Source of the DNA: a virus
Virus record (IMG/VR): IMGVR_UViG_3300042868_003731
Location: 1-64,000 of that record
Length of the DNA: 64,000 nt
Strand: one strand, 5' to 3'
Made by a program: the position numbers and the translations under genes. The notes under the pieces are model-generated. The model worked only from the letters and a program-made list of their open reading frames with translations, did not search any database and was not told the origin of the DNA. Below, piece by piece: positions 1-64,000 of this stretch; position 1 is the first letter of the stretch; every line of letters begins with the position of its first letter.

Positions 1-85
1 GTATGATACCTAGGTATGCAATGCCTAACAGCACGATACCTAGGATCAACCAGAACAATTTCTTTACTTCTGAATACTTACTCAC
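1..85 (-). CDS. Partial small membrane protein (N-terminus only)
   Basis: Only the first 28 codons are inside the window. The GTG at 85-83 overlaps the end of the preceding gene by 8 bp. The peptide has a short charged start (VSKYSEVKK) followed by a strongly hydrophobic stretch typical of a membrane helix. It belongs to the coupled run that includes the cell-wall hydrolase at 266-760. Function unknown. Confidence 0.5.
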   Translation of the reverse strand, partial: MSKYSEVKKLFWLILGIVLLGIAYLGII

Positions 86-269
86 GTTTTTCTTCCATAC
101 GCAGCCTTACCTGACAATATATATTAGTCCAAAGATCCCAGATAAGAGCAAAAAGTAAACTTATGCCTATCTGCAGCCAAAAAGTCTCTGCTATCGCAGC
201 ATTTATAATCAATCCTGTTAAAAGATCGGCAACCAGAAAGGCCATCGCATAGTCATACCATCGAATCAT
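78..269 (-). CDS. Small two-helix membrane protein
   Basis: 63 residues with two hydrophobic segments (about residues 6-25 and 32-48) and a charged C-terminal tail, so probably an inner-membrane protein. Its start overlaps the stop of the cell-wall hydrolase gene by 4 bp (ATGA), which implies coupled translation. The position next to a peptidoglycan hydrolase would suit a lysis accessory or holin-like role, but no family is recognised. Confidence 0.6.
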   Translation of the reverse strand: MIRWYDYAMAFLVADLLTGLIINAAIAETFWLQIGISLLFALIWDLWTNIYCQVRLRMEEKRE

Positions 270-760
270 AGTTTACTTCCAACACGATAAAAGACATGAC
301 CACCATAGTATCCTACTTTTGTATAGTGTTTAGCCCAATGAGGCTTTACACGTTTTGTGTGATAGTGTGTGGCGTTAGTACCAATTAGGTCTGCGGTACC
401 ATCAACTAGACCAGTCGCAATCTCTACTGATTCAGACCACAACTCTCGATCACGAGGCATATCAGATCTACCATCGCAGTACCAAGAGAACTGACATTTT
501 CCACGAAGTGGATTACCGTTAGAATCGGTTTTCGCCTGATAGACTACATCGCATATGGTACTTGGAAAGAGGTTATTTCCTGCTCGATTAAGTGTTACTT
601 CACCGACCATCTGCATTGCATCGCTTCCTTCACCTCTTGCCTCGTGATACATGTTGAGTGCCAGAGCATGAATTTTATCCTCTGTGTCACAAGCCGAAGC
701 ATATGCCAAAGAAGAACTTAAAAGCATGGTTAACGTAAATGTTAGTGTTGATAAACGCAT
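266..760 (-). CDS. SleB-like cell-wall hydrolase
   Basis: 164 residues. An N-terminal signal peptide (about residues 1-21, ending ASA) precedes a domain matching the SleB/Hydrolase_2 family: ALNMYHEARGE with the putative catalytic Glu, then CQFSWYCDG and a histidine-rich GTNATHYHTK segment. Members cleave peptidoglycan glycan strands. Export to the periplasm is predicted. It is coupled to the small membrane gene downstream. A second, GH19-type lysin is encoded at 8387-9280, so this enzyme could act in entry or in late lysis. Confidence 0.85.
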   Translation of the reverse strand: MRLSTLTFTLTMLLSSSLAYASACDTEDKIHALALNMYHEARGEGSDAMQMVGEVTLNRAGNNLFPSTICDVVYQAKTDSNGNPLRGKCQFSWYCDGRSDMPRDRELWSESVEIATGLVDGTADLIGTNATHYHTKRVKPHWAKHYTKVGYYGGHVFYRVGSKL

Positions 761-784
761 TAGATTTCCTGTTCGTTGTTTCGA

Positions 785-979
785 TTACGAAGCTTCAACC
801 CAATCGTTTTGCATTTGAATAATCATCTGCAGTTCAACACGTTCAGCAACTTCTTCGTAGTTCTGAGCGACATCAATAATGGCTTCTAGGATTTGTTGGC
901 GACTATAACCAAAGGAGTCTGCCCGACGAGCCAAACTACGCATTTTACGGGCAAACTCAATCGCGGATTGAAGTTCCAT
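785..979 (-). CDS. Conserved hypothetical helical protein
   Basis: 64 residues, mostly amphipathic helix, acidic C-terminus, no signal or membrane segment. The start at 979 follows a GATAAATA late-like box (980-987) and a sigma70-like promoter (1014-1040). Not recognised. Confidence 0.6.
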   Translation of the reverse strand: MELQSAIEFARKMRSLARRADSFGYSRQQILEAIIDVAQNYEEVAERVELQMIIQMQNDWVEAS

Positions 980-1013
980 TGTATTTATCCCTTATCGGTT
1001 TCTGTAATACTAC

Positions 1014-1040
1014 AGTATACCGATTCGGGGACAATGTAAA
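1014..1040 (-). promoter_or_regulatory. Sigma70-like early promoter
   Basis: On the minus strand TTTACA and TATACT are separated by 15 bp, and the spacer contains GAATCGG, close to the GAATCAGT seen in other promoters of this window. It lies between the nrdA stop and the gene starting at 979. Confidence 0.45.
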
Positions 1041-1047
1041 TAGAAAA

Positions 1048-2703
1048 TTAGGCTTCGCAGGCTGCGCAGCTGCTTGCCATCACTCTTTTTCTAGTCAACG
1101 ACTGCGCAGCAGACATCGAGTAGCTGTAGTAGAGACTCTTAACACCCATTTCATGCGCATATAGGTATAGTTGGTTTATTTCCTTCACGGACATGTGAGG
1201 ATCCAACATGAGGTTAAGGCTTTGCCCCTGATCTATATATTCTTGACGGACAGCCGCATGATCGATGATCGTGTATGGATTGATTTCTGCGAACGTCTTG
1301 AATACATCCTTCTCTTCCTGAGACAAGAAGCTTAGGTGTTGAACGGAACCGTCTGCTATCTTAATGGAGTCCCAAACTTCTTCCGTGTCCATACCTTTTT
1401 CCTGAAGCAGCTGAAGAAGATAAGGGTTCTTAATCGTAACCTTCATCTTTGCGAGATCCTTCACGTAGCAGTTAGAGAACTCTGGCTCGATGGATTGACT
1501 TACTTGACCAAGGATGAACGAGCTGCTCTTTGTTGGAGCGATAGCCATCGTAGTCGTATTGCGCATTCCGTAACCAACAAGAAGAGGAGCCTCGCCAAAC
1601 ATTTCTGCGAGAACTTTAGAAGCTCTATGGCTCTGTTCACGAAGGACCTTTGCGATCTCAAGATTCTTTTGAGCGGCTTCTTTTGACTCAAATGCAATCA
1701 TCTTTGACTGAAGATATGAATGCCATCCAAGTATTCCTACACCAAGTGCTCTGTGATTGATTGCGAACTGACGAGCTCTCTTGAGATATTCTTGGCCTTC
1801 AGTCTTACGAATGAACTCCTCGCATACTGTGTCGAGGAAATAAGTCATGACTTCGATCGCATCGGTCTTAATGATCTCATCCCAATGAAGAACGTTGATT
1901 GACGATAGAACGCAAGTAAAGGTTTCTTCTACGGAAGAAGGAAGCGCGATCTCAATACACATGTTCGATGCATGGATCTTGAGGTCTTTATCCTTATATA
2001 CTTGAGGCTTGTTATTGTTAACATTATCTCCGAAGAGAACATATGGATAACCAATCTCAGAACGACGCTGAAGAACCTTTGCCCAAAGACGACGTTTTTC
2101 TGCGTCTCCATCCTTCATTGCCTGAATGAATTCGTTTGAAACAACAACACCGGTCGTTAGTCCCTGAATTGGATTTCCTTCCGTTCCGATGTCAAGAAAC
2201 TCGTCTGCGTCTGGGTGATCGATGTCGTGATATGCAGCAAAGAAGCCACGACGAACAGAACCCTGAGATACGACTGAAGCCAACGAATCATATAGCTGCA
2301 TAAAGTGCACAGAACCCGAAGACTCGCCCGAGTCACGAATAGGAGCACCACGATGACGTACTGCACCGAAGTAACCGGAAGTACCTCCGCCGTTCTTCAT
2401 AAGCATTCCGTTCTCGGCGACACCGTATAGAATGGATTCCATGTTATCGTCGATGTAAGAACCAAAGCAGGATACTGGAAGTCCTCTTTCCTTACCATAG
2501 TTTGCCCAGACTGGCGACGACAGAGAGTAGAAACCACGAGCCATGTAGTCATAGAACTTGTCAGCATATCCTGGCATGGTCAAATACTTTTCTGCAGTAT
2601 CAGCAATCGCACGAATGCGTTCCTCAGGAGTTTCACCTTCGCTTAGATATCCGCGAGACAAAAACTTTCTTGAGTCATCGTTGAGCCAATAGAATTTTTC
2701 CAT
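1048..2703 (-). CDS. nrdA: Class I ribonucleotide reductase, alpha (catalytic) subunit
   Basis: 551 residues. It reduces ribonucleoside diphosphates to deoxy forms together with NrdB. The active-site set is visible: Cys79 (VSCFGS), the NMCIE motif with Cys249 and Glu251, and Cys264 (FTCVLSS), plus the C-terminal redox pair CAAC for thioredoxin or glutaredoxin. The N-terminal ATP-cone of many NrdA proteins is missing, so the subunit is shorter than the usual 750 or more residues. An ATP-cone is instead fused to the NrdB encoded at 2923-4203. It forms an operon with a 67-residue gene and nrdB and supplies dNTPs for phage replication. Confidence 0.96.
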   Translation of the reverse strand: MEKFYWLNDDSRKFLSRGYLSEGETPEERIRAIADTAEKYLTMPGYADKFYDYMARGFYSLSSPVWANYGKERGLPVSCFGSYIDDNMESILYGVAENGMLMKNGGGTSGYFGAVRHRGAPIRDSGESSGSVHFMQLYDSLASVVSQGSVRRGFFAAYHDIDHPDADEFLDIGTEGNPIQGLTTGVVVSNEFIQAMKDGDAEKRRLWAKVLQRRSEIGYPYVLFGDNVNNNKPQVYKDKDLKIHASNMCIEIALPSSVEETFTCVLSSINVLHWDEIIKTDAIEVMTYFLDTVCEEFIRKTEGQEYLKRARQFAINHRALGVGILGWHSYLQSKMIAFESKEAAQKNLEIAKVLREQSHRASKVLAEMFGEAPLLVGYGMRNTTTMAIAPTKSSSFILGQVSQSIEPEFSNCYVKDLAKMKVTIKNPYLLQLLQEKGMDTEEVWDSIKIADGSVQHLSFLSQEEKDVFKTFAEINPYTIIDHAAVRQEYIDQGQSLNLMLDPHMSVKEINQLYLYAHEMGVKSLYYSYSMSAAQSLTRKRVMASSCAACEA

Positions 2704-2706
2704 TTA

Positions 2707-2910
2707 TTATTCCTTAAAATATGTATTAATAATTTCGAGTTGATCGTGGTACTTTGCCATCTCCTCGAGTTCCTTTTCTATTGTGTCCATGATATCTGAA
2801 TGCTCACCAACTCCGACTGGATTATTCAAATAGATTTCAACGTTTACCTTATGCTTATTGATATGCGCAATCGCGTGGTCTCGAAGCGCAATTAAGATTT
2901 CTTTTCTCAT
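2707..2910 (-). CDS. Small protein between nrdA and nrdB
   Basis: 67 residues, charged and helical, with no membrane segment. It sits 12 bp after nrdB and 3 bp before nrdA, so it is almost certainly co-transcribed with them. It is too large and lacks the CxxC motif expected for a glutaredoxin. Function unknown; an RNR-associated role is only positional inference. Confidence 0.65.
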   Translation of the reverse strand: MRKEILIALRDHAIAHINKHKVNVEIYLNNPVGVGEHSDIMDTIEKELEEMAKYHDQLEIINTYFKE

Positions 2911-2922
2911 TATATGTTCTCC

Positions 2923-4203
2923 TTAGAATAGATCTGATTCTGTGAATGACTTTGTCTTCTTTGAGTATGCAGTGCTACGCTTGACGAAGAAGTCAACGTT
3001 CTTTGTGCTGAGGATTTCTTCAACAAACCAGTTCGTGCTCTTCACTACATTGACATCGGTTTCATAGATAGGTTTAAGGTCGATTGCCTGAAGCGACTGA
3101 TTGAAACGGTGCTTGAGGAATTCTTTTACGGTTTCTTTCGGAAGAAAGTCAAGATCCGAATCACCATAGATCCAATCAACGATCATAGCTTCTGCCTTAT
3201 ATGCTTCTTTGCAGAGACGGTTGACTTCGGATATGGTATCCTTGTTCCACCAGTCTGGGTTCTCTGCTTTAATGATATTCACGAGTTCGAAACCAAAACG
3301 AGCGTGAATGTCTTCTTCTTTTGAGGTAGCTTCAACAGCGTTAGAGATACCCTTAAGGACGTTCTTATGTTTATTGAATGCCATCATAATAAGGAACTGA
3401 GAGAATAGCGATACATTTTCAACGAACATAGAAAAGAGAATGATCTTATGGAAGTAGTCCTTATCATCAACTGGAGTCTGAAGCGACTGCTCGAGATATG
3501 CGATACGCTTCTTAATCGCTGGTACTTCAACTAGGTTCTCAAACTCAGAGTTAAGACCCATTATCTCAAGAAGGTTTGAATACGCATCAGCATGACGAAC
3601 TTCAGACTCACCAAAGGTAACACCAACGGCTTGTACTTCTGGCTTTGGCATCTTATCGCCAACCTTCGCCCAGAACGTTTTGACTTGAACTTCGATCTGA
3701 GAGATAGCAAGCATTGCCTTCTTTACAATATCTGCTTCCTGAGGAGTCATACGAACCTTCATATCCTGAATGTCGGATGAATAGTTAAACTCTGTATGAA
3801 CCCAATAGGAATGGCGGATTGCTTCAAGGTACTCGATGAGTTGTGGATATTCGTAAGGTTTAAGATTTGTTCTCTTACGAAAGATACTTGGCATATTGTT
3901 ATAACGATAGAGGATGTATTCTCGAGCGAGATCGTGCAGACCCATATCCATGATTACGTTTTCAACTGTTCTATGAATTGCGTCGACGCTTACGATAACA
4001 TCATTGAGAGCATCGCTGTTAAGTTTATCGGCCACTTCCAATGAAACTTCTTCTGGTATAGTTTTACTTTTAATTCCAACTGATCTCATAGCTTTTGAAA
4101 CTGCGGTAACAATTTTATTTCTATCGAAGTTTTCAGTTGAACCGTCTCTTTTCGAAACATAGCTCACTGTCTTTCTTATTTCGTTATTCGAAACGTCCAG
4201 CAT
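2923..4203 (-). CDS. nrdB: Class I ribonucleotide reductase beta subunit with N-terminal ATP-cone
   Basis: 426 residues, longer than the usual 320-380. Residues about 13-105 match an ATP-cone (KRDGSTENFDRNKI, then the AREYILYRYNN end). The ferritin-like radical-generating domain follows, with carboxylate and His ligands in segments such as SEVRHADAYS and EEDIHARFGFE. ATP-cones normally sit on NrdA; here NrdA lacks one, so allosteric activity control has apparently moved to the radical subunit, as known in a few bacterial NrdBs. Confidence 0.95.
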   Translation of the reverse strand: MLDVSNNEIRKTVSYVSKRDGSTENFDRNKIVTAVSKAMRSVGIKSKTIPEEVSLEVADKLNSDALNDVIVSVDAIHRTVENVIMDMGLHDLAREYILYRYNNMPSIFRKRTNLKPYEYPQLIEYLEAIRHSYWVHTEFNYSSDIQDMKVRMTPQEADIVKKAMLAISQIEVQVKTFWAKVGDKMPKPEVQAVGVTFGESEVRHADAYSNLLEIMGLNSEFENLVEVPAIKKRIAYLEQSLQTPVDDKDYFHKIILFSMFVENVSLFSQFLIMMAFNKHKNVLKGISNAVEATSKEEDIHARFGFELVNIIKAENPDWWNKDTISEVNRLCKEAYKAEAMIVDWIYGDSDLDFLPKETVKEFLKHRFNQSLQAIDLKPIYETDVNVVKSTNWFVEEILSTKNVDFFVKRSTAYSKKTKSFTESDLF

Positions 4204-4244
4204 GCGTAAGTACCTCTTATCGTTATTAGTGAAAATGAATCAAC

Positions 4245-4260
4245 ACCCTACGAATAGGGT
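4245..4260 (-). terminator. Hairpin with UUCG loop downstream of thyA
   Basis: A perfect 6-bp stem ACCCTA/TAGGGT closes a TTCG tetraloop on the minus strand. The 3' tail is only moderately T-rich, so it may be a weak terminator or an mRNA-stability hairpin between thyA and nrdB. Confidence 0.5.
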
Positions 4261-4360
4261 TTATCAAATACATATATTGTGGATTTTAGTCTGTTTTAGT
4301 CAACATGTAGTATTTATTCTTATCTCAAGAGCTTTTTGAAGTTATATACAATATTTTACT

Positions 4361-5251
4361 TCACACTGCCATGTCCATTTTGATAGTTGAATGATGAAAA
4401 TAGTTTATAAGTTGAAACTTATTTACGTCGTCGAGTCTAAATCCGTTCTTAAGTCTATCCATGAGATCAAAGTCGGTGTCTATGTGTAGAGTAGGAAGAG
4501 GAAACTCTTCGCGAGTCAATTGTTCTCTTACTTGTTCGATATGGTTCGTATAGATATGTGCGTCTCCGATAGTATGAACAAAATCGCCAACGCCTAGATT
4601 ACATTCTTTTGCTATGATATGAGTTAATAGAGAGTATGAAGCAATGTTAAATGGAATTCCGAGACCGGCGTCGCCGCTTCTCTGATACATCTGGCAACTC
4701 AACTTACCGTTAACGACCCGAAACTGCGTGAGTACGTGACAGGGCGGTAGGGCCATTTCGGAGGTCTGTAGAGGGTTCCATGCTGAAAGGATAATTCTTC
4801 TTGAGTCAGGGTTGGTTTGTATCTGTCGGATAACATCCACGATCTGGTCGACTCCCCAGTCTCCACCCTTGATGTTGTTGAAGTTGCGCCACTGAGCTCC
4901 ATAGACTGGGCCAAGCTCTTTGGTGAATTCATTGTTGATGTATCCAAGAGCCTTCCCTTGAGTGTCGGCATTGGCGGTCCAAATTGTAGATCTTCCGATA
5001 AGGTCGACGCGATGTTTGTTAAAAGTGAGTTCCGCCAAACGCCGTTCGTCTGTTCCACCTTCGAGGAACCAGAGTAGTTCTCCAACGACTGCTTTCCATG
5101 CGAGCTTTTTTGTCGTAACTGCAGGGAATCCGTCTTGTAAATTAAATCGCATTTGGTAACCGAATATGGATCTTGTCCCTGTTCCTGTCCTGTCATTTAC
5201 GTCCTCTCCGTACTCTAGGATATCTTCGAGTAATTTATGATACTGTTTCAT
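4361..5251 (-). CDS. thyA: Thymidylate synthase (ThyA type)
   Basis: 296 residues. It methylates dUMP to dTMP using methylene-tetrahydrofolate. The family signature RRIILSAWNP, the catalytic Cys171 in LPPCHVL and the QRSGDAGLGIPFN folate/dUMP segment are all present, and the length is normal. The start overlaps the stop of the dihydrofolate reductase gene by 4 bp, coupling the two enzymes of the thymidylate cycle. Confidence 0.97.
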   Translation of the reverse strand: MKQYHKLLEDILEYGEDVNDRTGTGTRSIFGYQMRFNLQDGFPAVTTKKLAWKAVVGELLWFLEGGTDERRLAELTFNKHRVDLIGRSTIWTANADTQGKALGYINNEFTKELGPVYGAQWRNFNNIKGGDWGVDQIVDVIRQIQTNPDSRRIILSAWNPLQTSEMALPPCHVLTQFRVVNGKLSCQMYQRSGDAGLGIPFNIASYSLLTHIIAKECNLGVGDFVHTIGDAHIYTNHIEQVREQLTREEFPLPTLHIDTDFDLMDRLKNGFRLDDVNKFQLINYFHHSTIKMDMAV

Positions 5252-5745
5252 CTTTTAACCCACTTTGTAATAATTCCAAAACTTAAAACTTCTACGCTAC
5301 CCATATGAAACTGTTCCGTGATCTTTTGTTTAGGAAGGAATGTATCGCAATCATAAACACCGCCGACATCGTTTAACCAGAGTTCATCAATGATTTCAAG
5401 ACAACTCTCAACGAGCTGCGCACCACCGATGATCCAGATTTTAGAATGATCCGAGTATCGTTTCACAATCTTATCTTTAATTACTTCTACAATATCATTG
5501 CCGCCATACGTACCATGATAGCCACGCGAAATATTATTCGAAGACGAGATAACGTAGTTGAGTCTATTAGGTAATGGCTTGACGTGTAGACTCTCCCAAG
5601 TCTTTCTACCCATCACAACGACACCACCGAGCGTCTTTTCTTTAAACCATTTAAGATCATCGCTATTCTTTGGCCAAGGAAGATCACCGTCCTTTCCAAT
5701 TCCCCAAAAAGCATCGTGAGCTAAAATAGCATTTACATTCTTCAT
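5248..5745 (-). CDS. Dihydrofolate reductase
   Basis: 165 residues. It regenerates tetrahydrofolate consumed by ThyA. Motifs: NAILAHDAFWGIGKDGDLPW near the N-terminus, VVMGRKTWESL, and IWIIGGAQLV in the nucleotide-binding part. The ATG at 5745 is chosen over 5757 because it has a GGAGA site 6-7 bp upstream and overlaps the primase stop as ATGA. It is the second gene of a gp61-dhfr-thyA run. Confidence 0.95.
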   Translation of the reverse strand: MKNVNAILAHDAFWGIGKDGDLPWPKNSDDLKWFKEKTLGGVVVMGRKTWESLHVKPLPNRLNYVISSSNNISRGYHGTYGGNDIVEVIKDKIVKRYSDHSKIWIIGGAQLVESCLEIIDELWLNDVGGVYDCDTFLPKQKITEQFHMGSVEVLSFGIITKWVKR

Positions 5746-6749
5746 ACTTTTCTCCATGATGCTAACTTAAGTGTCGCTTGAAGACCCTTATAAGTGTTTT
5801 CTCGAATGACTTCTTCAACGTTTGATATACCGTTTAGAACCATTTCATTTATATCCTTGCCAGGCACGCTAGAGGGCCATACGCACACTCGATAACCGGC
5901 GTTGATGAGCCTCTCAATCCTTTTATGGATCTCTTTATTCCGAGGCTCAGCATCGAATACAAAGATCGCGTTGTCAGCTCTTTTCAGACCACTTACGTTT
6001 CCGTCAGCACCTGCCATTGCAACAGCGTTTGAAAGAAACATACAGTCGAGAGCACCTTCAACTACGAAGTATGTCTGTTCAAAATTTACAGTGTCGAGGC
6101 CAAAGATCTTAGAACGTTCTTCAAACATAATGGTAATGTATCTTACGCCGTTCGGATCAAAACCACGAGCCGACACACCAAACATCTTTCCGTTCTCATC
6201 AAAGAATGGAATTACGAGACGAGGTTCGTCTTTGCCTACGTTCTCAAACTTATTTGGAATAATGCTATTGATCCAAGTTTTAAACTTTGGGGCAAAATAC
6301 ATTCGATAGTGGTGCTGTGGTGGAATTCCTCTTTTCATTACGTACTTTTTAAGAGGATGATCCGTGGATAGTTGACTCACCTTCTTAAGTTGTTTAAGAG
6401 GGTCAACATTGAACACAGGCTTTTCAAATTTTGTTTTTTCTAAGATGGACGCATCGGACTTCTTCGCGTCCTTCACAAACTTTTCTGCGATGTAATCATT
6501 ATATGCCATACCGTCAATACTCTTGAGAAAGTACGAGAACGATTGGCTTGCGCCGCAGTTATGGCAGTAGAAGTGGAAGCTGTTATCTTTTTCGAGCAGC
6601 CAGCCTCGTGCCTTCGTCTTTGACGTCTGAGAGTCGCCGCAGACAGGGCACCTGAAGTTTATCTTATACGGATTCGTCGACCGAACTTTAAACCGATCCA
6701 ATCGGCTCGAAAGCATAGTCGCGTATTGGAGATCTACAAAATCTACCAC
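5742..6749 (-). CDS. 61: DNA primase, T4 gp61-like
   Basis: 335 residues. It synthesises RNA primers and works with the gp41 helicase encoded at 30520-31977. The N-terminal zinc-binding domain has CPVCGD and CHNCGA pairs (about residues 35-65). A TOPRIM-like catalytic region follows (VVEGALDCMF, then IFVFDAEPRN with its acidic residues). A sigma70-like promoter lies just upstream at 6784-6811. Confidence 0.93.
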   Translation of the reverse strand: MVDFVDLQYATMLSSRLDRFKVRSTNPYKINFRCPVCGDSQTSKTKARGWLLEKDNSFHFYCHNCGASQSFSYFLKSIDGMAYNDYIAEKFVKDAKKSDASILEKTKFEKPVFNVDPLKQLKKVSQLSTDHPLKKYVMKRGIPPQHHYRMYFAPKFKTWINSIIPNKFENVGKDEPRLVIPFFDENGKMFGVSARGFDPNGVRYITIMFEERSKIFGLDTVNFEQTYFVVEGALDCMFLSNAVAMAGADGNVSGLKRADNAIFVFDAEPRNKEIHKRIERLINAGYRVCVWPSSVPGKDINEMVLNGISNVEEVIRENTYKGLQATLKLASWRKV

Positions 6750-6783
6750 GTTGCCTCACATTAGTTGCATGATATTGAATTAC

Positions 6784-6811
6784 AATATATTCCATATATC
6801 CCAAATGTCAA
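6784..6811 (-). promoter_or_regulatory. Sigma70-like early promoter of the primase operon
   Basis: TTGACA and TATATT separated by 16 bp on the minus strand, 35 bp upstream of the gp61 start. The TTGACATTxGG start of the spacer resembles the other early promoters in the window. Confidence 0.55.
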
Positions 6812-7275
6812 CCAAAAAGTGACATCAGGGATTCATATCTGTCAAAGAGGAAGATCAAGACCGCGGCTGCACCGAGGATCCACCATCTCCAGTTTTCAAG
6901 GGCTTGTATTCTTGCATCCTGAGTCTCAAGTTTTGCAGTTATGACCGTATGCATATTCTGTATTGACTCTAATACTTCTTTGTGACGACGTTCTCTTTGT
7001 ATCTGAGCGTCCTCTCTCATGTCGGCGATTACTTTGCTGAGTTCTTTACGATGCTCAGCCTCATCATCGGCATGTTTAATAAAGGTATCTTCTAGGTTTT
7101 CAATTCTTCTTTCAGCGTTCTCAAGAATCTTCTCTTGAACCGCAGCTATCTTATGTAGCTCGGCCATGTCACCAACTGCGTGGTCGACTTTATTAAATAC
7201 TCTCTCTATCTGTTTAATGTCTTTTTTGATAAGAGCGACATCTGTCTTTAGAACGTTTACTTCGGTGTCAGTCAT
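6808..7275 (-). CDS. Coiled-coil protein with C-terminal membrane anchor
   Basis: 155 residues. Residues 1-125 are almost all predicted coiled coil; a hydrophobic helix follows WRWWILGAAAVLIFLF near the C-terminus, giving a tail-anchored layout like XhlA-type lysis accessory proteins. It lies just downstream of the spanin genes and under the late promoter at 7349-7356, which suits a role in lysis, but no holin family is clearly recognised. Confidence 0.7.
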   Translation of the reverse strand: MTDTEVNVLKTDVALIKKDIKQIERVFNKVDHAVGDMAELHKIAAVQEKILENAERRIENLEDTFIKHADDEAEHRKELSKVIADMREDAQIQRERRHKEVLESIQNMHTVITAKLETQDARIQALENWRWWILGAAAVLIFLFDRYESLMSLFG

Positions 7276-7312
7276 TTTGTTTCCTGAAAGAAATCACATT
7301 CTATAAAGAACA

Positions 7313-7331
7313 ATGGCCCCTGAAGGGCCAT
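7313..7331 (-). terminator. Hairpin terminator after the o-spanin gene
   Basis: A perfect 7-bp stem ATGGCCC/GGGCCAT with a 5-nt loop is followed on the minus strand by TTGTTCTTT. It lies between the late promoter at 7349 and the gene starting at 7275, so it would be in that gene's leader and may act mainly on early read-through. Confidence 0.55.
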
Positions 7332-7348
7332 CTAAAACCAATCGAGAC

Positions 7349-7356
7349 TATTTATA
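7349..7356 (-). promoter_or_regulatory. T4-type late promoter (TATAAATA)
   Basis: Exact TATAAATA on the minus strand, upstream of the coiled-coil membrane protein that starts at 7275. Confidence 0.7.
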
Positions 7357-7358
7357 TT

Positions 7359-7715
7359 TTAGTCCCACTGCTTTTCATATATCACAATGATTTCTTTTTG
7401 CTGCTGTATGTATGCTCGAATGTCACTTAAGTTGAGAGAAATGTTCTCATAGTCCTTCGCTGTGAGAGCAAAGAGAACTTTGTCTCCCTTTACCTTTGAG
7501 AAAATTTCTTCTGCGTTTTCGGGTGTAATGACCGCGAATTTTACTTCTCTTAGATTCAATTCGTCAGGGGTTGGAACCGACGGTTTCGGAGGTTTCACTA
7601 TTTGTGTCTCCGTTATTATCTTCGGTGGTGGTTCCACTGGCGCTGGGCGTGAGCATGCCGCTAGCGACAAGACGATCATAAATCCAAGGACACTCGCTGT
7701 TAAACGCTCTTGCAT
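7359..7715 (-). CDS. Outer-membrane spanin subunit (Rz1-like lipoprotein)
   Basis: 118 residues with a lipoprotein signal peptide ending in the lipobox LAAC, followed by a proline-rich stretch (PAPVEPPPK, PPKPSVPTP) typical of o-spanins. Its first 152 bp overlap the 3' end of the neighbouring coiled-coil membrane gene in another frame, the classical Rz/Rz1 arrangement. Together the pair would fuse inner and outer membranes at the end of lysis. Confidence 0.78.
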   Translation of the reverse strand: MQERLTASVLGFMIVLSLAACSRPAPVEPPPKIITETQIVKPPKPSVPTPDELNLREVKFAVITPENAEEIFSKVKGDKVLFALTAKDYENISLNLSDIRAYIQQQKEIIVIYEKQWD

Positions 7716-8139
7716 TCTTTGCTTCCTTTTCTTTGTCTGTTAGAACCGATCCAGACTCAAGTTCAAAACATCTCATTGCTTTTTCAGCTGCGCTGTTTAG
7801 TATCTTTTCAACCAAACCCGGTTTTGCAGCTGCGAGGACATCCAACTCGTGCTTTCCGAGTCTGTCTCTCAATTCGTTATTCTGACGACGTATTTCCGTA
7901 AAGTTATTCTGAAGCGCAGCAAAGTTCTCCTGTGCCTGCTGATAACCAGCCTGAAGATTATTAATCGTAGCGATGTTCTGTTTGTTCACTTGTTCCATCT
8001 GTTCAACATTCGCCATAAGAGTGGCGTTATATTGAGTAAGCTGCTCTATCTTGGCTTGCGTGGAGGTGTAATAATAGTATACGCCTCCACTTACCATAGA
8101 AGCCGCCATAAACATTGCTATGATGATATAGATCTTCAT
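7564..8139 (-). CDS. Inner-membrane spanin subunit (Rz-like)
   Basis: 191 residues: one N-terminal membrane helix (about residues 3-22), a long periplasmic coiled coil to residue 100, then an LGKHELDVLAAAKPGLVEK segment seen in T4-like marine phages and a low-complexity acidic/Ser/Thr tail. The o-spanin gene starts inside its 3' end in another frame. The layout fits a two-component spanin; the C-terminal tail is longer than in lambda Rz. Confidence 0.78.
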   Translation of the reverse strand: MKIYIIIAMFMAASMVSGGVYYYYTSTQAKIEQLTQYNATLMANVEQMEQVNKQNIATINNLQAGYQQAQENFAALQNNFTEIRRQNNELRDRLGKHELDVLAAAKPGLVEKILNSAAEKAMRCFELESGSVLTDKEKEAKNARAFNSECPWIYDRLVASGMLTPSASGTTTEDNNGDTNSETSETVGSNP

Positions 8140-8346
8140 TTATTTTTTGGCTTCGTCTTCGTCCTCATCTTCTTCGTCTTCGTCTTCGTCTTCATCTTCC
8201 TCTTCTTCATCTTCGTCTTCTTCGTCATCAGACATCTTTGCTTCGAGAGCAAGACGAATACGTGCTGCAAGCTCTGCTTCTAGAGCTTCCTTCATCGCTA
8301 GAGGATTTTTATCAACTGAATGCTTTATAATATCAGTAACAGACAT
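8140..8346 (-). CDS. Acidic-tailed protein resembling prohead core protein gp67
   Basis: 68 residues. A helical N-terminal half (MSVTDIIKHSVDKNPLAMKE) is followed by a run of about 28 Asp/Glu residues encoded by GAA/GAC-type repeats. The organisation resembles T4 gp67, a small core protein of the prohead with an acidic end. The start follows an AATAAATA late-like box at 8381-8388. Assignment rests on composition, not on a catalytic motif. Confidence 0.55.
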   Translation of the reverse strand: MSVTDIIKHSVDKNPLAMKEALEAELAARIRLALEAKMSDDEEDEDEEEEDEDEDEDEEDEDEDEAKK

Positions 8347-8386
8347 TTTTGTCTCCTTTTCTATTAGGTTTCTAACCTACTATTTA

Positions 8387-9280
8387 TTATTTGAGTAGCT
8401 TTGCTAGAGTCGCTGGCCCAGCGACACCGTCGGCTTCTAATCCATTCTCTCGCTGCCACTTCTTGAGTGCGCCGGCAGTTCCAAAACCAAAGTCACCGTC
8501 TGCGGCAATTCCGAGAGCTTGCTGCATTCTTTTAACATCGTCGCCCTTCATCCCTCTCGTGAGAGTTCTCTGGGCAGCCTTAGGAGCAGCGGCCGCTGGT
8601 TTTGCTGCCGACGCTGGTTTTGCTTGCTCAGTAACAGGAGGTGCAGAAACCTTACCGCCAAGTAGTGCTTTCGCTTTTGTATAACGAGTAGTACGATCTT
8701 CAAGACCAATCGTTCCACCATTGATTTTCTTAGTCATTCCAACAATGTCGTCTGCATCTGCAAACTTAGCGATGTTGTTCGTTTTCCAGAACCAGCATGC
8801 GGACTCAAGAGCACCTTTCTTTGTGTCAAGATAAGCTGATGCCTGTTCTGCGGTCATGTTAACAGTCTTTGCGAATGCGGTGTAGTTATTACGTCCAGTT
8901 AACTGCTTAACTCCGCGACCACGGAATCTCCAACCATCTCCTGCTTGAGTATTTCCCATAGCACCCTGCTTACTTCTAAACTCGTCCATATAGACGTAGT
9001 TCGCAATCTTCTCTGGGTTCTTTGCATACTCAGCTGCATTGCGCTTTCCAGCTCCGAAGTAGCGTGGGAATACCTTGAGAAGAGTTTCTTCACGATAGTT
9101 AAGGTTCTCTTCAAGCATTGTAAAGTCAGCTGACTCGTGAGCACACTGTGCCATGAAAGCCGCAATGCGAAGTGGTGTTGTGATTTCATACTTTTCAAAC
9201 ATGTCGATAGCTACATCATACCATTCTTTAGCTTCTTTATTCTTCGGTATCATTGCGCTGAACTGTTCTAATGTAATCAT
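8387..9280 (-). CDS. Endolysin: GH19 domain plus peptidoglycan-binding domain
   Basis: 297 residues. The N-terminal GH19/chitinase-like domain shows AQCAHESADF with the catalytic Glu and GWRFRGRGVKQLTGRNNY. A proline/alanine linker (about residues 200-225) leads to a PG_binding_1 repeat (GMKGDDVKRMQQALG, GTAGALKKWQ). It would degrade the cell wall at lysis once released by a holin. It is coupled to the upstream gene by a 4-bp overlap. Confidence 0.9.
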   Translation of the reverse strand: MITLEQFSAMIPKNKEAKEWYDVAIDMFEKYEITTPLRIAAFMAQCAHESADFTMLEENLNYREETLLKVFPRYFGAGKRNAAEYAKNPEKIANYVYMDEFRSKQGAMGNTQAGDGWRFRGRGVKQLTGRNNYTAFAKTVNMTAEQASAYLDTKKGALESACWFWKTNNIAKFADADDIVGMTKKINGGTIGLEDRTTRYTKAKALLGGKVSAPPVTEQAKPASAAKPAAAAPKAAQRTLTRGMKGDDVKRMQQALGIAADGDFGFGTAGALKKWQRENGLEADGVAGPATLAKLLK

Positions 9281-9831
9281 GTGTTTGCTCCTATTATATC
9301 TCTAAGTCTCTTAGGACCGGGGTTCTTCTTTTTATACTTCTTCATCTGCGAAGGTGTTAATCCAGGTTCGCCCTGCGGTCCAACACCGAGACCAGCTATG
9401 TTACCAGACCCGACATTTACTGTCGGTTCTTCTATCATTTTTTCCTTGACATCTTCTTCTATACCGATATAATAGCAATATCTGCTAAAAAATAAATCTA
9501 GAGATTCATCGAGTTGCTCATCGGTGATAGACTCAGTGAGTAAAGAATCCTCGGAAAAATGGTTCCACTCTTTTATGAGCCACAACGCAGCAGTGTATGA
9601 AGCAAGACGAGTGGAACCACCTGGGATCTTTGCAAGAAGCTTCTTAAGCTTTAGCACCATAAGATCGAATATACCAAAGGAATCTTTTTCACCTCTAGTG
9701 TTTCTTTCTTTTTTCTTCTTTAGAATATTTCCATCTTTATCGATTACGCCTTGTGCATACGCTTCCCATTTTTCAAATGGAGTTGTAAGTCTACGAATAA
9801 AGCTATATACAAGGAAAAGATCTACGACCAT
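9277..9831 (-). CDS. Conserved structural-region protein
   Basis: 184 residues, no signal peptide. The C-terminal half carries NVGSGNIAGLGVGPQGEPG, a glycine-rich motif that recurs in virion-associated proteins of marine T4-like phages. It lies in a gene run with the lysin and three further structural-region genes. Exact function unknown. Confidence 0.65.
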   Translation of the reverse strand: MVVDLFLVYSFIRRLTTPFEKWEAYAQGVIDKDGNILKKKKERNTRGEKDSFGIFDLMVLKLKKLLAKIPGGSTRLASYTAALWLIKEWNHFSEDSLLTESITDEQLDESLDLFFSRYCYYIGIEEDVKEKMIEEPTVNVGSGNIAGLGVGPQGEPGLTPSQMKKYKKKNPGPKRLRDIIGANT

Positions 9832-9833
9832 TG

Positions 9834-10208
9834 TTAGATGCCTTTAAGAGTTTCTTCAATTGTTCTATCGGATTCGATATGGTTGTTGTGTATCTTTTTA
9901 TTTTCATACTCTATGAAAGCGGGCATGAAGTTTAAGTATTCAACAAACGGTTTTAAGTATTTATGATACTCTTCTAGCTTCATAAAGAGCATGTTCGTAG
10001 CATCTACACCAAAACAATTATACAGAATGATAAGATGATTGAGAATCAACCTTTCCTTAAGATCTCCTGTCTGCTTATATCTACTAAAAAGCTTTCGTAA
10101 GTACTGAAATCTTTTTAGGTCTTCCTCAAACTCTGCTATGTCTGAACAATGCGGATTATCATAGTGTTTTGCAGCGTAGAGAAGAAAGGTTGATTCTCCT
10201 AGTTTCAT
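9834..10208 (-). CDS. Conserved hypothetical protein of marine T4-like phages
   Basis: 124 residues, all-helical and charged, with LLYAAKHYDNPHCSDIAEFE at the N-terminus and NHLIILYNCFG in the middle. This type of protein recurs near structural genes of T4-like marine phages. Function unknown. Confidence 0.65.
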   Translation of the reverse strand: MKLGESTFLLYAAKHYDNPHCSDIAEFEEDLKRFQYLRKLFSRYKQTGDLKERLILNHLIILYNCFGVDATNMLFMKLEEYHKYLKPFVEYLNFMPAFIEYENKKIHNNHIESDRTIEETLKGI

Positions 10209-10214
10209 TTCAAA

Positions 10215-10838
10215 TTATGATGCAGTTACCGTTAGTACTGCGGTAGAAGATGTTACAACAGTAGGTGTATTATTTGGTGCTGAAACAAGTACACGATACT
10301 TATCGCCGTTAGTTGCGCCAGATCCTGGTGCCACTGCAGTTACACCTGTGGTATAGCTAGCGGCGTTCGTACCTACGTTAGTCCATGTAGTTCCAGATTC
10401 GTTAGATTGCTGAATCTGCCACTGGTAAGTAAGTGTTGCGGTAGGTGTCGCTGTTGCGGTAACAGTAAATGTTGCAGTGTTAGGTGCAACTCGTGAAACG
10501 CTAGCTGGTTGTACTGTAATCGCAATGATAGTGTCAGGTACAGTAGTATCTTCAATATTAGTGTTACCGCTAATACCTAGGTCGCCTGCGGCTGCAGCTG
10601 TTACCTTCATCACGATAAGCGGTTCAGCTTTGTGACGTGTATTTCCAGTTCCATCGACGTATGTATGATAAAGGTTCCAGCCAGGAGTACCTAGGCCTTT
10701 TGCTATGTTTGAAGCAACTGCTGCTTCTGTTAGGTCAACGAAGAATGCGTTGTCTAGGTCGTTGGACTTGTTTGGATCGTTAGCATTGAGCCACTTAGGC
10801 ACCGAAGCTAGCGTATCTGTTTTTCCCCATAAACTCAT
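10215..10838 (-). CDS. Virion protein with C-terminal Ig-like domain
   Basis: 207 residues. Residues 1-100 form a conserved phage-type N-terminal domain (MSLWGKTDTLASVPKWL). Residues about 108-207 read as an Ig-like beta-sandwich rich in Thr/Ala/Val (ITVQPASVSRVAPNTATFTV, LTYQWQIQ). The layout resembles head or tail decoration proteins such as Hoc. The start overlaps the stop of a 55-residue gene as ATGA. Confidence 0.75.
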   Translation of the reverse strand: MSLWGKTDTLASVPKWLNANDPNKSNDLDNAFFVDLTEAAVASNIAKGLGTPGWNLYHTYVDGTGNTRHKAEPLIVMKVTAAAAGDLGISGNTNIEDTTVPDTIIAITVQPASVSRVAPNTATFTVTATATPTATLTYQWQIQQSNESGTTWTNVGTNAASYTTGVTAVAPGSGATNGDKYRVLVSAPNNTPTVVTSSTAVLTVTAS

Positions 10839-11002
10839 TTTATTTTCTCCTTATTATTGAGTTTTGTTTTTTCATGATGTTTTTTATTTAACTCAATATC
10901 AGTCTGTTCTTTTATTCCGTATGGATCGAAGTTATTTATGACATCTTCGATCCATTTTCCGTTCAGTACTTCTATTACTCTACGAAACACCTGACTATTC
11001 AA
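10835..11002 (-). CDS. Small coupled protein
   Basis: 55 residues from a TTG start at 11002, one base after the polyprotein stop. A GTG start further in is possible. The sequence ends in a very basic tail (KHHEKTKLNNKEKIK). The stop overlaps the ATG of the Ig-domain gene, which supports real translation, but the start has no clear ribosome-binding site. Confidence 0.5.
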   Translation of the reverse strand: MNSQVFRRVIEVLNGKWIEDVINNFDPYGIKEQTDIELNKKHHEKTKLNNKEKIK

Positions 11003-11003
11003 C

Positions 11004-13139
11004 TTAATCTGTAGCACGAACCTTTGGTTCACCAGCGATCGAAGGGTATGCTTTCTTACCAGCAAGATTTAGACCAGGTCTACGCTTCTCAACTTGCTTG
11101 ACGGATAGTTCTCCGGTGTTCGTCTTATCAGCAATTTTACGGATGTAACGACGAGCTAGGTCGCGAGAGATCTCGTCAAGACCTTCAACTTCTTCCTTCA
11201 TCTTCTTTTTTCTCATAAGATGAAAATCATGCGAGTCGATTTTACCGTTCTTGTTGTGATCCAACTTCTTTTGACCGCCAACCAGTTTTTCTTCGAGATC
11301 TGCTTCTTCTTTTGCGAGTTTATCAGTAGCTCTAGTAATACCCTTCATACGGTTAACTATACCACGCTTTATATCTGGCGAAGATTTTCCCATTGAGGAT
11401 GAGGCTTGTGCAGCAGCAACAGCAGTTTTACCAGCCATACTACCAGCAGCCTTCTTCACATATGAACCGAGGGTTGATTTCTTGAGTTCATCAAGATTTT
11501 CAACTTCTTCTTTAGTTAGTTTATCAACTGCTTTAGCGATGCCCATATCTCTTTTATAGGATTTTTGGAGATTTGACGTGCTTGTATCTTTTTCGGCTCC
11601 ACGCTTATATTCTCTTCCAGCTAGATTGCGTGAGGCTTTCTTAACATATGAACCAAGGGTCTTCTTTGAAAGTTCGTCGATCTGTTCGAATTCTTCTTTA
11701 GCTAGTTTATTTGAAGCGAGGGATACTCCCTTGCTACGCTTGTCCATAGTCTTTTTTTCTTTTGAAATGTCTACAGACTGAGAATCCTTACTGCCTAGCA
11801 TTTTATCAATTGCTGAGTCTGATGCACGATCCATGGCTTTACTTGCCGCAGATTTATATCTTTGCAAAGTTGCGGTCGAAACTTCATCAAGTTCAACTTC
11901 TTCTTTCGCAAGTTTACTAGTTGCTGTAGAAATACCAATCTGTCTTCCTAGGGCTTTCATGTAATTCTTACCACTATCTTTATCTCGAACGTCACCTGCT
12001 CTATAAGCTTTAGTAACAGCATCACCAGCAGCTTTTTTCACGTATGAACCAAGAGTCTTCTTTGAAAGTTCGTCGAGGGACTCGACTTCTTCTGTAGCGT
12101 TAACTTTCGCTTTTAGAGGAGAATTTTTATATTGGTTAGGATAAAGTTTTGCAGACGCTAGATTTGCATACTTCATGTGCTTATCTGCTTTTGGGTCGTC
12201 TGAAAGGCCTTTACGTAGCATTTGGCCTCCCACTTTACGTAAAGTGGCTTTTGAAATTTCATCAAGTTCAACAGACTCATTACGGTCGTAGACATATACG
12301 TCGTGATGGGCTGCATCTGCTTTTTGAATGCGCTGATGAGAATGGCCACCTGATTTTCCTGAAACGTCACTATTTACGCGCTTGCCGTCTTTGTATTTCG
12401 CACTAGGTGCATCCTTAGAATACTTATGTGCGTTAGGATTGTCTTTACCCAAACGACCTTGTAGTACAACACGCTTACCAGTACCTTTTACTGACTTTTT
12501 AAGGTCGGCTAATCTTTTTTCAGATTCAGCATCGCCTGGTTTGTGAGTAAATTGATATGAGTCGCTCTTACGAGCTTCATCAAGTTCAACTTCTTCCATT
12601 TTATTGGCAGCTCTATTCAAACCAGTTACGCGGTTTTGTCCCTGCTTATAATCTTTAGAGGTCAGAGTACCCTTATCAAGTTTTTCTCTTTTCTTTCTTA
12701 AATCGAGAGCAGCCTTCGCGTGATAATTACGGAGCGTCTCCTGTGAAACTTCGTCAAGTTCAGCTTCTTCTTTCTTCATACGCTTATTCCAGCGGTGAGC
12801 TTGAATAGCTTTTAGAATCTCATCCTTGTTATCACCCTTTTTATTGAGATGCTTTTGGACAATAACGTCAATCGAATGACCAGCGTCATGATCTGCAGCA
12901 ATCTTTTTAGCATTTACTGCTTCATCAATATTTTCTTCGTTGAGTGAAGGTTTTACGGCCATATATGCAGGCCCTTGGGTCTTTCTACGACGATCGTGTT
13001 CTGCCGATAGCTCTTTTTTGGTATAGCTACCATGTGGTACATTTTTCAAAACGTGAAACTTGAGACGAGCATCAGACATTTTCGTGATTGACTCATCGAG
13101 CTCAACTGATTCGTTAATATAAGATTTGAATCTCTTCAT
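11004..13139 (-). CDS. Internal head polyprotein with repeated LDE cleavage-like sites
   Basis: 711 residues. It begins MKRFKSYINE, a T4-type capsid targeting sequence. About ten segments of 45-90 residues follow, each introduced by a VELDE(V/I)S-like site (variants SLDEL, QIDEL, NLDEL, GLDEI). Several segments share the block KKTLGSYVKKA and all are very Lys/Arg-rich. The (L/I)xE site is the consensus of T4 prohead protease gp21, so the protein is probably packaged with the core and cut into basic peptides. A late promoter lies at 13201-13208. No enzyme motif was found. Confidence 0.75.
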   Translation of the reverse strand: MKRFKSYINESVELDESITKMSDARLKFHVLKNVPHGSYTKKELSAEHDRRRKTQGPAYMAVKPSLNEENIDEAVNAKKIAADHDAGHSIDVIVQKHLNKKGDNKDEILKAIQAHRWNKRMKKEEAELDEVSQETLRNYHAKAALDLRKKREKLDKGTLTSKDYKQGQNRVTGLNRAANKMEEVELDEARKSDSYQFTHKPGDAESEKRLADLKKSVKGTGKRVVLQGRLGKDNPNAHKYSKDAPSAKYKDGKRVNSDVSGKSGGHSHQRIQKADAAHHDVYVYDRNESVELDEISKATLRKVGGQMLRKGLSDDPKADKHMKYANLASAKLYPNQYKNSPLKAKVNATEEVESLDELSKKTLGSYVKKAAGDAVTKAYRAGDVRDKDSGKNYMKALGRQIGISTATSKLAKEEVELDEVSTATLQRYKSAASKAMDRASDSAIDKMLGSKDSQSVDISKEKKTMDKRSKGVSLASNKLAKEEFEQIDELSKKTLGSYVKKASRNLAGREYKRGAEKDTSTSNLQKSYKRDMGIAKAVDKLTKEEVENLDELKKSTLGSYVKKAAGSMAGKTAVAAAQASSSMGKSSPDIKRGIVNRMKGITRATDKLAKEEADLEEKLVGGQKKLDHNKNGKIDSHDFHLMRKKKMKEEVEGLDEISRDLARRYIRKIADKTNTGELSVKQVEKRRPGLNLAGKKAYPSIAGEPKVRATD

Positions 13140-13200
13140 TTATTCTGTCCTTAGAAATTGATTGCCTAACATGAATTGCTGATACTAGATCTACTTACTT

Positions 13201-13208
13201 TATTTATA
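13201..13208 (-). promoter_or_regulatory. T4-type late promoter (TATAAATA)
   Basis: Exact TATAAATA on the minus strand, 62 bp upstream of the polyprotein start. Confidence 0.75.
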
Positions 13209-13215
13209 AAAGTAG

Positions 13216-13524
13216 TTACCACTTAACTTTATCGGCCCAATAAGCAGCCGACATTTTTCCCTTAGCGATATTCTTACCGTGACGAGCTTTGAAAGACTTT
13301 CTCTTCATCTTCATTCTTTCGGATTCGCCTTCCTTAGGATCACCCGCAGTCTCGGCTCCTTGCTGTCCAAAGCGGATCGTCTTTACTTGATCGCCGGACT
13401 TTGCAACGACTATGTGACTCTTTTCTGGATGACTAGGAGTCGCCTTTGGCTTATTGAAACCGGCAACTCCTGCTCTCTCGATACGAGGATCCTTTTCTTC
13501 GAGAAACTGCTTAAACGTCTTCAT
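13216..13524 (-). CDS. Capsid-targeted basic protein
   Basis: 102 residues. It starts MKTFKQFLEE, nearly the T4 internal-protein capsid targeting sequence. The C-terminus holds a conserved block, SFKARHGKNIAKGKMSAAYW followed by ADKVKW, found in small phage and bacterial proteins of unknown function. The N-terminal tag is predicted to be removed by the prohead protease. Coupled to the next upstream gene by a 4-bp overlap. Confidence 0.7.
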   Translation of the reverse strand: MKTFKQFLEEKDPRIERAGVAGFNKPKATPSHPEKSHIVVAKSGDQVKTIRFGQQGAETAGDPKEGESERMKMKRKSFKARHGKNIAKGKMSAAYWADKVKW

Positions 13525-13814
13525 TTCATTAACCTTTGGATGTTTTCGATTGCTTTTTTACCATGAGGATGATGAGGATTGATACTTACTACATCACCAT
13601 TCATCAGATCTGATATACTTGCTGCCTTGCCTAAACCGTCGATAGCTTTGTGCATAGGATCGTTCTTATCATATGTAACTTCATAGTTCTTTTTACCGCG
13701 AACCTCAACCCAGCCTCTTTGATTGGTATCACGCAACTTTAATACGTCAATATCTTTATCACGGACATATTGAACAAAATATGCTTCTGAGATGTATTGA
13801 CTAAAACGAATCAT
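13521..13814 (-). CDS. Capsid-targeted small protein
   Basis: 97 residues beginning MIRFSQYISEAYF, which fits the MxxFxxYIxE targeting pattern. The rest is a compact alpha/beta protein with no known motif. It overlaps both neighbours by 1-4 bp, as in a coupled late operon of internal proteins. Confidence 0.65.
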   Translation of the reverse strand: MIRFSQYISEAYFVQYVRDKDIDVLKLRDTNQRGWVEVRGKKNYEVTYDKNDPMHKAIDGLGKAASISDLMNGDVVSINPHHPHGKKAIENIQRLMK

Positions 13815-14092
13815 TATCCACCAAACTCGTGGCCGGCGACTCGACGCATCTGCTTATTGAACTCTGCCTGTGATGGCTTTTCTTTATAGAGCTTGATTGA
13901 GATCTCTGGGCGCTCTTTACCCTTGATGCGCCAGTTCATTCCCTTTTCTTTATGCTCAGCACTCGTAGTCTTTACGACACGACGCTTGTATCCTGCTTCC
14001 CAAGACTCGGCTTCCGAGACGGTGCTGCATTGTCCGCAGCAGTCTGGCGTTCCGCAGTTTGGATGTTCTACGAATTCCTTAAAAGATTTCAT
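13814..14092 (-). CDS. Capsid-targeted small Cys-rich protein
   Basis: 92 residues from the ATG at 14092, chosen because it opens with the capsid tag MKSFKEFVEH. A cysteine cluster follows (CGTPDCCGQC, residues 13-22), which may bind a metal, then a basic C-terminal half. Function unknown; packaging into the head is inferred from the tag and the neighbouring genes. Confidence 0.65.
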   Translation of the reverse strand: MKSFKEFVEHPNCGTPDCCGQCSTVSEAESWEAGYKRRVVKTTSAEHKEKGMNWRIKGKERPEISIKLYKEKPSQAEFNKQMRRVAGHEFGG

Positions 14093-14093
14093 T

Positions 14094-14891
14094 TTACTTA
14101 CCTGTCTTTTCTGCGTGATGAGCTTTTGCTTTTTCCATTGAGTCAAACTCTTTGTAGTACTTGCGATCTGGTGAGTGAACTGCATAGGTCGCTTTCTTAG
14201 GAAACTTATTGTAGACCTTGGTGATGCGAAGATCTGAAGCTTCATCAAGTTTGATTTCTTCTCTGGCTACTAACTTGCGATACTTTTCTCCTGCCCTCAC
14301 AGCACCGGCGGTTCTCTTATCGTATCTTTTCTTATGAGTAGCAAAATCTTTTCCACCAGCGGAAACTCTCATATGACTTCTAGCTTTTGACGCGTCTATG
14401 TTAGCTTTACTTGCATAAGAAGAAAGCGTGTTCGGTGAAAGCTCATCAAGCTCTTCGACAGATTCCTTTGTAGCAAGAACTTTAGCTCTACCAGTTTGTT
14501 TAGCGAATGCTAGGTCACGACCAAACTTGCGCTTACGATACTTGTCAGAACCATCGTCACCAGATGGTTGATCCGCAAATGCCTTCTGACGATACACATC
14601 TAGCTTCTTATCGGATACTTCATCTAGTTGAACTTCTTCGTTCTTCTTATCCCAAGGAGCCTTTTTTAAAGAAACTGGTTTCTTTTCATCATTTGCTTTT
14701 GCAGCTGCATATGCCTTTCTATTCCCCATTGGGGTTGTTTTATCAGTAAAATCAGTATGAACATATGCTTCGTCAACATCAGCTTCTTCTGGAACACAAT
14801 TAGGAACTTTACGTCCATTCTTTTCTTTGATGCCAACCTGCTTGTATCCAGTCCAGCATGCTTCTTTTACAAACTTCTTAAAAGATTTCAT
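14094..14891 (-). CDS. Capsid-targeted protein with internal LDE repeats
   Basis: 265 residues. The order is: capsid tag MKSFKKFVKE; the block CWTGYKQVGIKEKNGRKVPN followed by CVPE, common in T4-like marine phages; then three segments introduced by VQLDEVS, EELDELS and IKLDEAS. The layout is a shorter version of the 711-residue polyprotein and again suggests cutting by the prohead protease. Highly basic. Function after ejection unknown. Confidence 0.7.
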   Translation of the reverse strand: MKSFKKFVKEACWTGYKQVGIKEKNGRKVPNCVPEEADVDEAYVHTDFTDKTTPMGNRKAYAAAKANDEKKPVSLKKAPWDKKNEEVQLDEVSDKKLDVYRQKAFADQPSGDDGSDKYRKRKFGRDLAFAKQTGRAKVLATKESVEELDELSPNTLSSYASKANIDASKARSHMRVSAGGKDFATHKKRYDKRTAGAVRAGEKYRKLVAREEIKLDEASDLRITKVYNKFPKKATYAVHSPDRKYYKEFDSMEKAKAHHAEKTGK

Positions 14892-14900
14892 TTTATCCTC

Positions 14901-17369
14901 TTAAAACTTATTGGCTGGATCGTCGTTATTGACGGCAGCTGCGTTGTAATGGCGAACTTTATATAGTGTACCGTCGTCGTCTCTTACTCTTAGCCAAGAA
15001 ATGTCTCCGCCTACTACAGTACCCTTACGTAGTTGACCGTCGAACATATCCATCGAGTGTTTCGTAAAACGAACTCTATCGCCTCTCTTGAATGTGCCAA
15101 ACGATCCTGCGAGCATAAACTCTTTAAGGGATTTCTCTCCGGGCGTATCTTTCTTATAAGTCTTGACTAGCTTATCGGTCCCATCCTCACGATTATGAGG
15201 GTTCGGATCACCTTCTTGAATATCTCGAGATAGATTCTTGCTTGAAGATTTATCTCTTTGCTTTGCAGCATCAAGCATACGATCGTGCCTTCTTGCATCA
15301 GCCATCTTTTCTTGAGAGATCTTCATCTTCATCTTTGCTTGTTCTACGCCTTCGTCAACAGATTCAAAAGCGTTTCCGATCTTACCTGTTTTGACTTCTC
15401 CAGAATACTTCTTTTGCATTTGACGAGTAAGGTTCTTCTTCTCTGTACCAGTGATTTCGTCTGGTGTAGTCTTATCAAACTTATCCACGTCGCCATCAAC
15501 ATCTAAGTCGATTGCTTTACTTCCATGCATCATCATATGCTTTGGAGTTAGACCAACACCTAGCTTGTGCTTTAGAGCCTTTGGTATCTTAACTGCTTTA
15601 TCAGGGTCCTTTATGTGGACAAAAGGATGAACTGCTGTTGGCGATACTGCTTCGCTTCTTACTTTAGCAGCAAGATCTGAGTCTGCCTTACCCCAAGTAC
15701 CCTTGCCTTTTGTGGCAAACGAGTTAACTCTTGCGAGACCCCACTGAGTTGGAGTCGTACCTGGACGGTGTCCAGTTCTCCAAGCAGCTACACCACGATC
15801 GAACACCTTCTTAAGTATTCCGTATGATATTCCGCTCTTTTCGGCTTTATTCTTGAGAGCTTCTTCTGGATTATTTTCCATAAGAACATCGTACTCTTCA
15901 GACATGACAAAGTTATCAACATCTTCCATGAGACCGAGTATTTCAAACGAAAAATCTTCGTGGCTCTCGTTAATCTGTTTCTTAAAGATCTTAAATCTTT
16001 TATCAAACTTAACAGAACCATTCTTTTCTAGTGCCATATGCGGTCTCTTACGAAACTTAGTATCTGCCTGTGAAGCTTCGTTAAGAGACTCGCCAAACAT
16101 CTGTTTAAATTTTGTTGTGTGAACCGATGGCTTCGTCTTAGCACCTTTATCACCAGGCGCTGGCTTATATGATGATTGCTCATCGTCGCTCTTTTTAGAA
16201 TACTTTGCGAAGTGTCTAGCACGATCATCCTTTACACTTGATTTAACGCCAGCATAGTATCCCTTAGGCTGCGAACCCGGCATATGTGCCACGTCTTTGT
16301 CCTGCGGTTTAACGGTTCTTGATTCTAAGAAAGTTTCGAACGCAGTATCTAAAGATTCTTGTTTAGGCGCAAGGACATTCTTTAGTCTTTCTTTTTCTGC
16401 GGCACGAACTTTAGGAAGAAGCTTTGCTGCAATACGACCAATGACTGCCTTAGGTACTTTTGCAAGTCTTGCGTCTAGATTGATCTTTTCGGCAGGAGAC
16501 ATTTCCGAATACTTCTTGTTCTTCATAAGGCGATCACGAATAACTTCTAAAGCTCGCTTTCTTGCTCTCTTAAGAAGGTTTTCTTTTGGCGCCATCTTTC
16601 TCTTAGCTCTCTCACGAGCAGCCTTTATCTTTGTCTTATAACGTTTCATTATAAGACCACGTTTACGTCTTTGAGCAAGAGTAAGAGGTGCTGCTTCTAA
16701 AACTACTTCTTCAGTGCTTTCTGTCATGTTCATTCCGTTTCTAACCATGTCATACACTTTCTTAGCTGACGATTTTAACTTTTTTGGAAGACCGTTCTTA
16801 AAAGCTTCAAGGTCCTTCTTAGCTGCAAGAGATCTCATCTTTGATGCTGACATACCAGAAACATCGTCAGAATCCGGATCTCTTTCTCCGGCAGATACTA
16901 CTGATATATTCTCAAAATTGTATTCTTTTCCGTTATACTTATTCATAAGAGTCTCAAATTCATTGACTCGATCCGAACCGACAACGATTACGAGTTCCGA
17001 ATATTTTCCTGAGAGCTCTTTGGCTACTTCTATGAGTGTTTTTGATGTAGACTTTTTAACGATCTTGCCAAATGCAGATTGACCGAGAGATATCTTCTGA
17101 TTGTACGATAGCGGGTTCTTTTTAGGATCTTGTGTATGAGACATATAGATCGCAGGTTCGCCCTTACGCTTAATCGCTTCAGACATGACGGTGTTGACTA
17201 ACTTTTCATGACCGGTTGTAATTGGATTAAAACGACCAAAACTAACGACAGCCACACCTCTTGCAGCTTCGTTCATAGTTGGCTCTGTTTCTATGTATTT
17301 TGTTGGGTCAAATTCTTTAAAGCTTTTTTGCTTCTTTTTCTTTGGATCAATCTTTTTATTGTCGTCCAT
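14901..17369 (-). CDS. Large virion protein with N-terminal nucleotidyltransferase domain
   Basis: 822 residues. After a tag-like KSFKEF and a PTMNEAARG site, residues about 38-215 match a cytidylyltransferase/NMN-adenylyltransferase fold: VVSFGRFNPITTGHEKLV carries the T/HxGH nucleotide-binding motif. The remaining 600 residues are basic, low in recognisable domains, with an EF-hand-like DLDVDGDVDKFD near residue 635. Large adenylyltransferase-fused proteins occur in other marine T4-like phages. A late promoter lies at 17397-17404. Confidence 0.75.
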   Translation of the reverse strand: MDDNKKIDPKKKKQKSFKEFDPTKYIETEPTMNEAARGVAVVSFGRFNPITTGHEKLVNTVMSEAIKRKGEPAIYMSHTQDPKKNPLSYNQKISLGQSAFGKIVKKSTSKTLIEVAKELSGKYSELVIVVGSDRVNEFETLMNKYNGKEYNFENISVVSAGERDPDSDDVSGMSASKMRSLAAKKDLEAFKNGLPKKLKSSAKKVYDMVRNGMNMTESTEEVVLEAAPLTLAQRRKRGLIMKRYKTKIKAARERAKRKMAPKENLLKRARKRALEVIRDRLMKNKKYSEMSPAEKINLDARLAKVPKAVIGRIAAKLLPKVRAAEKERLKNVLAPKQESLDTAFETFLESRTVKPQDKDVAHMPGSQPKGYYAGVKSSVKDDRARHFAKYSKKSDDEQSSYKPAPGDKGAKTKPSVHTTKFKQMFGESLNEASQADTKFRKRPHMALEKNGSVKFDKRFKIFKKQINESHEDFSFEILGLMEDVDNFVMSEEYDVLMENNPEEALKNKAEKSGISYGILKKVFDRGVAAWRTGHRPGTTPTQWGLARVNSFATKGKGTWGKADSDLAAKVRSEAVSPTAVHPFVHIKDPDKAVKIPKALKHKLGVGLTPKHMMMHGSKAIDLDVDGDVDKFDKTTPDEITGTEKKNLTRQMQKKYSGEVKTGKIGNAFESVDEGVEQAKMKMKISQEKMADARRHDRMLDAAKQRDKSSSKNLSRDIQEGDPNPHNREDGTDKLVKTYKKDTPGEKSLKEFMLAGSFGTFKRGDRVRFTKHSMDMFDGQLRKGTVVGGDISWLRVRDDDGTLYKVRHYNAAAVNNDDPANKF

Positions 17370-17396
17370 CTTGTCCTCTAAGGAGTATGTTCTTTC

Positions 17397-17404
17397 TATT
17401 TATA
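17397..17404 (-). promoter_or_regulatory. T4-type late promoter (TATAAATA)
   Basis: Exact TATAAATA on the minus strand, 28 bp upstream of the gene starting at 17369. It separates the glycan cluster from the structural run. Confidence 0.75.
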
Positions 17405-17407
17405 ATA

Positions 17408-17968
17408 TCAGTCTCTTAAAGTAAAATTATCCTTTGAGAAGAAGTTCTTTGCGCAGTATTCCTTCTCTGTTGGATAGTCGTGAGGGCACGTCTTTTCTCT
17501 CTTCATTTCAGGATCTGTAAACGTTGCAGTCTCTTTCCAATCAAAACCATACACATCTACGTGCTTTGGGTTACAAGTTGATAAGTAGTCTAGAAAAATT
17601 AGACCCGTTGTTGGGTTACTGTATTTACCAGAATGCTTCTTTAACTCTTTATACAGATTTTCCGGATAAACAAAGTCGACTGCATGTATGTTACTTGGTG
17701 TTCTTCCCTGATGGCCAGCATGCATCTTTTTAATATGTTTAGGTATCTTATTAAAGAAAGACTTATACTCAGCAGCATTCCAAAAGACCCAGACGTTGGT
17801 TTTCGTTCCGTGGCTCTTACTTACCTCTTGACGCGTGTATAACATCGCTGCTTTATTGATGCGCACAACAACATCGTGTGCATCAATCTCTTCGCCGTAA
17901 CTCTTACCAAAGAGTGCCATCGAGTTGCCTATCACGGCAACCGTTTTACTTTTAAACCATTCTTTCAT
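17408..17968 (-). CDS. GT29-like (sialyltransferase-family) glycosyltransferase, copy 1
   Basis: 186 residues. Sialylmotif-like elements are readable: KTVAVIGNSMALFGKSYGEE with IDAHDVVVRIN (motif L), NPTTGLIFLDYL (motif S) and HDYPTEKEYC (the late His...Glu motif). GT29 enzymes transfer sialic acid or Kdo-type sugars from CMP donors. It is the last gene of a 10-gene coupled glycan cluster and has two paralogues in it. Confidence 0.75.
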   Translation of the reverse strand: MKEWFKSKTVAVIGNSMALFGKSYGEEIDAHDVVVRINKAAMLYTRQEVSKSHGTKTNVWVFWNAAEYKSFFNKIPKHIKKMHAGHQGRTPSNIHAVDFVYPENLYKELKKHSGKYSNPTTGLIFLDYLSTCNPKHVDVYGFDWKETATFTDPEMKREKTCPHDYPTEKEYCAKNFFSKDNFTLRD

Positions 17969-18468
17969 TGTCTTAACACAAACTTTTTGTTGCTGAAAAA
18001 TTTATTTATGCAGTATTGCTTTTCAAGAGCGAAATCATGTCGGTCGTCGTGAAGTTTTCTATCGTGAAAAGAAGAAGTCGCTTTCCAGTCGTAACCATAT
18101 ACGTTTACTTGATCTGGATTGTAAAGAGAGATCAAATGAAGTATCCTCAATCCTGTTGATGGGCGATGATGACCGAGATCGTTTCTTAACCACTCGACGT
18201 CTATCTCAGGATGATGCAGTATCTCAACTATATGATCACAAGTTTTATTCGTAACTCTATTTGGCTTCATAGTCTTAAACCAGTTTAAAAACCAGACATC
18301 TGTTCTCTTACCATGAGACTTAATATCTTCTGGTTTTAACATAAAGAAGCCACGTTTGATCCTGCAAACGACCTGTGCAGAGTCTATTTCTTTACCATAT
18401 GTTTTATCAAAAAGACTTCTTGCGTTTCCGACTATAGACACAGTCTTACCTTCAAATACTTCTCTCAT
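17965..18468 (-). CDS. GT29-like glycosyltransferase, copy 2
   Basis: 167 residues. Same three elements as copy 1: KTVSIVGNARSLFDKTYGKE, HRPSTGLRILHLI and HDFALEKQYC. Shorter in the middle. Overlaps both neighbours by 4 bp. The donor sugar is unknown; a CMP-Kdo or CMP-sialic acid donor is inferred from the family and from the KdsA gene at 46226. Confidence 0.72.
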   Translation of the reverse strand: MREVFEGKTVSIVGNARSLFDKTYGKEIDSAQVVCRIKRGFFMLKPEDIKSHGKRTDVWFLNWFKTMKPNRVTNKTCDHIVEILHHPEIDVEWLRNDLGHHRPSTGLRILHLISLYNPDQVNVYGYDWKATSSFHDRKLHDDRHDFALEKQYCINKFFSNKKFVLRQ

Positions 18469-19142
18469 AATCCTCTCTGAAGACTGTAGTTCATGTAGAT
18501 TCTTTCTCTATGCCATTCATCAGCCATTGGTGTTGTAGCGAAGTCATGGAAGCACGGAGTTCCTAATGTATAGTGAAGAAGCTTTGCATTCTTGTTCTCT
18601 CCAAATTCGTCAGGTAGCCAGTTCCATTCGATAGGCAGTTCTCCAATTAGACTATCGTCTAGCCAAGTGAAACGATGAACGACTGCACCTGTCGCATTCT
18701 GCACAAACTCGGGAGTCACAACTCGATTCGCCTCGTGTCCACAGTTCCATAGTATCACACTTGACCAATTTTTGCGAGGATAATTTTCATTCTTTGCACC
18801 AAGATACTTTTCTTCCATGCGAGTCTTATAGTCGTGTTTTACGACCATGACGGCTTTCGTCTCGTCACGCATATTCCACAACTCTGTAATGTCGTCACGA
18901 AGAATCATATCTCCGTCAAGGAACAAAGCCCAACCCTTATAGTTCATTAGGTGCGGAATAAGAAAGCGACTGTATATGAAGTGATTGCTGCCATCAGTAT
19001 GCTTTTCTTCGTATCCGCTCAAGAGATTGAGTGATAGAGGATTTAAACTAATTGGCGATGTGGACAGTCTCATAATTGAGTTTGAACACACGTGATAAGC
19101 TGCTGATTCTCTCTTATCAAAACCAATAAAAATTGGTATCAT
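18465..19142 (-). CDS. GT-A type glycosyltransferase (GT8-like)
   Basis: 225 residues. The start IPIFIGFDKRESAAYHVC is typical of phage GT8-like enzymes, and the metal-binding DxD sits in LFLDGDMILRDD. A late HYTLGTPCFHDF segment resembles the family's His-containing end. It would use a nucleotide sugar to decorate a glycan. Coupled to the SDR gene upstream by 4 bp. Confidence 0.75.
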   Translation of the reverse strand: MIPIFIGFDKRESAAYHVCSNSIMRLSTSPISLNPLSLNLLSGYEEKHTDGSNHFIYSRFLIPHLMNYKGWALFLDGDMILRDDITELWNMRDETKAVMVVKHDYKTRMEEKYLGAKNENYPRKNWSSVILWNCGHEANRVVTPEFVQNATGAVVHRFTWLDDSLIGELPIEWNWLPDEFGENKNAKLLHYTLGTPCFHDFATTPMADEWHRERIYMNYSLQRGL

Positions 19143-19681
19143 GACGCTTCCTTTCTTCTACTATGCATTATATCTATCGTTAAGTTCTTAAAGAACATTT
19201 TTTCGGGTTGGTGTAGCATCCACTCAACTACATTTGCGATGTAATCCGTATCTATGCGTGGGTATTCTTTTTTGGAATCCGTCATTGGAGTGTTCATTCT
19301 TCCAAGTTTTAAATGAATGACTTTGCAGCCGGTGTCAATTAACTGAAGCTGAGAACAAGCTTTTTCCAATGCAGATTTATGAATAGCATATTCATTAACG
19401 GTGTCTTTATTACCGTCAGCGCTTACACTTCCAATGTTAATGATTGTGCAGTTTCTATATTTATTTTGTTCAAATAACTTATATAATAGATCAACTTGCG
19501 CATAAGCATGATACGCGTTATTAATATAGACATCAAAATTTTCTATTAAAAATGACTCGACACCATTTGAAAGATTGTGTCCGTTTGACCTACTGAGACC
19601 TATTGTGTGATGTTTCTCTGATAGTCTATCGTATAGCGTCTTGCCAAGACCGCTAGTATGACCAGTTACTACTACCTTCAT
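19139..19681 (-). CDS. Short-chain dehydrogenase/reductase
   Basis: 180 residues, shorter than most SDRs. N-terminal TGHTSGLG is the NAD(P)-binding glycine motif; YAIHKSALEK gives the catalytic YxxxK. Directly downstream of gmd, so it may reduce a 4-keto sugar in the GDP-sugar pathway. A second short SDR is encoded at 48688-49191. Confidence 0.75.
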   Translation of the reverse strand: MKVVVTGHTSGLGKTLYDRLSEKHHTIGLSRSNGHNLSNGVESFLIENFDVYINNAYHAYAQVDLLYKLFEQNKYRNCTIINIGSVSADGNKDTVNEYAIHKSALEKACSQLQLIDTGCKVIHLKLGRMNTPMTDSKKEYPRIDTDYIANVVEWMLHQPEKMFFKNLTIDIMHSRRKEAS

Positions 19682-20655
19682 GTTATACTGTGTCTTTCAA
19701 TATCGCATGCGACCATCTCGCATATCATAGACTCAAACGAATACTTTGGTTCCCAACCAAGTAGTCTCTTTGCTTTGTCCGAGTCTGCGTGTAGGCTGTG
19801 AAGCTCATTCGGTCTTTGGAATTCATTATCGGATACTACATAGTCTTCCCAGTTTGATATCCCAGCCGCCAAGAACGCGATCCTGCATAGATCCCTTACG
19901 CTGTGTTTAACTCCAGTTGCAATGATAAAGTCTTCAGGTTTGTCCTGTTGCAACATTAACCACTGAGCACGTACGTAATCCTTTGCATGACCCCAATCGC
20001 GTTCTGCATCTAGGTTACCAAGGATAATCTTATCACCCTTTCCAGTTACGATTCTTGCAACGCCGTCGGTTATCTTTCTTGAGACGAACTCTATTCCACG
20101 AATAGGAGACTCGTGATTGAATAGAATACCTGTGCAGGCAAAAGCATCGTAGCTCTCTCTATAGTTTCGTGTAATGTGGTATCCATAGAGTTTAGCAATG
20201 CCGTATGGACTTACTGGTTCGAAAGGTGTCTTTTCTGTCTGCCTTCCGTCTATACTACTGTTTCCAAACATCTCGCTCGTACCAGCTTGATAGAACTTAG
20301 TATCAGGTTTGATACGACGAATTGCCTCAAGACAATTAAGAGGACCGAGCGCATCAACGTGAGTAGTTACATAAGCAAGTCTCCAAGATCCACCAACGAA
20401 GCTCTGTGCTGCGAGGTTGTAGAACTCGTCGGGTTGCACTATCTCCATTACATCCATCAGGCTACATGGATCAGTAACATCTCCTACGATTGTCTTAAGA
20501 CCCTTACTAAATAAATCTAGAAACTCTATGTTGCTCCAATTTGGACTTGTATATCTCTTAACGACTCCGTATACAACGTAACCTTTTTCTAACAAGAAAT
20601 CAGCAAGGTAACATGCATCTTGGCCAGGGAATCCTGTAATTAGCGCAGTCTTCAT
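19678..20655 (-). CDS. gmd: GDP-mannose 4,6-dehydratase
   Basis: 325 residues. It converts GDP-mannose to GDP-4-keto-6-deoxymannose. Visible: TGFPGQDACYLADFLLEKGY (NADP binding), NLAAQSFVG, the catalytic TSEMFG Thr/Ser region and YGIAK. Near normal length. It is coupled by 4 bp to the ColD-like PLP enzyme, which would use its product. Confidence 0.9.
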   Translation of the reverse strand: MKTALITGFPGQDACYLADFLLEKGYVVYGVVKRYTSPNWSNIEFLDLFSKGLKTIVGDVTDPCSLMDVMEIVQPDEFYNLAAQSFVGGSWRLAYVTTHVDALGPLNCLEAIRRIKPDTKFYQAGTSEMFGNSSIDGRQTEKTPFEPVSPYGIAKLYGYHITRNYRESYDAFACTGILFNHESPIRGIEFVSRKITDGVARIVTGKGDKIILGNLDAERDWGHAKDYVRAQWLMLQQDKPEDFIIATGVKHSVRDLCRIAFLAAGISNWEDYVVSDNEFQRPNELHSLHADSDKAKRLLGWEPKYSFESMICEMVACDIERHSIT

Positions 20656-21812
20656 TTTATGTTCCTTATTATATCTGCGACCATGTTTATATTATCGACC
20701 AAGTTAACACAGTCGTTTCCTATAAAGAATCCATTTTCATGAAGATCATCCGCACCTTCAAACGTTCCAACACTATCCCAGTTCAAAAGATTGATCACTG
20801 GGTTCTTCATAAAGTTTCCTGCTACGATCGGTCTAGTTTCAACTTCATTCTCTGTGAGGATCTGAATGACTTCTTTTCTTCTTCCCTTTAGATGTCCTTC
20901 TAGGACTAATCCAAAACCAAACCAACTACTGGTACCATGTTCTGATTGTAATCTAATACCAGGGACGTTACGAAATGCGGCTTTGGCTGCGGTCGCGTTC
21001 TGTCTACGCTTCGTCATCATATCTGGCCACTTCCTGAGTTGCTCTTGCCCAACGGCGCCGCTCATCTCAAGCGGACGAACACAGTAACCAGGAAGAACAA
21101 ACTTAAAGCTATCCTCGAACGGATCGCCAGTTTTCTGATGTAGAGTACTACCTTCAGACATATCACGTATCCAACCGTGAGCTCTCAGACTCTTTAGATA
21201 CTCGTATGTTAGGTCGTCGTTCGTAAGAACCATTCCGCCTTCCATAGTCTGCATATGATGGCTAAAGAAGAAACTAAACGTGCCCATCTCACCAATGGAT
21301 CCACAGAATGATGAACCTTCCCAAGCTCCTAGACTCTCACAGTTATCCTCAAGAAGAGCAATGCTGCGTTCGTCGCATATCGTCTTAAGTTCTTCAAGTT
21401 CTGCTGGGTTACCTAGTAGGTTCACAACAAATACGGCTGCCGTATCTTCATCGATCGCCGCAATCACTTTCTTTGTATTAATATTGAACGTGTTAGGATC
21501 AACATCAACAAAGCGAAGCTTATATCCCCACTGATGTACTGGGAAATACGTTGTACTCCAACTCACAGCAGGAACAACGATGTTTCCTTTATTCTTGTAC
21601 TTAGGATTGAGAGCGAGCGCAGCAAGTGCTATTAAGTTAGCACTACTTCCGCTATTCGTCATGACTGCATATTTACTACCGAAGAACTTAGCGAATTGCT
21701 TTTCAAACTTCTTAACCTCTTCACCCATAGTATATCGCCCACTTGCGATTACTCGATGAATAGCATCTATTTCTTCCTGGCCCCAAGTATCACTCGCAAG
21801 TTTGTATTTCAT
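20652..21812 (-). CDS. PLP-dependent sugar 3-dehydratase (ColD-like) of the DegT family
   Basis: 386 residues from the ATG at 21812 (ATGA overlap with the upstream stop). Overall a DegT/DnrJ/StrS-family enzyme, but the position that normally holds the PLP-binding Lys reads SHHMQTMEGG, with His. That replacement is the hallmark of 3-dehydratases such as ColD and RfbH rather than aminotransferases. With Gmd next door it could make GDP-4-keto-3,6-dideoxymannose, a precursor of colitose-type sugars. It could still be another His-type member of the family. Confidence 0.8.
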   Translation of the reverse strand: MKYKLASDTWGQEEIDAIHRVIASGRYTMGEEVKKFEKQFAKFFGSKYAVMTNSGSSANLIALAALALNPKYKNKGNIVVPAVSWSTTYFPVHQWGYKLRFVDVDPNTFNINTKKVIAAIDEDTAAVFVVNLLGNPAELEELKTICDERSIALLEDNCESLGAWEGSSFCGSIGEMGTFSFFFSHHMQTMEGGMVLTNDDLTYEYLKSLRAHGWIRDMSEGSTLHQKTGDPFEDSFKFVLPGYCVRPLEMSGAVGQEQLRKWPDMMTKRRQNATAAKAAFRNVPGIRLQSEHGTSSWFGFGLVLEGHLKGRRKEVIQILTENEVETRPIVAGNFMKNPVINLLNWDSVGTFEGADDLHENGFFIGNDCVNLVDNINMVADIIRNIK

Positions 21813-22690
21813 TTTATAGGTCCCTTCCATTGTGTTGCACCGTTTATGAATTTGAATGTTTTCTTGTCTTTTATTTCTTCCATCGTAAACTGACCCCACG
21901 CAAGACTCGCGAATAGATGAAACCTTTCTTTTTCTTTTAAATGCTCTATCTCTTCAAATGAATGGGTTAACGGAAACGCGGCACAGTATCTTTCACATAT
22001 CACAGGTATTCCTCTTTCCAATGCCGTAAGAGCTACTGCACTATTGAAAGCAACTACGCAGTAAGCATTGTTTAGAACATCGTCAAGAGATTCTTCGTAA
22101 TCGTGTTTTTCTTCGTACTTAACATTAATCATTAGATTATCCATGACAGGCCCGGTCTTTCTTCTAACTACGATCGGCCTATCCGTGTATTGTTTTATTT
22201 TTTCTATAGTTTCAGCTTCCCAGTTTGTATGATTGAATACTCGAGCAACGGTATCGCTCGGTGGAAACACGACAATATTTTGTTTCTTGTTAAAATTATA
22301 GTCTAAAAAGTTAATATCAAATAGTTTTAAACGATCACTGTTAACATCAGGTAATATGGTATTCTGAACAAATCCGTTTTTTACAACTCTCATCCAGTTT
22401 GGATATCTATAACCTGGTTTAAAGTATGCGTGATCTATGTAATAGAAATTCATATTATCATTCACGGCCATATCCAAAATATGAGCGTTTCCTCTTAGCA
22501 GACCAGCAAATACCACAGATTCATAACTAGGTAATAGCTTTTTAATTCTTAGATGCGGTGGTGCATGCCGTGAAGTTTGGTGTTTGTATACATGATGACG
22601 TGTATAAACAATTTTTGCTTCGTTTGTGTAACCAAAAGATTTAACATACGAGTCTTGGTCTTTTTTTCCTGAAAGAAATGCGCACATCAT
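21809..22690 (-). CDS. KpsS/capsule-synthesis-like glycosyltransferase
   Basis: 293 residues of GT-B character. The second half contains RPIVVRRK and VVAFNSAVALTALERGIPVI, matching the donor-binding region of capsule-synthesis proteins (KpsC/KpsS type, often Kdo transferases). Fully coupled to its neighbours. A related protein is encoded at 23475-24377. Confidence 0.65.
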   Translation of the reverse strand: MMCAFLSGKKDQDSYVKSFGYTNEAKIVYTRHHVYKHQTSRHAPPHLRIKKLLPSYESVVFAGLLRGNAHILDMAVNDNMNFYYIDHAYFKPGYRYPNWMRVVKNGFVQNTILPDVNSDRLKLFDINFLDYNFNKKQNIVVFPPSDTVARVFNHTNWEAETIEKIKQYTDRPIVVRRKTGPVMDNLMINVKYEEKHDYEESLDDVLNNAYCVVAFNSAVALTALERGIPVICERYCAAFPLTHSFEEIEHLKEKERFHLFASLAWGQFTMEEIKDKKTFKFINGATQWKGPIK

Positions 22691-23478
22691 TTTACTTTGT
22701 TCCAGTATTCTGTGTTTCTCTTTACGACTAGATCCCTCTTATTACTAGTCCCTTTCTTTTTACGAGGACCCTTCATATGGTCCATAAACATACCGAGAGG
22801 CCCGTTAATGAAAGGATGATTATTCTTAATTGGTGGGCTAAGGTTATACCAGTGATCATCGTTAAACTTTGTCTTTGCTGCATCATAAGTATGACAATCC
22901 GTCCACATATCAAGGCGAAAGATACTATCATCAATATAGTATTGCTTCCAAGCATTAAGAAACTCTTTGGATATTGGATGTTTCGTATTTAAGATATGAA
23001 AACCAGTTTCAGTGTACATCCAAGGGCGGGCAAGATATCCAGCGAACTTTTCGTTTGGGCACCAACTGTTAATATCATTTACAGAGACAGATGAATGAGT
23101 TCTGCTATCGCCATCTAACCATATAAGAACATCTGTATCGTTCTCTTCAAGGAATTGGAACAAAGCAAACACTTTATGACTAAATCTTACTGCGTCGTAT
23201 CTGTAATTTTTCTGACCTGCTTCAGATTTACTTCCGAGACCATTTGCTTCCAAGTTGTTCGCGTGTCTTTCTTTAAAAGCTATTAGATCTTTCTGATTTA
23301 ATATCTTATATGTAACTCTCTCGTCTCGAATGAGTTCGTTCTTTGGAATAGGGTCGTCAACATACACAGTTAATGATACTTCTTTTGGCCAGTATCGAAT
23401 AAACCCATTGATGAGCAGCGATCCAGTCTCTCTGAACCCGCTTGTATTATAACAAGTTACTGCATTAATTCTTTTCAT
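22687..23478 (-). CDS. GT-A-like glycosyltransferase
   Basis: 263 residues. The DxD metal motif is in LIWLDGDSRTHSS; the N-terminus MKRINAVTCYNTSGF and the NDDHWYNLSPP end resemble phage sugar transferases acting on phage or host glycans. Coupled on both sides. Acceptor unknown. Confidence 0.62.
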   Translation of the reverse strand: MKRINAVTCYNTSGFRETGSLLINGFIRYWPKEVSLTVYVDDPIPKNELIRDERVTYKILNQKDLIAFKERHANNLEANGLGSKSEAGQKNYRYDAVRFSHKVFALFQFLEENDTDVLIWLDGDSRTHSSVSVNDINSWCPNEKFAGYLARPWMYTETGFHILNTKHPISKEFLNAWKQYYIDDSIFRLDMWTDCHTYDAAKTKFNDDHWYNLSPPIKNNHPFINGPLGMFMDHMKGPRKKKGTSNKRDLVVKRNTEYWNKVK

Positions 23479-24377
23479 ATCTTACCTACGTCTAAATATT
23501 TTGATACTTCTTTCCACAGGAGGCCATCTTTTATATCTTGAATACTGTAATGAGACATTGCTATCTTTTGGATCCAAGTTTCTCTATCTATTATATATGG
23601 ACTTTCTAACATTGACATGTCATAATTTCCAACATCTGCCACCGGGCTCTTTTTCCAATCCGGGTCCATGATAAACACCGGAACGCCTTCAATCGCGCTA
23701 ACGGCTCCAGGAGAACTGTTATATGTAATGGAACACCATGCGTTTTTTAAATCTTCTAAAATGCTTTTATTTCTCGATATGGTTACTCTACTTTTTTCTA
23801 AGTTACTAATGTATCCATTTACTAAATGATTATCGGTTGGGTGTAATCGAATGACAATATCTCTATCGGAATATTCCCTTATCTTTTTTATCGTTGAAGT
23901 GCACCACTTTAATCCGTCTAAACCACACATAGTCCAACCGGAACTCTTTTGCATAAGTATGAGAATATGATCTCCGGTTTTTCTCCAAGGTTTAAGTTTG
24001 CATTCGGTTACCTTACTTATATTAGTCCATCTGTTTGGATCTATCTCTTTATCAAAATAATAACCAGTGTTTGCAAATATGCCGTTCATGCTGTATCTAA
24101 AATAAATGTTTTTACTTAGATAATTAAAGATGTTCCCATCAACAGTTAAAATGTGGCCGCAATGGTTTTTCTGTTTTTCTATGACGTATCTTCTAAACAT
24201 ATTATGAGGTGTATCGGATCCTGGCTTTGGCCATCCCTGTATGATAGCAAGATTGCATTTATTCCAAACCGAGTTTTTCACGACAGAGCAATTTGGAAAT
24301 GTTTTTTGAATTGCCTCAAATCTTTCATCTTTTCTATCAGACTTTAGAGTTTTGTAAAATATAGAAGATGTAATCAC
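23475..24377 (-). CDS. KpsS/capsule-synthesis-like glycosyltransferase, second copy
   Basis: 300 residues. ILILMQKSSGWTM, IVIRLHPTD and ITYNSSPGAVSAIEGVPVFI form the conserved core of capsule polysaccharide synthesis proteins. AT-rich compared with the structural genes, as are its neighbours, which fits a glycan cluster acquired by transfer. Coupled to the GT29-like gene upstream. Confidence 0.68.
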   Translation of the reverse strand: MITSSIFYKTLKSDRKDERFEAIQKTFPNCSVVKNSVWNKCNLAIIQGWPKPGSDTPHNMFRRYVIEKQKNHCGHILTVDGNIFNYLSKNIYFRYSMNGIFANTGYYFDKEIDPNRWTNISKVTECKLKPWRKTGDHILILMQKSSGWTMCGLDGLKWCTSTIKKIREYSDRDIVIRLHPTDNHLVNGYISNLEKSRVTISRNKSILEDLKNAWCSITYNSSPGAVSAIEGVPVFIMDPDWKKSPVADVGNYDMSMLESPYIIDRETWIQKIAMSHYSIQDIKDGLLWKEVSKYLDVGKI

Positions 24378-24919
24378 GATGAACCTCTAAGTAAAAATGT
24401 ATCATCGTTAAATATGTTATTCAAACAGTAATTTCGTTCTGTTCCAAAGTCATGAGCGATACATTTTCTTCTCTCGTGCCAGGAATAAGATGCTTTCCAA
24501 TCGAAGCCATATGCAAAAACTTTTTGTGGGTTCTGCTTCTTTATATAGTATAAGACTCTTAGACCAGTCGAAGATTTCTTTGGCAAGTTACCGTCTAACT
24601 GCTTTCTATCCTCATCAGAGAACACCAGATCTGCCATCTCTATATGCAATGGGGATACGTCTACAGTATCCATCTGCATCTTACGTACGTGTCTTGTATG
24701 AGGTTTATTAAAGTATGCTTTGTTTTGGTTAATGTTCTGCATACACCAGATATCAAGACGCGATCCCATCTGAGATGGAAACTCGGTGAAGCGATATCCA
24801 CCACGGTTGATACGAACCACTACTTCTGCTCGATCTATTTCTTTACCGTACTTTTGTTGTAAGAGCGAAGCCGCATTACCAACAACCGCAACAGTTTTTC
24901 CTGCGAACCATTCTTTCAT
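24374..24919 (-). CDS. GT29-like glycosyltransferase, copy 3
   Basis: 181 residues. KTVAVVGNAASLLQQKYGKE, SSTGLRVLYYI and HDFGTERNYC give the three sialylmotif-like elements. It opens the glycan cluster. The three copies differ throughout, so they probably have different acceptors rather than being recent duplicates. Confidence 0.73.
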   Translation of the reverse strand: MKEWFAGKTVAVVGNAASLLQQKYGKEIDRAEVVVRINRGGYRFTEFPSQMGSRLDIWCMQNINQNKAYFNKPHTRHVRKMQMDTVDVSPLHIEMADLVFSDEDRKQLDGNLPKKSSTGLRVLYYIKKQNPQKVFAYGFDWKASYSWHERRKCIAHDFGTERNYCLNNIFNDDTFLLRGSS

Positions 24920-24944
24920 CGTTAACTCAGTTTTAGATAATAAA

Positions 24945-24992
24945 AAAGGAGGACTGTATCCTCCTTTAAAAGGAGGACTGTATCCTCCTTTA
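24945..24992 (-). terminator. Two identical tandem hairpin terminators
   Basis: Two copies of the same 9-bp hairpin (AAAGGAGGA, loop CTGTA, TCCTCCTTT) at 24945-24967 and 24969-24991. The minus-strand tail is TTTTTTATT. They separate the micro-operon at 25024-25583 from the glycan cluster. Confidence 0.75.
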
Positions 24993-25023
24993 TTTATTCA
25001 AACGATACAAATAAGATTTACTC

Positions 25024-25089
25024 TTACTTTCCGCCCTTTTTCTTTTCGGTGTTATCTTTGTGGAAGGTGTGATCTGGATCTATCATCAT
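25024..25089 (-). CDS. Possible 21-residue coupled microprotein
   Basis: MMIDPDHTFHKDNTEKKKGG plus K, 21 residues. Its start overlaps the stop of the DUF3563-like gene (ATGATG), which is the only support. Very basic end. It may simply be a translated tail. Confidence 0.35.
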   Translation of the reverse strand: MMIDPDHTFHKDNTEKKKGGK

Positions 25090-25256
25090 GCCCACCCTAC
25101 TAAATTCTGATTTGATTTGATCTGCCACGGAGCTTCTTGGCGATCGATTCTTCGAATACGGTTCTCTAGGTCAGCAAGATCAGAAGAGTCTGCAAGATAT
25201 TCATCAATATTATCTTTTTCGGTTCTTACTTTAAATAAATTTTTAAAATTAAACAC
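25086..25256 (-). CDS. DUF3563-like small protein
   Basis: 56 residues from a GTG at 25256 with an AGGAGG site 7 bp upstream. It carries EYLADSSDLADLENRIRRID, the core of DUF3563 proteins, small proteins of proteobacteria of unknown role. It overlaps the DUF1127 gene by 8 bp. Confidence 0.65.
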   Translation of the reverse strand: MFNFKNLFKVRTEKDNIDEYLADSSDLADLENRIRRIDRQEAPWQIKSNQNLVGWA

Positions 25257-25419
25257 CGCGAGCCTCCTTACCATACGCAGCTTCAAACGCGATTTGATCG
25301 ATAGAACTATAATGTAATCCTAGATCTTTGAGCTGATGTATGGTTAAAGAACTGAGTTCTTTGTAGGTTTTTCTATAGGTTCTGTTTCTAGAATACCACT
25401 TAACGAGTAGGGATATCAT
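25249..25419 (-). CDS. DUF1127 family small basic protein
   Basis: 56 residues. RNRTYRKTYKELSSLTIHQL plus KDLGLHYSSIDQI matches the short Arg-rich DUF1127 pattern (R..reLs.Ls..qL.DLGl....i). DUF1127 proteins are abundant in Alphaproteobacteria and have been linked to RNA and phosphate metabolism. The ATG overlaps the upstream stop as ATGA. Its presence supports an alphaproteobacterial host. Confidence 0.7.
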   Translation of the reverse strand: MISLLVKWYSRNRTYRKTYKELSSLTIHQLKDLGLHYSSIDQIAFEAAYGKEARGV

Positions 25420-25583
25420 ACTGACACCCCTAGTCTTGGTGCGACACCATACTGCTTCATATGGAAGTATGCATAGTCGGCATCAGCTTTATACTCGGTG
25501 CGAGCCCAAGTAGCAAGTTCTTTATCAGATTCTGAACGGTGCGCGGTTTTTATTAGACCATCAAAAAGTCTTAGCGTTAGCAT
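25416..25583 (-). CDS. Small protein opening the DUF1127 micro-operon
   Basis: 55 residues from the ATG at 25583, which has an AGAGAG site 6 bp upstream, starting MLTLRLFDGLIKTAHRSESD. No known motif. A late promoter lies at 25652-25659. It is coupled by ATGA to the DUF1127 gene. Confidence 0.6.
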   Translation of the reverse strand: MLTLRLFDGLIKTAHRSESDKELATWARTEYKADADYAYFHMKQYGVAPRLGVSV

Positions 25584-25651
25584 TATTTTCTCTCTTTCAA
25601 TGTGTGTGTATTTTGTTGCCCGTAGTAGAATTACCACAGATTTAATGATAT

Positions 25652-25659
25652 TATTTATA
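25652..25659 (-). promoter_or_regulatory. T4-type late promoter (TATAAATA)
   Basis: Exact TATAAATA on the minus strand, 69 bp upstream of the micro-operon start at 25583. Confidence 0.7.
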
Positions 25660-25673
25660 GGAATAGTTTACTA

Positions 25674-25700
25674 AAATAGGTAAAAAAGGTTTACCTATTT
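25674..25700 (-). terminator. 11-bp hairpin between structural gene and micro-operon
   Basis: Perfect stem AAATAGGTAAA/TTTACCTATTT with a 5-nt loop, just upstream of the late promoter at 25652. The remaining 25701-25857 holds no convincing gene. Confidence 0.6.
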
Positions 25701-25857
25701 AGAATAGCCGGTATTCGGTTATGTTATAGCTACTATTCGCTTACCTCGGCAAGATTATCTTCAACTGCTTTTAAACGGGTTGATCGTTGCGGCCTTTAGA
25801 GTCGTCTGGGTCTGTGTTCTGTGACGTACACAACGTTGTTATATTTTCTATACATAA

Positions 25858-27660
25858 TTAAACGCTGATCTCAACATAGACATCACCGGTTGCTGTGCCA
25901 AATGTGCGATAGATAAACACACCAGTTCTACCATCATTGACGTTAGGAGCAGTGTTATTCCCAGTGTGATTGCCAGCGTTAACGCCTGTTGTCACAGCAC
26001 GATTGCTACCAGTATCATTCTTAACCAATACGGTCACAGTCTTGCCTGCTGTAATATTAGAGAACGCAATGACCGCAGTAGTAGTAAGTTCAACTAACAC
26101 ATTATGATCTGTAGCAAAGTCAATAGTCAGCGTGCCTGCCGCACCTAGTGTTCCAGCATCACGAGATTGACCGTGATAGTTTCTAGCAGTAACAAGATTT
26201 GTGACGGTTAAGCTACCCAATGTGCCCACACTAGTCAAACTACTTGTAACTACATTGCTTGCTAATGTTGTGCCAGTAACGTTTGCAGCAGCAACTGAAC
26301 CGGCAGAGCCTGACACATTACCTGTTAATACCTTACCTGATTCAAGTGTAATACCTGTACTGTCCACAGTGGCAATTTTAGCTAATGTCGTGGTGTTTAT
26401 CGGAGTAGCCCACAATTCAATATAACCGCCTTGATTAGTTAAGGTTTGGTTACCTAACGCCTTATAGACAATACGTTGATTGGCTGTTCCTGGTATTATC
26501 GTGCCATTATGTGCGGTACCGCTGAGACGCATAATTTCTTCATCGGCCAACACCGCGGATGGTGATGCTGCGGTATTATTATATCTTCTCGAAACAAACG
26601 CAGAAAATGCATTTTGTGAGTCATTGTATATTCTACTAGGTACGCCAGGTGACCCGGCAATACCTGTAACGTGTAACATAACTCCAGTGTTAACTGGCGA
26701 TTGGAAAACTCCGCCCGAACCACCAATAATTTCAACAGCGCCTTCACTACTATTAGCGTTCGGCACAAGTATACGAACTTTGCCGGATTCGTCTACTCTA
26801 AAAACGGCGCCATTTGCATCCGGGTCGATTGGATCATATGTATCTGGTGTATGCACATGAAAATTGCCGATAACATTAATAACACCATTGGCTGATGATA
26901 CTATATCAATGTTTTGACCAAGATTCACTGAACTTAATGTAGCAGCACCATTAGCTGGAACTGTTGCTTGGAAGTCACCGAAACTAAAATCGAGCCCTTC
27001 AGAGCTAATGATAATTTGGCCTTGGTTATTGGTAGTGACACCGGGTCCTAATCTAACACCGCCTATTATATCATTAGTTGCCGCGTTCAGTTGAAGTCTA
27101 TCGGATCCATCTATCGTAAATGCAGTACCTATTTTTATCCCGCCAAGATCACTTGATGAAGCAACAGAAAGAGAAACTTCATTACTGCCATTTAAGTAAA
27201 GACCATCGCCAGTTTCTATCGTATCAAAGATGAATTTTTTGGTAGCTTGATCGTAAGTTAGATACTTGTTTGTGCCCACAGTTGCTGAATTAATATCATC
27301 TAATCTAGAAAAGTTAACTTCACCGCCACCACCGATTGACGACATTTGTTGTTGAATGCGCTGTAAGAACAAACCGTAATGATCGTTCATTTCTTTAAAT
27401 GTTACAAATTTTTCGCTAGGTTCTCTTCGAAGAGGATCGTTCCATCTTTGAGTTTCTATATTTTCAGCCACATTACGTACAATAGGTTCGGATTTACGTG
27501 GACTATTTAAATAGTGCATCGTCTTTTTTACAACGTCTTCTTCCTCAATGGCCGTAGGCGCAATTATAATTTCTTCTTTAAGATTTGGCTCTTGAGACTT
27601 CTTCTGTGCAGCTGCTGCTTCAAGAAGCATTTTCTTCAACTCGTTAATTGCATTACTCAT
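25858..27660 (-). CDS. Virion structural (tail-fibre-like) protein
   Basis: 600 residues from the ATG at 27660 (TAATG overlap with the upstream stop; an in-frame ATG lies 12 bp earlier). A helical N-terminal 100 residues leads into Gly/Ser/Thr/Asn-rich beta repeats such as GGIKIGTAFTIDGSDRLQLN and ASNVVTSSLTSVGTLGSLTV, typical of phage fibre proteins. Codon use and composition are less AT-biased than in the neighbours. Probably a fibre or baseplate-linked structural protein. Confidence 0.7.
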   Translation of the reverse strand: MSNAINELKKMLLEAAAAQKKSQEPNLKEEIIIAPTAIEEEDVVKKTMHYLNSPRKSEPIVRNVAENIETQRWNDPLRREPSEKFVTFKEMNDHYGLFLQRIQQQMSSIGGGGEVNFSRLDDINSATVGTNKYLTYDQATKKFIFDTIETGDGLYLNGSNEVSLSVASSSDLGGIKIGTAFTIDGSDRLQLNAATNDIIGGVRLGPGVTTNNQGQIIISSEGLDFSFGDFQATVPANGAATLSSVNLGQNIDIVSSANGVINVIGNFHVHTPDTYDPIDPDANGAVFRVDESGKVRILVPNANSSEGAVEIIGGSGGVFQSPVNTGVMLHVTGIAGSPGVPSRIYNDSQNAFSAFVSRRYNNTAASPSAVLADEEIMRLSGTAHNGTIIPGTANQRIVYKALGNQTLTNQGGYIELWATPINTTTLAKIATVDSTGITLESGKVLTGNVSGSAGSVAAANVTGTTLASNVVTSSLTSVGTLGSLTVTNLVTARNYHGQSRDAGTLGAAGTLTIDFATDHNVLVELTTTAVIAFSNITAGKTVTVLVKNDTGSNRAVTTGVNAGNHTGNNTAPNVNDGRTGVFIYRTFGTATGDVYVEISV

Positions 27661-28892
27661 TATCGTTGCCATCCCTTTATGTATTCCGCGGAGAAGTTTG
27701 CTTTACTAAATTCGAGTCGGTCTACAAGTTTAACTGCGTTCTTACCCATGTGGTCGATTGCGACAAAACCTTCCTGCTCGGTTACCTTATACCCGTCAGC
27801 TGTCTTGAGGAAGGTACCAATTCTCTTTGCTCTATCGAGCTTTCGTATGATTAATAGTTTTGCGTCTATGATATGATTGTATAGATCAAACATCGCTACG
27901 ATCTGAGATCTCTGAGTCTTGTCAAAGTAAGACATTACTTCGTCTTTTTTAGCCATCACAGCCTTCTTGCCAGCGTCTGTCTTTTTCTTTTCAATCTCGC
28001 CGTCGTAGTATCGGTTCAGATATACGATTAGGTCGTTGACGAACACCGCAGAGTTGCGAACTCTTTCTCCCTGACGGATCTTGGAGTTTACGAAGGTCTT
28101 TACTCTCATAAGTCTCTCTTCGTTCTCAGAGATGCCGTTAAGTGTCTCCCTCTTAATCGAGTTGAAGAGCTTTCCTGCCTTGGATAGTATCTCAGTGACG
28201 GCTTCGGTCTCGTTTGAAGTAAAGTTAGCTGTTCCGGACACGTCTTTATAGACGGCGTCGACGGACCAGACAGAATTTACTTTCTTAAGGCCGCTTGCGA
28301 TCTCTTCTCCAAAACTCGCTGACATTGTTTCAAAAGAGTCTCCTCTGTATCGAGTGTGCCATACCACTCCGATCTTAGATCTGAGGATTTCCTTAGCAAG
28401 CTTGCTGTTTTCAGGTACCGCGTAAACAATCGTATTAGGATGAAAAGTAATATGCGGTTCATCATTAATGTTAACTTCTTTGATATCTTCTCTCGCATAT
28501 AGAAAGTCACCTTGTATCACACCCTTGATGCCAAGCTTTGGAAGCTCAGCAAGAGCAAGTTTCAATTTTGTATTCAAATCGCCTGAGGTATCGGCATCAA
28601 TGTCTTCGTCTGTTTTATAGACCTTTGGATTCTTGTTGAAGATACCCTTCTTAGCGACGAAGAACTTACGGTCAGAAGGGTCTATTCCAGCGAATACGGC
28701 AGGTGCGCCATCCCACTTAACGGTTACGTTGATAGGAGCTTTAGATCTTCCAGCAAGCATGTCTCGAAGCGAGCGGAGGAAGTTGATTGACGAACGAGTT
28801 CCATCAACACCGAGGTTTAGAATGGCATCTTCAAGGTGCTCCATATGGAGATTCTTTTCCTCGGCGAGGTATTCTCTAAAAGTTATCATCAT
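27660..28892 (-). CDS. Capsid-targeted ligase-like nucleotidyltransferase
   Basis: 410 residues. It starts MMITFREYLAEEK, a capsid targeting sequence with a LAE cleavage-like site. VTVKWDGAPAVFAG is a KxDG motif as in the covalent nucleotidyltransferase core of DNA/RNA ligases; GVIQGDFLYA could be a following ligase motif. Related proteins occur in T4-like marine phages. It is coupled to a HAD phosphatase and a PD-(D/E)xK protein, also tagged. Ligase activity is inferred, not proven. Confidence 0.7.
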   Translation of the reverse strand: MMITFREYLAEEKNLHMEHLEDAILNLGVDGTRSSINFLRSLRDMLAGRSKAPINVTVKWDGAPAVFAGIDPSDRKFFVAKKGIFNKNPKVYKTDEDIDADTSGDLNTKLKLALAELPKLGIKGVIQGDFLYAREDIKEVNINDEPHITFHPNTIVYAVPENSKLAKEILRSKIGVVWHTRYRGDSFETMSASFGEEIASGLKKVNSVWSVDAVYKDVSGTANFTSNETEAVTEILSKAGKLFNSIKRETLNGISENEERLMRVKTFVNSKIRQGERVRNSAVFVNDLIVYLNRYYDGEIEKKKTDAGKKAVMAKKDEVMSYFDKTQRSQIVAMFDLYNHIIDAKLLIIRKLDRAKRIGTFLKTADGYKVTEQEGFVAIDHMGKNAVKLVDRLEFSKANFSAEYIKGWQR

Positions 28893-29497
28893 ACTTTCCT
28901 TATTGATCCGTCGTGCTTTACGTGATATGCCTCGAAGGAAATACCTGGATACTGTTTTGCGAGAGCCTTAAACATTGTAATGTTCGACATGGCATCGTCA
29001 AAGAAACGAACTCTCTCGTACTTACCGCCACGAAGATACTTATGGAAGACGAACCTCTTGTTCTTTGCAGATGATCCAAGTTTTAGATTTCCAGCTCTCT
29101 CAACATATACGTTATCAATATCTATACCATAACGACGGAATGTGTCAAGGAACTTTTTCTTATCGTCGAAATCGGATCGAGCAGTCACGATAATGACTCT
29201 AGACCCTGCAGCCGTGGCGTTCTTAATGATCGCCTTTGCTTTTTCGATCATCTTCATGATGGGGACTGAAGTCTTCTGAAAGACTTCTGCGGACTCAAAC
29301 TCCCCGAAGTTATAGGACTCGCCATCTTTCAATTTATAAGTATTAAATTCTTGATTATCGAGTGAACGAACTAACTTGCCGTCCTTCATCACTCGTATCT
29401 TAGCAGAAGTGCGAAAGAGAGTCTCATCGATATCAAAGATCGTTAGACCTTTACCGCGAGTCTGTTCGGTTATGAAAGATTTAAATGAAAGCATCAT
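28889..29497 (-). CDS. Capsid-targeted HAD-superfamily phosphatase
   Basis: 202 residues. After the tag MMLSFKSFITE comes LTIFDIDETLF, the HAD nucleophile motif DxDxT. VIIVTARSDF supplies the motif II Thr, and RVRFFDDAMSN the acidic motif IV. HAD domains of this size act as nucleotide or polynucleotide 3'-phosphatases (compare T4 Pnk). Coupled to the ligase-like gene downstream. Confidence 0.78.
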   Translation of the reverse strand: MMLSFKSFITEQTRGKGLTIFDIDETLFRTSAKIRVMKDGKLVRSLDNQEFNTYKLKDGESYNFGEFESAEVFQKTSVPIMKMIEKAKAIIKNATAAGSRVIIVTARSDFDDKKKFLDTFRRYGIDIDNVYVERAGNLKLGSSAKNKRFVFHKYLRGGKYERVRFFDDAMSNITMFKALAKQYPGISFEAYHVKHDGSIRKV

Positions 29498-30282
29498 TAA
29501 ACTCCAAAAAGATCTTTTAATGTTTTTTCCATCACATCGAAATCTATGTTAACTGTTTTTCCCATCGTAGGTGCAATGTTAAACGGAGATCTTCGTGCTC
29601 TTGGTATTGAAAAACTCATTTCAAATGTAAATTGATATGTTCCGCCACCTTTTGCCTGCACTCTTGCCCTATAACCAGCGTTTGCGGCATTACCAAATGA
29701 AGGAACACCCTTTAATCCAAGCGGATTGTTATTTCCTAATAAAAAGAACCCATCAGTACCAACATTTACATAATAAGTCTTTTTCTTATTGTAGTATTCT
29801 TCTATCTTTGTTGCAGGTATAACACCTTTAATTTCTGAAAAACGAGAAAGCTCTTTTGAATATATTTCTCTTTTGTTTAGTCCTTCTATCTCAGACAAAA
29901 CGTTTCTATTCTTCGTAAACTTATATGGTTCTTGCTTCCAAGAAGATTTGATTGTGTCAAGTATCCCAACTTGTTTAGCGAGTTCTATGACAAATAGTTT
30001 TTCGTCATTGGTTTCATTCTCACTACCTATCGACCAATTGCCATCGTTCCATTTCATGACTAACGAACCTGCAGATGCCGCAGTGATCTTAAGTTCACAC
30101 CCGGTTGCTGTCTGGCCAGGCCCAGGTCTTTTAATCATAAGATCTGGTATATCAGATCCAGCGCCAGCAGGAACAAAACTTTTTGGTACGATGTCAAATG
30201 GTTTTAACGCTTCAACAGCATTTCTTTCGTATTGAAAACCTTGTTGAGCCACTTCAATAATATACCTTCTAAAAGATTGCAT
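29497..30282 (-). CDS. Capsid-targeted PD-(D/E)xK-like nuclease candidate
   Basis: 261 residues beginning MQSFRRYIIEVAQQ (capsid tag). SDIPDLMIKRPG followed 8 residues later by GCELKIT reads as PD...ExK, the active-site motif of many nucleases. The C-terminal half is unassigned. It is the first gene of the three-gene tagged cassette and has its own late promoter at 30305-30312. Nuclease activity is inferred from the motif alone. Confidence 0.6.
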   Translation of the reverse strand: MQSFRRYIIEVAQQGFQYERNAVEALKPFDIVPKSFVPAGAGSDIPDLMIKRPGPGQTATGCELKITAASAGSLVMKWNDGNWSIGSENETNDEKLFVIELAKQVGILDTIKSSWKQEPYKFTKNRNVLSEIEGLNKREIYSKELSRFSEIKGVIPATKIEEYYNKKKTYYVNVGTDGFFLLGNNNPLGLKGVPSFGNAANAGYRARVQAKGGGTYQFTFEMSFSIPRARRSPFNIAPTMGKTVNIDFDVMEKTLKDLFGV

Positions 30283-30304
30283 AGAAAACCTCTGAGTTTT
30301 CTTT

Positions 30305-30312
30305 TATTTATA
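30305..30312 (-). promoter_or_regulatory. T4-type late promoter (TATAAATA)
   Basis: Exact TATAAATA on the minus strand, 23 bp upstream of the tagged nuclease candidate and directly after a terminator. Confidence 0.8.
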
Positions 30313-30320
30313 AAAGAAAG

Positions 30321-30339
30321 AAGAGGCTTTACGCCTCTT
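30321..30339 (-). terminator. Terminator at the end of the replication-region operon
   Basis: Stem AAGAGGC/GCCTCTT with a 5-nt loop; the minus-strand tail is TTTCTTTTAT. It overlaps the last codons of the gene at 30329-30523 and precedes a late promoter, so early and late units are separated here. Confidence 0.75.
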
Positions 30340-30523
30340 CATATACTGCATTTACTTTCGTAGTAAAGAACGTCGGAGTCCATCCATTGAACCCAGACCC
30401 AAGGTTCATTTTTCGACAGATATCCCTTGCTTTGGTTTCGTCGCAGCTAAGATGAATCAATGTACCGGTATCTTTTTCAAGAATATCGTAACCGTCTTCT
30501 TGTTTCTTTACGCTATAGCTCAT
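30329..30523 (-). CDS. Conserved small protein of marine T4-like phages
   Basis: 64 residues with RDICRKMNLGSGFNGWTPTF followed by FT, a block seen downstream of gp41 in related phages. No membrane segment. Coupled to gp41 by 4 bp. Function unknown. Confidence 0.7.
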   Translation of the reverse strand: MSYSVKKQEDGYDILEKDTGTLIHLSCDETKARDICRKMNLGSGFNGWTPTFFTTKVNAVYEEA

Positions 30524-31977
30524 TTCAGATCTCCTACTTCAAATAACGACTTTTTGCCCTTAGGTTTAATATCCCACTGCTGATTGAAAGCACCCTTATC
30601 AAAGACAGAGGAGTCTTCATCATCACTCGTAAATTTAGTCTCACCACGTTTATTCGTTCGGTCATCCTGCGGTTCTTTAAACAGAGTTTTCTGAGCAGAC
30701 TCTTCAGCATCGAACAGTTTCATCTTTGCACGGTCGATCCCAACGATAAATCTTCGATACTGACCAAGATCACCCCAACGGTTTTTAAGCTGTTTGAATA
30801 TGATCTGGCGACGGTCTGACAATTCTTCGGATGTAACTAGGCCGAAGATTGCATCTGCAGTATGAGTAATACCCATGGACTCTGAAGTATTCGATAGTTC
30901 AACGTCAGAACTATCATACGCTCCGCGATTGAACTGCGAAGAAGTTACGATAGCTAAATTAAACTCCATCGCAAGACCACGAACTTCTTCTGCGATAGAT
31001 TTTACGAGAGTATAGGAGTTTGCTTGCGCAGCTCCCTTTACTCTTGAAGACGAACAGATATTCAGATAGTCCAAGAAGATAATATCTGGTGTAAAGTTCT
31101 TCTTCAGGCGCAACTCATTCAGTAGGTGACGGAAATGACCGGAGTGAGCAGACCCAGTCGGATATTCCTTAATGATAAGTTTACCTGGAGTCTTGCGTTT
31201 AAAGATAGCCATCTTCTTTTCAAAAACATCGAGAGGAAGCTCTCGAACTTCATCAAGAGTTATGTCCATGATGTTTGCGTCGATCCTTCTCGCAACTTCT
31301 TCTTCGGCAAGTTCCATTGTAATATACAGAACGTTCTTTCCGAACATAAGACTCGAAGCAGCCATGTGACACTTAACGAGAGACTTACCACCACCGGTAG
31401 TCGCAAGCAGGACAGTCATAGACTTACGAGGAAGACCGCCCTTTGTTACTTTATTCAGAAGTTCAATATCAAACGCGATGCGTTCATCTTTACGATGATA
31501 GTAGCTGTGTCGAGACTCAACATCTTCAAGGAAGTCATGACCGATATGAGAGTCAAAGCCGATGCCAAGGGAGTCCGAAAGTATCTTTGGAATTGCTCCC
31601 TTGTCAAGTTCTTTATCCTGCCCGTCAAGAATAAGGATTGCTCTACGAATTGAGTTATAGAGATCCTTATCCTGACAGAACTTTTCCGTTTCATTGATAA
31701 GAAAGTGTTCGTTCGTATCCTTATCAACTTTCAATTCGTCAATAAGAGTCACCACTTCTTTATATGAAGACTCGTTAAGATCCTTACGTTTATCGATAGA
31801 GATCTTAAGAGCCTCAATAGATGGCGGCTCTTTGTATTCATTCATATAATCGGTATAAGTTGAAAAGATCTTACGAAGACTATTGTCGTCGAAGTATTCC
31901 TCTTTAATATAAGGAAACACTTTACGGCAATAGTCTTCGTTATAGATCAAATTCGACAGGATTGCCTTTTCGATCAT
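30520..31977 (-). CDS. 41: Replicative DNA helicase, T4 gp41-like (DnaB family)
   Basis: 485 residues. It unwinds the replication fork and is loaded by gp59 onto gp32-coated DNA. N-terminal helical domain, then a RecA-like core: Walker A in LATTGGGKSLVKC, Walker B in IIFLDYLNICSS, and VTSSQFNRGAYDSSD near the sensor region. Coupled to uvsX upstream by 4 bp. Confidence 0.95.
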   Translation of the reverse strand: MIEKAILSNLIYNEDYCRKVFPYIKEEYFDDNSLRKIFSTYTDYMNEYKEPPSIEALKISIDKRKDLNESSYKEVVTLIDELKVDKDTNEHFLINETEKFCQDKDLYNSIRRAILILDGQDKELDKGAIPKILSDSLGIGFDSHIGHDFLEDVESRHSYYHRKDERIAFDIELLNKVTKGGLPRKSMTVLLATTGGGKSLVKCHMAASSLMFGKNVLYITMELAEEEVARRIDANIMDITLDEVRELPLDVFEKKMAIFKRKTPGKLIIKEYPTGSAHSGHFRHLLNELRLKKNFTPDIIFLDYLNICSSSRVKGAAQANSYTLVKSIAEEVRGLAMEFNLAIVTSSQFNRGAYDSSDVELSNTSESMGITHTADAIFGLVTSEELSDRRQIIFKQLKNRWGDLGQYRRFIVGIDRAKMKLFDAEESAQKTLFKEPQDDRTNKRGETKFTSDDEDSSVFDKGAFNQQWDIKPKGKKSLFEVGDLK

Positions 31978-33059
31978 TCATCACCTTCTTCTGAGTCGTC
32001 ATCAACGTATGTAACTTCACTATCGTCATCCCTTAGAATAATACTTCCGCCTACGGTGTAAGCGTTCTTAATGTACTCTCCAAAGTTTGTCTCTGTAAAC
32101 ATTTTATTCCAAAATTCTTTACTGTCAACAATTTCTTTTGCTCGAAGAAGCTTTTCGCTGATAATTTCTCCAGTGTCTGGGTTCACAGCCTCGTGCCAAC
32201 CGACCTTAGGCTTGCGAATGAAACCACCTTTTTCGGCAACCTCAAGAAGACCGGACCACTTTGCGATGCCACCCTCCCAGCTTACGCTAATCGGAATCTT
32301 AGACTTTTCTTTGACGTGGCGAGATTTCTCAATGTTGATAACAAAGTGATAACCCTGGATCTCAGTACCAACCTTATCCTGTTGACGACCAATGATCCAA
32401 ATAGCATCTGCCGAATAGTAGATACCAGTACCACCAGAAACGATGTCCTTAGGAAAGAGACCGATTTCTTTATACGTATGGTTAACCGCAATCAAAGGAA
32501 TATCCTTCAGATTGAGATGTGGAGTCACGATACGGAACAACGACTTAAGAGCCTTTGCACGAGACATATCAGCAACGGACTTACCGTCAAGGGCGTCTTC
32601 GACTTCTTTCTTCGATGCAAGGTTTCCGACAGAGTCGATAATGATAATGACGTTATCTTTCTTTTCGATCTTATCGAGCTGCTGAGAGATATCGAATTTA
32701 AGTTCTTCCACGTTCGTGATAGGAGTATGAACAGTCCTACCCATATCAATACCAAAGGATTCAAAATACGATTGTGGAGTACCAAATTCCGAGTCATAGA
32801 ACAACAGGATTGCGTCCTTATTTCTCTCAAGATAAGCTGCAGCCATCAGAAGTGCGAACGCAGACTTAAAGTGTTTTGATGGACCTGCAAGGACGAGCAG
32901 ACCAGGTGCTACACCACCATCGATACGACCAGACAGAGCTACGTTAACCATAGGAACTGGAGTCGGAGCCATGTCTTTCTTACCATAGACTTTCGACTCC
33001 ATGATCGGAGCAGTCAACTTAATGGTACTATTCTTTACGAGTTTATCCAACAGACTCAT
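31974..33059 (-). CDS. uvsX: Recombinase, T4 UvsX-like (RecA family)
   Basis: 361 residues. It forms filaments on single-stranded DNA for recombination-dependent replication. Walker A is GPSKHFKS, Walker B lies in NVIIIIDSVGNL, and the C-terminus is strongly acidic (DDDSEVTYVDDDSEEGDE), as in RecA/UvsX. Coupled to gp41. Confidence 0.95.
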   Translation of the reverse strand: MSLLDKLVKNSTIKLTAPIMESKVYGKKDMAPTPVPMVNVALSGRIDGGVAPGLLVLAGPSKHFKSAFALLMAAAYLERNKDAILLFYDSEFGTPQSYFESFGIDMGRTVHTPITNVEELKFDISQQLDKIEKKDNVIIIIDSVGNLASKKEVEDALDGKSVADMSRAKALKSLFRIVTPHLNLKDIPLIAVNHTYKEIGLFPKDIVSGGTGIYYSADAIWIIGRQQDKVGTEIQGYHFVINIEKSRHVKEKSKIPISVSWEGGIAKWSGLLEVAEKGGFIRKPKVGWHEAVNPDTGEIISEKLLRAKEIVDSKEFWNKMFTETNFGEYIKNAYTVGGSIILRDDDSEVTYVDDDSEEGDE

Positions 33060-33060
33060 A

Positions 33061-33348
33061 CTATCTTCCTTCTATAATTGAGAGTAGCTTATCTTTATAG
33101 GCCTCAATCTTCTTTACACGATCCGGCCAATAAATTGTTGATTTCTCTGGATTTCTGCAGAGATTATCTAAGAACGGAACTATCGAATTGTATAGTCTGT
33201 TCAATCTTTCTTGAAGATCCTCGATTGCAGCTTGGTCGTTTGCGTGAGCAGACTCAAGTTTAATCGCAGTCTCTTTTACTTCTTCGATTTCGTCGTCTAT
33301 GAAACTAAATCCAAAATCAAAGTCTATGATTTCTTTATTCTTTGTCAT
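33061..33348 (-). CDS. Conserved hypothetical next to uvsX
   Basis: 95 residues from the ATG at 33348 with a GAGGTG site upstream. EIIDFDFGFSFIDDEIEE at the N-terminus and LYNSIVPFLDNLCRNPEK plus YWPDRVKKIEAYKDKL at the C-terminus form a pattern recurring beside uvsX in marine T4-like phages. Possible recombination accessory; no known fold. Confidence 0.75.
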   Translation of the reverse strand: MTKNKEIIDFDFGFSFIDDEIEEVKETAIKLESAHANDQAAIEDLQERLNRLYNSIVPFLDNLCRNPEKSTIYWPDRVKKIEAYKDKLLSIIEGR

Positions 33349-33370
33349 GTGAATCACCTCTTTAAGTGGA

Positions 33371-33390
33371 AGAGGAGCCGAAGCTCCTCT
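33371..33390 (-). terminator. UUCG-loop terminator downstream of gp32
   Basis: Perfect 8-bp stem AGAGGAGC/GCTCCTCT closing a TTCG tetraloop on the minus strand, 4 bp after the gp32 stop, with tail TTCCACTT. Strong hairpin; may partly terminate high gp32 transcription. Confidence 0.7.
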
Positions 33391-33393
33391 CTA

Positions 33394-34317
33394 TTATGAC
33401 TTAATAAGGCTTCTGAACTTGGCGAGATCTTCATCATCGTCATCGTCAACGCTATCCATTGACGACTGAGACTGTTTCATTTCTTGCTGAGATTCGCTCT
33501 TTGAGAAACGACTCATGTCAAGATCTTCATCAACTTCGTCTTCAGCTTTGCGATTACCGTCAACCTGGTCACCAGTAAGGTTCAGTACACGATAAAGCTT
33601 TGCCTTCAACTCTGCGTAAGGTTTGAAGTGTTTAGGATCGACGATTTCTTGCAGAGAATGTTCTGATTTCCAAACGTTTTCCAACTTAGAGTCATCTTCG
33701 AACAGAGGCTCAGACGAGTCGAATTCAGACTTATCATAGTTCGCGTAACCTTCGAACTGACGGATCTTAAGACGGAAGTTTGCACCTTCCCAAAGATCGA
33801 ACGGGTTAACCGGCTTTTCATCTTCGAATTGCGGGTTCATCAAGTCGTTCAACTTGTCGAAGATCTTTTTGCCGAACTTGAAAAGGAAAACCTTTCCATC
33901 ATTGTCGGGATTGGCGCTATCCTTAATCACGTACACGTTAGCGATGTAGTGAAGACGACGCTTCTGTTTGCGAGCCTGTTCTTTGTCTGCTTCAACACCG
34001 GAATTCCACAGCTTAGAATTCAATTCTGAGACTGGGTCGTCTTTGTTGATTGTGGTTAAGGAATTTTCGATATACCAAAGACCAGTCGGACCTTGGAAAC
34101 CATGATCCCACAAACGAACGAATGGCATATCTTCTCCGTTTGGTGCAGGAAGAAAGCGAATGATCGCAAAGCCGTTTCCAGCTTTATCTCGCGATGGTTT
34201 CCAAAACTTGCCTTCGTTGGGATCGGTGTAGCTCTTCTGTGCAATCTGCGAGAGCTGAGAGTTCAATTTGTCGAGTGACTTTGAACGATTATTTTTGAGT
34301 GTAGCAAAATCTACCAT
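33394..34317 (-). CDS. 32: Single-stranded DNA-binding protein, T4 gp32-like
   Basis: 307 residues from the ATG at 34317 (AAGGAG site). It coats single-stranded DNA and interacts with gp59, gp41 and UvsX. The N-terminal cooperativity domain, the OB-fold core (PFVRLWDHGFQGPTGLWYIE, NVYVIKDSANPDNDGKVFLF) and an acidic C-terminal tail are present. It contains no Cys at all, so the structural zinc site of T4 gp32 is missing. Confidence 0.93.
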   Translation of the reverse strand: MVDFATLKNNRSKSLDKLNSQLSQIAQKSYTDPNEGKFWKPSRDKAGNGFAIIRFLPAPNGEDMPFVRLWDHGFQGPTGLWYIENSLTTINKDDPVSELNSKLWNSGVEADKEQARKQKRRLHYIANVYVIKDSANPDNDGKVFLFKFGKKIFDKLNDLMNPQFEDEKPVNPFDLWEGANFRLKIRQFEGYANYDKSEFDSSEPLFEDDSKLENVWKSEHSLQEIVDPKHFKPYAELKAKLYRVLNLTGDQVDGNRKAEDEVDEDLDMSRFSKSESQQEMKQSQSSMDSVDDDDDEDLAKFRSLIKS

Positions 34318-34386
34318 CGGTGTATCTCCTTGTATGCGATGTATGACAATGTATTGCAATTTTATGACGGATCAACCATCACAATA

Positions 34387-34992
34387 CTATTTATCTTCGA
34401 AAAACTGTTCTTTCACAATCTTCGAAAATTTTTTTTGATCCACTTCCATGAATGGATAATATTTCTTGGATAACCTTATTATATCGCGCGCGATGAATTT
34501 GTCAACTATTTCTTTTTCCCATAGGTCATAAACGTTTGATATGCGGGCTAAAATAGAAAACGTCTCGAGCGATATTTCTTTACGTAGGTATAGAGTCATA
34601 ACGTATGGATGCTGACCATCTTTCACTACGAAGTTGTCGTGATAGTTCTCTTTAAGTTTCTTGATGTCGTTCTTGAACATATACGTAAGAGACTCTACTC
34701 TCTTTTCCCATTCGACGAATATGTTCTCACCTGTTTCATCTACGATATCGCGGATCCATACCTTTTGATTATGGATAATGTTCGCGAGTAGAATCTTAGT
34801 AGGATCGTTTCTCTTTGACAGTTTGTAAAAGAAAAACGCGTCGTTTCGTGTCTGAAATTTATCAAAGGACGCGCGCACTTTACCATTATACTTATGATAA
34901 TCGTAGCTATCGCTTTCAAAGTGTTTCTTCAATGCCAAGTAGTTGACATAGACACGAAACGACTCCTCATTAGCATAATTTAACGAGACCAT
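34387..34992 (-). CDS. 59: Helicase loader, T4 gp59-like
   Basis: 201 residues. All-helical; FRVYVNYLALKKHFESDSYD and KVRASFDKFQTRNDAFFFYK match the gp59 family, which loads gp41 on gp32-covered forks. Located between gp33 and gp32, the usual order in T4-like phages. Overlaps gp33 by 23 bp. Confidence 0.88.
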   Translation of the reverse strand: MVSLNYANEESFRVYVNYLALKKHFESDSYDYHKYNGKVRASFDKFQTRNDAFFFYKLSKRNDPTKILLANIIHNQKVWIRDIVDETGENIFVEWEKRVESLTYMFKNDIKKLKENYHDNFVVKDGQHPYVMTLYLRKEISLETFSILARISNVYDLWEKEIVDKFIARDIIRLSKKYYPFMEVDQKKFSKIVKEQFFEDK

Positions 34993-35203
34993 TCTCTTCC
35001 TTCTTCACCATTCTTACAGCAACCGCTTCTTCACGAATTTTTTCCTTGAGTATCGAAGATTTCTTAACGATCTCTGCGACTGTTTCAATCTCAAGGTCAT
35101 TTTCTTTCGCGTATTCTACTAGCGCATCGATATATGTAGCGCCGTTCGAAAGCTTGGAGGCGATTTCCATATGTATCTTTTCTGCTGTTCTTGTGACAAT
35201 CAT
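34970..35203 (-). CDS. 33: Late transcription co-activator, T4 gp33-like
   Basis: 77 residues. YIDALVEYAKENDLEIETVA plus EIVKKSSILKEKIREEA match the small gp33 family, which links the sliding clamp to the phage-modified RNA polymerase at late promoters. Its presence fits the many TATAAATA boxes here. Confidence 0.82.
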   Translation of the reverse strand: MIVTRTAEKIHMEIASKLSNGATYIDALVEYAKENDLEIETVAEIVKKSSILKEKIREEAVAVRMVKKEENGLVKLC

Positions 35204-35413
35204 TTAACTTTTCAATACCTTTATATTATCTAACCAGCTGGAAACAGCTGCTCGAGTTCTTTCTACTTGCTTTTCCTCGAAGATACGAGTTTCGATCAAC
35301 TGATCGTTCTTGTAGTAATCAACTCGATGGTTGTCAGAGTCTTCATAGATCTTTGCGGAATACATGATCCCGTGATTTTCGCGAATGATTAATTCGACTA
35401 ATTTACTATCCAT
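35204..35413 (-). CDS. Small hypothetical protein upstream of gp33
   Basis: 69 residues from the ATG at 35413 (AAGGGA site upstream; a TTG two codons earlier is less likely). Mixed alpha/beta, charged. One base before gp33. The perfect sigma70-like promoter at 35493-35521 would drive it. Confidence 0.65.
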   Translation of the reverse strand: MDSKLVELIIRENHGIMYSAKIYEDSDNHRVDYYKNDQLIETRIFEEKQVERTRAAVSSWLDNIKVLKS

Positions 35414-35423
35414 ATGCAATCCC

Positions 35424-35540
35424 TTACTTTACTAAAAACCCAATTCTCGAAACATCTAAAAAGCCGTCTCCATCGTCACGGCTTTCGATATAAGTATAAC
35501 CCATTTTTCTATAAATGTCAACTACTTTTATATCATCCAA
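35424..35540 (-). CDS. 38-residue ORF after the bilin reductase
   Basis: TTG start at 35540 with an AGGAG site 7 bp upstream; it reads MDDIKVVDIYRKMGYTYIES and continues to residue 38. It begins 1 bp after the bilin reductase stop. It also contains a TTGACA/TATACT promoter, so the region may be regulatory rather than coding. Confidence 0.45.
   Translation of the reverse strand: MDDIKVVDIYRKMGYTYIESRDDGDGFLDVSRIGFLVK
35493..35521 (-). promoter_or_regulatory. Perfect sigma70-like early promoter
   Basis: TTGACA, 17-bp spacer, TATACT on the minus strand. It would transcribe the gene at 35204-35413, gp33, gp59 and gp32. Confidence 0.65.
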
Positions 35541-35541
35541 G

Positions 35542-36216
35542 CTAGATCTCCTCGAATAAAACACTATCTATGTAGTTGTTTTTATCGTTTTCAGAGATAC
35601 CCATCGAGAGTATTGATCTGTGAAGATGCGGATTTAGCTTTTGGTTCCTACAGTATTGATTGTGTCTCTCAGTGATCTTTATTGGATTCGTGACGTAAAG
35701 ATTGCTCTTCATATTCGTTACATAGTATTCAACGAGATGAAGGCAGGTCTTTGAGAGTTGATCGATCTCTTCCTCAGATTTTAAATTACCTGCCGCGATC
35801 ATTGAAGTTGAGAAGATACTCTGAGCCCAGTCAGGAAGATCACGAGGTTTAGACCATGAAAGATCCTTCGCCGTGTCTCTCATATAACTCAGGTATGGGT
35901 GTTCTGGAGTTTCGTCCGTAGTTGGAGAGAAGTCAAAGAACGATCCGGTGATCTTACTTGGGCCTGCCACGATGTCGAAACCAAGGATTGGAAAGTTAAA
36001 ATGCTCGTGCGGAAATATATTCACATGCATAAGCCAGAGTTTTTGTGACTCTCTATTGTCAATCGTCTTTAAGTGACACTTTCGAACATACTTGGAACTC
36101 CAGATATTATCTTTCCATCCATCGAATAGTTCTAGGCTAGAGTTCCTACTATAGTGATCGTCAAAGATACTTTCAATCTTCTTTGACAGTTGAATCAGCG
36201 GGGTCCATACCTCCAA
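35542..36216 (-). CDS. Ferredoxin-dependent bilin reductase (PcyX/PebS-like)
   Basis: 224 residues, size typical of the family. It reduces biliverdin, the product of the heme oxygenase encoded upstream. The family region is readable: LWLMHVNIFPHEHFNFPILG, then FDIVAGPSKITG and the Asp of FFDFSP. A TTG start is chosen because GGAGG lies 6 bp upstream; it overlaps the heme oxygenase gene by 44 bp. Phage-encoded members include PebS (cyanophage) and PcyX (oceanic viruses thought to infect Alphaproteobacteria), so a PcyX-type enzyme making phycoerythrobilin is the best guess. Confidence 0.88.
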   Translation of the reverse strand: MEVWTPLIQLSKKIESIFDDHYSRNSSLELFDGWKDNIWSSKYVRKCHLKTIDNRESQKLWLMHVNIFPHEHFNFPILGFDIVAGPSKITGSFFDFSPTTDETPEHPYLSYMRDTAKDLSWSKPRDLPDWAQSIFSTSMIAAGNLKSEEEIDQLSKTCLHLVEYYVTNMKSNLYVTNPIKITERHNQYCRNQKLNPHLHRSILSMGISENDKNNYIDSVLFEEI

Positions 36217-36766
36217 AGTAATCCTCCAATTCTTCTAGAAATTTCTGAACCATGCTAAAGCATACTTTAGCTTCTTTCTCTAAACCGTCGTGTAGATTGT
36301 TTCGAATAAGAGTCTTTAATTCATCGACATCTCTTTCGAACTCGTAGAAGTTAGTTGGTCCTGGTACTAGCTTCTTTATCATCTGGCCACCGGAAAGGTC
36401 TCCCATGTGTCTAACATACATATGTGCAAGAAGCTTGTCTTTATCTTCTTTAATCTTATGAATGTATTCTACATAAGCAGTTGCGGCGGGTAGAGTAGGG
36501 GCAGTTTTTAACGAGATCTCGGACTCTGACTCCATGATCGTAATATCTTCGAGGATAGCAGCCGACCTTAATATGCCGAAGATATCCTCTCCGAAGATTC
36601 CTACTTCTGTCGCATAATACTCTAGAGTAACGTACATAAGTAACTGATTCTTCAAGTACGTGTAATACTGATAAGGTGTAAGTTTTTTCTTTAACATTCT
36701 ATTCATAAAAGCAGTTCGTTCTGCTCTTCTGTGCTCTTCTTTCGTGAGCTCTCTCAAATTGTTCAT
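36173..36766 (-). CDS. ho1: Heme oxygenase
   Basis: 197 residues. It opens heme to biliverdin, CO and iron. The proximal heme ligand is His12 (LTKEEHRRAER) and the distal helix shows GDLSGGQM (residues 122-129). Together with the bilin reductase it forms a two-step pigment cassette. No host-type photosynthesis genes are in the window. Confidence 0.92.
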   Translation of the reverse strand: MNNLRELTKEEHRRAERTAFMNRMLKKKLTPYQYYTYLKNQLLMYVTLEYYATEVGIFGEDIFGILRSAAILEDITIMESESEISLKTAPTLPAATAYVEYIHKIKEDKDKLLAHMYVRHMGDLSGGQMIKKLVPGPTNFYEFERDVDELKTLIRNNLHDGLEKEAKVCFSMVQKFLEELEDYFGGMDPADSTVKED

Positions 36767-36975
36767 GGCTTACAAATATTTCCTTTACTCGTTATTGCAT
36801 CAATACCAATCTTACTGAATTCTTCAAAGTTCTTAGTTACTATTTTACTCAGTTCTGTCTGTTTGTCAATAAAATTCAGCAGCCCAGCCTTGATTTTTTC
36901 ATCAGAGACAGTTGATCTTACGAACTGTCTCTTTGTTTCTTGAACGAAGTCTATAAAGTAATTTACGTTTAGCAT
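36763..36975 (-). CDS. Small helical protein upstream of heme oxygenase
   Basis: 70 residues, amphipathic helices throughout (MLNVNYFIDFVQETKRQF...), ending NICKP. Overlaps the heme oxygenase start by 4 bp, so translated with it. A GATAAATA late-like box lies upstream near 37006. Faintly phasin-like in composition; function unknown. Confidence 0.6.
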   Translation of the reverse strand: MLNVNYFIDFVQETKRQFVRSTVSDEKIKAGLLNFIDKQTELSKIVTKNFEEFSKIGIDAITSKGNICKP

Positions 36976-37012
36976 TTTTGAAATCCTTTGTGGTGTGATA
37001 TAATATTTATCA

Positions 37013-39058
37013 TCATTTTGAAGTTGCTATGAATACTCCGTTCCAATCTTTTGGAAGTTTTTGAGTTTTCATATATTCGCAACGCTCGATCCACATATCA
37101 TAATACTTATCCATTTTTCCATCGAAACAGTGTCTAAGGCTTTGGCAAAGTTCAATAGCTTCGCTAAACTTTTGTCTTAGATACAGTTCATGCATCGCAT
37201 CGTGAATTTTTTTGTTGCTAATATAACTCGGCTGAACATCATCTAGTACCGTGTAAATTGAAATACCTACAGTTTTACCTTTTACTGCTAGATCATCTAT
37301 CTTAAGGAAAAAGAAGTCATCTTTACAATGTTCAACGGTTGCACCACCAACTAATAGCAAGCAGCCGTATTCTTTACATTTGCTTTCAATGCGAGCAGCG
37401 GTTGATACGCTGTCACCTAACACGTCATAGCTGTGGCGTTTAGTTGAGCCCATTTCCCCAATATAACCAAGACCGGTATTAATGCCGGCACCCATGCCTA
37501 CGGGTGGGCGACCTTGAGGTATGATAACATCTTTATTAAATTTTTCTACGGCCTTAAGCATGTCCAATCCACACTGGACAGCGGTTTTAGGATGATGCGG
37601 ATCGTCGATAGGAGCGTTATGTATGTGCATTGACGCGTCACCAATGTACTTAATAATCATACCACTAGAGTCAAGAACTGGCTGTGTAATTGCATCCATG
37701 TATCCATTCATTACCTTTGTAAGACCAGCAACATCATCACCAAAACTTTCGCCTAAAGGAGTAAAGCCACGAAGATCAGAGAATAGAATACTAACTTCTT
37801 TCTTAACGCCTTTTTTAATTAAATCTGGATTCTTCTGTAGGATCTCAACAACCTCAGGTGAAGCATATCCTCCGAACTGTTTCTTAATCGCTTGCTTCTG
37901 TAGGAATTCGTCTATGAACTTTACAGCATAACGAATTAGACCAACGAGCAGTAATCCGGCTGGAATTATAACGCCGTCGATAAGCATCTTATATTCAGCG
38001 AACGCATACATACTTGATGCAATGCTTGCTACGACAACTACCGCAAAGAATGCTAGACCGACGTAGGTCCATCTCGCTAATGCTATCAGAAGTAAACCTG
38101 CGATACTGAATGCGATGAGTTCCATACCTGGTGCCCAAGCCGGTCTCTCAATATTCGTACCGTTGAATACAGTTCCCAATAGAGCAGCTTGAAGATCGTG
38201 CGGCCATACTTGACCAGCTGCAGTCGCTATCGGGTTATTGATACCTGCAGCCGTAGGAGCTACAAACACCACCGCACCACCGAAGTCTTCAGGAAGATCT
38301 GTCGCACTTACTGATATTGACTTTTGACTCCAGTCGATCCATACTCTCGCAAGTTCGTCCGTTGAGATAGGACCAAACTGTGGAACTCTTAACTTATCAA
38401 CTCCAAGTGGCGAAAGACGTATCTGAAAGCTTGGATCACCAGCAAGAACTCGAAGAACCTCGAGTGTTAAGTTTGGATACAAAACACCTTCAGACTCAAT
38501 AACGAGTGGAACACGTCTTGTGACACCATCGGGTTCAGGAAGTGTATTAACGATACCGGATCCAATAGCAAACTTCTCAAGCTCAGGAATGTTTGCAATG
38601 ACGCCAGGATACGAAAGAATGAGATCCTGATACTCAGAGTTAATGATTGCTGCACCAGGATTGATCGGTTCGTTCACGGTTCGATCACCGCCGACTGTAT
38701 TAAGAACGACTGGGTTCTTTTGTAGAGTCTCAGTCAACTTATAGTCTTCACCGAAGCGATCCTTCTCGCTCATCAGGACGCCGAACACGACGAGTCCTGC
38801 ATTCCTAGCATATAGATCTTCGATTAATGCTGCATATTCTCCTCGAGGCCATGGCCACTGACCCTTTTCTTCGATCGCAGCTTCATCAATATTCACAGTG
38901 TAGATATTGTTTTGAACCGGTTCTTGATTCACTATCAATTGGTCAAAATATCTAAGCTTTATGCTTTCTAAGAAACCGGGGTTACTTACAAACAGCATAC
39001 ACAATAATCCGAGTACTAATAGACTCCAAATAGGTGATAACAATATCTTCTTCATCAT
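37013..39058 (-). CDS. CHASE2-domain adenylate cyclase (class III)
   Basis: 681 residues. N-terminal membrane helix (about 10-24), extracytoplasmic CHASE2 sensor (about 30-300, WPWPRGEYAALIEDLYARNA), three membrane helices (about 312-378), then a class III nucleotide cyclase domain. Metal Asp428 (ILFSDLRGFT) and Asp474 (KYIGDAS) are present, as are Lys470 and Asp545 for adenine recognition and Arg556. The transition-state Asn is Ser552 (VSTAARIE). It probably makes cAMP in response to a periplasmic signal. It lies beside FecR and curli genes; how it affects them is unknown. Confidence 0.88.
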   Translation of the reverse strand: MMKKILLSPIWSLLVLGLLCMLFVSNPGFLESIKLRYFDQLIVNQEPVQNNIYTVNIDEAAIEEKGQWPWPRGEYAALIEDLYARNAGLVVFGVLMSEKDRFGEDYKLTETLQKNPVVLNTVGGDRTVNEPINPGAAIINSEYQDLILSYPGVIANIPELEKFAIGSGIVNTLPEPDGVTRRVPLVIESEGVLYPNLTLEVLRVLAGDPSFQIRLSPLGVDKLRVPQFGPISTDELARVWIDWSQKSISVSATDLPEDFGGAVVFVAPTAAGINNPIATAAGQVWPHDLQAALLGTVFNGTNIERPAWAPGMELIAFSIAGLLLIALARWTYVGLAFFAVVVVASIASSMYAFAEYKMLIDGVIIPAGLLLVGLIRYAVKFIDEFLQKQAIKKQFGGYASPEVVEILQKNPDLIKKGVKKEVSILFSDLRGFTPLGESFGDDVAGLTKVMNGYMDAITQPVLDSSGMIIKYIGDASMHIHNAPIDDPHHPKTAVQCGLDMLKAVEKFNKDVIIPQGRPPVGMGAGINTGLGYIGEMGSTKRHSYDVLGDSVSTAARIESKCKEYGCLLLVGGATVEHCKDDFFFLKIDDLAVKGKTVGISIYTVLDDVQPSYISNKKIHDAMHELYLRQKFSEAIELCQSLRHCFDGKMDKYYDMWIERCEYMKTQKLPKDWNGVFIATSK

Positions 39059-39086
39059 TTTCGTTTCTTTCTTAAAATTTCATTCG

Positions 39087-39266
39087 CTATCGCTTCTTTA
39101 ATCCAAGCAGCTTTGCCTTTAAATCATCCGACTCATTTGGCGTATCTTTAATAACTTTCTTAGATGGCTCTCTTTTTATCGAAGGGGTCTCTTCATCAAA
39201 TCCCCACTTTCTTTTTTCTTCTGCAATTCTCATACGAAGTTCGTTTACTTGTTTCGATATATCCAT
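39087..39266 (-). CDS. 59-residue basic protein between cyclase and fibre genes
   Basis: MDISKQVNELRMRIAEEKRK at the start, then an acidic/Pro stretch and a LKAKLLGLKKR end. An AAAGG site lies upstream. Predicted helical and cytoplasmic. It sits in the gap between the cyclase and the curli-linked genes. No family recognised. Confidence 0.6.
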   Translation of the reverse strand: MDISKQVNELRMRIAEEKRKWGFDEETPSIKREPSKKVIKDTPNESDDLKAKLLGLKKR

Positions 39267-39307
39267 CTGTAAACCTTTTGACTAACTATTAATCTATATA
39301 TCTTATT

Positions 39308-39646
39308 CTACTTAGAGTTCTGTAATTCTATACCAAAGACGATGCCAACATTATTGTTTTCAAATCCTGGTGTGATGTAACCTATTACATTATCATTAAA
39401 ATCGTATGTTGTTCTGATAAAAGGAAGCACTTCGTAATTGCCGTATCCAGACACTACGCCAAATTCATGGTTCCACTTGGATCGTGTTATTTGAACACCG
39501 GCGTACGCGCTTAAAGCATCTTCGCTGTTATAATAAGCGCCGGCGATAAAACTATCGTCTTGTAAACGGATATGAGGATGAATGCTATTGTAATGTTGTT
39601 CAAAGTCTAAATGAAAACTCAATGCTATTCCGTATATTAAATCCAT
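39308..39646 (-). CDS. Beta-strand-rich conserved phage protein
   Basis: 112 residues. Alternating beta pattern and the motif NSIHPHIRLQDDSFIAGAYY plus NSEDALSAYAG resemble a small outer-membrane-barrel-like protein found in several T4-like marine phages. No clear signal peptide. Precedes the fibre-like genes. Role unknown. Confidence 0.6.
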   Translation of the reverse strand: MDLIYGIALSFHLDFEQHYNSIHPHIRLQDDSFIAGAYYNSEDALSAYAGVQITRSKWNHEFGVVSGYGNYEVLPFIRTTYDFNDNVIGYITPGFENNNVGIVFGIELQNSK

Positions 39647-39659
39647 TTTAATTTCCTCG

Positions 39660-41342
39660 CTACTGATTCACTGTTAAGTTACACCCCGCAGAAACATTAC
39701 ATACTCCGGATACAGTACTTCCATCGCTCATACTATGTGGCAAACTGTATGTCTTAGAAGTTGATCCGGACTGGTTTAGAATAAAATTCCATGCTCCGCC
39801 ACCGTTCTCTAACTGAACAGTCGCAGCATGACTGCCGCTTCCATCCTGAATTACGCTAGCATTATGATCGTTCCCAATTAACGTTAGATTTAAATAATGG
39901 TTCCCAGTTCCTTTTTGGTTCACGGACAGATCATTGCTGTTTCCGTTAACGTTTAAGAACATGTTTTTTCCAGTTTCTCTTTGCTGTAGTATTAGGCTGT
40001 TTCCATTGCCGATGATGTCAGCCTCTAGATAGTGTCTAGATGATGTAGTTGTTGTCTGTAAAATATCTGTGCTATTGTTATCACCATCGATATTTAAGAT
40101 AGCATAATGGCTTCCACCAATCTGTTGGATCTGAACATCATTGTCGTTTCCAACAATATTTACATTTGCATTATGACCGTTCGTCAAAGCAAGGTTGGCC
40201 GCTCTTCTCATCGCCTGTGAAGGATTGATACCTGACGAGTAAACCGGGGTTGGAGCAGATCCTGGGTTTGATACAGATCCTGAACCAGTCGCCGTTGATG
40301 TTGTTGTGTTGCCTGAATTGTAGTAGAATGTAATTTCTGCAATCTGCATACTGTCACAGTTCAAACCACAGCCGTCTCCGGATTTAGTCGTGGGAAAGAA
40401 TATGTAATAGTAGACATACGCATTGCTGTTTGTGACTGGAATTTTAGGACTGGTCCAGAATCTATCGTTACTAAGTGATAAAGCACCTTCTTGAATCAAC
40501 GTCCAGTTTACACCGTCGTTACTTGCGTATAGCTTATAACTCGTCGGGTCTCTTCCTGAGAAGTCATTCGCAGTGGTAAGTGTAAACTCGTTTACCACTC
40601 GCCCAGCGTTTAGTTTAATAGTAACACCAGCGTTTTTCTTATCAAAGTTTAGATACTTTGTGTTTGGATTATTATCAAACGCTTGCGAAGCACCTTCACC
40701 CGATGGGCTGTTATTACTCGTAGGATAGTGATTGGTTATGTTAACATTCGAGCTGTTATTATAGATTGGAGTTGCGACAGCAGGTGGTGGCGCAGTCTGT
40801 CCCGCAGCCAACGGCGTTGAGCTTGGTGGAACATACGCTTGAAGTTGACTATTCGTTGGGTTATCTTGAGTGACAGACCACGAACCGCTTTGACCAAGAC
40901 TATATCCTTGACCGGTAGTGATGAGAGTTCCCCACATACCGTTGCCGTTATAGAAGATCGCTCCGTTGGCTAATGCTCGAAACGAGCCTGTGTTGTTAAT
41001 TATTTTGTATCTTGTGCCGTCGCTATTGAACACGGCCATACCGTAGGTGCCAGGATTGGTTGTACTATTAAAGAACCCAATGTATCTGCCATTACTGTTT
41101 GCGTCTGCAGTTTGTGCAGCTGTCCATCTAGCAGCCGAATTAGTCTGAGTAGCATAGTTCACGCTCGCAAAGATATAGTTAAATCCGCTCGCATGCAGTG
41201 TTCCGCCGGAAATATACCACTGCACGTCGAATATCTGCGCAGTGCTGAGCTTTAAGTCAGTGATAGCCGCAGCGGCAATACTAACGAACATAAGGTAAAC
41301 GAGTATCGCGCTACTGAGTCTGGATAGTAGTGATAGAAACAT
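39660..41342 (-). CDS. Secreted protein with F5/8C-like domain and curlin-type repeats
   Basis: 560 residues from the ATG at 41342 (GGAGG 5 bp upstream). Signal peptide (to about residue 29, AAAA), an N-terminal beta region, an F5/8 type C (discoidin)-like sugar-binding domain (about 210-345, KLYASNDGVNWTLIQEG), then curlin-like repeats (about 390-540) with spaced QQ/GN motifs such as GNDNDVQIQQIGG and GDNNSTDILQ. Probably an amyloid-forming surface adhesin exported by the CsgG pore encoded nearby. Overlaps the FecR gene by 32 bp. Confidence 0.7.
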   Translation of the reverse strand: MFLSLLSRLSSAILVYLMFVSIAAAAITDLKLSTAQIFDVQWYISGGTLHASGFNYIFASVNYATQTNSAARWTAAQTADANSNGRYIGFFNSTTNPGTYGMAVFNSDGTRYKIINNTGSFRALANGAIFYNGNGMWGTLITTGQGYSLGQSGSWSVTQDNPTNSQLQAYVPPSSTPLAAGQTAPPPAVATPIYNNSSNVNITNHYPTSNNSPSGEGASQAFDNNPNTKYLNFDKKNAGVTIKLNAGRVVNEFTLTTANDFSGRDPTSYKLYASNDGVNWTLIQEGALSLSNDRFWTSPKIPVTNSNAYVYYYIFFPTTKSGDGCGLNCDSMQIAEITFYYNSGNTTTSTATGSGSVSNPGSAPTPVYSSGINPSQAMRRAANLALTNGHNANVNIVGNDNDVQIQQIGGSHYAILNIDGDNNSTDILQTTTTSSRHYLEADIIGNGNSLILQQRETGKNMFLNVNGNSNDLSVNQKGTGNHYLNLTLIGNDHNASVIQDGSGSHAATVQLENGGGAWNFILNQSGSTSKTYSLPHSMSDGSTVSGVCNVSAGCNLTVNQ

Positions 41343-42408
41343 TCGTTCCTCCATCGTTTATTTGTACAACCGCAAATACTCCATCCTGAGTTACGTTATA
41401 CGTTCCGTTCGTATCTAAACTTGTTGTCAGCATTGATATATGCGGTGAACGATCAGAATCTAATAACATGAACTCTTCATTCACGACTGCGCGTATCCAT
41501 GGAAAGTTCTTAATGTTAGGTAGTACTTCGCTTTCTTCCTCTTCTAGCATACTCTCAAGAGATGCCACGTTGATTTCTAGAAGATTATCCAAATAAGTGT
41601 TATTCACTCTGTTTACGTCAAGCGAGTTGGTCGTTAATTCTTCATCTTCAGCAAGCAAGTCTTCAGAGAGTTCTTCATTCTCTAAGAGATCAACATCAAG
41701 TTCGGTTCGTATCTCTTCCTCTTCTTCATCGTTAGAAAATCCGCCTGGAAATTCTGATGGAGGAACTATGATAAGATTGTTATTGATGTTTGATTGATCT
41801 AAAAGAAGTTTACGAGGATCCGCCGGAGATAGCCCGCTGTGAGACACCATAGTTGCTTGATAAGATTCATTTAGCATCACGGTTCCGCCATCAGTACTCA
41901 CTGAGATGGATCCGACTGGGCATTCGTCTTCATTGAGAGTTTCGTCTGGGCAGCTAGGTAGGAGAATGATTAGACTGCGACCAAGCTCGTCAACCGTCAT
42001 AGAGAAGTCTGTTCCTCTGACCGTAATGCTTGCCGTTGGCGTGCGGATGTCGACGTTCTCTCTGCTAGTTTTGGCTAGCAGACCAGATGTCATCTGAACT
42101 GTTCCAAGAGCAACCTCCATCGACATCTTACCAGCGCTCGTGTTTGGATCGTACACAAAATCATCAATCACTAGCTCACTCTGCTCTGTAATTTCAACTC
42201 GCGTGCCATCTTCAAATGTTAGGCCGAGCCGAGTATTAGCAGTAATTAATTGATCTAACATTTCAACACCAAAGCCCATCTCAACAGTGAGTTTATCACT
42301 GTCTCTTCTGGCTTCAGCTGCATTTCCTTTGAAATCAGTCACGGTCCCAACTTCGGCAATCGCGAAGTTGGGAATGATCATCATTACGATGAATAAGATT
42401 CTCCACAT
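41311..42408 (-). CDS. FecR-domain protein
   Basis: 365 residues from the ATG at 42408, 2 bp after the curlin stop. Signal peptide (to IAE, about residue 19), FecR-like core (about 20-170: GNAAEARRDSDKLTVEMG, TRLGLTFEDGTRVEI, TASITVRGTDFSM), then an acidic linker and a C-terminal NVTQDGVFAVVQINDGGTN segment of curlin flavour. FecR domains often accompany CHASE2 cyclases in bacteria. Its part in amyloid assembly or sensing is inferred. Confidence 0.78.
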   Translation of the reverse strand: MWRILFIVMMIIPNFAIAEVGTVTDFKGNAAEARRDSDKLTVEMGFGVEMLDQLITANTRLGLTFEDGTRVEITEQSELVIDDFVYDPNTSAGKMSMEVALGTVQMTSGLLAKTSRENVDIRTPTASITVRGTDFSMTVDELGRSLIILLPSCPDETLNEDECPVGSISVSTDGGTVMLNESYQATMVSHSGLSPADPRKLLLDQSNINNNLIIVPPSEFPGGFSNDEEEEEIRTELDVDLLENEELSEDLLAEDEELTTNSLDVNRVNNTYLDNLLEINVASLESMLEEEESEVLPNIKNFPWIRAVVNEEFMLLDSDRSPHISMLTTSLDTNGTYNVTQDGVFAVVQINDGGTNVSITTIQTQ

Positions 42409-42409
42409 A

Positions 42410-43027
42410 TTAGTGCTGAACGATATCCACGGTGTTAGTATCTCCATCTATGTCAACATTTACGATATGTCCTGTAGATGTAGTCTGAGTAAGATTAATC
42501 ACGTTGAAATCACTTGGTGTTGTCTGGCCGACGTTGAACACGTTGGTTGCATCAGGAGCATTCAATGCAAAGTTGATTTCGTTATTATTACCAGTAAGAT
42601 TGAGTGTAGTATCTGTGAGGTTGACTTGAATACCGCTGCAGTTACCGTTAATGTAATCTTTACATAGAGTGATCACGTTATCGTTACCTATGACGGCTGC
42701 GACGAAATTATTGTCGACTCCGCCACTGATATTTGAAAGCACTTCGTTTAGATCACCTTCAACACGATATTCATAGTTCGTGTCGTTAGCACTTACTTGA
42801 ATAAAGATGTCAGCAATGTTTCCGTCACCATCTTGAACAATCTCGACGTTGATGTCGTTACCGTTCACGATCATAGGAGCCGCATCGGTGTTGATTCTGT
42901 TGTTTCCATTTTGCTGAAGTACGTTTACGTTAGTACTATTTCCAGCCTGGTCGATATAAACTTCGCTTGCGAATGATGGAACCGCGATTCCTATCATAAG
43001 AGCAGAAGTTAATAATAGGTTTTTCAT
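42410..43027 (-). CDS. Curlin-like amyloid subunit (CsgA/CsgB type)
   Basis: 205 residues with a signal peptide (to SFASEVY). Curlin repeat signatures (spaced N/Q/G): SEVYIDQAGNSTNVNVLQQN, GNDINVEIVQDGDGN, TDTTLNLTGNNNEI, NVDIDGDTNTVDIVQH. Likely secreted unfolded through the CsgG pore and polymerised outside. It precedes the FecR gene. Confidence 0.78.
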   Translation of the reverse strand: MKNLLLTSALMIGIAVPSFASEVYIDQAGNSTNVNVLQQNGNNRINTDAAPMIVNGNDINVEIVQDGDGNIADIFIQVSANDTNYEYRVEGDLNEVLSNISGGVDNNFVAAVIGNDNVITLCKDYINGNCSGIQVNLTDTTLNLTGNNNEINFALNAPDATNVFNVGQTTPSDFNVINLTQTTSTGHIVNVDIDGDTNTVDIVQH

Positions 43028-43045
43028 TTGAGTTATTTCCTTTTG

Positions 43046-43819
43046 TTATTGTTTGAAAGCCCAGTAGCCGTTCTCGGCACCTTCTTTGATCATTTCAACA
43101 ACTGCGGCCTGAATCGCGAGTCTTACTGCATGGTTCACAGGTTCGTTCTGTGAATTACCAATTTCAAGTTCGACGTTCTCAGTACCTGCCTCTATAAACT
43201 TGAAAACACCTAAATTTGTACTTGTACTTAATACGGTTTTTGATACTGCTGTACTTGTTAAAACTTCACCAGATTTTACAGAAACAGCTCGCATTGAGAC
43301 AGTGATCACATCTTCAGTGTAACGAGTGCTAGGTCCTATGCCAAGGTATCTTGCACCTGCGCCACCGGTTAATGTATTTGAATCGTAGCCAACGATTGCT
43401 CCCTCAACGATTACTCCTGCGAATAGCATAGGTGATAAAGGAGTTTCGTCACCAACTTCTTCTCTCGTCTGACGTATAATCTGACGTTCGCGTGCTAGGT
43501 TCTCTAACCCTACACGTTCTACAACTCGGAACCAAGTTCCGTTTCCAGCATCACGCAATGCTTTGATCACGTATTGTTCTGCACCCTGTGTAACTGCAGT
43601 CGAGATGTTAGCAAGTTTTTCGCTCGGTAGTCTCTGACCTGTCTTATCTTCGAACGAATACACCGCAACGACCATCGCACCCTGTGCTGGTGGCGGAAGA
43701 TTAATGAAATCTTTCTCTGTCACGACGGCCTTTGGTGATTCAATTGGTATTCGATTCACTGTGGTAGAGCAGCCAGCAACGAGACCTGCGAATAAGAGTG
43801 ATAATACTATCTTTTTCAT
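43046..43819 (-). CDS. csgG: Curli secretion pore lipoprotein CsgG
   Basis: 257 residues. Lipoprotein signal LVAGC (Cys17), then the CsgG family core: VVAVYSFEDKTGQRLPSEKL, GTWFRVVERVGLENLARERQ, RYLGIGPSTRYTEDVITVSM. CsgG forms the outer-membrane channel for curli subunits. Adjacent to csgF and curlin genes. The periplasmic partner CsgE was not found. Confidence 0.92.
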   Translation of the reverse strand: MKKIVLSLLFAGLVAGCSTTVNRIPIESPKAVVTEKDFINLPPPAQGAMVVAVYSFEDKTGQRLPSEKLANISTAVTQGAEQYVIKALRDAGNGTWFRVVERVGLENLARERQIIRQTREEVGDETPLSPMLFAGVIVEGAIVGYDSNTLTGGAGARYLGIGPSTRYTEDVITVSMRAVSVKSGEVLTSTAVSKTVLSTSTNLGVFKFIEAGTENVELEIGNSQNEPVNHAVRLAIQAAVVEMIKEGAENGYWAFKQ

Positions 43820-44274
43820 TAGAATGCAAACTCCCCTACTGGTACATCAAAGCTGGATGCTAAGTCTCCGTTTGAGTCGTAGACTTCTATGTATATTCTA
43901 TCGTCTGTTCCACGCATCCACTTTATTCTGTCACCAAATGGTGTCTCGACTTCTGTCCATTCTCCAACGACAGCACCACCGCCTTCGCCAAATAGGTTAT
44001 CCGCTATCTGACGCGAGAGCTGTGCGTATATTCTTGATTCAAGGTTGTTTTGAAATTTGTAGACGTTGCTATTGCGATACTCGCGCTCAGCGCGCTCGAT
44101 AGCAGCGAGTTCATCAGCGATTATCTTGTCTTTTCTTTGTTGCTCTAACTGATGAATTGTAAGTACGTGTGTACTATATCCGTTTCCGCTAAACGCTGGG
44201 CTATTGAATTCAAAAACTTCAGCGTATGCAGGCGTACTTAAACATAAAGATGTTATAAGCAGTCTCTTTATCAT
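43819..44274 (-). CDS. csgF: Curli assembly factor CsgF-like
   Basis: 151 residues. Signal peptide (ending AYAE), then VFEFNSPAFSGNGYSTHVLT, matching the N-terminal pore-constricting region of CsgF, and a C-terminal domain. CsgF couples secretion to nucleation at the cell surface. Overlaps csgG by one base. Confidence 0.8.
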   Translation of the reverse strand: MIKRLLITSLCLSTPAYAEVFEFNSPAFSGNGYSTHVLTIHQLEQQRKDKIIADELAAIERAEREYRNSNVYKFQNNLESRIYAQLSRQIADNLFGEGGGAVVGEWTEVETPFGDRIKWMRGTDDRIYIEVYDSNGDLASSFDVPVGEFAF

Positions 44275-44335
44275 GCTTTCTTTCCTCTGTTATCATAACA
44301 AAATCAAGAATGGCATTATAAAGAGTCGATGGTTG

Positions 44336-44632
44336 TTATTTCTTTTCTAACTTAGGAGTTTCTTTTTCAGGTAGAACTTCTATCGTATCTTTGGAAATTC
44401 TGAGTTCTTCTTGTCTCTCAAGAATCATGTCAAGCTTCGTTCTCAATCTTATCAGATCATTGTCTAACATTCTTATTCTATCAATAAGAGCGATGAGAGT
44501 CATATGGGATTCACCGACAACTGGATCTACCTCTTCGGTCACCCACGTCCAAATATAATAAATGAAATAGCCTAAGCCGAAGGCGGCTATGATGGGAAAA
44601 CCATACTGACTTATTGCTGCTGCGATATCCAA
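44336..44632 (-). CDS. Small membrane-anchored coiled-coil protein
   Basis: 98 residues: one N-terminal membrane helix (YGFPIIAAFGLGYFIYYIW), then a coiled coil (about 42-80) and a charged tail. Sequence-related to the gene at 44650, suggesting duplication. Both occur in T4-like marine phages; a lysis or membrane role is possible. Confidence 0.65.
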   Translation of the reverse strand: MDIAAAISQYGFPIIAAFGLGYFIYYIWTWVTEEVDPVVGESHMTLIALIDRIRMLDNDLIRLRTKLDMILERQEELRISKDTIEVLPEKETPKLEKK

Positions 44633-44649
44633 ATTCTAATCCGCTCTCT

Positions 44650-44928
44650 TTAGTCTTTTCTTGCGTCTTTTTGCCCGTCGGCTCTTGCAATTCTGTCTAA
44701 ATCTGGCTTTACACCAAAGGCATTACACATTTGAACATCGATACGAACGAGTTCATTGTTCATGGTCTTTACTCTATTGTCCAAAGCCATAACAAACCCG
44801 CGTTGTGTCTTTATACTATCTAGAACTCCAGCAAGTATAAATCGTAGCGTGAGGAACACAAAGAAGCCTCCTGCTAAAGAAGCTGCAATTGGAAACCCTA
44901 CGTCTGATACTAAACTTAAAAAATCCAA
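44650..44928 (-). CDS. Small membrane-anchored coiled-coil protein, paralogue
   Basis: 92 residues from a TTG start at 44928 with GGAGG 9 bp upstream. SLVSDVGFPIAASLAGGFFV is a membrane helix; RVKTMNNELVRIDVQM is coiled coil. Under the late promoter at 44949-44956. Confidence 0.65.
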   Translation of the reverse strand: MDFLSLVSDVGFPIAASLAGGFFVFLTLRFILAGVLDSIKTQRGFVMALDNRVKTMNNELVRIDVQMCNAFGVKPDLDRIARADGQKDARKD

Positions 44929-44948
44929 TTAGGGATCCTCCTCGTCAG

Positions 44949-44956
44949 TATTTATA
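44949..44956 (-). promoter_or_regulatory. T4-type late promoter (TATAAATA)
   Basis: Exact TATAAATA on the minus strand, 21 bp upstream of the gene at 44650-44928, directly after a terminator. Confidence 0.8.
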
Positions 44957-44957
44957 A

Positions 44958-44986
44958 AAAAAGGAGGGCGCGAAACCCTCCTTTTT
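44958..44986 (-). terminator. Strong intrinsic terminator
   Basis: Perfect 11-bp stem (AAAAAGGAGGG/CCCTCCTTTTT) with a 7-nt loop followed by T-rich tail on the minus strand, ending the gene at 45011-45400. Confidence 0.85.
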
Positions 44987-45010
44987 ACTTTTTGCTATAA
45001 TTCTTTTGGA

Positions 45011-45400
45011 TTAGAAGCTAAGAGAAACGCCGACGACGCTGTCAATGTACTCGAAGCTGCCATCGAAGTTATTCTCGAGGTATGCTTCTGCGCTTACTTT
45101 ACCAAGGTTAATGCTTGGGACGTAGGTTGCACCAAGAACTGCACCTTCAAATGCGGAGCTATTGAACTGAATGAAGTCGTCGCCATCATAGATAGCAAGA
45201 TCGGTTTCAGCCCAGATGCCAAGACCTTCGATAGGTGCATAAGCAAGACGTGGAGTTAGAACAGAAGTGAAGACGGTGGTGTCGGTGTTATATTCAGTAA
45301 CAAGTTCAGTGTCAAGAGCGAGACCATTGCCGAAATCCATGGCGGAAGCTACAGAAGTCATCGAGAGAACAGCTGCAGTTGCAAGAAGAAACTTTTTCAT
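45011..45400 (-). CDS. Small outer-membrane beta-barrel-like protein
   Basis: 129 residues from the ATG at 45400 (AAAGGA site). Signal peptide MKKFLLATAAVLSMTSVASA, then amphipathic beta strands ending in FVGVSLSF-like aromatic C-terminus (SVVGVSLSF), as in outer-membrane barrels. It may be a host-derived porin-like protein placed in the outer membrane during infection. Confidence 0.7.
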   Translation of the reverse strand: MKKFLLATAAVLSMTSVASAMDFGNGLALDTELVTEYNTDTTVFTSVLTPRLAYAPIEGLGIWAETDLAIYDGDDFIQFNSSAFEGAVLGATYVPSINLGKVSAEAYLENNFDGSFEYIDSVVGVSLSF

Positions 45401-45439
45401 TTTGTATTCCTTTGAGTTGGTTGGTGTGAGTGTCACCAG

Positions 45440-45600
45440 TTCTGTTTCGAGGTCGGTGACCCACCCAAGTAGATTATGCTGCGAGAGCGTAAGCTACAGG
45501 AGCTGCGTTTGTGTTTGCAGTTGTAATTTTGGCTGAATAACGTAGGCCAACACGGTAATCTCCACTTGCTTTCAACACCTGTCGATCCCTAGTCAGCCCC
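45440..45600 (-). ncRNA. ssrA: tmRNA coding piece (permuted gene, downstream part)
   Basis: The 5' end at 45600 reads GGGGCTGACTAGGGATCGAC, pairing its GGGGCTG with CAGCTCC of the acceptor piece. A pseudoknot-1-like hairpin TTGGC/GCCAA and a helix CAAGTGG/CTACTTG flank the message region. The tag frame 45518-45477 reads ANTNAAPVAYALAA and stops at 45474, the standard form of a proteolysis tag. Two-piece permuted tmRNAs are typical of Alphaproteobacteria. The RNA rescues stalled ribosomes together with SmpB (not seen here). The 3' end is approximate. Confidence 0.88.
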
Positions 45601-45612
45601 GCCAAAAGTAAA

Positions 45613-45918
45613 TTAAAGGTTATGAAGATTGTGATGGTCGTTGTCATATGTGTGAATTGCATGACAGTTATGACATAAAATTCTACACTTACTGATTTCT
45701 TCCATCAACATTTCCATACCCCAACGAGTAAGTTGTTTAGCAGAATATTTTGGATGCTTTGTGCTAGGATCCAAATGATCAAATGCTAATGCTTGTGGAT
45801 GTTTATTAAAACCACAAATTTCGCATCCTCTGCTTATTTTATACTCATTTAGAAACGCGCGCCTTTCCAGACCCTTGTCTTTCTTATACTGCTTAAAAAC
45901 TTCTTTATCTGCAAACAT
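45613..45918 (-). CDS. HNH endonuclease inside the tmRNA intervening segment
   Basis: 101 residues from the ATG at 45918 with AGGAGG 6 bp upstream. CEICGFNKHP, FDHLDPSTK and CRILCHNCHA form the paired Cys2 zinc sites and the catalytic HNH/DH core. The whole gene fits within the 360 bp between the CCA end of the tmRNA acceptor piece (45960) and the first base of the coding piece (45600), where processing would normally discard the RNA. Probably a homing-type mobile gene. Confidence 0.88.
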   Translation of the reverse strand: MFADKEVFKQYKKDKGLERRAFLNEYKISRGCEICGFNKHPQALAFDHLDPSTKHPKYSAKQLTRWGMEMLMEEISKCRILCHNCHAIHTYDNDHHNLHNL

Positions 45919-45959
45919 AGATTCCTCCTTTGTTTCGCAAACATCGTTTAATTTACTTT

Positions 45960-46020
45960 TGGTGGAGCTGCGGGGATTTGAACCCCGGTCCAGAATGTCT
46001 ATCGTCTGCTTCAACGATTA
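45960..46020 (-). ncRNA. ssrA: tmRNA acceptor piece (permuted gene, upstream part)
   Basis: Reads a T-arm (CGGGG TTCAAAT CCCCG), acceptor strand CAGCTCC, discriminator A and encoded CCA at 45962-45960. ACATTCTG can pair with CAGGTGT of the coding piece as helix 2. It lies upstream of the coding piece on the transcribed strand, so the gene is circularly permuted. The 5' end is set from the promoter at 46028-46055. Confidence 0.88.
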
Positions 46021-46027
46021 CTAGTTA

Positions 46028-46055
46028 TATATAAACCAATTTGAGAAAATGTCAA
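46028..46055 (-). promoter_or_regulatory. Sigma70-like promoter of the tmRNA gene
   Basis: TTGACA, 16-bp spacer and TATATA on the minus strand, just upstream of the tmRNA acceptor piece. It suggests early, independent transcription of the RNA. Confidence 0.5.
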
Positions 46056-46065
46056 CTATTAAAAT

Positions 46066-46224
46066 TTAGTTCGGTTTATCTGTTGCATTTTTGTTACTAT
46101 TGAAATCTTGGATCTTTTCGTAGTTGTTGATTGCATATTGGTTCAACAGATACGGAATGCTCGATACTAAGAACCAAGCGGGCCAGAACAATAGGTTACC
46201 GATAACGACGCTCATGTCTACCAT
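46066..46224 (-). CDS. Small membrane protein
   Basis: 52 residues from the ATG at 46224 with AGGAAA 7 bp upstream. SVVIGNLLFWPAWFLVSSIP is a membrane helix; the C-terminal half is polar. Follows kdsA by one base. Function unknown. Confidence 0.55.
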   Translation of the reverse strand: MVDMSVVIGNLLFWPAWFLVSSIPYLLNQYAINNYEKIQDFNSNKNATDKPN

Positions 46225-46225
46225 T

Positions 46226-46993
46226 TTATTTCCTAACATAATGAAAGTTGACAATTTGTTCAACGACTTCTTCAAAGTCATTCAGATATAGCATATTCGC
46301 GCTATCAGACGGAGAACTATCCGGATCCGGATGAACTTCTAAAAAGAAATTAGATACACCAAGAGCACTAGCTGCACGACATAAACCAGGAACATAATTC
46401 CTATTACCGCCACTACTCGACCCCATGCCGCCAGGCTTTTGAACAGAGTGTGTTGCATCAAATACAAACGGAACATCGTAATTATCCATAATGTACTGGA
46501 TACCAGTGTAATCGACCACAAGAGTGTTATACCCAAAGCTCGTTCCCCTTTCAGTTAGCCAGACTTCTTTTGCTCCTTCGGTTTTCGAGAGAATACCTTT
46601 GACATCCCACGGCGCAAGAAACTGTCCTTTTTTAATATTGACGATTTTGCCAGTCTCTACGGCAGCTCGGATAAGATCCGTTTGGCGGCAAAGAAAAGCA
46701 GGGATTTGAATAACATCTACATAATCCTTTACGAACTCTACCTGCCAAGTTTCGTGAACGTCGGTTACGATGTTCAGTTCCAACATATGACTACGAAGAA
46801 CGTCAAAGTCATGCATAGTCTTTTCAATGCCAAGACCGCGTTTTCCTAGTGAGCTTGTTCGATTTGCTTTATCAAAACTAGCTTTAAAGAAGTATTCAAC
46901 TCCATACTTCTTACATACCAGTTCGCAATGCTTTGCGATTTCAAGAGATTGCTCTAGACTCTCGTGTTGACATGGGCCAGCAATGATCCTCAT
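46226..46993 (-). CDS. kdsA: 3-deoxy-D-manno-octulosonate 8-phosphate synthase
   Basis: 255 residues. Condenses arabinose-5-phosphate and PEP to Kdo-8-P for Kdo sugars. Visible: IAGPCQHES, FFKASFDKANRTS, GLGIEK, VWLTERGTSFGY, FDATHSVQKPGG. Complete and of normal length minus the extreme N-terminus. It may feed the KpsS- and GT29-like transferases at 17408-24919. Coupled to a cupin gene. Confidence 0.92.
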   Translation of the reverse strand: MRIIAGPCQHESLEQSLEIAKHCELVCKKYGVEYFFKASFDKANRTSSLGKRGLGIEKTMHDFDVLRSHMLELNIVTDVHETWQVEFVKDYVDVIQIPAFLCRQTDLIRAAVETGKIVNIKKGQFLAPWDVKGILSKTEGAKEVWLTERGTSFGYNTLVVDYTGIQYIMDNYDVPFVFDATHSVQKPGGMGSSSGGNRNYVPGLCRAASALGVSNFFLEVHPDPDSSPSDSANMLYLNDFEEVVEQIVNFHYVRK

Positions 46994-47346
46994 GCCTTTT
47001 TTCCAACAGTCTTACGAACAATATCATCGTGATTAAACTCTGCCCAGTAGAGTTCAAACGCAACGCCATCTTCGAGACCTTCGAACTGATGAACGAGTCC
47101 TGGCCTGACTTGAGTGAATTGACCAGCAGACAACACAGTCTCGTCAACAATACCTTCTTGATCTGCAGTCTGCCATACACGGATCAACATCTTACCGGAT
47201 TCAACAAAGAAGCCGTTCCATTTAAATCGATGAAGATGCTCCGAACACTTAAATCCTGCATTGAATTCAATTCGATGAAACTCAAATACGCCATTCGCGT
47301 GAATGAGCTCTGTGCCTCCCCAGATCTTTCCTGCTTTAATACCCAT
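46990..47346 (-). CDS. Cupin-fold protein
   Basis: 118 residues from the ATG at 47346 (AAAGGA site). Cupin motif 1 is in FKCSEHLHRFKWNGFFVESG with metal-type His pair; motif 2 near VRPGLVHQFEGLEDG. Similar to sugar-phosphate isomerase or epimerase cupins. Overlaps kdsA by 4 bp, so a sugar-pathway role is likely. Confidence 0.75.
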   Translation of the reverse strand: MGIKAGKIWGGTELIHANGVFEFHRIEFNAGFKCSEHLHRFKWNGFFVESGKMLIRVWQTADQEGIVDETVLSAGQFTQVRPGLVHQFEGLEDGVAFELYWAEFNHDDIVRKTVGKKA

Positions 47347-47364
47347 ATCCAATCCTTTATTAAT

Positions 47365-47868
47365 TTACTTCAACGCGGGCTGAACGCTCACGCGTTGACC
47401 AAGCGTATACTTATGTACAGTTTCTTGAGAGTACTCATACCCATTATAGGTATAAGAGATACGATAGTGTGATACGATCGGATCGTTAACAGTCGTTCTT
47501 ACGCTTTCGCACTGAGGTTCGTAACGATATCCAACGACTGCATCACGAGAAGCATTAGCACCCTTATTGGCACCAACGATTGCGCCAAGAACGGTCATTG
47601 CGTCCTTGCCGCTTCCACCACCAAATTGATTGCCAATCGCTCCGCCAATCAACGCTCCGACAAGAACATCGGCATCTGAGCCACCATGAACACGACCGTA
47701 AACAGGCACCTGTACATCATAGCATACGTTCTCGTAGGTATCTACATATCGATCCGTGTAGACCGGATGGACCGCAGTAATCACTGCGTACTGAGCATTA
47801 GAAAGGCCGTCCGCTGAAACAACGGCCGGCACAAGTGATACTGCAATTGCTAGAAGTGTCTTGTTCAT
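47365..47868 (-). CDS. Glycine-zipper outer-membrane-type protein
   Basis: 167 residues. Signal peptide (to VSADG), a conserved YENVCYDVQVPVYG block, and a glycine-zipper segment VLVGALIGGAIGNQFGGGSG of the 17-kDa surface antigen/SlyB type. Such proteins recur in marine T4-like phages. It may alter the host envelope. Confidence 0.72.
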   Translation of the reverse strand: MNKTLLAIAVSLVPAVVSADGLSNAQYAVITAVHPVYTDRYVDTYENVCYDVQVPVYGRVHGGSDADVLVGALIGGAIGNQFGGGSGKDAMTVLGAIVGANKGANASRDAVVGYRYEPQCESVRTTVNDPIVSHYRISYTYNGYEYSQETVHKYTLGQRVSVQPALK

Positions 47869-47891
47869 TTTGATTCTCCGTTTCTAACTAC

Positions 47892-47920
47892 AATATAATT
47901 CATAACGTTGTGAATGTCAA
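47892..47920 (-). promoter_or_regulatory. Sigma70-like early promoter
   Basis: TTGACA, 17-bp spacer, TATATT on the minus strand, 24 bp upstream of the glycine-zipper gene; spacer begins TTCA like others in the set. Confidence 0.6.
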
Positions 47921-48396
47921 CTAAAATTATTTGCGTAGTGATCTGCGCCGAAGCTAGCTGCAAAGGCGTGAGGCTTGAGCTTCACGTGATTTTCAGCAAG
48001 ACCAGTTACACCAAGAACATAACCAGCAGCCTGAGATGCGACACAGTTTGAACCGTGCTTTGGATCGATGTTGACGTCGCAGTGAATCTCAACGTCGAAA
48101 TCGTCGATGAACGGAGCGAGCTGAGTGTACAGTTCGCAAGACTTCATGACTTCATTCATAAGACGCATTGACGGACGATTCTTTTTTAGATCGTAGTCAG
48201 TTTCAACCGTCTTGTGTCGAAACACTCTGCAGCCGTTCTGACCATTCATGTGAACGACGCAGACCGTCGCATACTTAGCGTACCATCTATCGTTTTCTCT
48301 AAAACGAACTGAGTCCGTTCCTATGTAGATCTTCGTAGATTCATTAAGATCGCAAAGAAGATCTACGAGTTCTTCGATCTGTTTTTGCGTAAACAT
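47917..48396 (-). CDS. RNase H-like fold protein (DUF458-type)
   Basis: 159 residues from the ATG at 48396 (AGGAG 8 bp upstream). KIYIGTDSVRF gives the first Asp, followed by IHCDVNIDPKHGSN and a final SFGADHYANN, a pattern of the DUF458/RNase H-like family. Could be a nuclease; the activity is not established for the family. Confidence 0.65.
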   Translation of the reverse strand: MFTQKQIEELVDLLCDLNESTKIYIGTDSVRFRENDRWYAKYATVCVVHMNGQNGCRVFRHKTVETDYDLKKNRPSMRLMNEVMKSCELYTQLAPFIDDFDVEIHCDVNIDPKHGSNCVASQAAGYVLGVTGLAENHVKLKPHAFAASFGADHYANNFS

Positions 48397-48423
48397 AATT
48401 ATCACTCCTGTATGTTGTTCACG

Positions 48424-48645
48424 TTATCGTAATATGTAAGAACCTTCCGGTTTCTTTAAAGCTTGAAGAAACTCTTCAAACATTCTATGAGACATCGCTA
48501 TGAGTTCGCACTGTCCTCTTGTTTCGTTCCACTGTCTTATGTATACTTCGTTATCATCGATGAAGAATTGAACATCTTCATATTGACCGCAGTCATCTAA
48601 GATTGTTGTGATAGTTTCGTCAAATTCAATTTCGTTGGTAAACAT
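48424..48645 (-). CDS. Conserved hypothetical small protein
   Basis: 73 residues: TTILDDCGQYEDVQFFIDDN, then EVYIRQWNE and SHRMFEEFLQALKKPEGSYI. This combination recurs in T4-like marine phages. A GATAAATA box lies just upstream. Function unknown. Confidence 0.68.
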   Translation of the reverse strand: MFTNEIEFDETITTILDDCGQYEDVQFFIDDNEVYIRQWNETRGQCELIAMSHRMFEEFLQALKKPEGSYILR

Positions 48646-48687
48646 ATAATACCTATCCTGTGAATTCAGTACTATCTTATTTATCTG

Positions 48688-49191
48688 TTAATATCTAGAG
48701 CTCTTAAGTTTTTGAACTTCTTTATAGTTTGCAGCGTTCTGTAGAAATATCCTTGGTATCTCTAGATGTTTCGGCAAAGAAAGAACATATTGTATTAAAT
48801 CACAGACTTCTGAGTAAGTTACAGAAGGAAGGGAGTCTTCTAGCATTCCAAGATTGATCGTAGTGATCCTACATTTCTTATGGCTGTTATAAGTAATGTT
48901 ATCCGCAATGTGATCGAGAGACGCTTTTTGAGCCGCATACATGTAACCCTTTGAAAGATTTGGTAGACCTGCTCTCGACGATATGTTGATGATGAGCTTA
49001 CTACTATCTTCGTACCAAGCATGGCACCATTCTTCGAGTAAGAGTGTTTGCTGAAATCCAACGTGAGCATTATTAATGAAGACATCATAGTCTGATTTCT
49101 CTATCCTATCTTCAACTCGATAAGAGTCTGCGCCAAACCTATCTATGATGGCACCAGCGAGTTTACTGCTTCCAGTGACTGCGATTCTCAT
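48688..49191 (-). CDS. Short SDR-family oxidoreductase
   Basis: 167 residues. VTGSSKLAGAII is the nucleotide-binding start, FINNAHVGF the NNA motif and YMYAAQKASLDH the YxxxK site. Similar in size and layout to the SDR at 19139-19681. Overlaps the radical SAM gene by 29 bp. Substrate unknown, perhaps a sugar. Confidence 0.7.
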   Translation of the reverse strand: MRIAVTGSSKLAGAIIDRFGADSYRVEDRIEKSDYDVFINNAHVGFQQTLLLEEWCHAWYEDSSKLIINISSRAGLPNLSKGYMYAAQKASLDHIADNITYNSHKKCRITTINLGMLEDSLPSVTYSEVCDLIQYVLSLPKHLEIPRIFLQNAANYKEVQKLKSSRY

Positions 49192-50068
49192 TATAATGCT
49201 CCATTAAAATATCATAGCTCTTTTCTCCTACGAGTGTACCTATGACGCTGCACTTATTACAGGGACTAAAGTTTCTATTTGCTCTCGAGAGTCTCATTCT
49301 TACCTTCTGCATTTCCTTACTCATCCAAACTTCGGAGATAGGTTGCTGCATTAGGTTACCAACGACTCGTTCTCTACCCCAATCGTTTGCGCAGAACAGA
49401 ACGTCACCATTCCAATCAACGTATAGTTTATAGAAGGGATAGAAGCACTTATTGTTCTTCACGTTCTCAAGAGTATCAGTATCATCCATCCATTTGATAA
49501 GACCGGAACGATTATTGAATATGATCCCATGATCCTTTGGATCCCAATGAACTCTATACTTATAGTTCTTTTCTGGTATACCCTCGAGGATCTCGTCAAA
49601 GTATTGAATCTGTTCTGGGCCGTCGTACATATTGATATTAAGTACATCAAGACCAGCTTCAATCAGATCCTTGATAAGAGTCGTGTTAAGAGGATCTCCA
49701 TTTGTATTGCACTCAATGTACGCTTTACTATTGTGCGTTCTTAAGGCTCTAATGATATTTACAATGTCAGGGTTTAGAAGGTTTTCACCGAAGCCAGAGA
49801 TGGCGATTGTTCCGGTGTATTGTATATCAGCCAATCTCTTGGCTATGATCTCTGCGCCACTCGTCGTCATTCGAAGATTTCGATTTGGATAGACTCGAGG
49901 ATCGTGTCGAGGACAGAACACGCAGGAACGATTGCATAAATCAATCGTAGTGATATCAACAGACGAAATTGATTTCAGAATGTTCTGAGAGTCAAGAGTC
50001 TCGAAGTATTTCGTTTCTATGTCTTGACGTCTTTGAATAAACGTATGTTGGTTATCAGTTTCTTTCAT
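49163..50068 (-). CDS. Radical SAM/SPASM-domain enzyme
   Basis: 301 residues. The CNRSCVFCP motif (CxxxCxxC) binds the radical SAM cluster; ISGFGENLLNPDI and CNTNGDPL are typical later motifs. The C-terminus has extra Cys (CFYPFY, FCANDWG, CNKC) as in SPASM domains that hold auxiliary clusters. Such enzymes modify peptides or sugars. It overlaps an SDR and a putative glycosyltransferase, so a glycan-linked task is plausible. Confidence 0.82.
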   Translation of the reverse strand: MKETDNQHTFIQRRQDIETKYFETLDSQNILKSISSVDITTIDLCNRSCVFCPRHDPRVYPNRNLRMTTSGAEIIAKRLADIQYTGTIAISGFGENLLNPDIVNIIRALRTHNSKAYIECNTNGDPLNTTLIKDLIEAGLDVLNINMYDGPEQIQYFDEILEGIPEKNYKYRVHWDPKDHGIIFNNRSGLIKWMDDTDTLENVKNNKCFYPFYKLYVDWNGDVLFCANDWGRERVVGNLMQQPISEVWMSKEMQKVRMRLSRANRNFSPCNKCSVIGTLVGEKSYDILMEHYNENRSHWKQ

Positions 50069-50853
50069 GTTTCCATACCGTATAACTTGTGTTTCGTTGG
50101 ATCCTGTACGTCGTTCATATATTCTTGATGAGCAATCAGAAGTCTTTGGATATTCTTTTTACTCTGTTTCACGTATTTGGAAATATGATTGTGTAGGAGT
50201 TGATCTGGTGAAGTTATGATTGCGCCTTGAGGAGCAAGAAGAGTCGCGAGTTCTACTCTCTTCGATGCAATCACGATAGGCCGCCATGTAAACTTAAACA
50301 GCTGATGTACCATACCCTCGTAGCCGACTCCAAACTCACATGTCGTGATTACGTCCATGACTTCACGAATAGGAGTTCTATAAGTTAACTCAACTACTTC
50401 GTATCCTTCCATCTTAAGGTTATTTACAACGGTATCCCAATGATCGTATAATGGGTCTTTATGATAACCAGGAAACGTAAGGTTATGTTTCGAAGACCAA
50501 AACGCGACGAGTCCAGGCTTTATCTTTGGTTCTTCTTTTAGATACCAGAGACCATGCAGGTGATTGAATTCTTCAAGCTCGTTGACGAATCTAAACTTTG
50601 GATTAGACGAATATTCATGTGATATCGTTAGACCATCTACCGGCCTTAAGTAATCTTTAATGTAATTAAAACGATAGAGGATTGACTCTTGGTCCTTTTC
50701 ACTGAGCAAGTAATCCTTTGCATTTGGCCAATGAAACTTTATGTGGACTGGTCTCTGATACTTTAACACAGATGAATGTGCATAGCAAAGGCCGGTGATA
50801 AAGTCACCGTATCCTTCTTGCGATCTAAACTCCATGTTCAAAGTATTATTCAT
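50065..50853 (-). CDS. GT-B-like glycosyltransferase candidate
   Basis: 262 residues. The C-terminal half (YEVVELTYRTPIREVMDVIT, TCEFGVGYEGMVHQLF) resembles the donor-binding end of ADP-heptosyltransferase-like GT9 enzymes. A late promoter box at 50859-50866 nearly touches the ATG at 50853, so the mRNA could be leaderless, or start at the internal ATG at 50835. Coupled to the radical SAM gene. Confidence 0.55.
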   Translation of the reverse strand: MNNTLNMEFRSQEGYGDFITGLCYAHSSVLKYQRPVHIKFHWPNAKDYLLSEKDQESILYRFNYIKDYLRPVDGLTISHEYSSNPKFRFVNELEEFNHLHGLWYLKEEPKIKPGLVAFWSSKHNLTFPGYHKDPLYDHWDTVVNNLKMEGYEVVELTYRTPIREVMDVITTCEFGVGYEGMVHQLFKFTWRPIVIASKRVELATLLAPQGAIITSPDQLLHNHISKYVKQSKKNIQRLLIAHQEYMNDVQDPTKHKLYGMET

Positions 50854-50858
50854 TATAG

Positions 50859-50866
50859 TATTTATA
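50859..50866 (-). promoter_or_regulatory. T4-type late promoter (TATAAATA)
   Basis: Exact TATAAATA on the minus strand between tRNA-Gln and the gene at 50065-50853; the start codon lies only 6 bp further. Confidence 0.65.
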
Positions 50867-50869
50867 TGT

Positions 50870-50943
50870 TGGATGCCCGTCGAGGATTCGAACCGCGATT
50901 ACTAGGGTCAGAGCCTAGCGTCCTACCGTTAGACGAACGGGCA
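50870..50943 (-). tRNA. tRNA-Gln (CTG)
   Basis: Cloverleaf with U1-A72 acceptor pair, Glu/Gln-type D-arm TCGTCTAACGG, anticodon stem CTAGG/CCTAG with loop CTCTGAC (anticodon CTG), T-arm and encoded CCA. The discriminator is U. Confidence 0.85.
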
Positions 50944-50944
50944 A

Positions 50945-51021
50945 TGGTGTCCCTGAGAGGACTCGAACCTCCAACACCTAGCACCTCAAGCTAGTGACTC
51001 TACCAGTTGGCCTACAGGGAC
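50945..51021 (-). tRNA. tRNA-Leu (GAG), short variable arm
   Basis: Acceptor GTCCCTG/CAGGGAC, A73, encoded CCA; anticodon stem CTAGC/GCTAG with loop TTGAGGT (GAG). The variable loop is only about 5 nt, although bacterial tRNA-Leu normally has a long arm. Confidence 0.8.
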
Positions 51022-51026
51022 ATATT

Positions 51027-51103
51027 TGGAGCGGAGAATGGGACTCGAACCCACGGCCATCTGCTTGGCAAGCAGAAGCTCTACCACTGAGCTACCTCCG
51101 CAT
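51027..51103 (-). tRNA. tRNA-Gly (GCC)
   Basis: Acceptor GCGGAGG with TCTCCGC, anticodon loop TTGCCAA, T-arm GTGGG TTCGAGT CCCAT, encoded CCA. Confidence 0.93.
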
Positions 51104-51108
51104 TATTG

Positions 51109-51182
51109 GTACCGTGCATGGGCTTCGATCCCATTCCATCTCAGTCACAGTGAGATATGCTTCCACTTACACTTGTCACGGC
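51109..51182 (-). tRNA. tRNA-His (GTG) lacking G-1
   Basis: Anticodon loop CTGTGAC (GTG) on stem ATCTCA/TGAGAT. Acceptor starts G1 with U72, discriminator A73, encoded CCA, and U at -1 instead of the universal G-1. This A73/G1:U72 form is known from a subset of Alphaproteobacteria with a divergent HisRS. Pair 7-66 is a mismatch. Confidence 0.85.
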
Positions 51183-51188
51183 ATTATC

Positions 51189-51371
51189 TTATTTCTTTTC
51201 GAGTTCTAGAATTCTATCTTGAATACAACTCATAATAGCTTGAGGTCCTACTGGTTTATTTACGTCGTAGTCTTTATGTTTACCATACTGAATCTCATAT
51301 GCAGTTTTGTAGTTTTCGATAAAGATTCTAAGACCGGTCAGTTCAGCGTATTCAAGACTCGTTTTAGCCAT
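51189..51371 (-). CDS. Small hypothetical protein in the tRNA region
   Basis: 60 residues (MAKTSLEYAELTGLRIFIEN ...), ending in a helical ILELEKK. One base after the next gene's stop. No known motif, but intact and tightly packed between tRNAs. Confidence 0.6.
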   Translation of the reverse strand: MAKTSLEYAELTGLRIFIENYKTAYEIQYGKHKDYDVNKPVGPQAIMSCIQDRILELEKK

Positions 51372-51372
51372 A

Positions 51373-51621
51373 TTAGTTCAGCCTTTCGTTCCAAAATGCT
51401 TGATACATTTCTTTGTCAGTTTTCCAACGAGGGCGAGTAGATGTTGGGTGTTCATACAGGCCAACACGTTCAACAAACTTAGTAATCTCTCGTTCAATCG
51501 CAGACTCAAACTCAGATTTCACTGGAGTTGCATAGAGCTTTTTCCATTCATCTACGAGTGGAGCATTCTCGGCTTGAACGCGTCGCTGTGTCTGGAACCA
51601 TTCTGTATCGTCAAGAATCAT
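51373..51621 (-). CDS. Small hypothetical protein in the tRNA region
   Basis: 82 residues, mostly helical and charged, with no signal or membrane segment (MILDDTEWFQTQRRVQ...). Paired with the gene at 51189 in one short operon between tRNA-Leu(TAA) and tRNA-His. Function unknown. Confidence 0.62.
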   Translation of the reverse strand: MILDDTEWFQTQRRVQAENAPLVDEWKKLYATPVKSEFESAIEREITKFVERVGLYEHPTSTRPRWKTDKEMYQAFWNERLN

Positions 51622-51646
51622 ATTTCACTCTCTCCATATGTTATAG

Positions 51647-51723
51647 TGGTACGGGCGGTGGGAATCGAACCCACAAAACTCAGATTTTAAGTCTGATACG
51701 GTTACCTGTTACGTCACGCCCGC
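51647..51723 (-). tRNA. tRNA-Leu (TAA), short variable arm
   Basis: Acceptor GCGGGCG/CGCCCGT, A73, CCA; anticodon stem TCAGA/TCTGA with loop CTTAAAA (TAA). Variable loop about 5 nt, again lacking the class II arm. Confidence 0.82.
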
Positions 51724-51740
51724 AGAATCTCTTGTATGGA

Positions 51741-51771
51741 TATATATTAACACGAATTACATTAATGTCAA
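51741..51771 (-). promoter_or_regulatory. Weak sigma70-like promoter
   Basis: TTGACA on the minus strand with an AT-rich TATATA region 18-19 bp downstream, just ahead of tRNA-Leu(TAA). The intervening 51724-51812 also separates it from the divergent plus-strand genes. Confidence 0.35.
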
Positions 51772-51812
51772 TAGGTGAACTACATTATTATCAACGAAGA
51801 GAGGAAAAGGTC

Positions 51813-52259
51813 ATGCAAATCAAGAAATTTTTCGAAATCTACATGTATCTTCCAATACTCGCTTTACTAGTAGGTAGTTACATTGTCTTCTTTGCAGAAG
51901 ATAAGTATCGTTACGAGTGCCAAAATCCAGACTTTTGGAGCGCACCTGAATGTAACCCACCTATCTGTCTAGCTACTGGAACATGTACATCTGATCTAAT
52001 ATCGCTAGACGGAAACTACTCGAACAGATACGAGGAACAAGTCAACAAATTTATGAGTCTGCCAGCAGAAGAAACTCCATCGGAAGAAGCAGCTGCGTCT
52101 GAAGAATATACCGGAAAAGTTGACGAGATTATTCAAACTGAAGAAGCAAGTACTGAAGAGATGATAGATGAAAATAGCAGCGTGTTTGAACTTGAAGAAA
52201 GTCCAAATATAGTCGACGGTATCAACCAAACAATAGAAGAGACCAACGCAAATGAGTAA
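51813..52259 (+). CDS. Membrane-anchored Cys-containing phage protein (plus strand)
   Basis: 148 residues from the ATG at 51813 (GAGG site). One N-terminal membrane helix (about 11-27), then a periplasmic YECQNPDFWSAPECNPPICL plus ATGTC Cys cluster and an acidic tail. This protein type and its partner at 52252 recur in T4-like marine phages; they may form a membrane complex such as a holin or superinfection factor. One of only two plus-strand genes here. Confidence 0.72.
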   Translation: MQIKKFFEIYMYLPILALLVGSYIVFFAEDKYRYECQNPDFWSAPECNPPICLATGTCTSDLISLDGNYSNRYEEQVNKFMSLPAEETPSEEAAASEEYTGKVDEIIQTEEASTEEMIDENSSVFELEESPNIVDGINQTIEETNANE

Positions 52260-52518
52260 TAGTCAAGATAAAATTGAAGAACTAAACGCAAAACTAAGAT
52301 TTATTGTTGGCGTATGCCTTGCATTTACGTTAACCGGTACAATCTTTGCTGTATTGTATAGCCTAATACACGTGACACAACCTATGTTCGTGTCACCTAA
52401 CGATCAAAAGTTTTTTGAACTCATTCAACCAATCGCTACATTTTTAACTGGTACACTATCAGGTATAATGCTCAGCGGATCTGGATCAAGTAAGAGCAAG
52501 AAGAACGAAGAAGAGTAA
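52252..52518 (+). CDS. Two-helix membrane protein, holin-like (plus strand)
   Basis: 88 residues. Helices at about 14-38 (GVCLAFTLTGTIFAVLYSLI) and 58-80 (QPIATFLTGTLSGIMLSG), then a KKNEEE end. Overlaps the upstream gene by 8 bp. Holin-like by shape only. Confidence 0.7.
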   Translation: MSNSQDKIEELNAKLRFIVGVCLAFTLTGTIFAVLYSLIHVTQPMFVSPNDQKFFELIQPIATFLTGTLSGIMLSGSGSSKSKKNEEE

Positions 52519-52525
52519 TAAAGAT

Positions 52526-52577
52526 ATCTCGAACGTAAATTAGTCTTACTCCGGGTTGCTAACTTTACGTTCGAGAT
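52526..52577. terminator. Long inverted repeat between convergent genes
   Basis: Perfect 14-bp arms ATCTCGAACGTAAA / TTTACGTTCGAGAT around a 24-nt loop, at the end of the plus-strand pair and inside the 3' end of the minus-strand gene at 52546. Probably a bidirectional terminator or anti-read-through hairpin, though tails are not T-rich. Confidence 0.5.
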
Positions 52578-52767
52578 TCCCTATGCGCTTCTGCCACGCT
52601 TCCTCAAAACCATCCTCATGAACTACGTTCTCGTGGTTACCCCATAGTCTAACGAAGTAACCATCAAGAACTGAACGAACATCTTTGTCTTGCCAGGTCT
52701 CTGGTATTAAGTGACCTTTGACAATCCAATAATACCGATTGGCTTCCTTGCGTTCGGCTGGTGTCAT
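52546..52767 (-). CDS. Small hypothetical protein
   Basis: 73 residues, Trp/Arg/Glu-rich (MTPAERKEANRYYWIVKGHL...). Its stop lies in the convergent inverted repeat. One base after the SpeD-like gene. Function unknown. Confidence 0.62.
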   Translation of the reverse strand: MTPAERKEANRYYWIVKGHLIPETWQDKDVRSVLDGYFVRLWGNHENVVHEDGFEEAWQKRIGNLERKVSNPE

Positions 52768-53130
52768 TTACCCAGCAGAACGAGTAATGAAGTTAAGACG
52801 GATCTTTTTCGGATTGAAGTACTTAACGATCAATTCTTCTGCGATCTTTACGTCAACAGTCTTACAAGAGAAGATGTCGATGTAAGCATCCCCATTTGAA
52901 TCGACCAAGTGACCGGAAATGTTGCTCGTCTCGATCATTTGAAGAAAACTAATGCCTGCTTTGTCGGGTGCATGAGTAGCAAAATGCTCAATCATAGGTT
53001 CGCCAAACGCAATCATTTCGATAGCAGGTACTAATTCTTTAATGAAATTGTGTACGTTTTCTTTACTAGTAATCTTATCAATATCACAAGATGCGCAATC
53101 AAACATTGCGTGGTAACCCCAATAAGCCAT
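52768..53130 (-). CDS. speD: S-adenosylmethionine decarboxylase-like protein (SpeD)
   Basis: 120 residues. The layout MAYWGYHAMFDCASCD, ISFLQMIETSNISGH and DAYIDIFSCK parallels prokaryotic SpeD, which self-cleaves at a Ser to form a pyruvoyl group and makes decarboxylated SAM for spermidine. The usual ES(H) cleavage site is altered (ETSNISGH), but this variant is common in marine phages. It would affect polyamines for DNA packaging or translation. Confidence 0.75.
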   Translation of the reverse strand: MAYWGYHAMFDCASCDIDKITSKENVHNFIKELVPAIEMIAFGEPMIEHFATHAPDKAGISFLQMIETSNISGHLVDSNGDAYIDIFSCKTVDVKIAEELIVKYFNPKKIRLNFITRSAG

Positions 53131-53151
53131 TCATTTTCTCCTATAATAAAA

Positions 53152-53227
<76 letters not shown>

Positions 53228-53234
53228 AAATTCT

Positions 53235-53307
53235 TGGAGCGGGTGGCCGGAATCGAACCGGTCTCCTATAGCTTGGAAGGCTAGTTGGCTACCTTAGCCT
53301 CACCCGC
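53235..53307 (-). tRNA. tRNA-Gly (TCC)
   Basis: Acceptor GCGGGTG/CACCCGC, anticodon loop CTTCCAA (TCC), T-arm ACCGG TTCGATT CCGG, encoded CCA. Confidence 0.88.
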
Positions 53308-53317
53308 ATTAAATTAT

Positions 53318-54067
53318 TTATCCGTTATTTCTTTCTGCATAGATATCTACTAAAAATACATCAGATTCATACGGATGTAAATGTTCTGTATTCGTTATTT
53401 CTTTATTCAAAAAAGCTCTACAAAGTTTTTCTAAAACTGATATCTGCCATGTAATATTACTATAGTTATGCTTTACTATATTATCTAACCAAAATGCAGA
53501 ATTCTTTTTGTATTCTTGTAACGGCAAAATGTTAAATGATTTAATTTCAAATCCATTTTCATTGAACATATTTTTCCAATTATCTATTGTTCTAATTTTC
53601 ATAACCCAGTTTTCATTTAAATAAAAGTCACTTTTATTTGTTTGTACAAAATCATTTATGAAAATTCTATCAGTAGTTTTTGCCAAGTTTGAAAACGCCG
53701 TATCTTTCATATGTGTAATACTTTGAATGAATGATACGATTTCGTATTTAGAATTTGTAGTGTATTCATTAGCGTTTGCAAGAATAACATTGAATTCGTC
53801 TCCAATGTATTCTGCCTGCTGTTTTGATTCGGTTAAACCTGTTATGTGAGCATTTGGAGATATTGACTTAATACGATGTAGCGAGCCACCCCACCCACAG
53901 CCAACATCTAGAACCGTAGCTACATTTTCAAAAATTTTTCTATTATTTAATATTGACTCGCCAAACGCATAATGCATTTGTGTTTCTTTAGATAATATAT
54001 TTTTCCAAACTTCTATTGAAGTTTCATCGAAAAACTTTTTTGAATTATCTAAATACTCTTCACTCAT
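53318..54067 (-). CDS. SAM-dependent methyltransferase
   Basis: 249 residues. Class I motif VLDVGCGWGGSLHRI (motif I), GLTESKQQAE (motif II acidic), VSFIQSITHM (motif IV region). AT-rich, with a long C-terminal extension; possibly modifies a sugar or small metabolite. Preceded by a structured RNA and a late promoter (54195-54290). Confidence 0.75.
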   Translation of the reverse strand: MSEEYLDNSKKFFDETSIEVWKNILSKETQMHYAFGESILNNRKIFENVATVLDVGCGWGGSLHRIKSISPNAHITGLTESKQQAEYIGDEFNVILANANEYTTNSKYEIVSFIQSITHMKDTAFSNLAKTTDRIFINDFVQTNKSDFYLNENWVMKIRTIDNWKNMFNENGFEIKSFNILPLQEYKKNSAFWLDNIVKHNYSNITWQISVLEKLCRAFLNKEITNTEHLHPYESDVFLVDIYAERNNG

Positions 54068-54194
54068 TAATATACCTTTTAATTAAGTACTCGTCTCTCC
54101 GAGCTGTCATGTTTCGCCGGCTAATACGCCAGGCCTTCATCTTACATTTCGATGGGTTAGCTTCGTTATCGCTTACTATCCACAAATTAAAAAC
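54068..54194 (-). other. Untranslated leader before the methyltransferase gene
   Basis: No gene. It holds small hairpins on the minus strand (CTGGC/GCCGG near 54111-54126 and AGCTCG/CGAGTA near 54090), continuing the structured RNA at 54195-54277 toward the ATG at 54067. Confidence 0.4.
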
Positions 54195-54277
54195 TGGATG
54201 GTCTGTGGACCTCGTCGATACTATCTAACCATATGATAGCGGTTGTTACCCCGCAGATTGGTTGCAGTATCCATCCA
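54195..54277 (-). ncRNA. Structured RNA of unknown class under a late promoter
   Basis: Nested stems: TGGATGG (54271-54277 side) with CCATCCA, ATACT/AGTAT, AACC/GGTT and GCGG/CCGC. The predicted start of the late transcript from 54283-54290 falls at its 5' end. Not a tRNA (no anticodon or T-arm). Could be a 5'-UTR element of the methyltransferase gene or an independent RNA. Confidence 0.5.
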
Positions 54278-54282
54278 AATAG

Positions 54283-54290
54283 TATTTATA
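54283..54290 (-). promoter_or_regulatory. T4-type late promoter (TATAAATA)
   Basis: Exact TATAAATA on the minus strand directly upstream of the structured RNA at 54195-54277. Confidence 0.7.
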
Positions 54291-54752
54291 TCAACTTTCA
54301 GTCCAAGCCTTTACTTTATCACAGTGAGCTTTCCAAGGTTCTGCATCATACTCATAACGCATACGCTCTCTGTTCCACTTCTTACTCAGCTTATCAGCAA
54401 CTGGGCCATACTTATTAACCATCTCACAAACACGAGGAAGGATGCGAGTACGAAGCACAGATGTATCATTGCACTTATTCTCAACAGACTTATATGGTTT
54501 GCCAGTGAGATAAGCACGAGCAAGGAAGGTAGCACGGTTCTCGTTACGCACTTCCCATTTGCGGTGTTGGCTGATAGATTTGTATTCGTTAAATGCTTTA
54601 TCATGCCAACGTGGATAGATGTCGTTGTGTCCAGCTTCTCTGTATTTGTTTAGAGACCACTGATACTGTTTGAGTAACTTACGTTCTTCAAAACGAATGA
54701 TACGAGCTTCTTCTGAAAGGTGTTTAGATTTAATTTTAAGTTCTATAGACAT
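54291..54752 (-). CDS. Conserved hypothetical helical protein
   Basis: 153 residues from the ATG at 54752 (AGGAGA site). Charged, Trp/Arg/Lys-rich (MSIELKIKSKHLSEEARIIR...), probably nucleic-acid related, but no motif identified. Downstream of the gene at 54861. Confidence 0.65.
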   Translation of the reverse strand: MSIELKIKSKHLSEEARIIRFEERKLLKQYQWSLNKYREAGHNDIYPRWHDKAFNEYKSISQHRKWEVRNENRATFLARAYLTGKPYKSVENKCNDTSVLRTRILPRVCEMVNKYGPVADKLSKKWNRERMRYEYDAEPWKAHCDKVKAWTES

Positions 54753-54860
54753 TGTTAGTTCTCCTAAATTGGGTTTCATTTTTACTTCATGATGTATGCC
54801 CCAATTTAGGGCGGTCTAGTAATCTACAAGTGATATCTCTTCATTTGTATTTCTCCTTTA

Positions 54861-55487
54861 TTAACTTTCTGTAATGTTGTAAATGTAATGGTCAGAGGTC
54901 TCAAAAGTTCTCTTATTCTCTACTGAATAACAAGTCATATCAATTTCATACCCGGGATTGGCTGAGATACGATTAGATGTAAATGCGCTATCATACCATA
55001 TAATTCTATTATTTGGATAAGCGTAGTAATTTCCAGTTTCTACTTTGAACAGATGAGCACACTTATGCTCAGGTGTTTCTGCAAAGTTAAAATCGGCCAT
55101 TGCTTTGTTTTCAAAGCCCCAATCAAGAGTGAACATGTAATCACCACGTACTTTTGTATTATCAGGACGAATTAGTTCAGCGCTTAACCCAGCCAAGCGA
55201 TGTCTACGTTGAACGTCAATGTACGTGGAAAAACAATCCCAATACATGATTTGATTTAGTGGTTCTATTTCTGCTTCCGGATCCCAACAAAGCGCGTGCA
55301 GAGGTCTACGAGTCCAGTTTACACCATTTTCTAAAAAGCATTCAAATAATGGCGTTCTTTTCTCCATGCTTGCGACTGAGTGAACATTACATTTGGAAAC
55401 TTCGCCATGTCCTTTTGTGTGATTGTACAAAAACTCATTGCGAATGTAGCAAGGCCAATCTGGTAGGTTGTGATTTAGATACGACAT
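54861..55487 (-). CDS. Hypothetical protein
   Basis: 208 residues, Trp/Tyr/His-rich, with no signal peptide (MSYLNHNLPDWPCYIRNEFL...). The pattern of aromatic beta strands suggests a compact beta fold, perhaps an enzyme or binding protein. AAGGA site upstream. Not recognised. Confidence 0.65.
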   Translation of the reverse strand: MSYLNHNLPDWPCYIRNEFLYNHTKGHGEVSKCNVHSVASMEKRTPLFECFLENGVNWTRRPLHALCWDPEAEIEPLNQIMYWDCFSTYIDVQRRHRLAGLSAELIRPDNTKVRGDYMFTLDWGFENKAMADFNFAETPEHKCAHLFKVETGNYYAYPNNRIIWYDSAFTSNRISANPGYEIDMTCYSVENKRTFETSDHYIYNITES

Positions 55488-55511
55488 TTATTTACACTTT
55501 CCTTAATATAG

Positions 55512-55645
55512 TTATCCGGCTCTAACATATGCACGACCTGAGAAGGTTTTTATCGGCTTTGCCAGCATATACAGCGCTAGTTAATGTAAGCGGTACATAA
55601 GTTGTCTCGGTTACTCTTATGCCATTTCTTACAAAGTCGGATTCG
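55512..55645 (-). pseudogene. 3'-end remnant of a structural-type gene with a frameshift
   Basis: Minus-strand reading VTETTYVPLTLTSAVYAGKA continues, after one extra base in an A5 run (55547-55551), as FSGRAYVRAG and stop at 55512. No start codon is left before tRNA-Sup(CTA). It looks like a decayed gene end captured between tRNAs. Confidence 0.45.
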
Positions 55646-55723
55646 TGGTGGTCCAAGCGGGATTTGAACCCGCGGCCGTGAGTTTTAGAGACTCGCGCTC
55701 TAACCAAGCTGAGCTATAGGACC
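55646..55723 (-). tRNA. tRNA with CTA anticodon (candidate amber suppressor)
   Basis: Full cloverleaf: acceptor GGTCCTA/TTGGACC (one mismatch), D-arm with GGTT, T-arm GCGGG TTCAAAT CCCGC, encoded CCA. Anticodon stem GAGT/ACTC with loop CTCTAAA gives CTA, which reads UAG. The loop differs from the Trp tRNA encoded at 55886 (CTCCAAA) by one base, but the rest is unlike it. Confidence 0.78.
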
Positions 55724-55732
55724 ATATTTAAC

Positions 55733-55796
55733 AGGATCGTTTTGTCCGCTAAGACATCCAATACGATTTAGCGTTTTTGTTTGCTGAACCGATCCT
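55733..55796. ncRNA. 64-nt structured RNA element, copy 1
   Basis: Ends are perfect 7-nt complements AGGATCG/CGATCCT. Inside are a CGCTAA/TTAGCG stem and a small GTTTGCTGAAC hairpin, giving a three-way junction. A second copy of identical length lies at 58274-58337 with the same stems and different loop. No tRNA features. Strand cannot be decided; neighbours are on the minus strand. Confidence 0.55.
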
Positions 55797-55802
55797 AAAT
55801 TT

Positions 55803-55879
55803 TGGTCCGAGTAGCAGGATTTGAACCCACGACATCTTGCTCCCAAAGCAAGCGCTCTACCAAACTGAGCTATACTCGG
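55803..55879 (-). tRNA. tRNA-Pro (TGG)
   Basis: Acceptor begins C1-G72 as usual for Pro; anticodon stem CTTGC/GCAAG with loop TTTGGGA (TGG); encoded CCA. Confidence 0.9.
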
Positions 55880-55885
55880 ATATAT

Positions 55886-55960
55886 TGGCACCGGTGGTAG
55901 GAATCGAACCCACTGCGCGAGGTTTTGGAGACCTCCGCTCTACCATTGAGCTACACCGAT
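55886..55960 (-). tRNA. tRNA-Trp (CCA)
   Basis: Anticodon stem GAGGT/ACCTC with loop CTCCAAA (CCA), G73, encoded CCA, acceptor ATCGGTG/CACCGGT. Confidence 0.9.
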
Positions 55961-55968
55961 ATAAATTT

Positions 55969-56044
55969 TGGCTCCCTGACCAGGGCTCGAACCTGGGACA
56001 TTCTGATTAACAGTCAGACGCTCTACCAACTGAGCTATCAGGAA
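55969..56044 (-). tRNA. tRNA-Asn (GTT)
   Basis: Anticodon stem TCTGA/TCAGA with loop CTGTTAA (GTT), G73, encoded CCA, T-arm CCAGG TTCGAGC CCTGG. Confidence 0.92.
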
Positions 56045-56049
56045 ACTAT

Positions 56050-56139
56050 CTCTGTTTTCCGCTATACCCCAGCGCATTGCGTGTTTCAGTAAAGTTTGGG
56101 TGGCCGACCCTCATTTACGGGATATAGCGGGAAACAGAG
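56050..56139 (-). ncRNA. 90-nt structured RNA under a late promoter
   Basis: A 17-bp closing stem (CTCTGTTTTCCGCTATA on plus pairing with TATAGCGGGAAACAGAG, one G-U). Inside, GTAAA/TTTAC encloses GGGT/ACCC. The promoter at 56155-56162 would start the RNA just upstream. No tRNA features. Resembles the closing stem of the element at 60186-60334. Confidence 0.55.
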
Positions 56140-56154
56140 CACTCGTTACAATAC

Positions 56155-56162
56155 TATTTATA
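56155..56162 (-). promoter_or_regulatory. T4-type late promoter (TATAAATA)
   Basis: Exact TATAAATA on the minus strand overlapping the stop of the gene at 56158, directly upstream of the 90-nt structured RNA. Confidence 0.7.
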
Positions 56163-56556
56163 CAACTTCAGCACGAAAGAAGTTGATCGCGTTGTCAAAC
56201 ATTGCTGCCATGCGATAAGGCAGACCCTTAAGGAAGCAGATGTAGCTGCCACCGTACATCATGTCGATATCGCTAAGCTCCAAACCTTGGACGATCCAAC
56301 GAACTGCGTCTTCACGCGAACGAGCACCAACATCAAGAGCGTTTGCAATCTCAAGCTCGAAAGCATTGATCGCAGCGATCTGTTCTTGAGCTTCCCGCTC
56401 ACGCGCTTGCTCAAGTTCTACAAGCAGGTTATCCCACATGGCTTGACGAGTGTCGTCGCCGCACTGAGTCCACTCTTCCCAGAAGTATGCATCTGGGCGA
56501 TAGCCGTAAGCATCCTTGTGGAGGTCGGAGACGATCGTTTCATCGAAGGTATACAT
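56158..56556 (-). CDS. Hypothetical helical protein
   Basis: 132 residues. Acidic helical middle (LLVELEQAREREAQEQIAAI) and a hydrophobic C-terminal third. DLHKDAYGYRPDAYFWEEW near the start looks conserved. Driven by the early promoter at 56583-56611. Function unknown. Confidence 0.65.
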   Translation of the reverse strand: MYTFDETIVSDLHKDAYGYRPDAYFWEEWTQCGDDTRQAMWDNLLVELEQAREREAQEQIAAINAFELEIANALDVGARSREDAVRWIVQGLELSDIDMMYGGSYICFLKGLPYRMAAMFDNAINFFRAEVV

Positions 56557-56582
56557 GATCAGTTCCTCTTCTGTATATTCTC

Positions 56583-56611
56583 AATCTACACTGATTCGAC
56601 AGAAATGTCAA
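56583..56611 (-). promoter_or_regulatory. Sigma70-like early promoter with GAATCAGT spacer
   Basis: TTGACA, 17-bp spacer containing GTCGAATCAGTG, then TAGATT, upstream of the gene at 56158. Confidence 0.6.
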
Positions 56612-56614
56612 CTA

Positions 56615-56812
56615 TTATTTGTTAGCGAGGTAGTAACGAACCAACATCATATCAGTTTCATCGAGCGGTTTACCTGCCCAGTTTGCACCTTGGACGGCGA
56701 CCTTTTCCGAAACGCGAGCGAGGTTGTTTGCAATCACGTCGTTCTTGTGAGTGCGAGCCATCTCGGACATACCGTAGGCAATCTCAGCAAGTTTGGAGCT
56801 AGCGATATTCAT
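56615..56812 (-). CDS. Small helical protein
   Basis: 65 residues from the ATG at 56812 (AAGGAA site): MNIASSKLAEIAYGMSEMAR..., ending RYYLANK. Preceded by its own early promoter at 56842-56870. Function unknown. Confidence 0.6.
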   Translation of the reverse strand: MNIASSKLAEIAYGMSEMARTHKNDVIANNLARVSEKVAVQGANWAGKPLDETDMMLVRYYLANK

Positions 56813-56841
56813 CAAGGTTTCCTTTCGTTCCTTACATTATT

Positions 56842-56870
56842 AGAATACACTGATTCGACATGAATGTCAA
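56842..56870 (-). promoter_or_regulatory. Sigma70-like early promoter with GAATCAGT spacer
   Basis: TTGACA, spacer TTCATGTCGAATCAGTG (17 bp), TATTCT on the minus strand. Confidence 0.65.
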
Positions 56871-56873
56871 TAG

Positions 56874-57038
56874 TTATTTGTATGTACCATTTTTAATTTG
56901 GGCATACACATAACGTGCATCAGCATCGAAATCTTCCCTAGTGCATTCGCTCAGGTCAAGATCCATCCAAGCAAACACTTTAGTCGCGACTTCTTTATCA
57001 ACTTGAAGAAGCTCCATGATATCACGAATGTAAAGCAT
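56874..57038 (-). CDS. Small acidic protein
   Basis: 54 residues: MLYIRDIMELLQVDKEVATK ... YVYAQIKNGTYK. AAAGGA site upstream and its own early promoter at 57070-57098. Function unknown. Confidence 0.6.
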   Translation of the reverse strand: MLYIRDIMELLQVDKEVATKVFAWMDLDLSECTREDFDADARYVYAQIKNGTYK

Positions 57039-57069
57039 AACGTTGTTTCCTTTCGTTACTTACATTATC

Positions 57070-57098
57070 AATATAAACTGATTCTATGTGAATGTCAA
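57070..57098 (-). promoter_or_regulatory. Sigma70-like early promoter with GAATCAGT-type spacer
   Basis: TTGACA, 17-bp spacer ending AGAATCAGTT, then TATATT on the minus strand. Confidence 0.65.
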
Positions 57099-57110
57099 CC
57101 ATTATTTTTT

Positions 57111-57199
57111 TGGCGGGTGGCACAGAAATCGAATCTGACAGACTTGCGCCTGCGCATCGCTTTCCAGGCGAGCCCTAGTCCCAACTAGGATTACCACCC
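57111..57199 (-). tRNA. tRNA-Ser (GGA)
   Basis: Class II tRNA with a stem-forming variable arm (TGCGC/CGCA); anticodon loop CTGGAAA (GGA); G73; encoded CCA. Confidence 0.88.
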
Positions 57200-57203
57200 G
57201 TAT

Positions 57204-57291
57204 TGGCGGACCGTCTGGGAGTCGAACCCAGTGAACGATTGCTCGTTCTACAGATTAGCAATCTGCTGCATTACCGTCCTGCCCACGATCC
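57204..57291 (-). tRNA. tRNA-Ser (GCT)
   Basis: Class II tRNA with variable arm GAACGA/TCGTTC; anticodon loop TTGCTAA (GCT); G73; encoded CCA. Confidence 0.9.
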
Positions 57292-57292
57292 A

Positions 57293-57526
57293 TTAGTCTT
57301 CATCAGTTGCTTTATAAAAGTCTTCCATCTTCTTTTCTTGAAGAGTCTTTTGATCCCACCACTTGCGTGGATTACCACATAAGTAGCAGGAACACAGATG
57401 CGGTGTATGAGAATAGACTCCAACATCAGCATCGGTTAGATCACGAGCTCGATGTTTTGAGAAAAACTTTCGAACCCACTGCTTCTTCTTAAGTTCTTGA
57501 AATCGTCGAAAAGCTCTATCGCGCAT
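57293..57526 (-). CDS. Conserved CxxC-type small protein
   Basis: 77 residues. Basic helical N-terminus and PHLCSCYLCGNPRKWWDQKT, a Cys-rich motif also found in bacterial and T4-like phage proteins of unknown function; possibly a zinc site. Confidence 0.72.
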   Translation of the reverse strand: MRDRAFRRFQELKKKQWVRKFFSKHRARDLTDADVGVYSHTPHLCSCYLCGNPRKWWDQKTLQEKKMEDFYKATDED

Positions 57527-57549
57527 TGTGCTCTCCTATACTATATAAC

Positions 57550-57739
57550 AGAATGTTTGGGGAAAGCTAAGATTGCTCTTAGCGGCACCTTGCCATACTC
57601 CCCATCAAAGATACACTGTTTGGATTCAAACCTTGTTCTAGTCTTGTCGATCTGCGCTTCTCACAGTGCTGACAGTGTATCCATGGTGGGGAGTACTGGA
57701 ATCGAACCAGTAGTTTTGTTTTGTTGCTGTAAACATTCT
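57550..57739 (-). ncRNA. Candidate permuted tRNA-like RNA
   Basis: On the minus strand the order is: AGAATGTTT (57739-57731); a T-arm ACTGG TTCGATT CCAGT; acceptor 3' strand ACTCCCC, A73 and encoded CCA (57684); a 72-nt segment closed by a 10-bp stem GATACACTGT/ACAGTGTATC; then the 5' acceptor strand GGGGAGT (57603-57597), a small D-arm-like GGC/GCC hairpin with GG in the loop, a GCTAAGA/TCTTAGC hairpin, and AAACATTCT pairing with the first element. The 3' half therefore precedes the 5' half, as in permuted tRNA or tmRNA genes. No anticodon was found. Confidence 0.6.
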
Positions 57740-57745
57740 AAATTT

Positions 57746-57822
57746 TGGTGCCCATGGAGGGACTCGAACCCCCAACATACGCGTTCTAAGCGCGCCGACT
57801 CTACCAATTGGCCTACATGGGC
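57746..57822 (-). tRNA. tRNA-Leu (TAG), short variable arm
   Basis: Acceptor GCCCATG/CATGGGC, A73, CCA; anticodon loop CTTAGAA (TAG). D-arm TAGGCCAATTGGTAGAG nearly matches that of tRNA-Leu(GAG); variable loop about 5 nt. Confidence 0.82.
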
Positions 57823-57829
57823 ATGTAGT

Positions 57830-57904
57830 TGGTGCGGAATGAGAGGGTCGAACTCCCGACAACCTCGGTGTAAACGAGGGGCTCTACCACTGAGCTAATT
57901 CCGC
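57830..57904 (-). tRNA. tRNA-Val (TAC)
   Basis: Acceptor GCGGAAT/ATTCCGC, anticodon stem CCTCG/CGAGG with loop TTTACAC (TAC), encoded CCA. Confidence 0.92.
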
Positions 57905-57913
57905 ATTATTGAA

Positions 57914-58001
57914 TACGATGGAATAGTGAGCGACGGTAGCGACCCGTACCTCTTTCTAGTTTATGTGTTAAGACAACCAAGACTCTAACACAACCATCGT
58001 A
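57914..58001. ncRNA. 88-nt structured RNA element between tRNAs
   Basis: Ends TACGATGG/CCATCGTA pair perfectly (8 bp); inside are ACGG/CCGT and GTGTTA/TAACAC hairpins. No T-arm or anticodon. Confidence 0.5.
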
Positions 58002-58004
58002 AGT

Positions 58005-58078
58005 TGGCGACCTATGAGGGACTTGAACCCTCTTTATCCGGTGGACAGCCGAATGTAATACCCATATACGAATAGGCC
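58005..58078 (-). tRNA. tRNA-Asp (GTC)
   Basis: Anticodon stem ATTCGG/CCGGAT with loop CTGTCCA (GTC), G73, encoded CCA. Confidence 0.9.
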
Positions 58079-58085
58079 AATTCTA

Positions 58086-58169
58086 TTACCAGCGATTTGA
58101 TCCTGGTCCATCTGAAATCCAGAGAATTGCAACTATAACCACTGCCATAAAGATAAGAAATGCAGCCAT
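58086..58169 (-). CDS. 27-residue membrane microprotein
   Basis: MAAFLIFMAVVIVAILWISD then GPGSNRW: one hydrophobic helix and a polar end, with a GGAG site upstream of the ATG at 58169. Small single-helix proteins of this kind can be lysis or membrane regulators; function unknown. Confidence 0.5.
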   Translation of the reverse strand: MAAFLIFMAVVIVAILWISDGPGSNRW

Positions 58170-58188
58170 TAGATGTTCTCCGTTATAT

Positions 58189-58264
58189 TGGTGGACCCTA
58201 GGAGGATCGAACTCCTGACCTCCTGCTTGCAAGGCAGGCGCTCTCCCAGCTGAGCTAAGAGCCC
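58189..58264 (-). tRNA. tRNA-Ala (TGC)
   Basis: Anticodon stem CCTGC/GCAGG with loop CTTGCAA (TGC), A73, encoded CCA. Position 3-70 is G-U, the Ala identity pair. Confidence 0.93.
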
Positions 58265-58273
58265 AAATTAAAC

Positions 58274-58337
58274 AGGATCGTTTTGTCCGCTAAGACTATC
58301 ATAACATTTTAGCGTTTTGGTTTGCTGAACCGATCCT
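58274..58337. ncRNA. 64-nt structured RNA element, copy 2
   Basis: Same 7-bp ends AGGATCG/CGATCCT, same CGCTAA/TTAGCG stem and GGTTTGCTGAACC hairpin as copy 1 at 55733-55796, but a different apical loop. Confidence 0.55.
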
Positions 58338-58343
58338 AAATCA

Positions 58344-58431
58344 TGGCGGAAGCGGTGAGATTCGAACTCACGGAACGTTTCCGTTCGGCAGTTTTCAAGA
58401 CTGCAGGCATAAACCTCTCGCCCACGCTTCC
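58344..58431 (-). tRNA. tRNA-Ser (TGA)
   Basis: Class II with variable arm GAACG/CGTTC; anticodon stem GCAGT/ACTGC, loop CTTGAAA (TGA); G73; encoded CCA. Confidence 0.92.
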
Positions 58432-58432
58432 T

Positions 58433-59098
58433 TTATTTTTGCGCTTCTGTATTTCTATATACAAACAGACCTTTGTCTATCGTATAGTTATGTTGTCTGA
58501 TACCACCAAAAGTCCACAGTTCTCTTTCTTGTTCGATACTCTGTAAGTTGTTTGGTGGTTCAATTCTAGCTGTTTTCTTAATCGAAGAAATGTTTGAATT
58601 CTCTCCGTTTGATGCTTTAATATTAAATTGAACGCTTTCGATTTGAAAAAGTTTATTGCGAATTACGTTCATCATACTATCAATATATGATATTCTCTTT
58701 GTGTCGTGAAACATCATCTCTCCGCCGTTCTTTAACAGATACCATGTCTTACGCGCAAAGTCTTCTCTAAATGTTTTCTCACCATCAACAAATATGAGAT
58801 CAAAGCTTTCTTCTCTAATTTCTTTATTCATGAAATCTTTATACCGATAGAACTCATAATTATTAGACTTATGTTCAATAAGATCTAATCTATTCTGTAG
58901 TTCTTCAATCCATTGCTGTCGAGTCTCAACGCAAGTAACTGATGCGTTAGAATCAATACTCTGAAGAAATATCATTGTCGAGCCACCAGGGCCAAATTCT
59001 AATATCTTTAGAGCAGTCTTTGACTTCTGAGCTAGTACGTCTGCGTCTTCAAGACTAAGAGCGCCAACCCATTGCATATTTTGAATATGAGTTAACAT
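58433..59098 (-). CDS. Class I SAM-dependent methyltransferase-like protein
   Basis: 221 residues from the ATG at 59098 (AAAGG site). ILEFGPGGSTMIFLQSID is motif I, TCVETRQQW motif II, DLIFVDGEK motif IV. Probably a small-molecule or glycan methyltransferase. Sits between tRNA-Arg and tRNA-Ser. Confidence 0.72.
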   Translation of the reverse strand: MLTHIQNMQWVGALSLEDADVLAQKSKTALKILEFGPGGSTMIFLQSIDSNASVTCVETRQQWIEELQNRLDLIEHKSNNYEFYRYKDFMNKEIREESFDLIFVDGEKTFREDFARKTWYLLKNGGEMMFHDTKRISYIDSMMNVIRNKLFQIESVQFNIKASNGENSNISSIKKTARIEPPNNLQSIEQERELWTFGGIRQHNYTIDKGLFVYRNTEAQK

Positions 59099-59121
59099 AG
59101 GAAACCTTTCAATAGAAAGTA

Positions 59122-59197
<76 letters not shown>

Positions 59198-59204
59198 AAT
59201 GTTT

Positions 59205-59273
59205 TTGGCTCTAGCACCTCCTCGTGCCGACTTAGCTGCCCTATCCCAGCAGTACCGATTATAATAAGACCAA
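59205..59273. ncRNA. Structured element between tRNAs
   Basis: About 69 nt closed by TTGG/CCAA, with hairpins GCAC/GTGC and CTGC/GCAG. No tRNA features; weaker than the other elements. Confidence 0.35.
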
Positions 59274-59283
59274 GAAATAATTT

Positions 59284-59360
59284 TGGTAGGCCCGCACGGA
59301 CTCGAACCGCGATCAGCAATCTTATGAGGATTGTGACTTAACCAATTAGTCGACAAGCCC
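59284..59360 (-). tRNA. tRNA-Met or tRNA-Ile2 (CAT)
   Basis: Anticodon stem CAATC/GATTG with loop CTCATAA (CAT), A73, encoded CCA. Whether C34 is modified to lysidine (Ile) cannot be told. Confidence 0.85.
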
Positions 59361-59367
59361 ACTAAAA

Positions 59368-59931
59368 TTATTTCTTTCTATTTCTTGCGCTTTCAGTCAT
59401 TTTCTTTTTTGTTTCTTCTGAAAATGTTTGTCTTGCCCGCGCTTCTTTTATCTTATTTTTTGTTTCTTCTGAAAGTTTTCTTCCACTCATTGTTTTTGAT
59501 ATTTTATCTTTTTGATTTGATGATATTGTTTGACCTTTGTTCCAAGCAGCGTTATCTTTATAGTGTTCTTTAAGACCTTCACTTATTTTTTTACGATGAT
59601 CTACAGAGCTACTTATTTCTTTCATGTAAGAGCCGTGCTTTTTCCCTTTGAAATGAGGTCCTCCTTCTCCGCCAATTCCGGCGTTGTAAGTATCTTTTCT
59701 GGATACAAACTCTTCTGTTATCAACTCTTTCTCTTTTGTATTCATTTCTTCTTCAGTATCGAAGACAAATAGTATCTCTTTAGTAAAGTTCTCTTTACCA
59801 TATTTCTTCATGGCAGACCTTATGAACTTTCCAGAGCCATAATATCTATCATTGAGATTGGTAGTTTGATGCTTTCCTATGTATATTTTTCCGTTAAGCT
59901 CATTAGTTATTTGGTATATTGTGTAAAGCAT
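59368..59931 (-). CDS. GIY-YIG homing endonuclease
   Basis: 187 residues from the ATG at 59931 (AAGGAG site). TIYQITNELNGKIYIGKH holds the GIY-YIG motif with catalytic Tyr/Arg region RYYGSG; the C-terminus has NUMOD3-type DNA-binding repeats (KISKTMSGRKLSEETKNKI). Seg-type mobile gene inserted in the tRNA cluster. Late promoter at 59949-59956. Confidence 0.88.
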   Translation of the reverse strand: MLYTIYQITNELNGKIYIGKHQTTNLNDRYYGSGKFIRSAMKKYGKENFTKEILFVFDTEEEMNTKEKELITEEFVSRKDTYNAGIGGEGGPHFKGKKHGSYMKEISSSVDHRKKISEGLKEHYKDNAAWNKGQTISSNQKDKISKTMSGRKLSEETKNKIKEARARQTFSEETKKKMTESARNRKK

Positions 59932-59948
59932 TATAATCTCCTTTTGTC

Positions 59949-59956
59949 TATTTATA
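59949..59956 (-). promoter_or_regulatory. T4-type late promoter (TATAAATA)
   Basis: Exact TATAAATA on the minus strand, 18 bp upstream of the GIY-YIG gene. Confidence 0.75.
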
Positions 59957-59973
59957 CAAAAAGATATTTCATA

Positions 59974-60006
59974 GCGGGCAACTCTAACCAATTGAGCTAA
60001 TCCCCC
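59974..60006 (-). other. 5'-half tRNA remnant
   Basis: GGGGGATTAGCTCAATTGGT plus TAGAG is a perfect tRNA 5' acceptor and D-arm, but no anticodon arm, T-arm or 3' half follows; the late promoter of the GIY-YIG gene begins instead. Probably a leftover of the homing insertion. Confidence 0.55.
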
Positions 60007-60013
60007 GATTTGT

Positions 60014-60101
60014 TTTAGACTGGGCTGTTTGCAGCTTTGACCTGCCGGCGATGACGGATCAGGGACACCTTCACAAGAGGTGATTAATTCTACAGTCTAA
60101 A
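60014..60101. ncRNA. 88-nt cloverleaf-like structured RNA
   Basis: Closing stem TTTAGACTG/CAGTCTAAA (9 bp), with three hairpins GCTG/CAGC, CCTGCCG/CGGATCAGG and CACCT/AGGTG. Four-way junction but no T-loop, anticodon or CCA. Confidence 0.5.
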
Positions 60102-60103
60102 CT

Positions 60104-60181
60104 TGGTTGCGGTGGGTAGGAATCGAACCTACGTCTTCGGCTTATGAGACCGTGCTGGAACCACCTCCAGTCTACCCCGCA
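60104..60181 (-). tRNA. tRNA-Met (CAT), initiator-like
   Basis: Anticodon loop CTCATAA (CAT). The 3' end reads CGCAACCA, with A72 and A73 as in initiator tRNAs, here with U1. D-arm CTGGA/TCCAG. Acceptor has one mismatch (6-67). Confidence 0.75.
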
Positions 60182-60185
60182 AAAC

Positions 60186-60334
60186 TTCTGTTTTCAACTA
60201 TGACTGTGAAAGCTTCGAACTTTCGAGCGCTCAGGGGCACGCTGGCCCTTTTGGCATTGTAAATCACGGTCAGCCAGACCACCTATGGATTCGAACCATA
60301 GTACTCCCATTTACAGTCATATGTGAAAACAGAA
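60186..60334 (-). ncRNA. 149-nt multi-branched RNA with T-arm-like hairpins
   Basis: Closing stem TTCTGTTTTC/GAAAACAGAA and a second ATGACTGT/ACAGTCAT. A T-arm-like hairpin GAAAG/CTTTC with a TTCGAAG loop stacks on the second stem, and another CTATGG/CCATAG hairpin with TTCGAAT loop lies inside GTAAAT/ATTTAC. No CCA. Its closing stem matches that of the element at 56050-56139. Confidence 0.5.
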
Positions 60335-60393
60335 TTTCTTCTGTTTCCTTTTCTAAATTGTCAAAGAGCTAGTTAGTTTCTTCTTATATTGTT

Positions 60394-60422
60394 AGTATAA
60401 TCTGATTCTAACGTTTTGTCAA
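60394..60422 (-). promoter_or_regulatory. Perfect sigma70-like early promoter of the tRNA cluster
   Basis: TTGACA, 17-bp spacer containing AGAATCAGAT, TATACT on the minus strand, just after a terminator and just ahead of the tRNA and structured-RNA array. Confidence 0.75.
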
Positions 60423-60432
60423 CCATTAAATG

Positions 60433-60595
60433 AAGAAACCCAGGATTTTCATCCTGGGCTACTTTGAGATAGATTTGATCTTGTATCTATGTCAAAGTAG
60501 CCCGTCTCCATCAGTCCATACGCCTGGGAGATTTATCGCCTGTCTTGATATGCTCGAATGTGTAGAAAGCATGTTTCTTCTCTGTTGGTTATACA
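60433..60595 (-). ncRNA. Possible small RNA between a late promoter and a terminator
   Basis: No ORF. From the late promoter at 60600-60607 the transcript would carry a 12-bp hairpin (GGGCTACTTTGA/TCAAAGTAGCCC, 60456-60503) and end at an 8-bp hairpin (CCCAGGAT/ATCCTGGG, 60439-60458). The two share three bases (60456-60458), so they compete. Confidence 0.45.
60439..60458 (-). terminator. Terminator upstream of the tRNA-cluster promoter
   Basis: Stem CCCAGGAT/ATCCTGGG with a GAAA-type loop; minus-strand tail TTTCTTCATTT. Confidence 0.65.
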
Positions 60596-60599
60596 ATAG

Positions 60600-60607
60600 T
60601 ATTTATA
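60600..60607 (-). promoter_or_regulatory. T4-type late promoter (TATAAATA)
   Basis: Exact TATAAATA on the minus strand with no gene directly after it; it would transcribe the hairpin region 60433-60595. Confidence 0.6.
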
Positions 60608-60649
60608 TCATTTGTATGAGATGTCAATGGTCGCAGACATTTTTTACAA

Positions 60650-61114
60650 TTATTTTTTCATTTTACTCGAATCATACGTGATAGCATGAACTGGTGTTGT
60701 TTTTGATCCGTGATGGGTGTTCATTGTGAGTCGAGTGTTTCCAGCTAAAAGATGCGTATGGCCGGTATGAGTATCATGAAGAACTATCGGCTTAGTCATT
60801 GGCTTTCCACTCTTCATCTGTTTTGTGACACGTTCTCTTTTGTCTTGTCTAAACGTGTCACGCGTTGGTTTGTATCCAGCGTCTGTGTTAGAGATCTTTT
60901 TAGCAGACGAAGGAGTCACAACCATGTGTTTCCCACTCTTCATTGCAGAGTGGTAGTTGTCTTTATCTTTCAAATGTTGCAACATTTTATGAACGTGGTC
61001 TGGATATTCGCCATGAGGAACTTCAGACTGGACGTGAACTTCGTCGTGTTCATCAGTATGATGCGGCTTCACCCACTTAGATTGTTCTAACAAAAAATTT
61101 TTAAAAGACTGCAT
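60650..61114 (-). CDS. Capsid-targeted ParB/Srx-like protein
   Basis: 154 residues. Starts MQSFKNFLLEQSK, a capsid targeting sequence with an LLE site. His-rich middle (DEHDEVHVQSEVPHGEYPDH) and PIVLHDTHTGHTHLLAGNTR resembling the ParB/sulfiredoxin nucleotide-binding motif. Late promoter at 61138-61145. The ribosome-binding site lies in a small hairpin (CCTC/GAGG). Confidence 0.68.
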   Translation of the reverse strand: MQSFKNFLLEQSKWVKPHHTDEHDEVHVQSEVPHGEYPDHVHKMLQHLKDKDNYHSAMKSGKHMVVTPSSAKKISNTDAGYKPTRDTFRQDKRERVTKQMKSGKPMTKPIVLHDTHTGHTHLLAGNTRLTMNTHHGSKTTPVHAITYDSSKMKK

Positions 61115-61129
61115 GTATAAATCTCCTCT

Positions 61130-61513
61130 TTACGAGGTATTTATAATTTTTACAAATTTTTCTACTAAAGGAACTGCATTTTCATAAGCTTCTTTTTCCC
61201 ACCAACGATCTTCGTATGGAACGTGACTCTGTTCATCTAGAAGTCTACCAAGTTCCTGTGTCATGTATTGTTTAACATGGATCATCTCGTGAGCAATCGT
61301 AGTAAGTACTTGACCAACACTACGACCACTCTCTTTCACGAGAATAAGAAATGAGTCGGGATCGACATCGATACAGAGACCGACTCCACCTTCTACGTCT
61401 TCGCTCACGATAGTGACTTCACGAGGAAGAACTGAGAGTTCATTGCATAGGAACTTCACAAATGGATTTACGAGATGATCGTACGAATCATGAAGCTGCG
61501 TTTTCAGGATCAT
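61130..61513 (-). CDS. Zinc metallopeptidase-like protein (HExxH)
   Basis: 127 residues. TIAHEMIHVKQYM is the HExxH zinc site (with a downstream WEKEAYENA acidic segment as third ligand candidate), as in SprT-like and phage metalloproteins. Homologous in layout to the gene at 61781-62188. Role unknown. Confidence 0.72.
   Translation of the reverse strand: MILKTQLHDSYDHLVNPFVKFLCNELSVLPREVTIVSEDVEGGVGLCIDVDPDSFLILVKESGRSVGQVLTTIAHEMIHVKQYMTQELGRLLDEQSHVPYEDRWWEKEAYENAVPLVEKFVKIINTS
61138..61145 (-). promoter_or_regulatory. T4-type late promoter (TATAAATA)
   Basis: Exact TATAAATA on the minus strand, 24 bp upstream of the capsid-targeted gene at 60650-61114. Confidence 0.75.
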
Positions 61514-61516
61514 CGA

Positions 61517-61729
61517 TTATGATCCTAGAGGTTCGAGATAGAAGTACCAAGTCTTCATGTTTTCAGAAAAACCGCAATCAGCACGGTGGCCGCAGTGGCG
61601 ATATGCTCTGACCAAACGTAGGCAAGCGAGCTCTGAGCCGAACGCGTAGAGTGCGCCACCCATGTATTCAACATTGAGAGTTTCCTTCGCATGAGTTTCA
61701 AACTCCTGTTTTGCTTTGTGCATATTCAC
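61517..61729 (-). CDS. Small hypothetical protein
   Basis: 70 residues; GTG start at 61729 placed by an AAGGA site 7 bp upstream (ATG at 61723 also possible). Contains CLRLVRAYRHCGHRADCGF, a His/Cys cluster. Function unknown. Confidence 0.6.
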   Translation of the reverse strand: MNMHKAKQEFETHAKETLNVEYMGGALYAFGSELACLRLVRAYRHCGHRADCGFSENMKTWYFYLEPLGS

Positions 61730-61755
61730 GACAGTTTCCTTCTCGGTATATTATG

Positions 61756-61784
61756 AATATACACTGATTCTAAACGAATGTCAA
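61756..61784 (-). promoter_or_regulatory. Sigma70-like early promoter with GAATCAGT spacer
   Basis: TTGACA, 17-bp spacer with AGAATCAGTG, TATATT on the minus strand, upstream of the gene at 61517. Confidence 0.65.
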
Positions 61785-62188
61785 CTGTTTCTTTCGTTAA
61801 AGATATCCCACATAACGAGCTCGAGTTCATATGCCTCGATCTCCCAAGGTGACTCGAAGTATGGTACATCGTACTCCTTTCCGAACCACCTGGCAGGAAG
61901 ACTACTTTTGTCCGGTATCTCGAGCCATCCTCTCATGAATTGTCGAGCATGGACCATCTCATGAAACAGAGTCACAATGATCTTGCTCAGTTTCATCTTT
62001 GGATTGATGAAGATCGTGGCTCCTTCTTCATCGTAGTCGCAGTATCCGCACTTATCTTTTTCAAACTTGTCACCAAAGTCGATCTCAATTGAACCATCGA
62101 GATTTAAAAACTCAGCCGCAAACTGAACTGCAGAATCGATGAGTTCATCAGAGATCGACTTTGGCTTATCATATGTAACGTAGTACAT
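61781..62188 (-). CDS. Zinc metallopeptidase-like protein (HExxH), second copy
   Basis: 135 residues. VTLFHEMVHARQFM is the zinc site, CGYCDYDEEG a CxxC pair and SPWEIEAYELE the downstream acidic helix. It overlaps gp52 by one base. Related to the gene at 61130. Confidence 0.72.
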   Translation of the reverse strand: MYYVTYDKPKSISDELIDSAVQFAAEFLNLDGSIEIDFGDKFEKDKCGYCDYDEEGATIFINPKMKLSKIIVTLFHEMVHARQFMRGWLEIPDKSSLPARWFGKEYDVPYFESPWEIEAYELELVMWDIFNERNS

Positions 62189-63576
62189 TACTTGATCTCA
62201 TCAAGATCATTGATGAACTGCTGCTCTGCAGTCGTGGTCGACCAATACTTATGTTCTTTCTTTGCGTCTTTGATTTCCTGCTCGAGTTGTTTCACCATCT
62301 CGTCAGTAAGGCTGAGCATATTGATACGAAGCAGCTTATTGATATCTTCTTCAGAGATGACGTCGGTGTGAGCAGTGATTTGCTTTGCGACGTCGTCTTT
62401 CTTTTTGTTTTTGAACTCGATCTTATTGTCGAGAACAGCCTGGATGAACTGCATCTTTACGTTCAGCCAACGCATGAGTTCAGAGATCTCGCTCTTACGT
62501 AGGTTAATACGCTTGGTAAGAATACCAACGCGATACTTACAGAAGTCCTTGATGAGCGTACGCTCGTCGGTGTATTCACGAAGTTTACCGTCATAGTCGA
62601 TAACGGTTAGGTTCTCTGTGAACGGCTTGCTGAGTTTAAACTGTTTGACGATCTTCTCGTCAGTCCAATTGGCAGAAGTGTTTTGCTTCAGCTTGACTTC
62701 GAATTTAAAACCAGTCTTATCACAGAGGTCGTCATAGCCAACGATCTCGTCCTTCTCTTCCAGATCGTCGAGGACCTTTACATAGCTTTCACGATCGTAT
62801 CCATACGGCACTTCGGTGATGAGCAGAACGGTTTTGCCTTTCTTCTCATAGACTCCGTTGCAGTAGTAACGATTCTCTTCTTCGTTGTACTCGACGGTGC
62901 CAGAAAAATCTGGAAACTTCACCAGAACCTTCTTCGTTATATTACCATACATAAGGTAATCACGACAAGCACTAGAAAGTGAGTCCGGATCACGAGGTAG
63001 AATATTCGTCGCGAAACCAGTAGCAATTCCCTTCGACCCATTCGTCAGAACCAAAGGAATGACCGGAAGATAGAAGGCAGGCGGCTCGTGTTCAGGATCT
63101 GAGTGCTGCGGTGACAGCTCAAGATCCTTGATATACTTGTTAAAGTTCTTATGAAGGCGAGTGTACACGTATCGAGGAGCACCAGCTTCCTGCACAAGTC
63201 GAGTTCCAAACGAACCTCGACCTTCAATAAGACAGATGTTGTTGTTCCAGGTAGCAGCCATCAGCTGACCGGAACCAGCAGCGCTAGCCTCACCGTGGTT
63301 ATAGCCATAGTCAGAGATGATACCTGAGATGGCACTGACCTTCTTAAAGTCGGTCTTCGAGTTTACGATTGACGAGTAGAGGTAGTAACGCTGAACGGGT
63401 TTAAGACCGTCAATCATGTTAGGAATGGCTCGAGCTTCGACCGTATACATAGCGAATGATTTCCATTCGTTTTTTGCAACGGCTGAGATAGGATAGTCTT
63501 TCTTACTCACAGGTGATTCCTTTTCTGCATTCTTTTTGATTATATCATCAACCATGAAATCTGTCAACTGTGTCAT
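62188..63576 (-). CDS. 52: Type II DNA topoisomerase, medium subunit (T4 gp52-like)
   Basis: 462 residues, homologous to GyrA. ARAIPNMIDGLKPVQRYYLY at the N-terminus and APRYVYTRLHKNF with the DNA-linking Tyr are clear; the coiled-coil gate and C-terminal part follow. With gp39 it relieves supercoils at the fork. Overlaps gp39 by 4 bp. Confidence 0.95.
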   Translation of the reverse strand: MTQLTDFMVDDIIKKNAEKESPVSKKDYPISAVAKNEWKSFAMYTVEARAIPNMIDGLKPVQRYYLYSSIVNSKTDFKKVSAISGIISDYGYNHGEASAAGSGQLMAATWNNNICLIEGRGSFGTRLVQEAGAPRYVYTRLHKNFNKYIKDLELSPQHSDPEHEPPAFYLPVIPLVLTNGSKGIATGFATNILPRDPDSLSSACRDYLMYGNITKKVLVKFPDFSGTVEYNEEENRYYCNGVYEKKGKTVLLITEVPYGYDRESYVKVLDDLEEKDEIVGYDDLCDKTGFKFEVKLKQNTSANWTDEKIVKQFKLSKPFTENLTVIDYDGKLREYTDERTLIKDFCKYRVGILTKRINLRKSEISELMRWLNVKMQFIQAVLDNKIEFKNKKKDDVAKQITAHTDVISEEDINKLLRINMLSLTDEMVKQLEQEIKDAKKEHKYWSTTTAEQQFINDLDEIK

Positions 63577-64000
63577 TGAAACATAAACTCCTTACGAGGC
63601 GTAGAGTCGTCGCCAAACATCATCTGGAAATACGAGGCATCGTCGACAGTCACGACATCATAGGTAGGATTATTGATGATTACATCGTACTCTTCTTCTG
63701 TCAAACTACCAAGACCCTTGATGTAGCGGTGTTTCCACCCGGTCTCTTTCGTTTTGAAGTTGGCTGCCTCTTCGTATGTATAGAACCACTTCGTTTCTTT
63801 TCCGTTCGTCGAGATCATGATTGGAGTACGAGTAATGTACACTCGCTTCTCTTTCAGGAGTCGAGGCCAGAACTTGTAGAAGAAAGCAATCAGCAACGGA
63901 GAGATATGACCGATGCCGTCGTGGTCTGCGTCTGTCAGCGAAGCGATCTGACCATAGGTCATATTGTCGACACTGTTCGGATCGTTGATGTCGAGACCAA
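63573..64000 (-). CDS. 39: Type II DNA topoisomerase, large subunit (T4 gp39-like), partial
   Basis: Only the C-terminal about 142 residues are in the window; the gene continues past 64000. LTDADHDGIGHI is the TOPRIM DxDxDG motif and HRYIKGLGSLTEEEY the conserved KGLG segment of the GyrB family. Confidence 0.95.
   Translation of the reverse strand, partial: GLDINDPNSVDNMTYGQIASLTDADHDGIGHISPLLIAFFYKFWPRLLKEKRVYITRTPIMISTNGKETKWFYTYEEAANFKTKETGWKHRYIKGLGSLTEEEYDVIINNPTYDVVTVDDASYFQMMFGDDSTPRKEFMFQ

Follow-up and report, generated by a model that had tools for sequence, protein, structure and literature searches.

A genuine tRNA with the anticodon CUA is kept in the tRNA array of a T4-like phage group that uses the standard genetic code, and a structured RNA, judged to be non-coding from comparison among relatives, is conserved directly 3' of it. 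Both lie in the window, the whole stretch of 64,000 bases analyzed here (bases 1-64000 of a virus record of 217,966 bases). Suppressor tRNAs of phages with the standard code have so far been reported without explanation, and this puzzle becomes testable in a lineage whose CUA stays in position even where the tRNA body has diverged strongly. Covariation strongly supports the adjoining RNA, which is present in more than one phage lineage but matches no Rfam family. Two cultured Pseudomonas phages carry this RNA, unannotated as such, so its expression, its ends and the effects of its loss can be measured directly.

The record is assigned to the T4-like phages because its major capsid protein shares 66.5% identity with those of the Sinorhizobium phages phiN3, phiM7, phiM19 and phiM12. 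An alphaproteobacterial host is plausible. ARAGORN finds 32 tRNAs in the full record, 18 of them within the window, and Rfam models give a few weaker tRNA matches besides these. Four extra tRNA-like genes (window 51111-51181, 53238-53307 and 60108-60180, and L002 2992-3072, all on the minus strand) score above the Rfam threshold but go uncalled by ARAGORN in its default mode.

The initial annotation placed a complete tRNA with a CTA anticodon at 55646-55723, and this reading holds. ARAGORN calls exactly this span on the minus strand, and the Rfam tRNA model, whose gathering score is 29, gives it 65.2 bits. The anticodon, located at 55686..55688 (minus strand) by ARAGORN and by comparison with relatives, lies in a 7-base loop, CUCUAAA, with U33 and A37. 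The variable loop has the standard five bases, the T arm is perfect and CCA is encoded. Two mismatches are present: U6-U67, which is limited to the window tRNA and L112, and C27-A43, which each of the seven other copies of this tRNA type shares. A degenerate pattern for the CUA tRNA matches once in the window and in none of 100 shuffles, and the single-sequence folding energy is mildly unusual at most (z -1.99). The nearest named tRNAs are Met and Ile(CAU) types and an XacN1 suppressor tRNA, and the nearest E. coli tRNA is annotated as Ile. A sequence error in the anticodon is unlikely because the identical loop recurs in the relatives L112, L090, L091, L097, L101, L108 and L120. With its complete fold and an anticodon conserved among relatives, the gene stands as a candidate amber suppressor, as first proposed.

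Relatives were found with a degenerate CTA-tRNA pattern that matched 35 viral contigs, five of which are near-identical relatives. In six diverged relatives (L090, L091, L097, L101, L108 and L120) the CUA tRNA adjoins tRNA-Pro(UGG), and tRNA-Gly(UCC) and tRNA-Thr(UGU) lie downstream wherever the contig extends. Pair 3-70 is U-A in the near-identical set versus C-G in the diverged set, while the CUCUAAA loop is unchanged. Three further contigs (L132, L134 and L147), recovered via the neighboring structured RNA, have a CTA tRNA at the equivalent array position that has a different D arm and is 67-73% identical to the window tRNA; for L132 the call requires a lowered threshold. Because the array position is kept, the stem change is compensatory and CUA is retained on diverged bodies, the tRNA is, on this comparative evidence, under selection. 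Its upstream array neighbor in the window is tRNA-Pro(UGG) (55803..55879, supported by ARAGORN and relatives), beyond which ARAGORN calls tRNA-Trp(CCA) (55886..55960) and tRNA-Asn(GUU) (55969..56044), all on the minus strand. The spacer between tRNA-Pro and the CUA tRNA (55724..55802, minus strand) contains an AGGATC/GATCCT hairpin (z -2.61) that recurs in L090, L091, L097, L101 and L112.

Predicted gene structure indicates that UAG is an ordinary stop codon in the record and that the genetic code is standard. A simple codon-usage gene finder run over the record gave 272 predicted genes covering 91% of it, with 152 TAA, 96 TGA and 24 TAG stops. TAG does terminate the genes with ends at 35542 and 39087, as had been noted, and also those with ends at 39308, 39660 and 41311. 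The accompanying suggestion that read-through could extend proteins finds little to build on: these first two genes would gain 2 and 4 residues, and the next in-frame stop comes at a median distance of 6.5 codons after TAG versus 6 after TGA and 8 after TAA. Three TAG-terminated protein genes precede long open frames, which hold separately predicted genes; in two of the three the gene begins at an ATG 12-14 codons on, and in the third it is predicted from a TTG 2 codons past the stop. The best remaining candidate for read-through is a 106-aa TAG-terminated gene (195146-195466) followed by an in-frame 275-aa gene with a predicted TTG start (194315-195142, minus strand, in L008). Read-through of UAG may occur at a low level. 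TAG stops are clustered along the record, with 7 of the 24 TAG genes in window 33061-42384 (minus strand), including four consecutive ones from 39087 to 42384, and another 6 at record positions 187775-196932 (minus strand).

The initial annotation also raised the use of recoded stops in late genes. UAG would then stand for an amino acid, at least in those genes, and the CUA tRNA would be its decoder, like that of the code-15 crAss-like phages. The tRNA is present and conserved as such a scheme would have it, and PMC9523058 provides precedent in other phages. However, late genes are among those terminated by TAG, frames after TAG close as quickly as those after other stops, and 716 protein-to-genome cross-matches over six related genomes (G000 and five related contigs) include no TAG translated as sense; the sole TAG listed in these matches lies within an alignment gap beside two TAA. 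Orthologues of the TAG-terminated genes mostly have TAA or TGA stops in relatives. TAG accounts for 6-11% of stops in five CTA-carrying genomes; four relatives that yielded no CTA tRNA (three of them partial) have shares of 4.7, 7.9, 14.8 and 19.8%. Because the first range lies within the second, no depletion of TAG is attributable to the CUA tRNA, and avoidance of TAG as a footprint of suppression was rejected. Recoding of UAG was ruled out, as far as sequence can show, by the TAG stops, the short frames after them, the lack of sense TAG and the comparison of TAG shares, and we give it next to no credence. The code-15 crAss-like phages (PMC7886860, PMC9523058) resemble this phage in encoding a tRNA(CUA) but differ from it in that sense TAG is lacking here.

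Earlier reports describe target-less amber suppressor tRNAs in phages of the standard code. Xanthomonas phage XacN1 (PMC5852040) and Stenotrophomonas phage Summit (PMC9022506) each have a CUA suppressor tRNA for which the authors sought targets and found none. An amber suppressor tRNA is reported in Ralstonia phage RsoM2USA (PMC8504454) and an opal suppressor tRNA in Atu_ph07. XacN1, Summit and RsoM2USA are like the present phage in having a CUA tRNA where TAG serves as a stop; the difference is that here the tRNA is traced through a lineage in which its position and anticodon are fixed, and that a conserved RNA, absent from XacN1, accompanies it.

We propose, with confidence evenly divided for and against, that the tRNA and the RNA come from one transcript, that the tRNA is a low-efficiency lysine suppressor acting on host or chance ambers and that the RNA is separate and stable. 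The two would share a tRNA-array transcript, and tRNA end processing would free both the CUA tRNA and the 5' end of the adjoining RNA. In the infected cell the CUA tRNA would then be a working, if inefficient, amber suppressor in competition with release factor 1 for UAG. It would probably be charged with lysine. Under the tRNA identity rules A73 and U35 point to this amino acid, making lysine the likeliest residue predicted for the CUA tRNA; the charging enzyme is uncertain because the nearest cellular tRNAs are of the Ile type. Useful substrates of suppression would be host transcripts or chance amber codons, not recoded phage genes, and no phage target gene was found in the frames after TAG or the 716 cross-matches. 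The neighboring RNA would be a separate stable phage RNA that travels in tRNA operons and has an independent role. No promoter or terminator particular to the tRNA-RNA pair was found.

The most serious rival to a working suppressor holds that the CUA tRNA is mainly a processing handle (its fold directing RNase P and 3' end enzymes to release the adjoining RNA) or a decoy for host anticodon nucleases, with suppression incidental. The RNA begins a few bases past the CCA in 10 of 10 CTA relatives, other phages have different tRNAs at the equivalent position before the RNA, and the search for a UAG target was empty, all of which would suit a handle or decoy. Neither role would require CUA, yet the anticodon is invariant and is retained on diverged bodies, and we regard this explanation as possible but doubtful. 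Far less credible is the conversion of C34 to lysidine on a tRNA-Ile2-like body, by which the tRNA would decode UAA instead of UAG. The Met and Ile(CAU) types nearest to the tRNA among named and cellular tRNAs favor this idea, as does C4-G69, a pair that TilS uses and that is found in every copy of this tRNA type. However, TilS is not known to us to act on a CUA loop, several relatives carry U-G in place of C5-G68, and pair 4-69 in L147 is U4-G69. UAA is also the commonest stop in this phage, and decoding it would therefore be costly. We hold lysidine formation to be very improbable.

The structured RNA (55514..55642, minus strand) is about 130 bases long and contains stems P1, P2, P3, P4, P5 and P6, which are defined by RNAalifold, a covariance model and pair counts. 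These coordinates run from the 5' to the 3' strand of the closing stem P1, and the model match covers 55506-55646. A small conserved protein, for which the window offers an open frame, was rejected for this stretch: it is conserved, but relatives carry indels of lengths not divisible by three, a pattern of conservation like that of an RNA. With seven sequences in an alignment not fitted to structure, RNAalifold gave 33 pairs, 8 of which have changes on both sides, with only 2 broken cells. Covariance model R1 found the same fold in other viral contigs, often at about 110 bases and without stem P2. Among 24 distinct sequences, 98.0% of cells are paired and 24 of 33 pairs show double changes; among 34, the 27 core pairs are 96.3% paired and 20 are double-changed, both alignments being fitted to the model and biased towards it. 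The covariation score of the 24 sequences (0.544) is reached by none of 500 shuffles (mean 0.135) and slid controls do not exceed 0.086, and the score of the 34 sequences (0.713) is likewise reached by none of 500 shuffles. The claim of a structured RNA rests on covariation because the single-sequence folding energy of the window copy is ordinary (z -0.96). For most members beyond the first group the search used the exact motifs GAGACA and CTTCTCAG, and letter conservation there is by construction; both motifs are also invariant in the first seven sequences, which were found via the tRNA. GAGA in the P3 loop may contact UCUC in the P6 loop, a proposal on which covariation is silent, as these letters are invariant and belonged to the search patterns. 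No Rfam 15 family matches the RNA at permissive thresholds (window copy, L157, L179, L176, L135 and L228).

In the window the element lies just upstream of the start of a gene (54861..55487, minus strand) for a 208-aa protein of PHROG 3704, annotated as ferredoxin, and HDV-like theta ribozymes are known to adjoin phage suppressor tRNAs (PMC10879173). Both observations would fit a cis-acting leader for the gene downstream, or else a self-cleaving ribozyme, in place of an independent RNA. This is unlikely, as the sequence downstream varies among relatives, including the gene that follows, tRNAs directly follow the RNA copies in L157 and L130, no Rfam ribozyme family matches and the conserved fold is nested, with the whole element closed by P1. 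Theta ribozymes, which lie at the 3' end of phage tRNAs, some of them suppressors (PMC10879173), are like the present element in being structured RNAs that abut a tRNA 3' end. They probably differ in fold, theirs being HDV-like and the consensus here a nested P1/(P2)/P3/P4/P5/P6 of 110-140 bases (a comparison made through Rfam models). The stable RNAs rnaC and rnaD of T4 (139 and 119 bases) likewise follow immediately after a tRNA within a T4-like array, but they are unmatched by models R2 or R3 and no shared motif is seen in the sequences. Homology to rnaC and rnaD was rejected on the lack of a T4 match with either model, a result with which remote homology is compatible.

Every record that has the structured RNA has one copy of it. 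In a survey of its context by ARAGORN at a lowered threshold, at which some anticodon calls are weak, a tRNA is called on the same strand within 6 kb of 35 of the 36 copies, and 22 copies begin no more than 8 bases from a tRNA 3' end (CUA, Leu, Ser, Lys, Met, Pro and others). A few copies stand apart from tRNAs; in L142 a TTGACA hexamer lies upstream and a T run follows P1. In L211 (IMGVR_UViG_3300049033_000018) a CTA tRNA called at the lowered threshold is about 11 bases 3' of the RNA, i.e., downstream. An obligatory link between the RNA and a suppressor tRNA was rejected: many RNA copies follow other tRNAs, and XacN1 and 13 other contigs with a CTA tRNA (some partial) are without the RNA. 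Model searches also find it absent from T4, phiM12 and phiN3.

BLAST detected the RNA in the cultured Pseudomonas phages Astolliot (OM982621.1) and Milchi (PQ464597.1), whose copies score 96 bits with model R2, which was not built from them. The region is without annotation in Astolliot, and in Milchi it is overlapped by a 105-base hypothetical CDS (CDS0136, PQ464597.1:65665-65769) that is probably a false gene call. These two phages were reached with a third RNA copy as query; two other copies gave no matches to named phages, and a 44-base core query gave chance-level matches only. When 84,980 prokaryote species genomes were scanned with a pattern, a single match came up; the model rejected it, and strictness of the pattern may matter to this yield. 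We read the element as an undescribed stable RNA that would be set free by tRNA processing. It probably represents an undescribed and widespread class of non-coding RNA of large tailed phages, single-copy, located within tRNA arrays, freed during tRNA processing and phage-specific in function, which in one T4-like lineage is paired with an amber suppressor tRNA. The literature searched, whose coverage left ZWD and most subscription journals outside, holds no description of such an RNA, and its novelty is provisional.

Long imperfect inverted repeats lie between and around the tRNA genes (window 56050-56139, 57596-57695 and 60183-60337), and the region 56045-56150 folds with a z of -4.43. Near the array are genes for a radical SAM/SPASM protein (49163-50068), a GIY-YIG (SegE-like) endonuclease (59368-59991) and two methyltransferase-like proteins (53318-54067 and 58433-59362), all on the minus strand. 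The window also contains a permuted two-piece tmRNA gene (45474-46022, minus strand, 104.6 bits), and its intervening segment carries an HNH endonuclease ORF (45613-45918, minus strand, 101 aa, PHROG 2255, E 1.5e-22) that has an AGGAGG of its own. At 251-351 bases, the tmRNA genes in G011, G007 and G016 are too short to contain this ORF.
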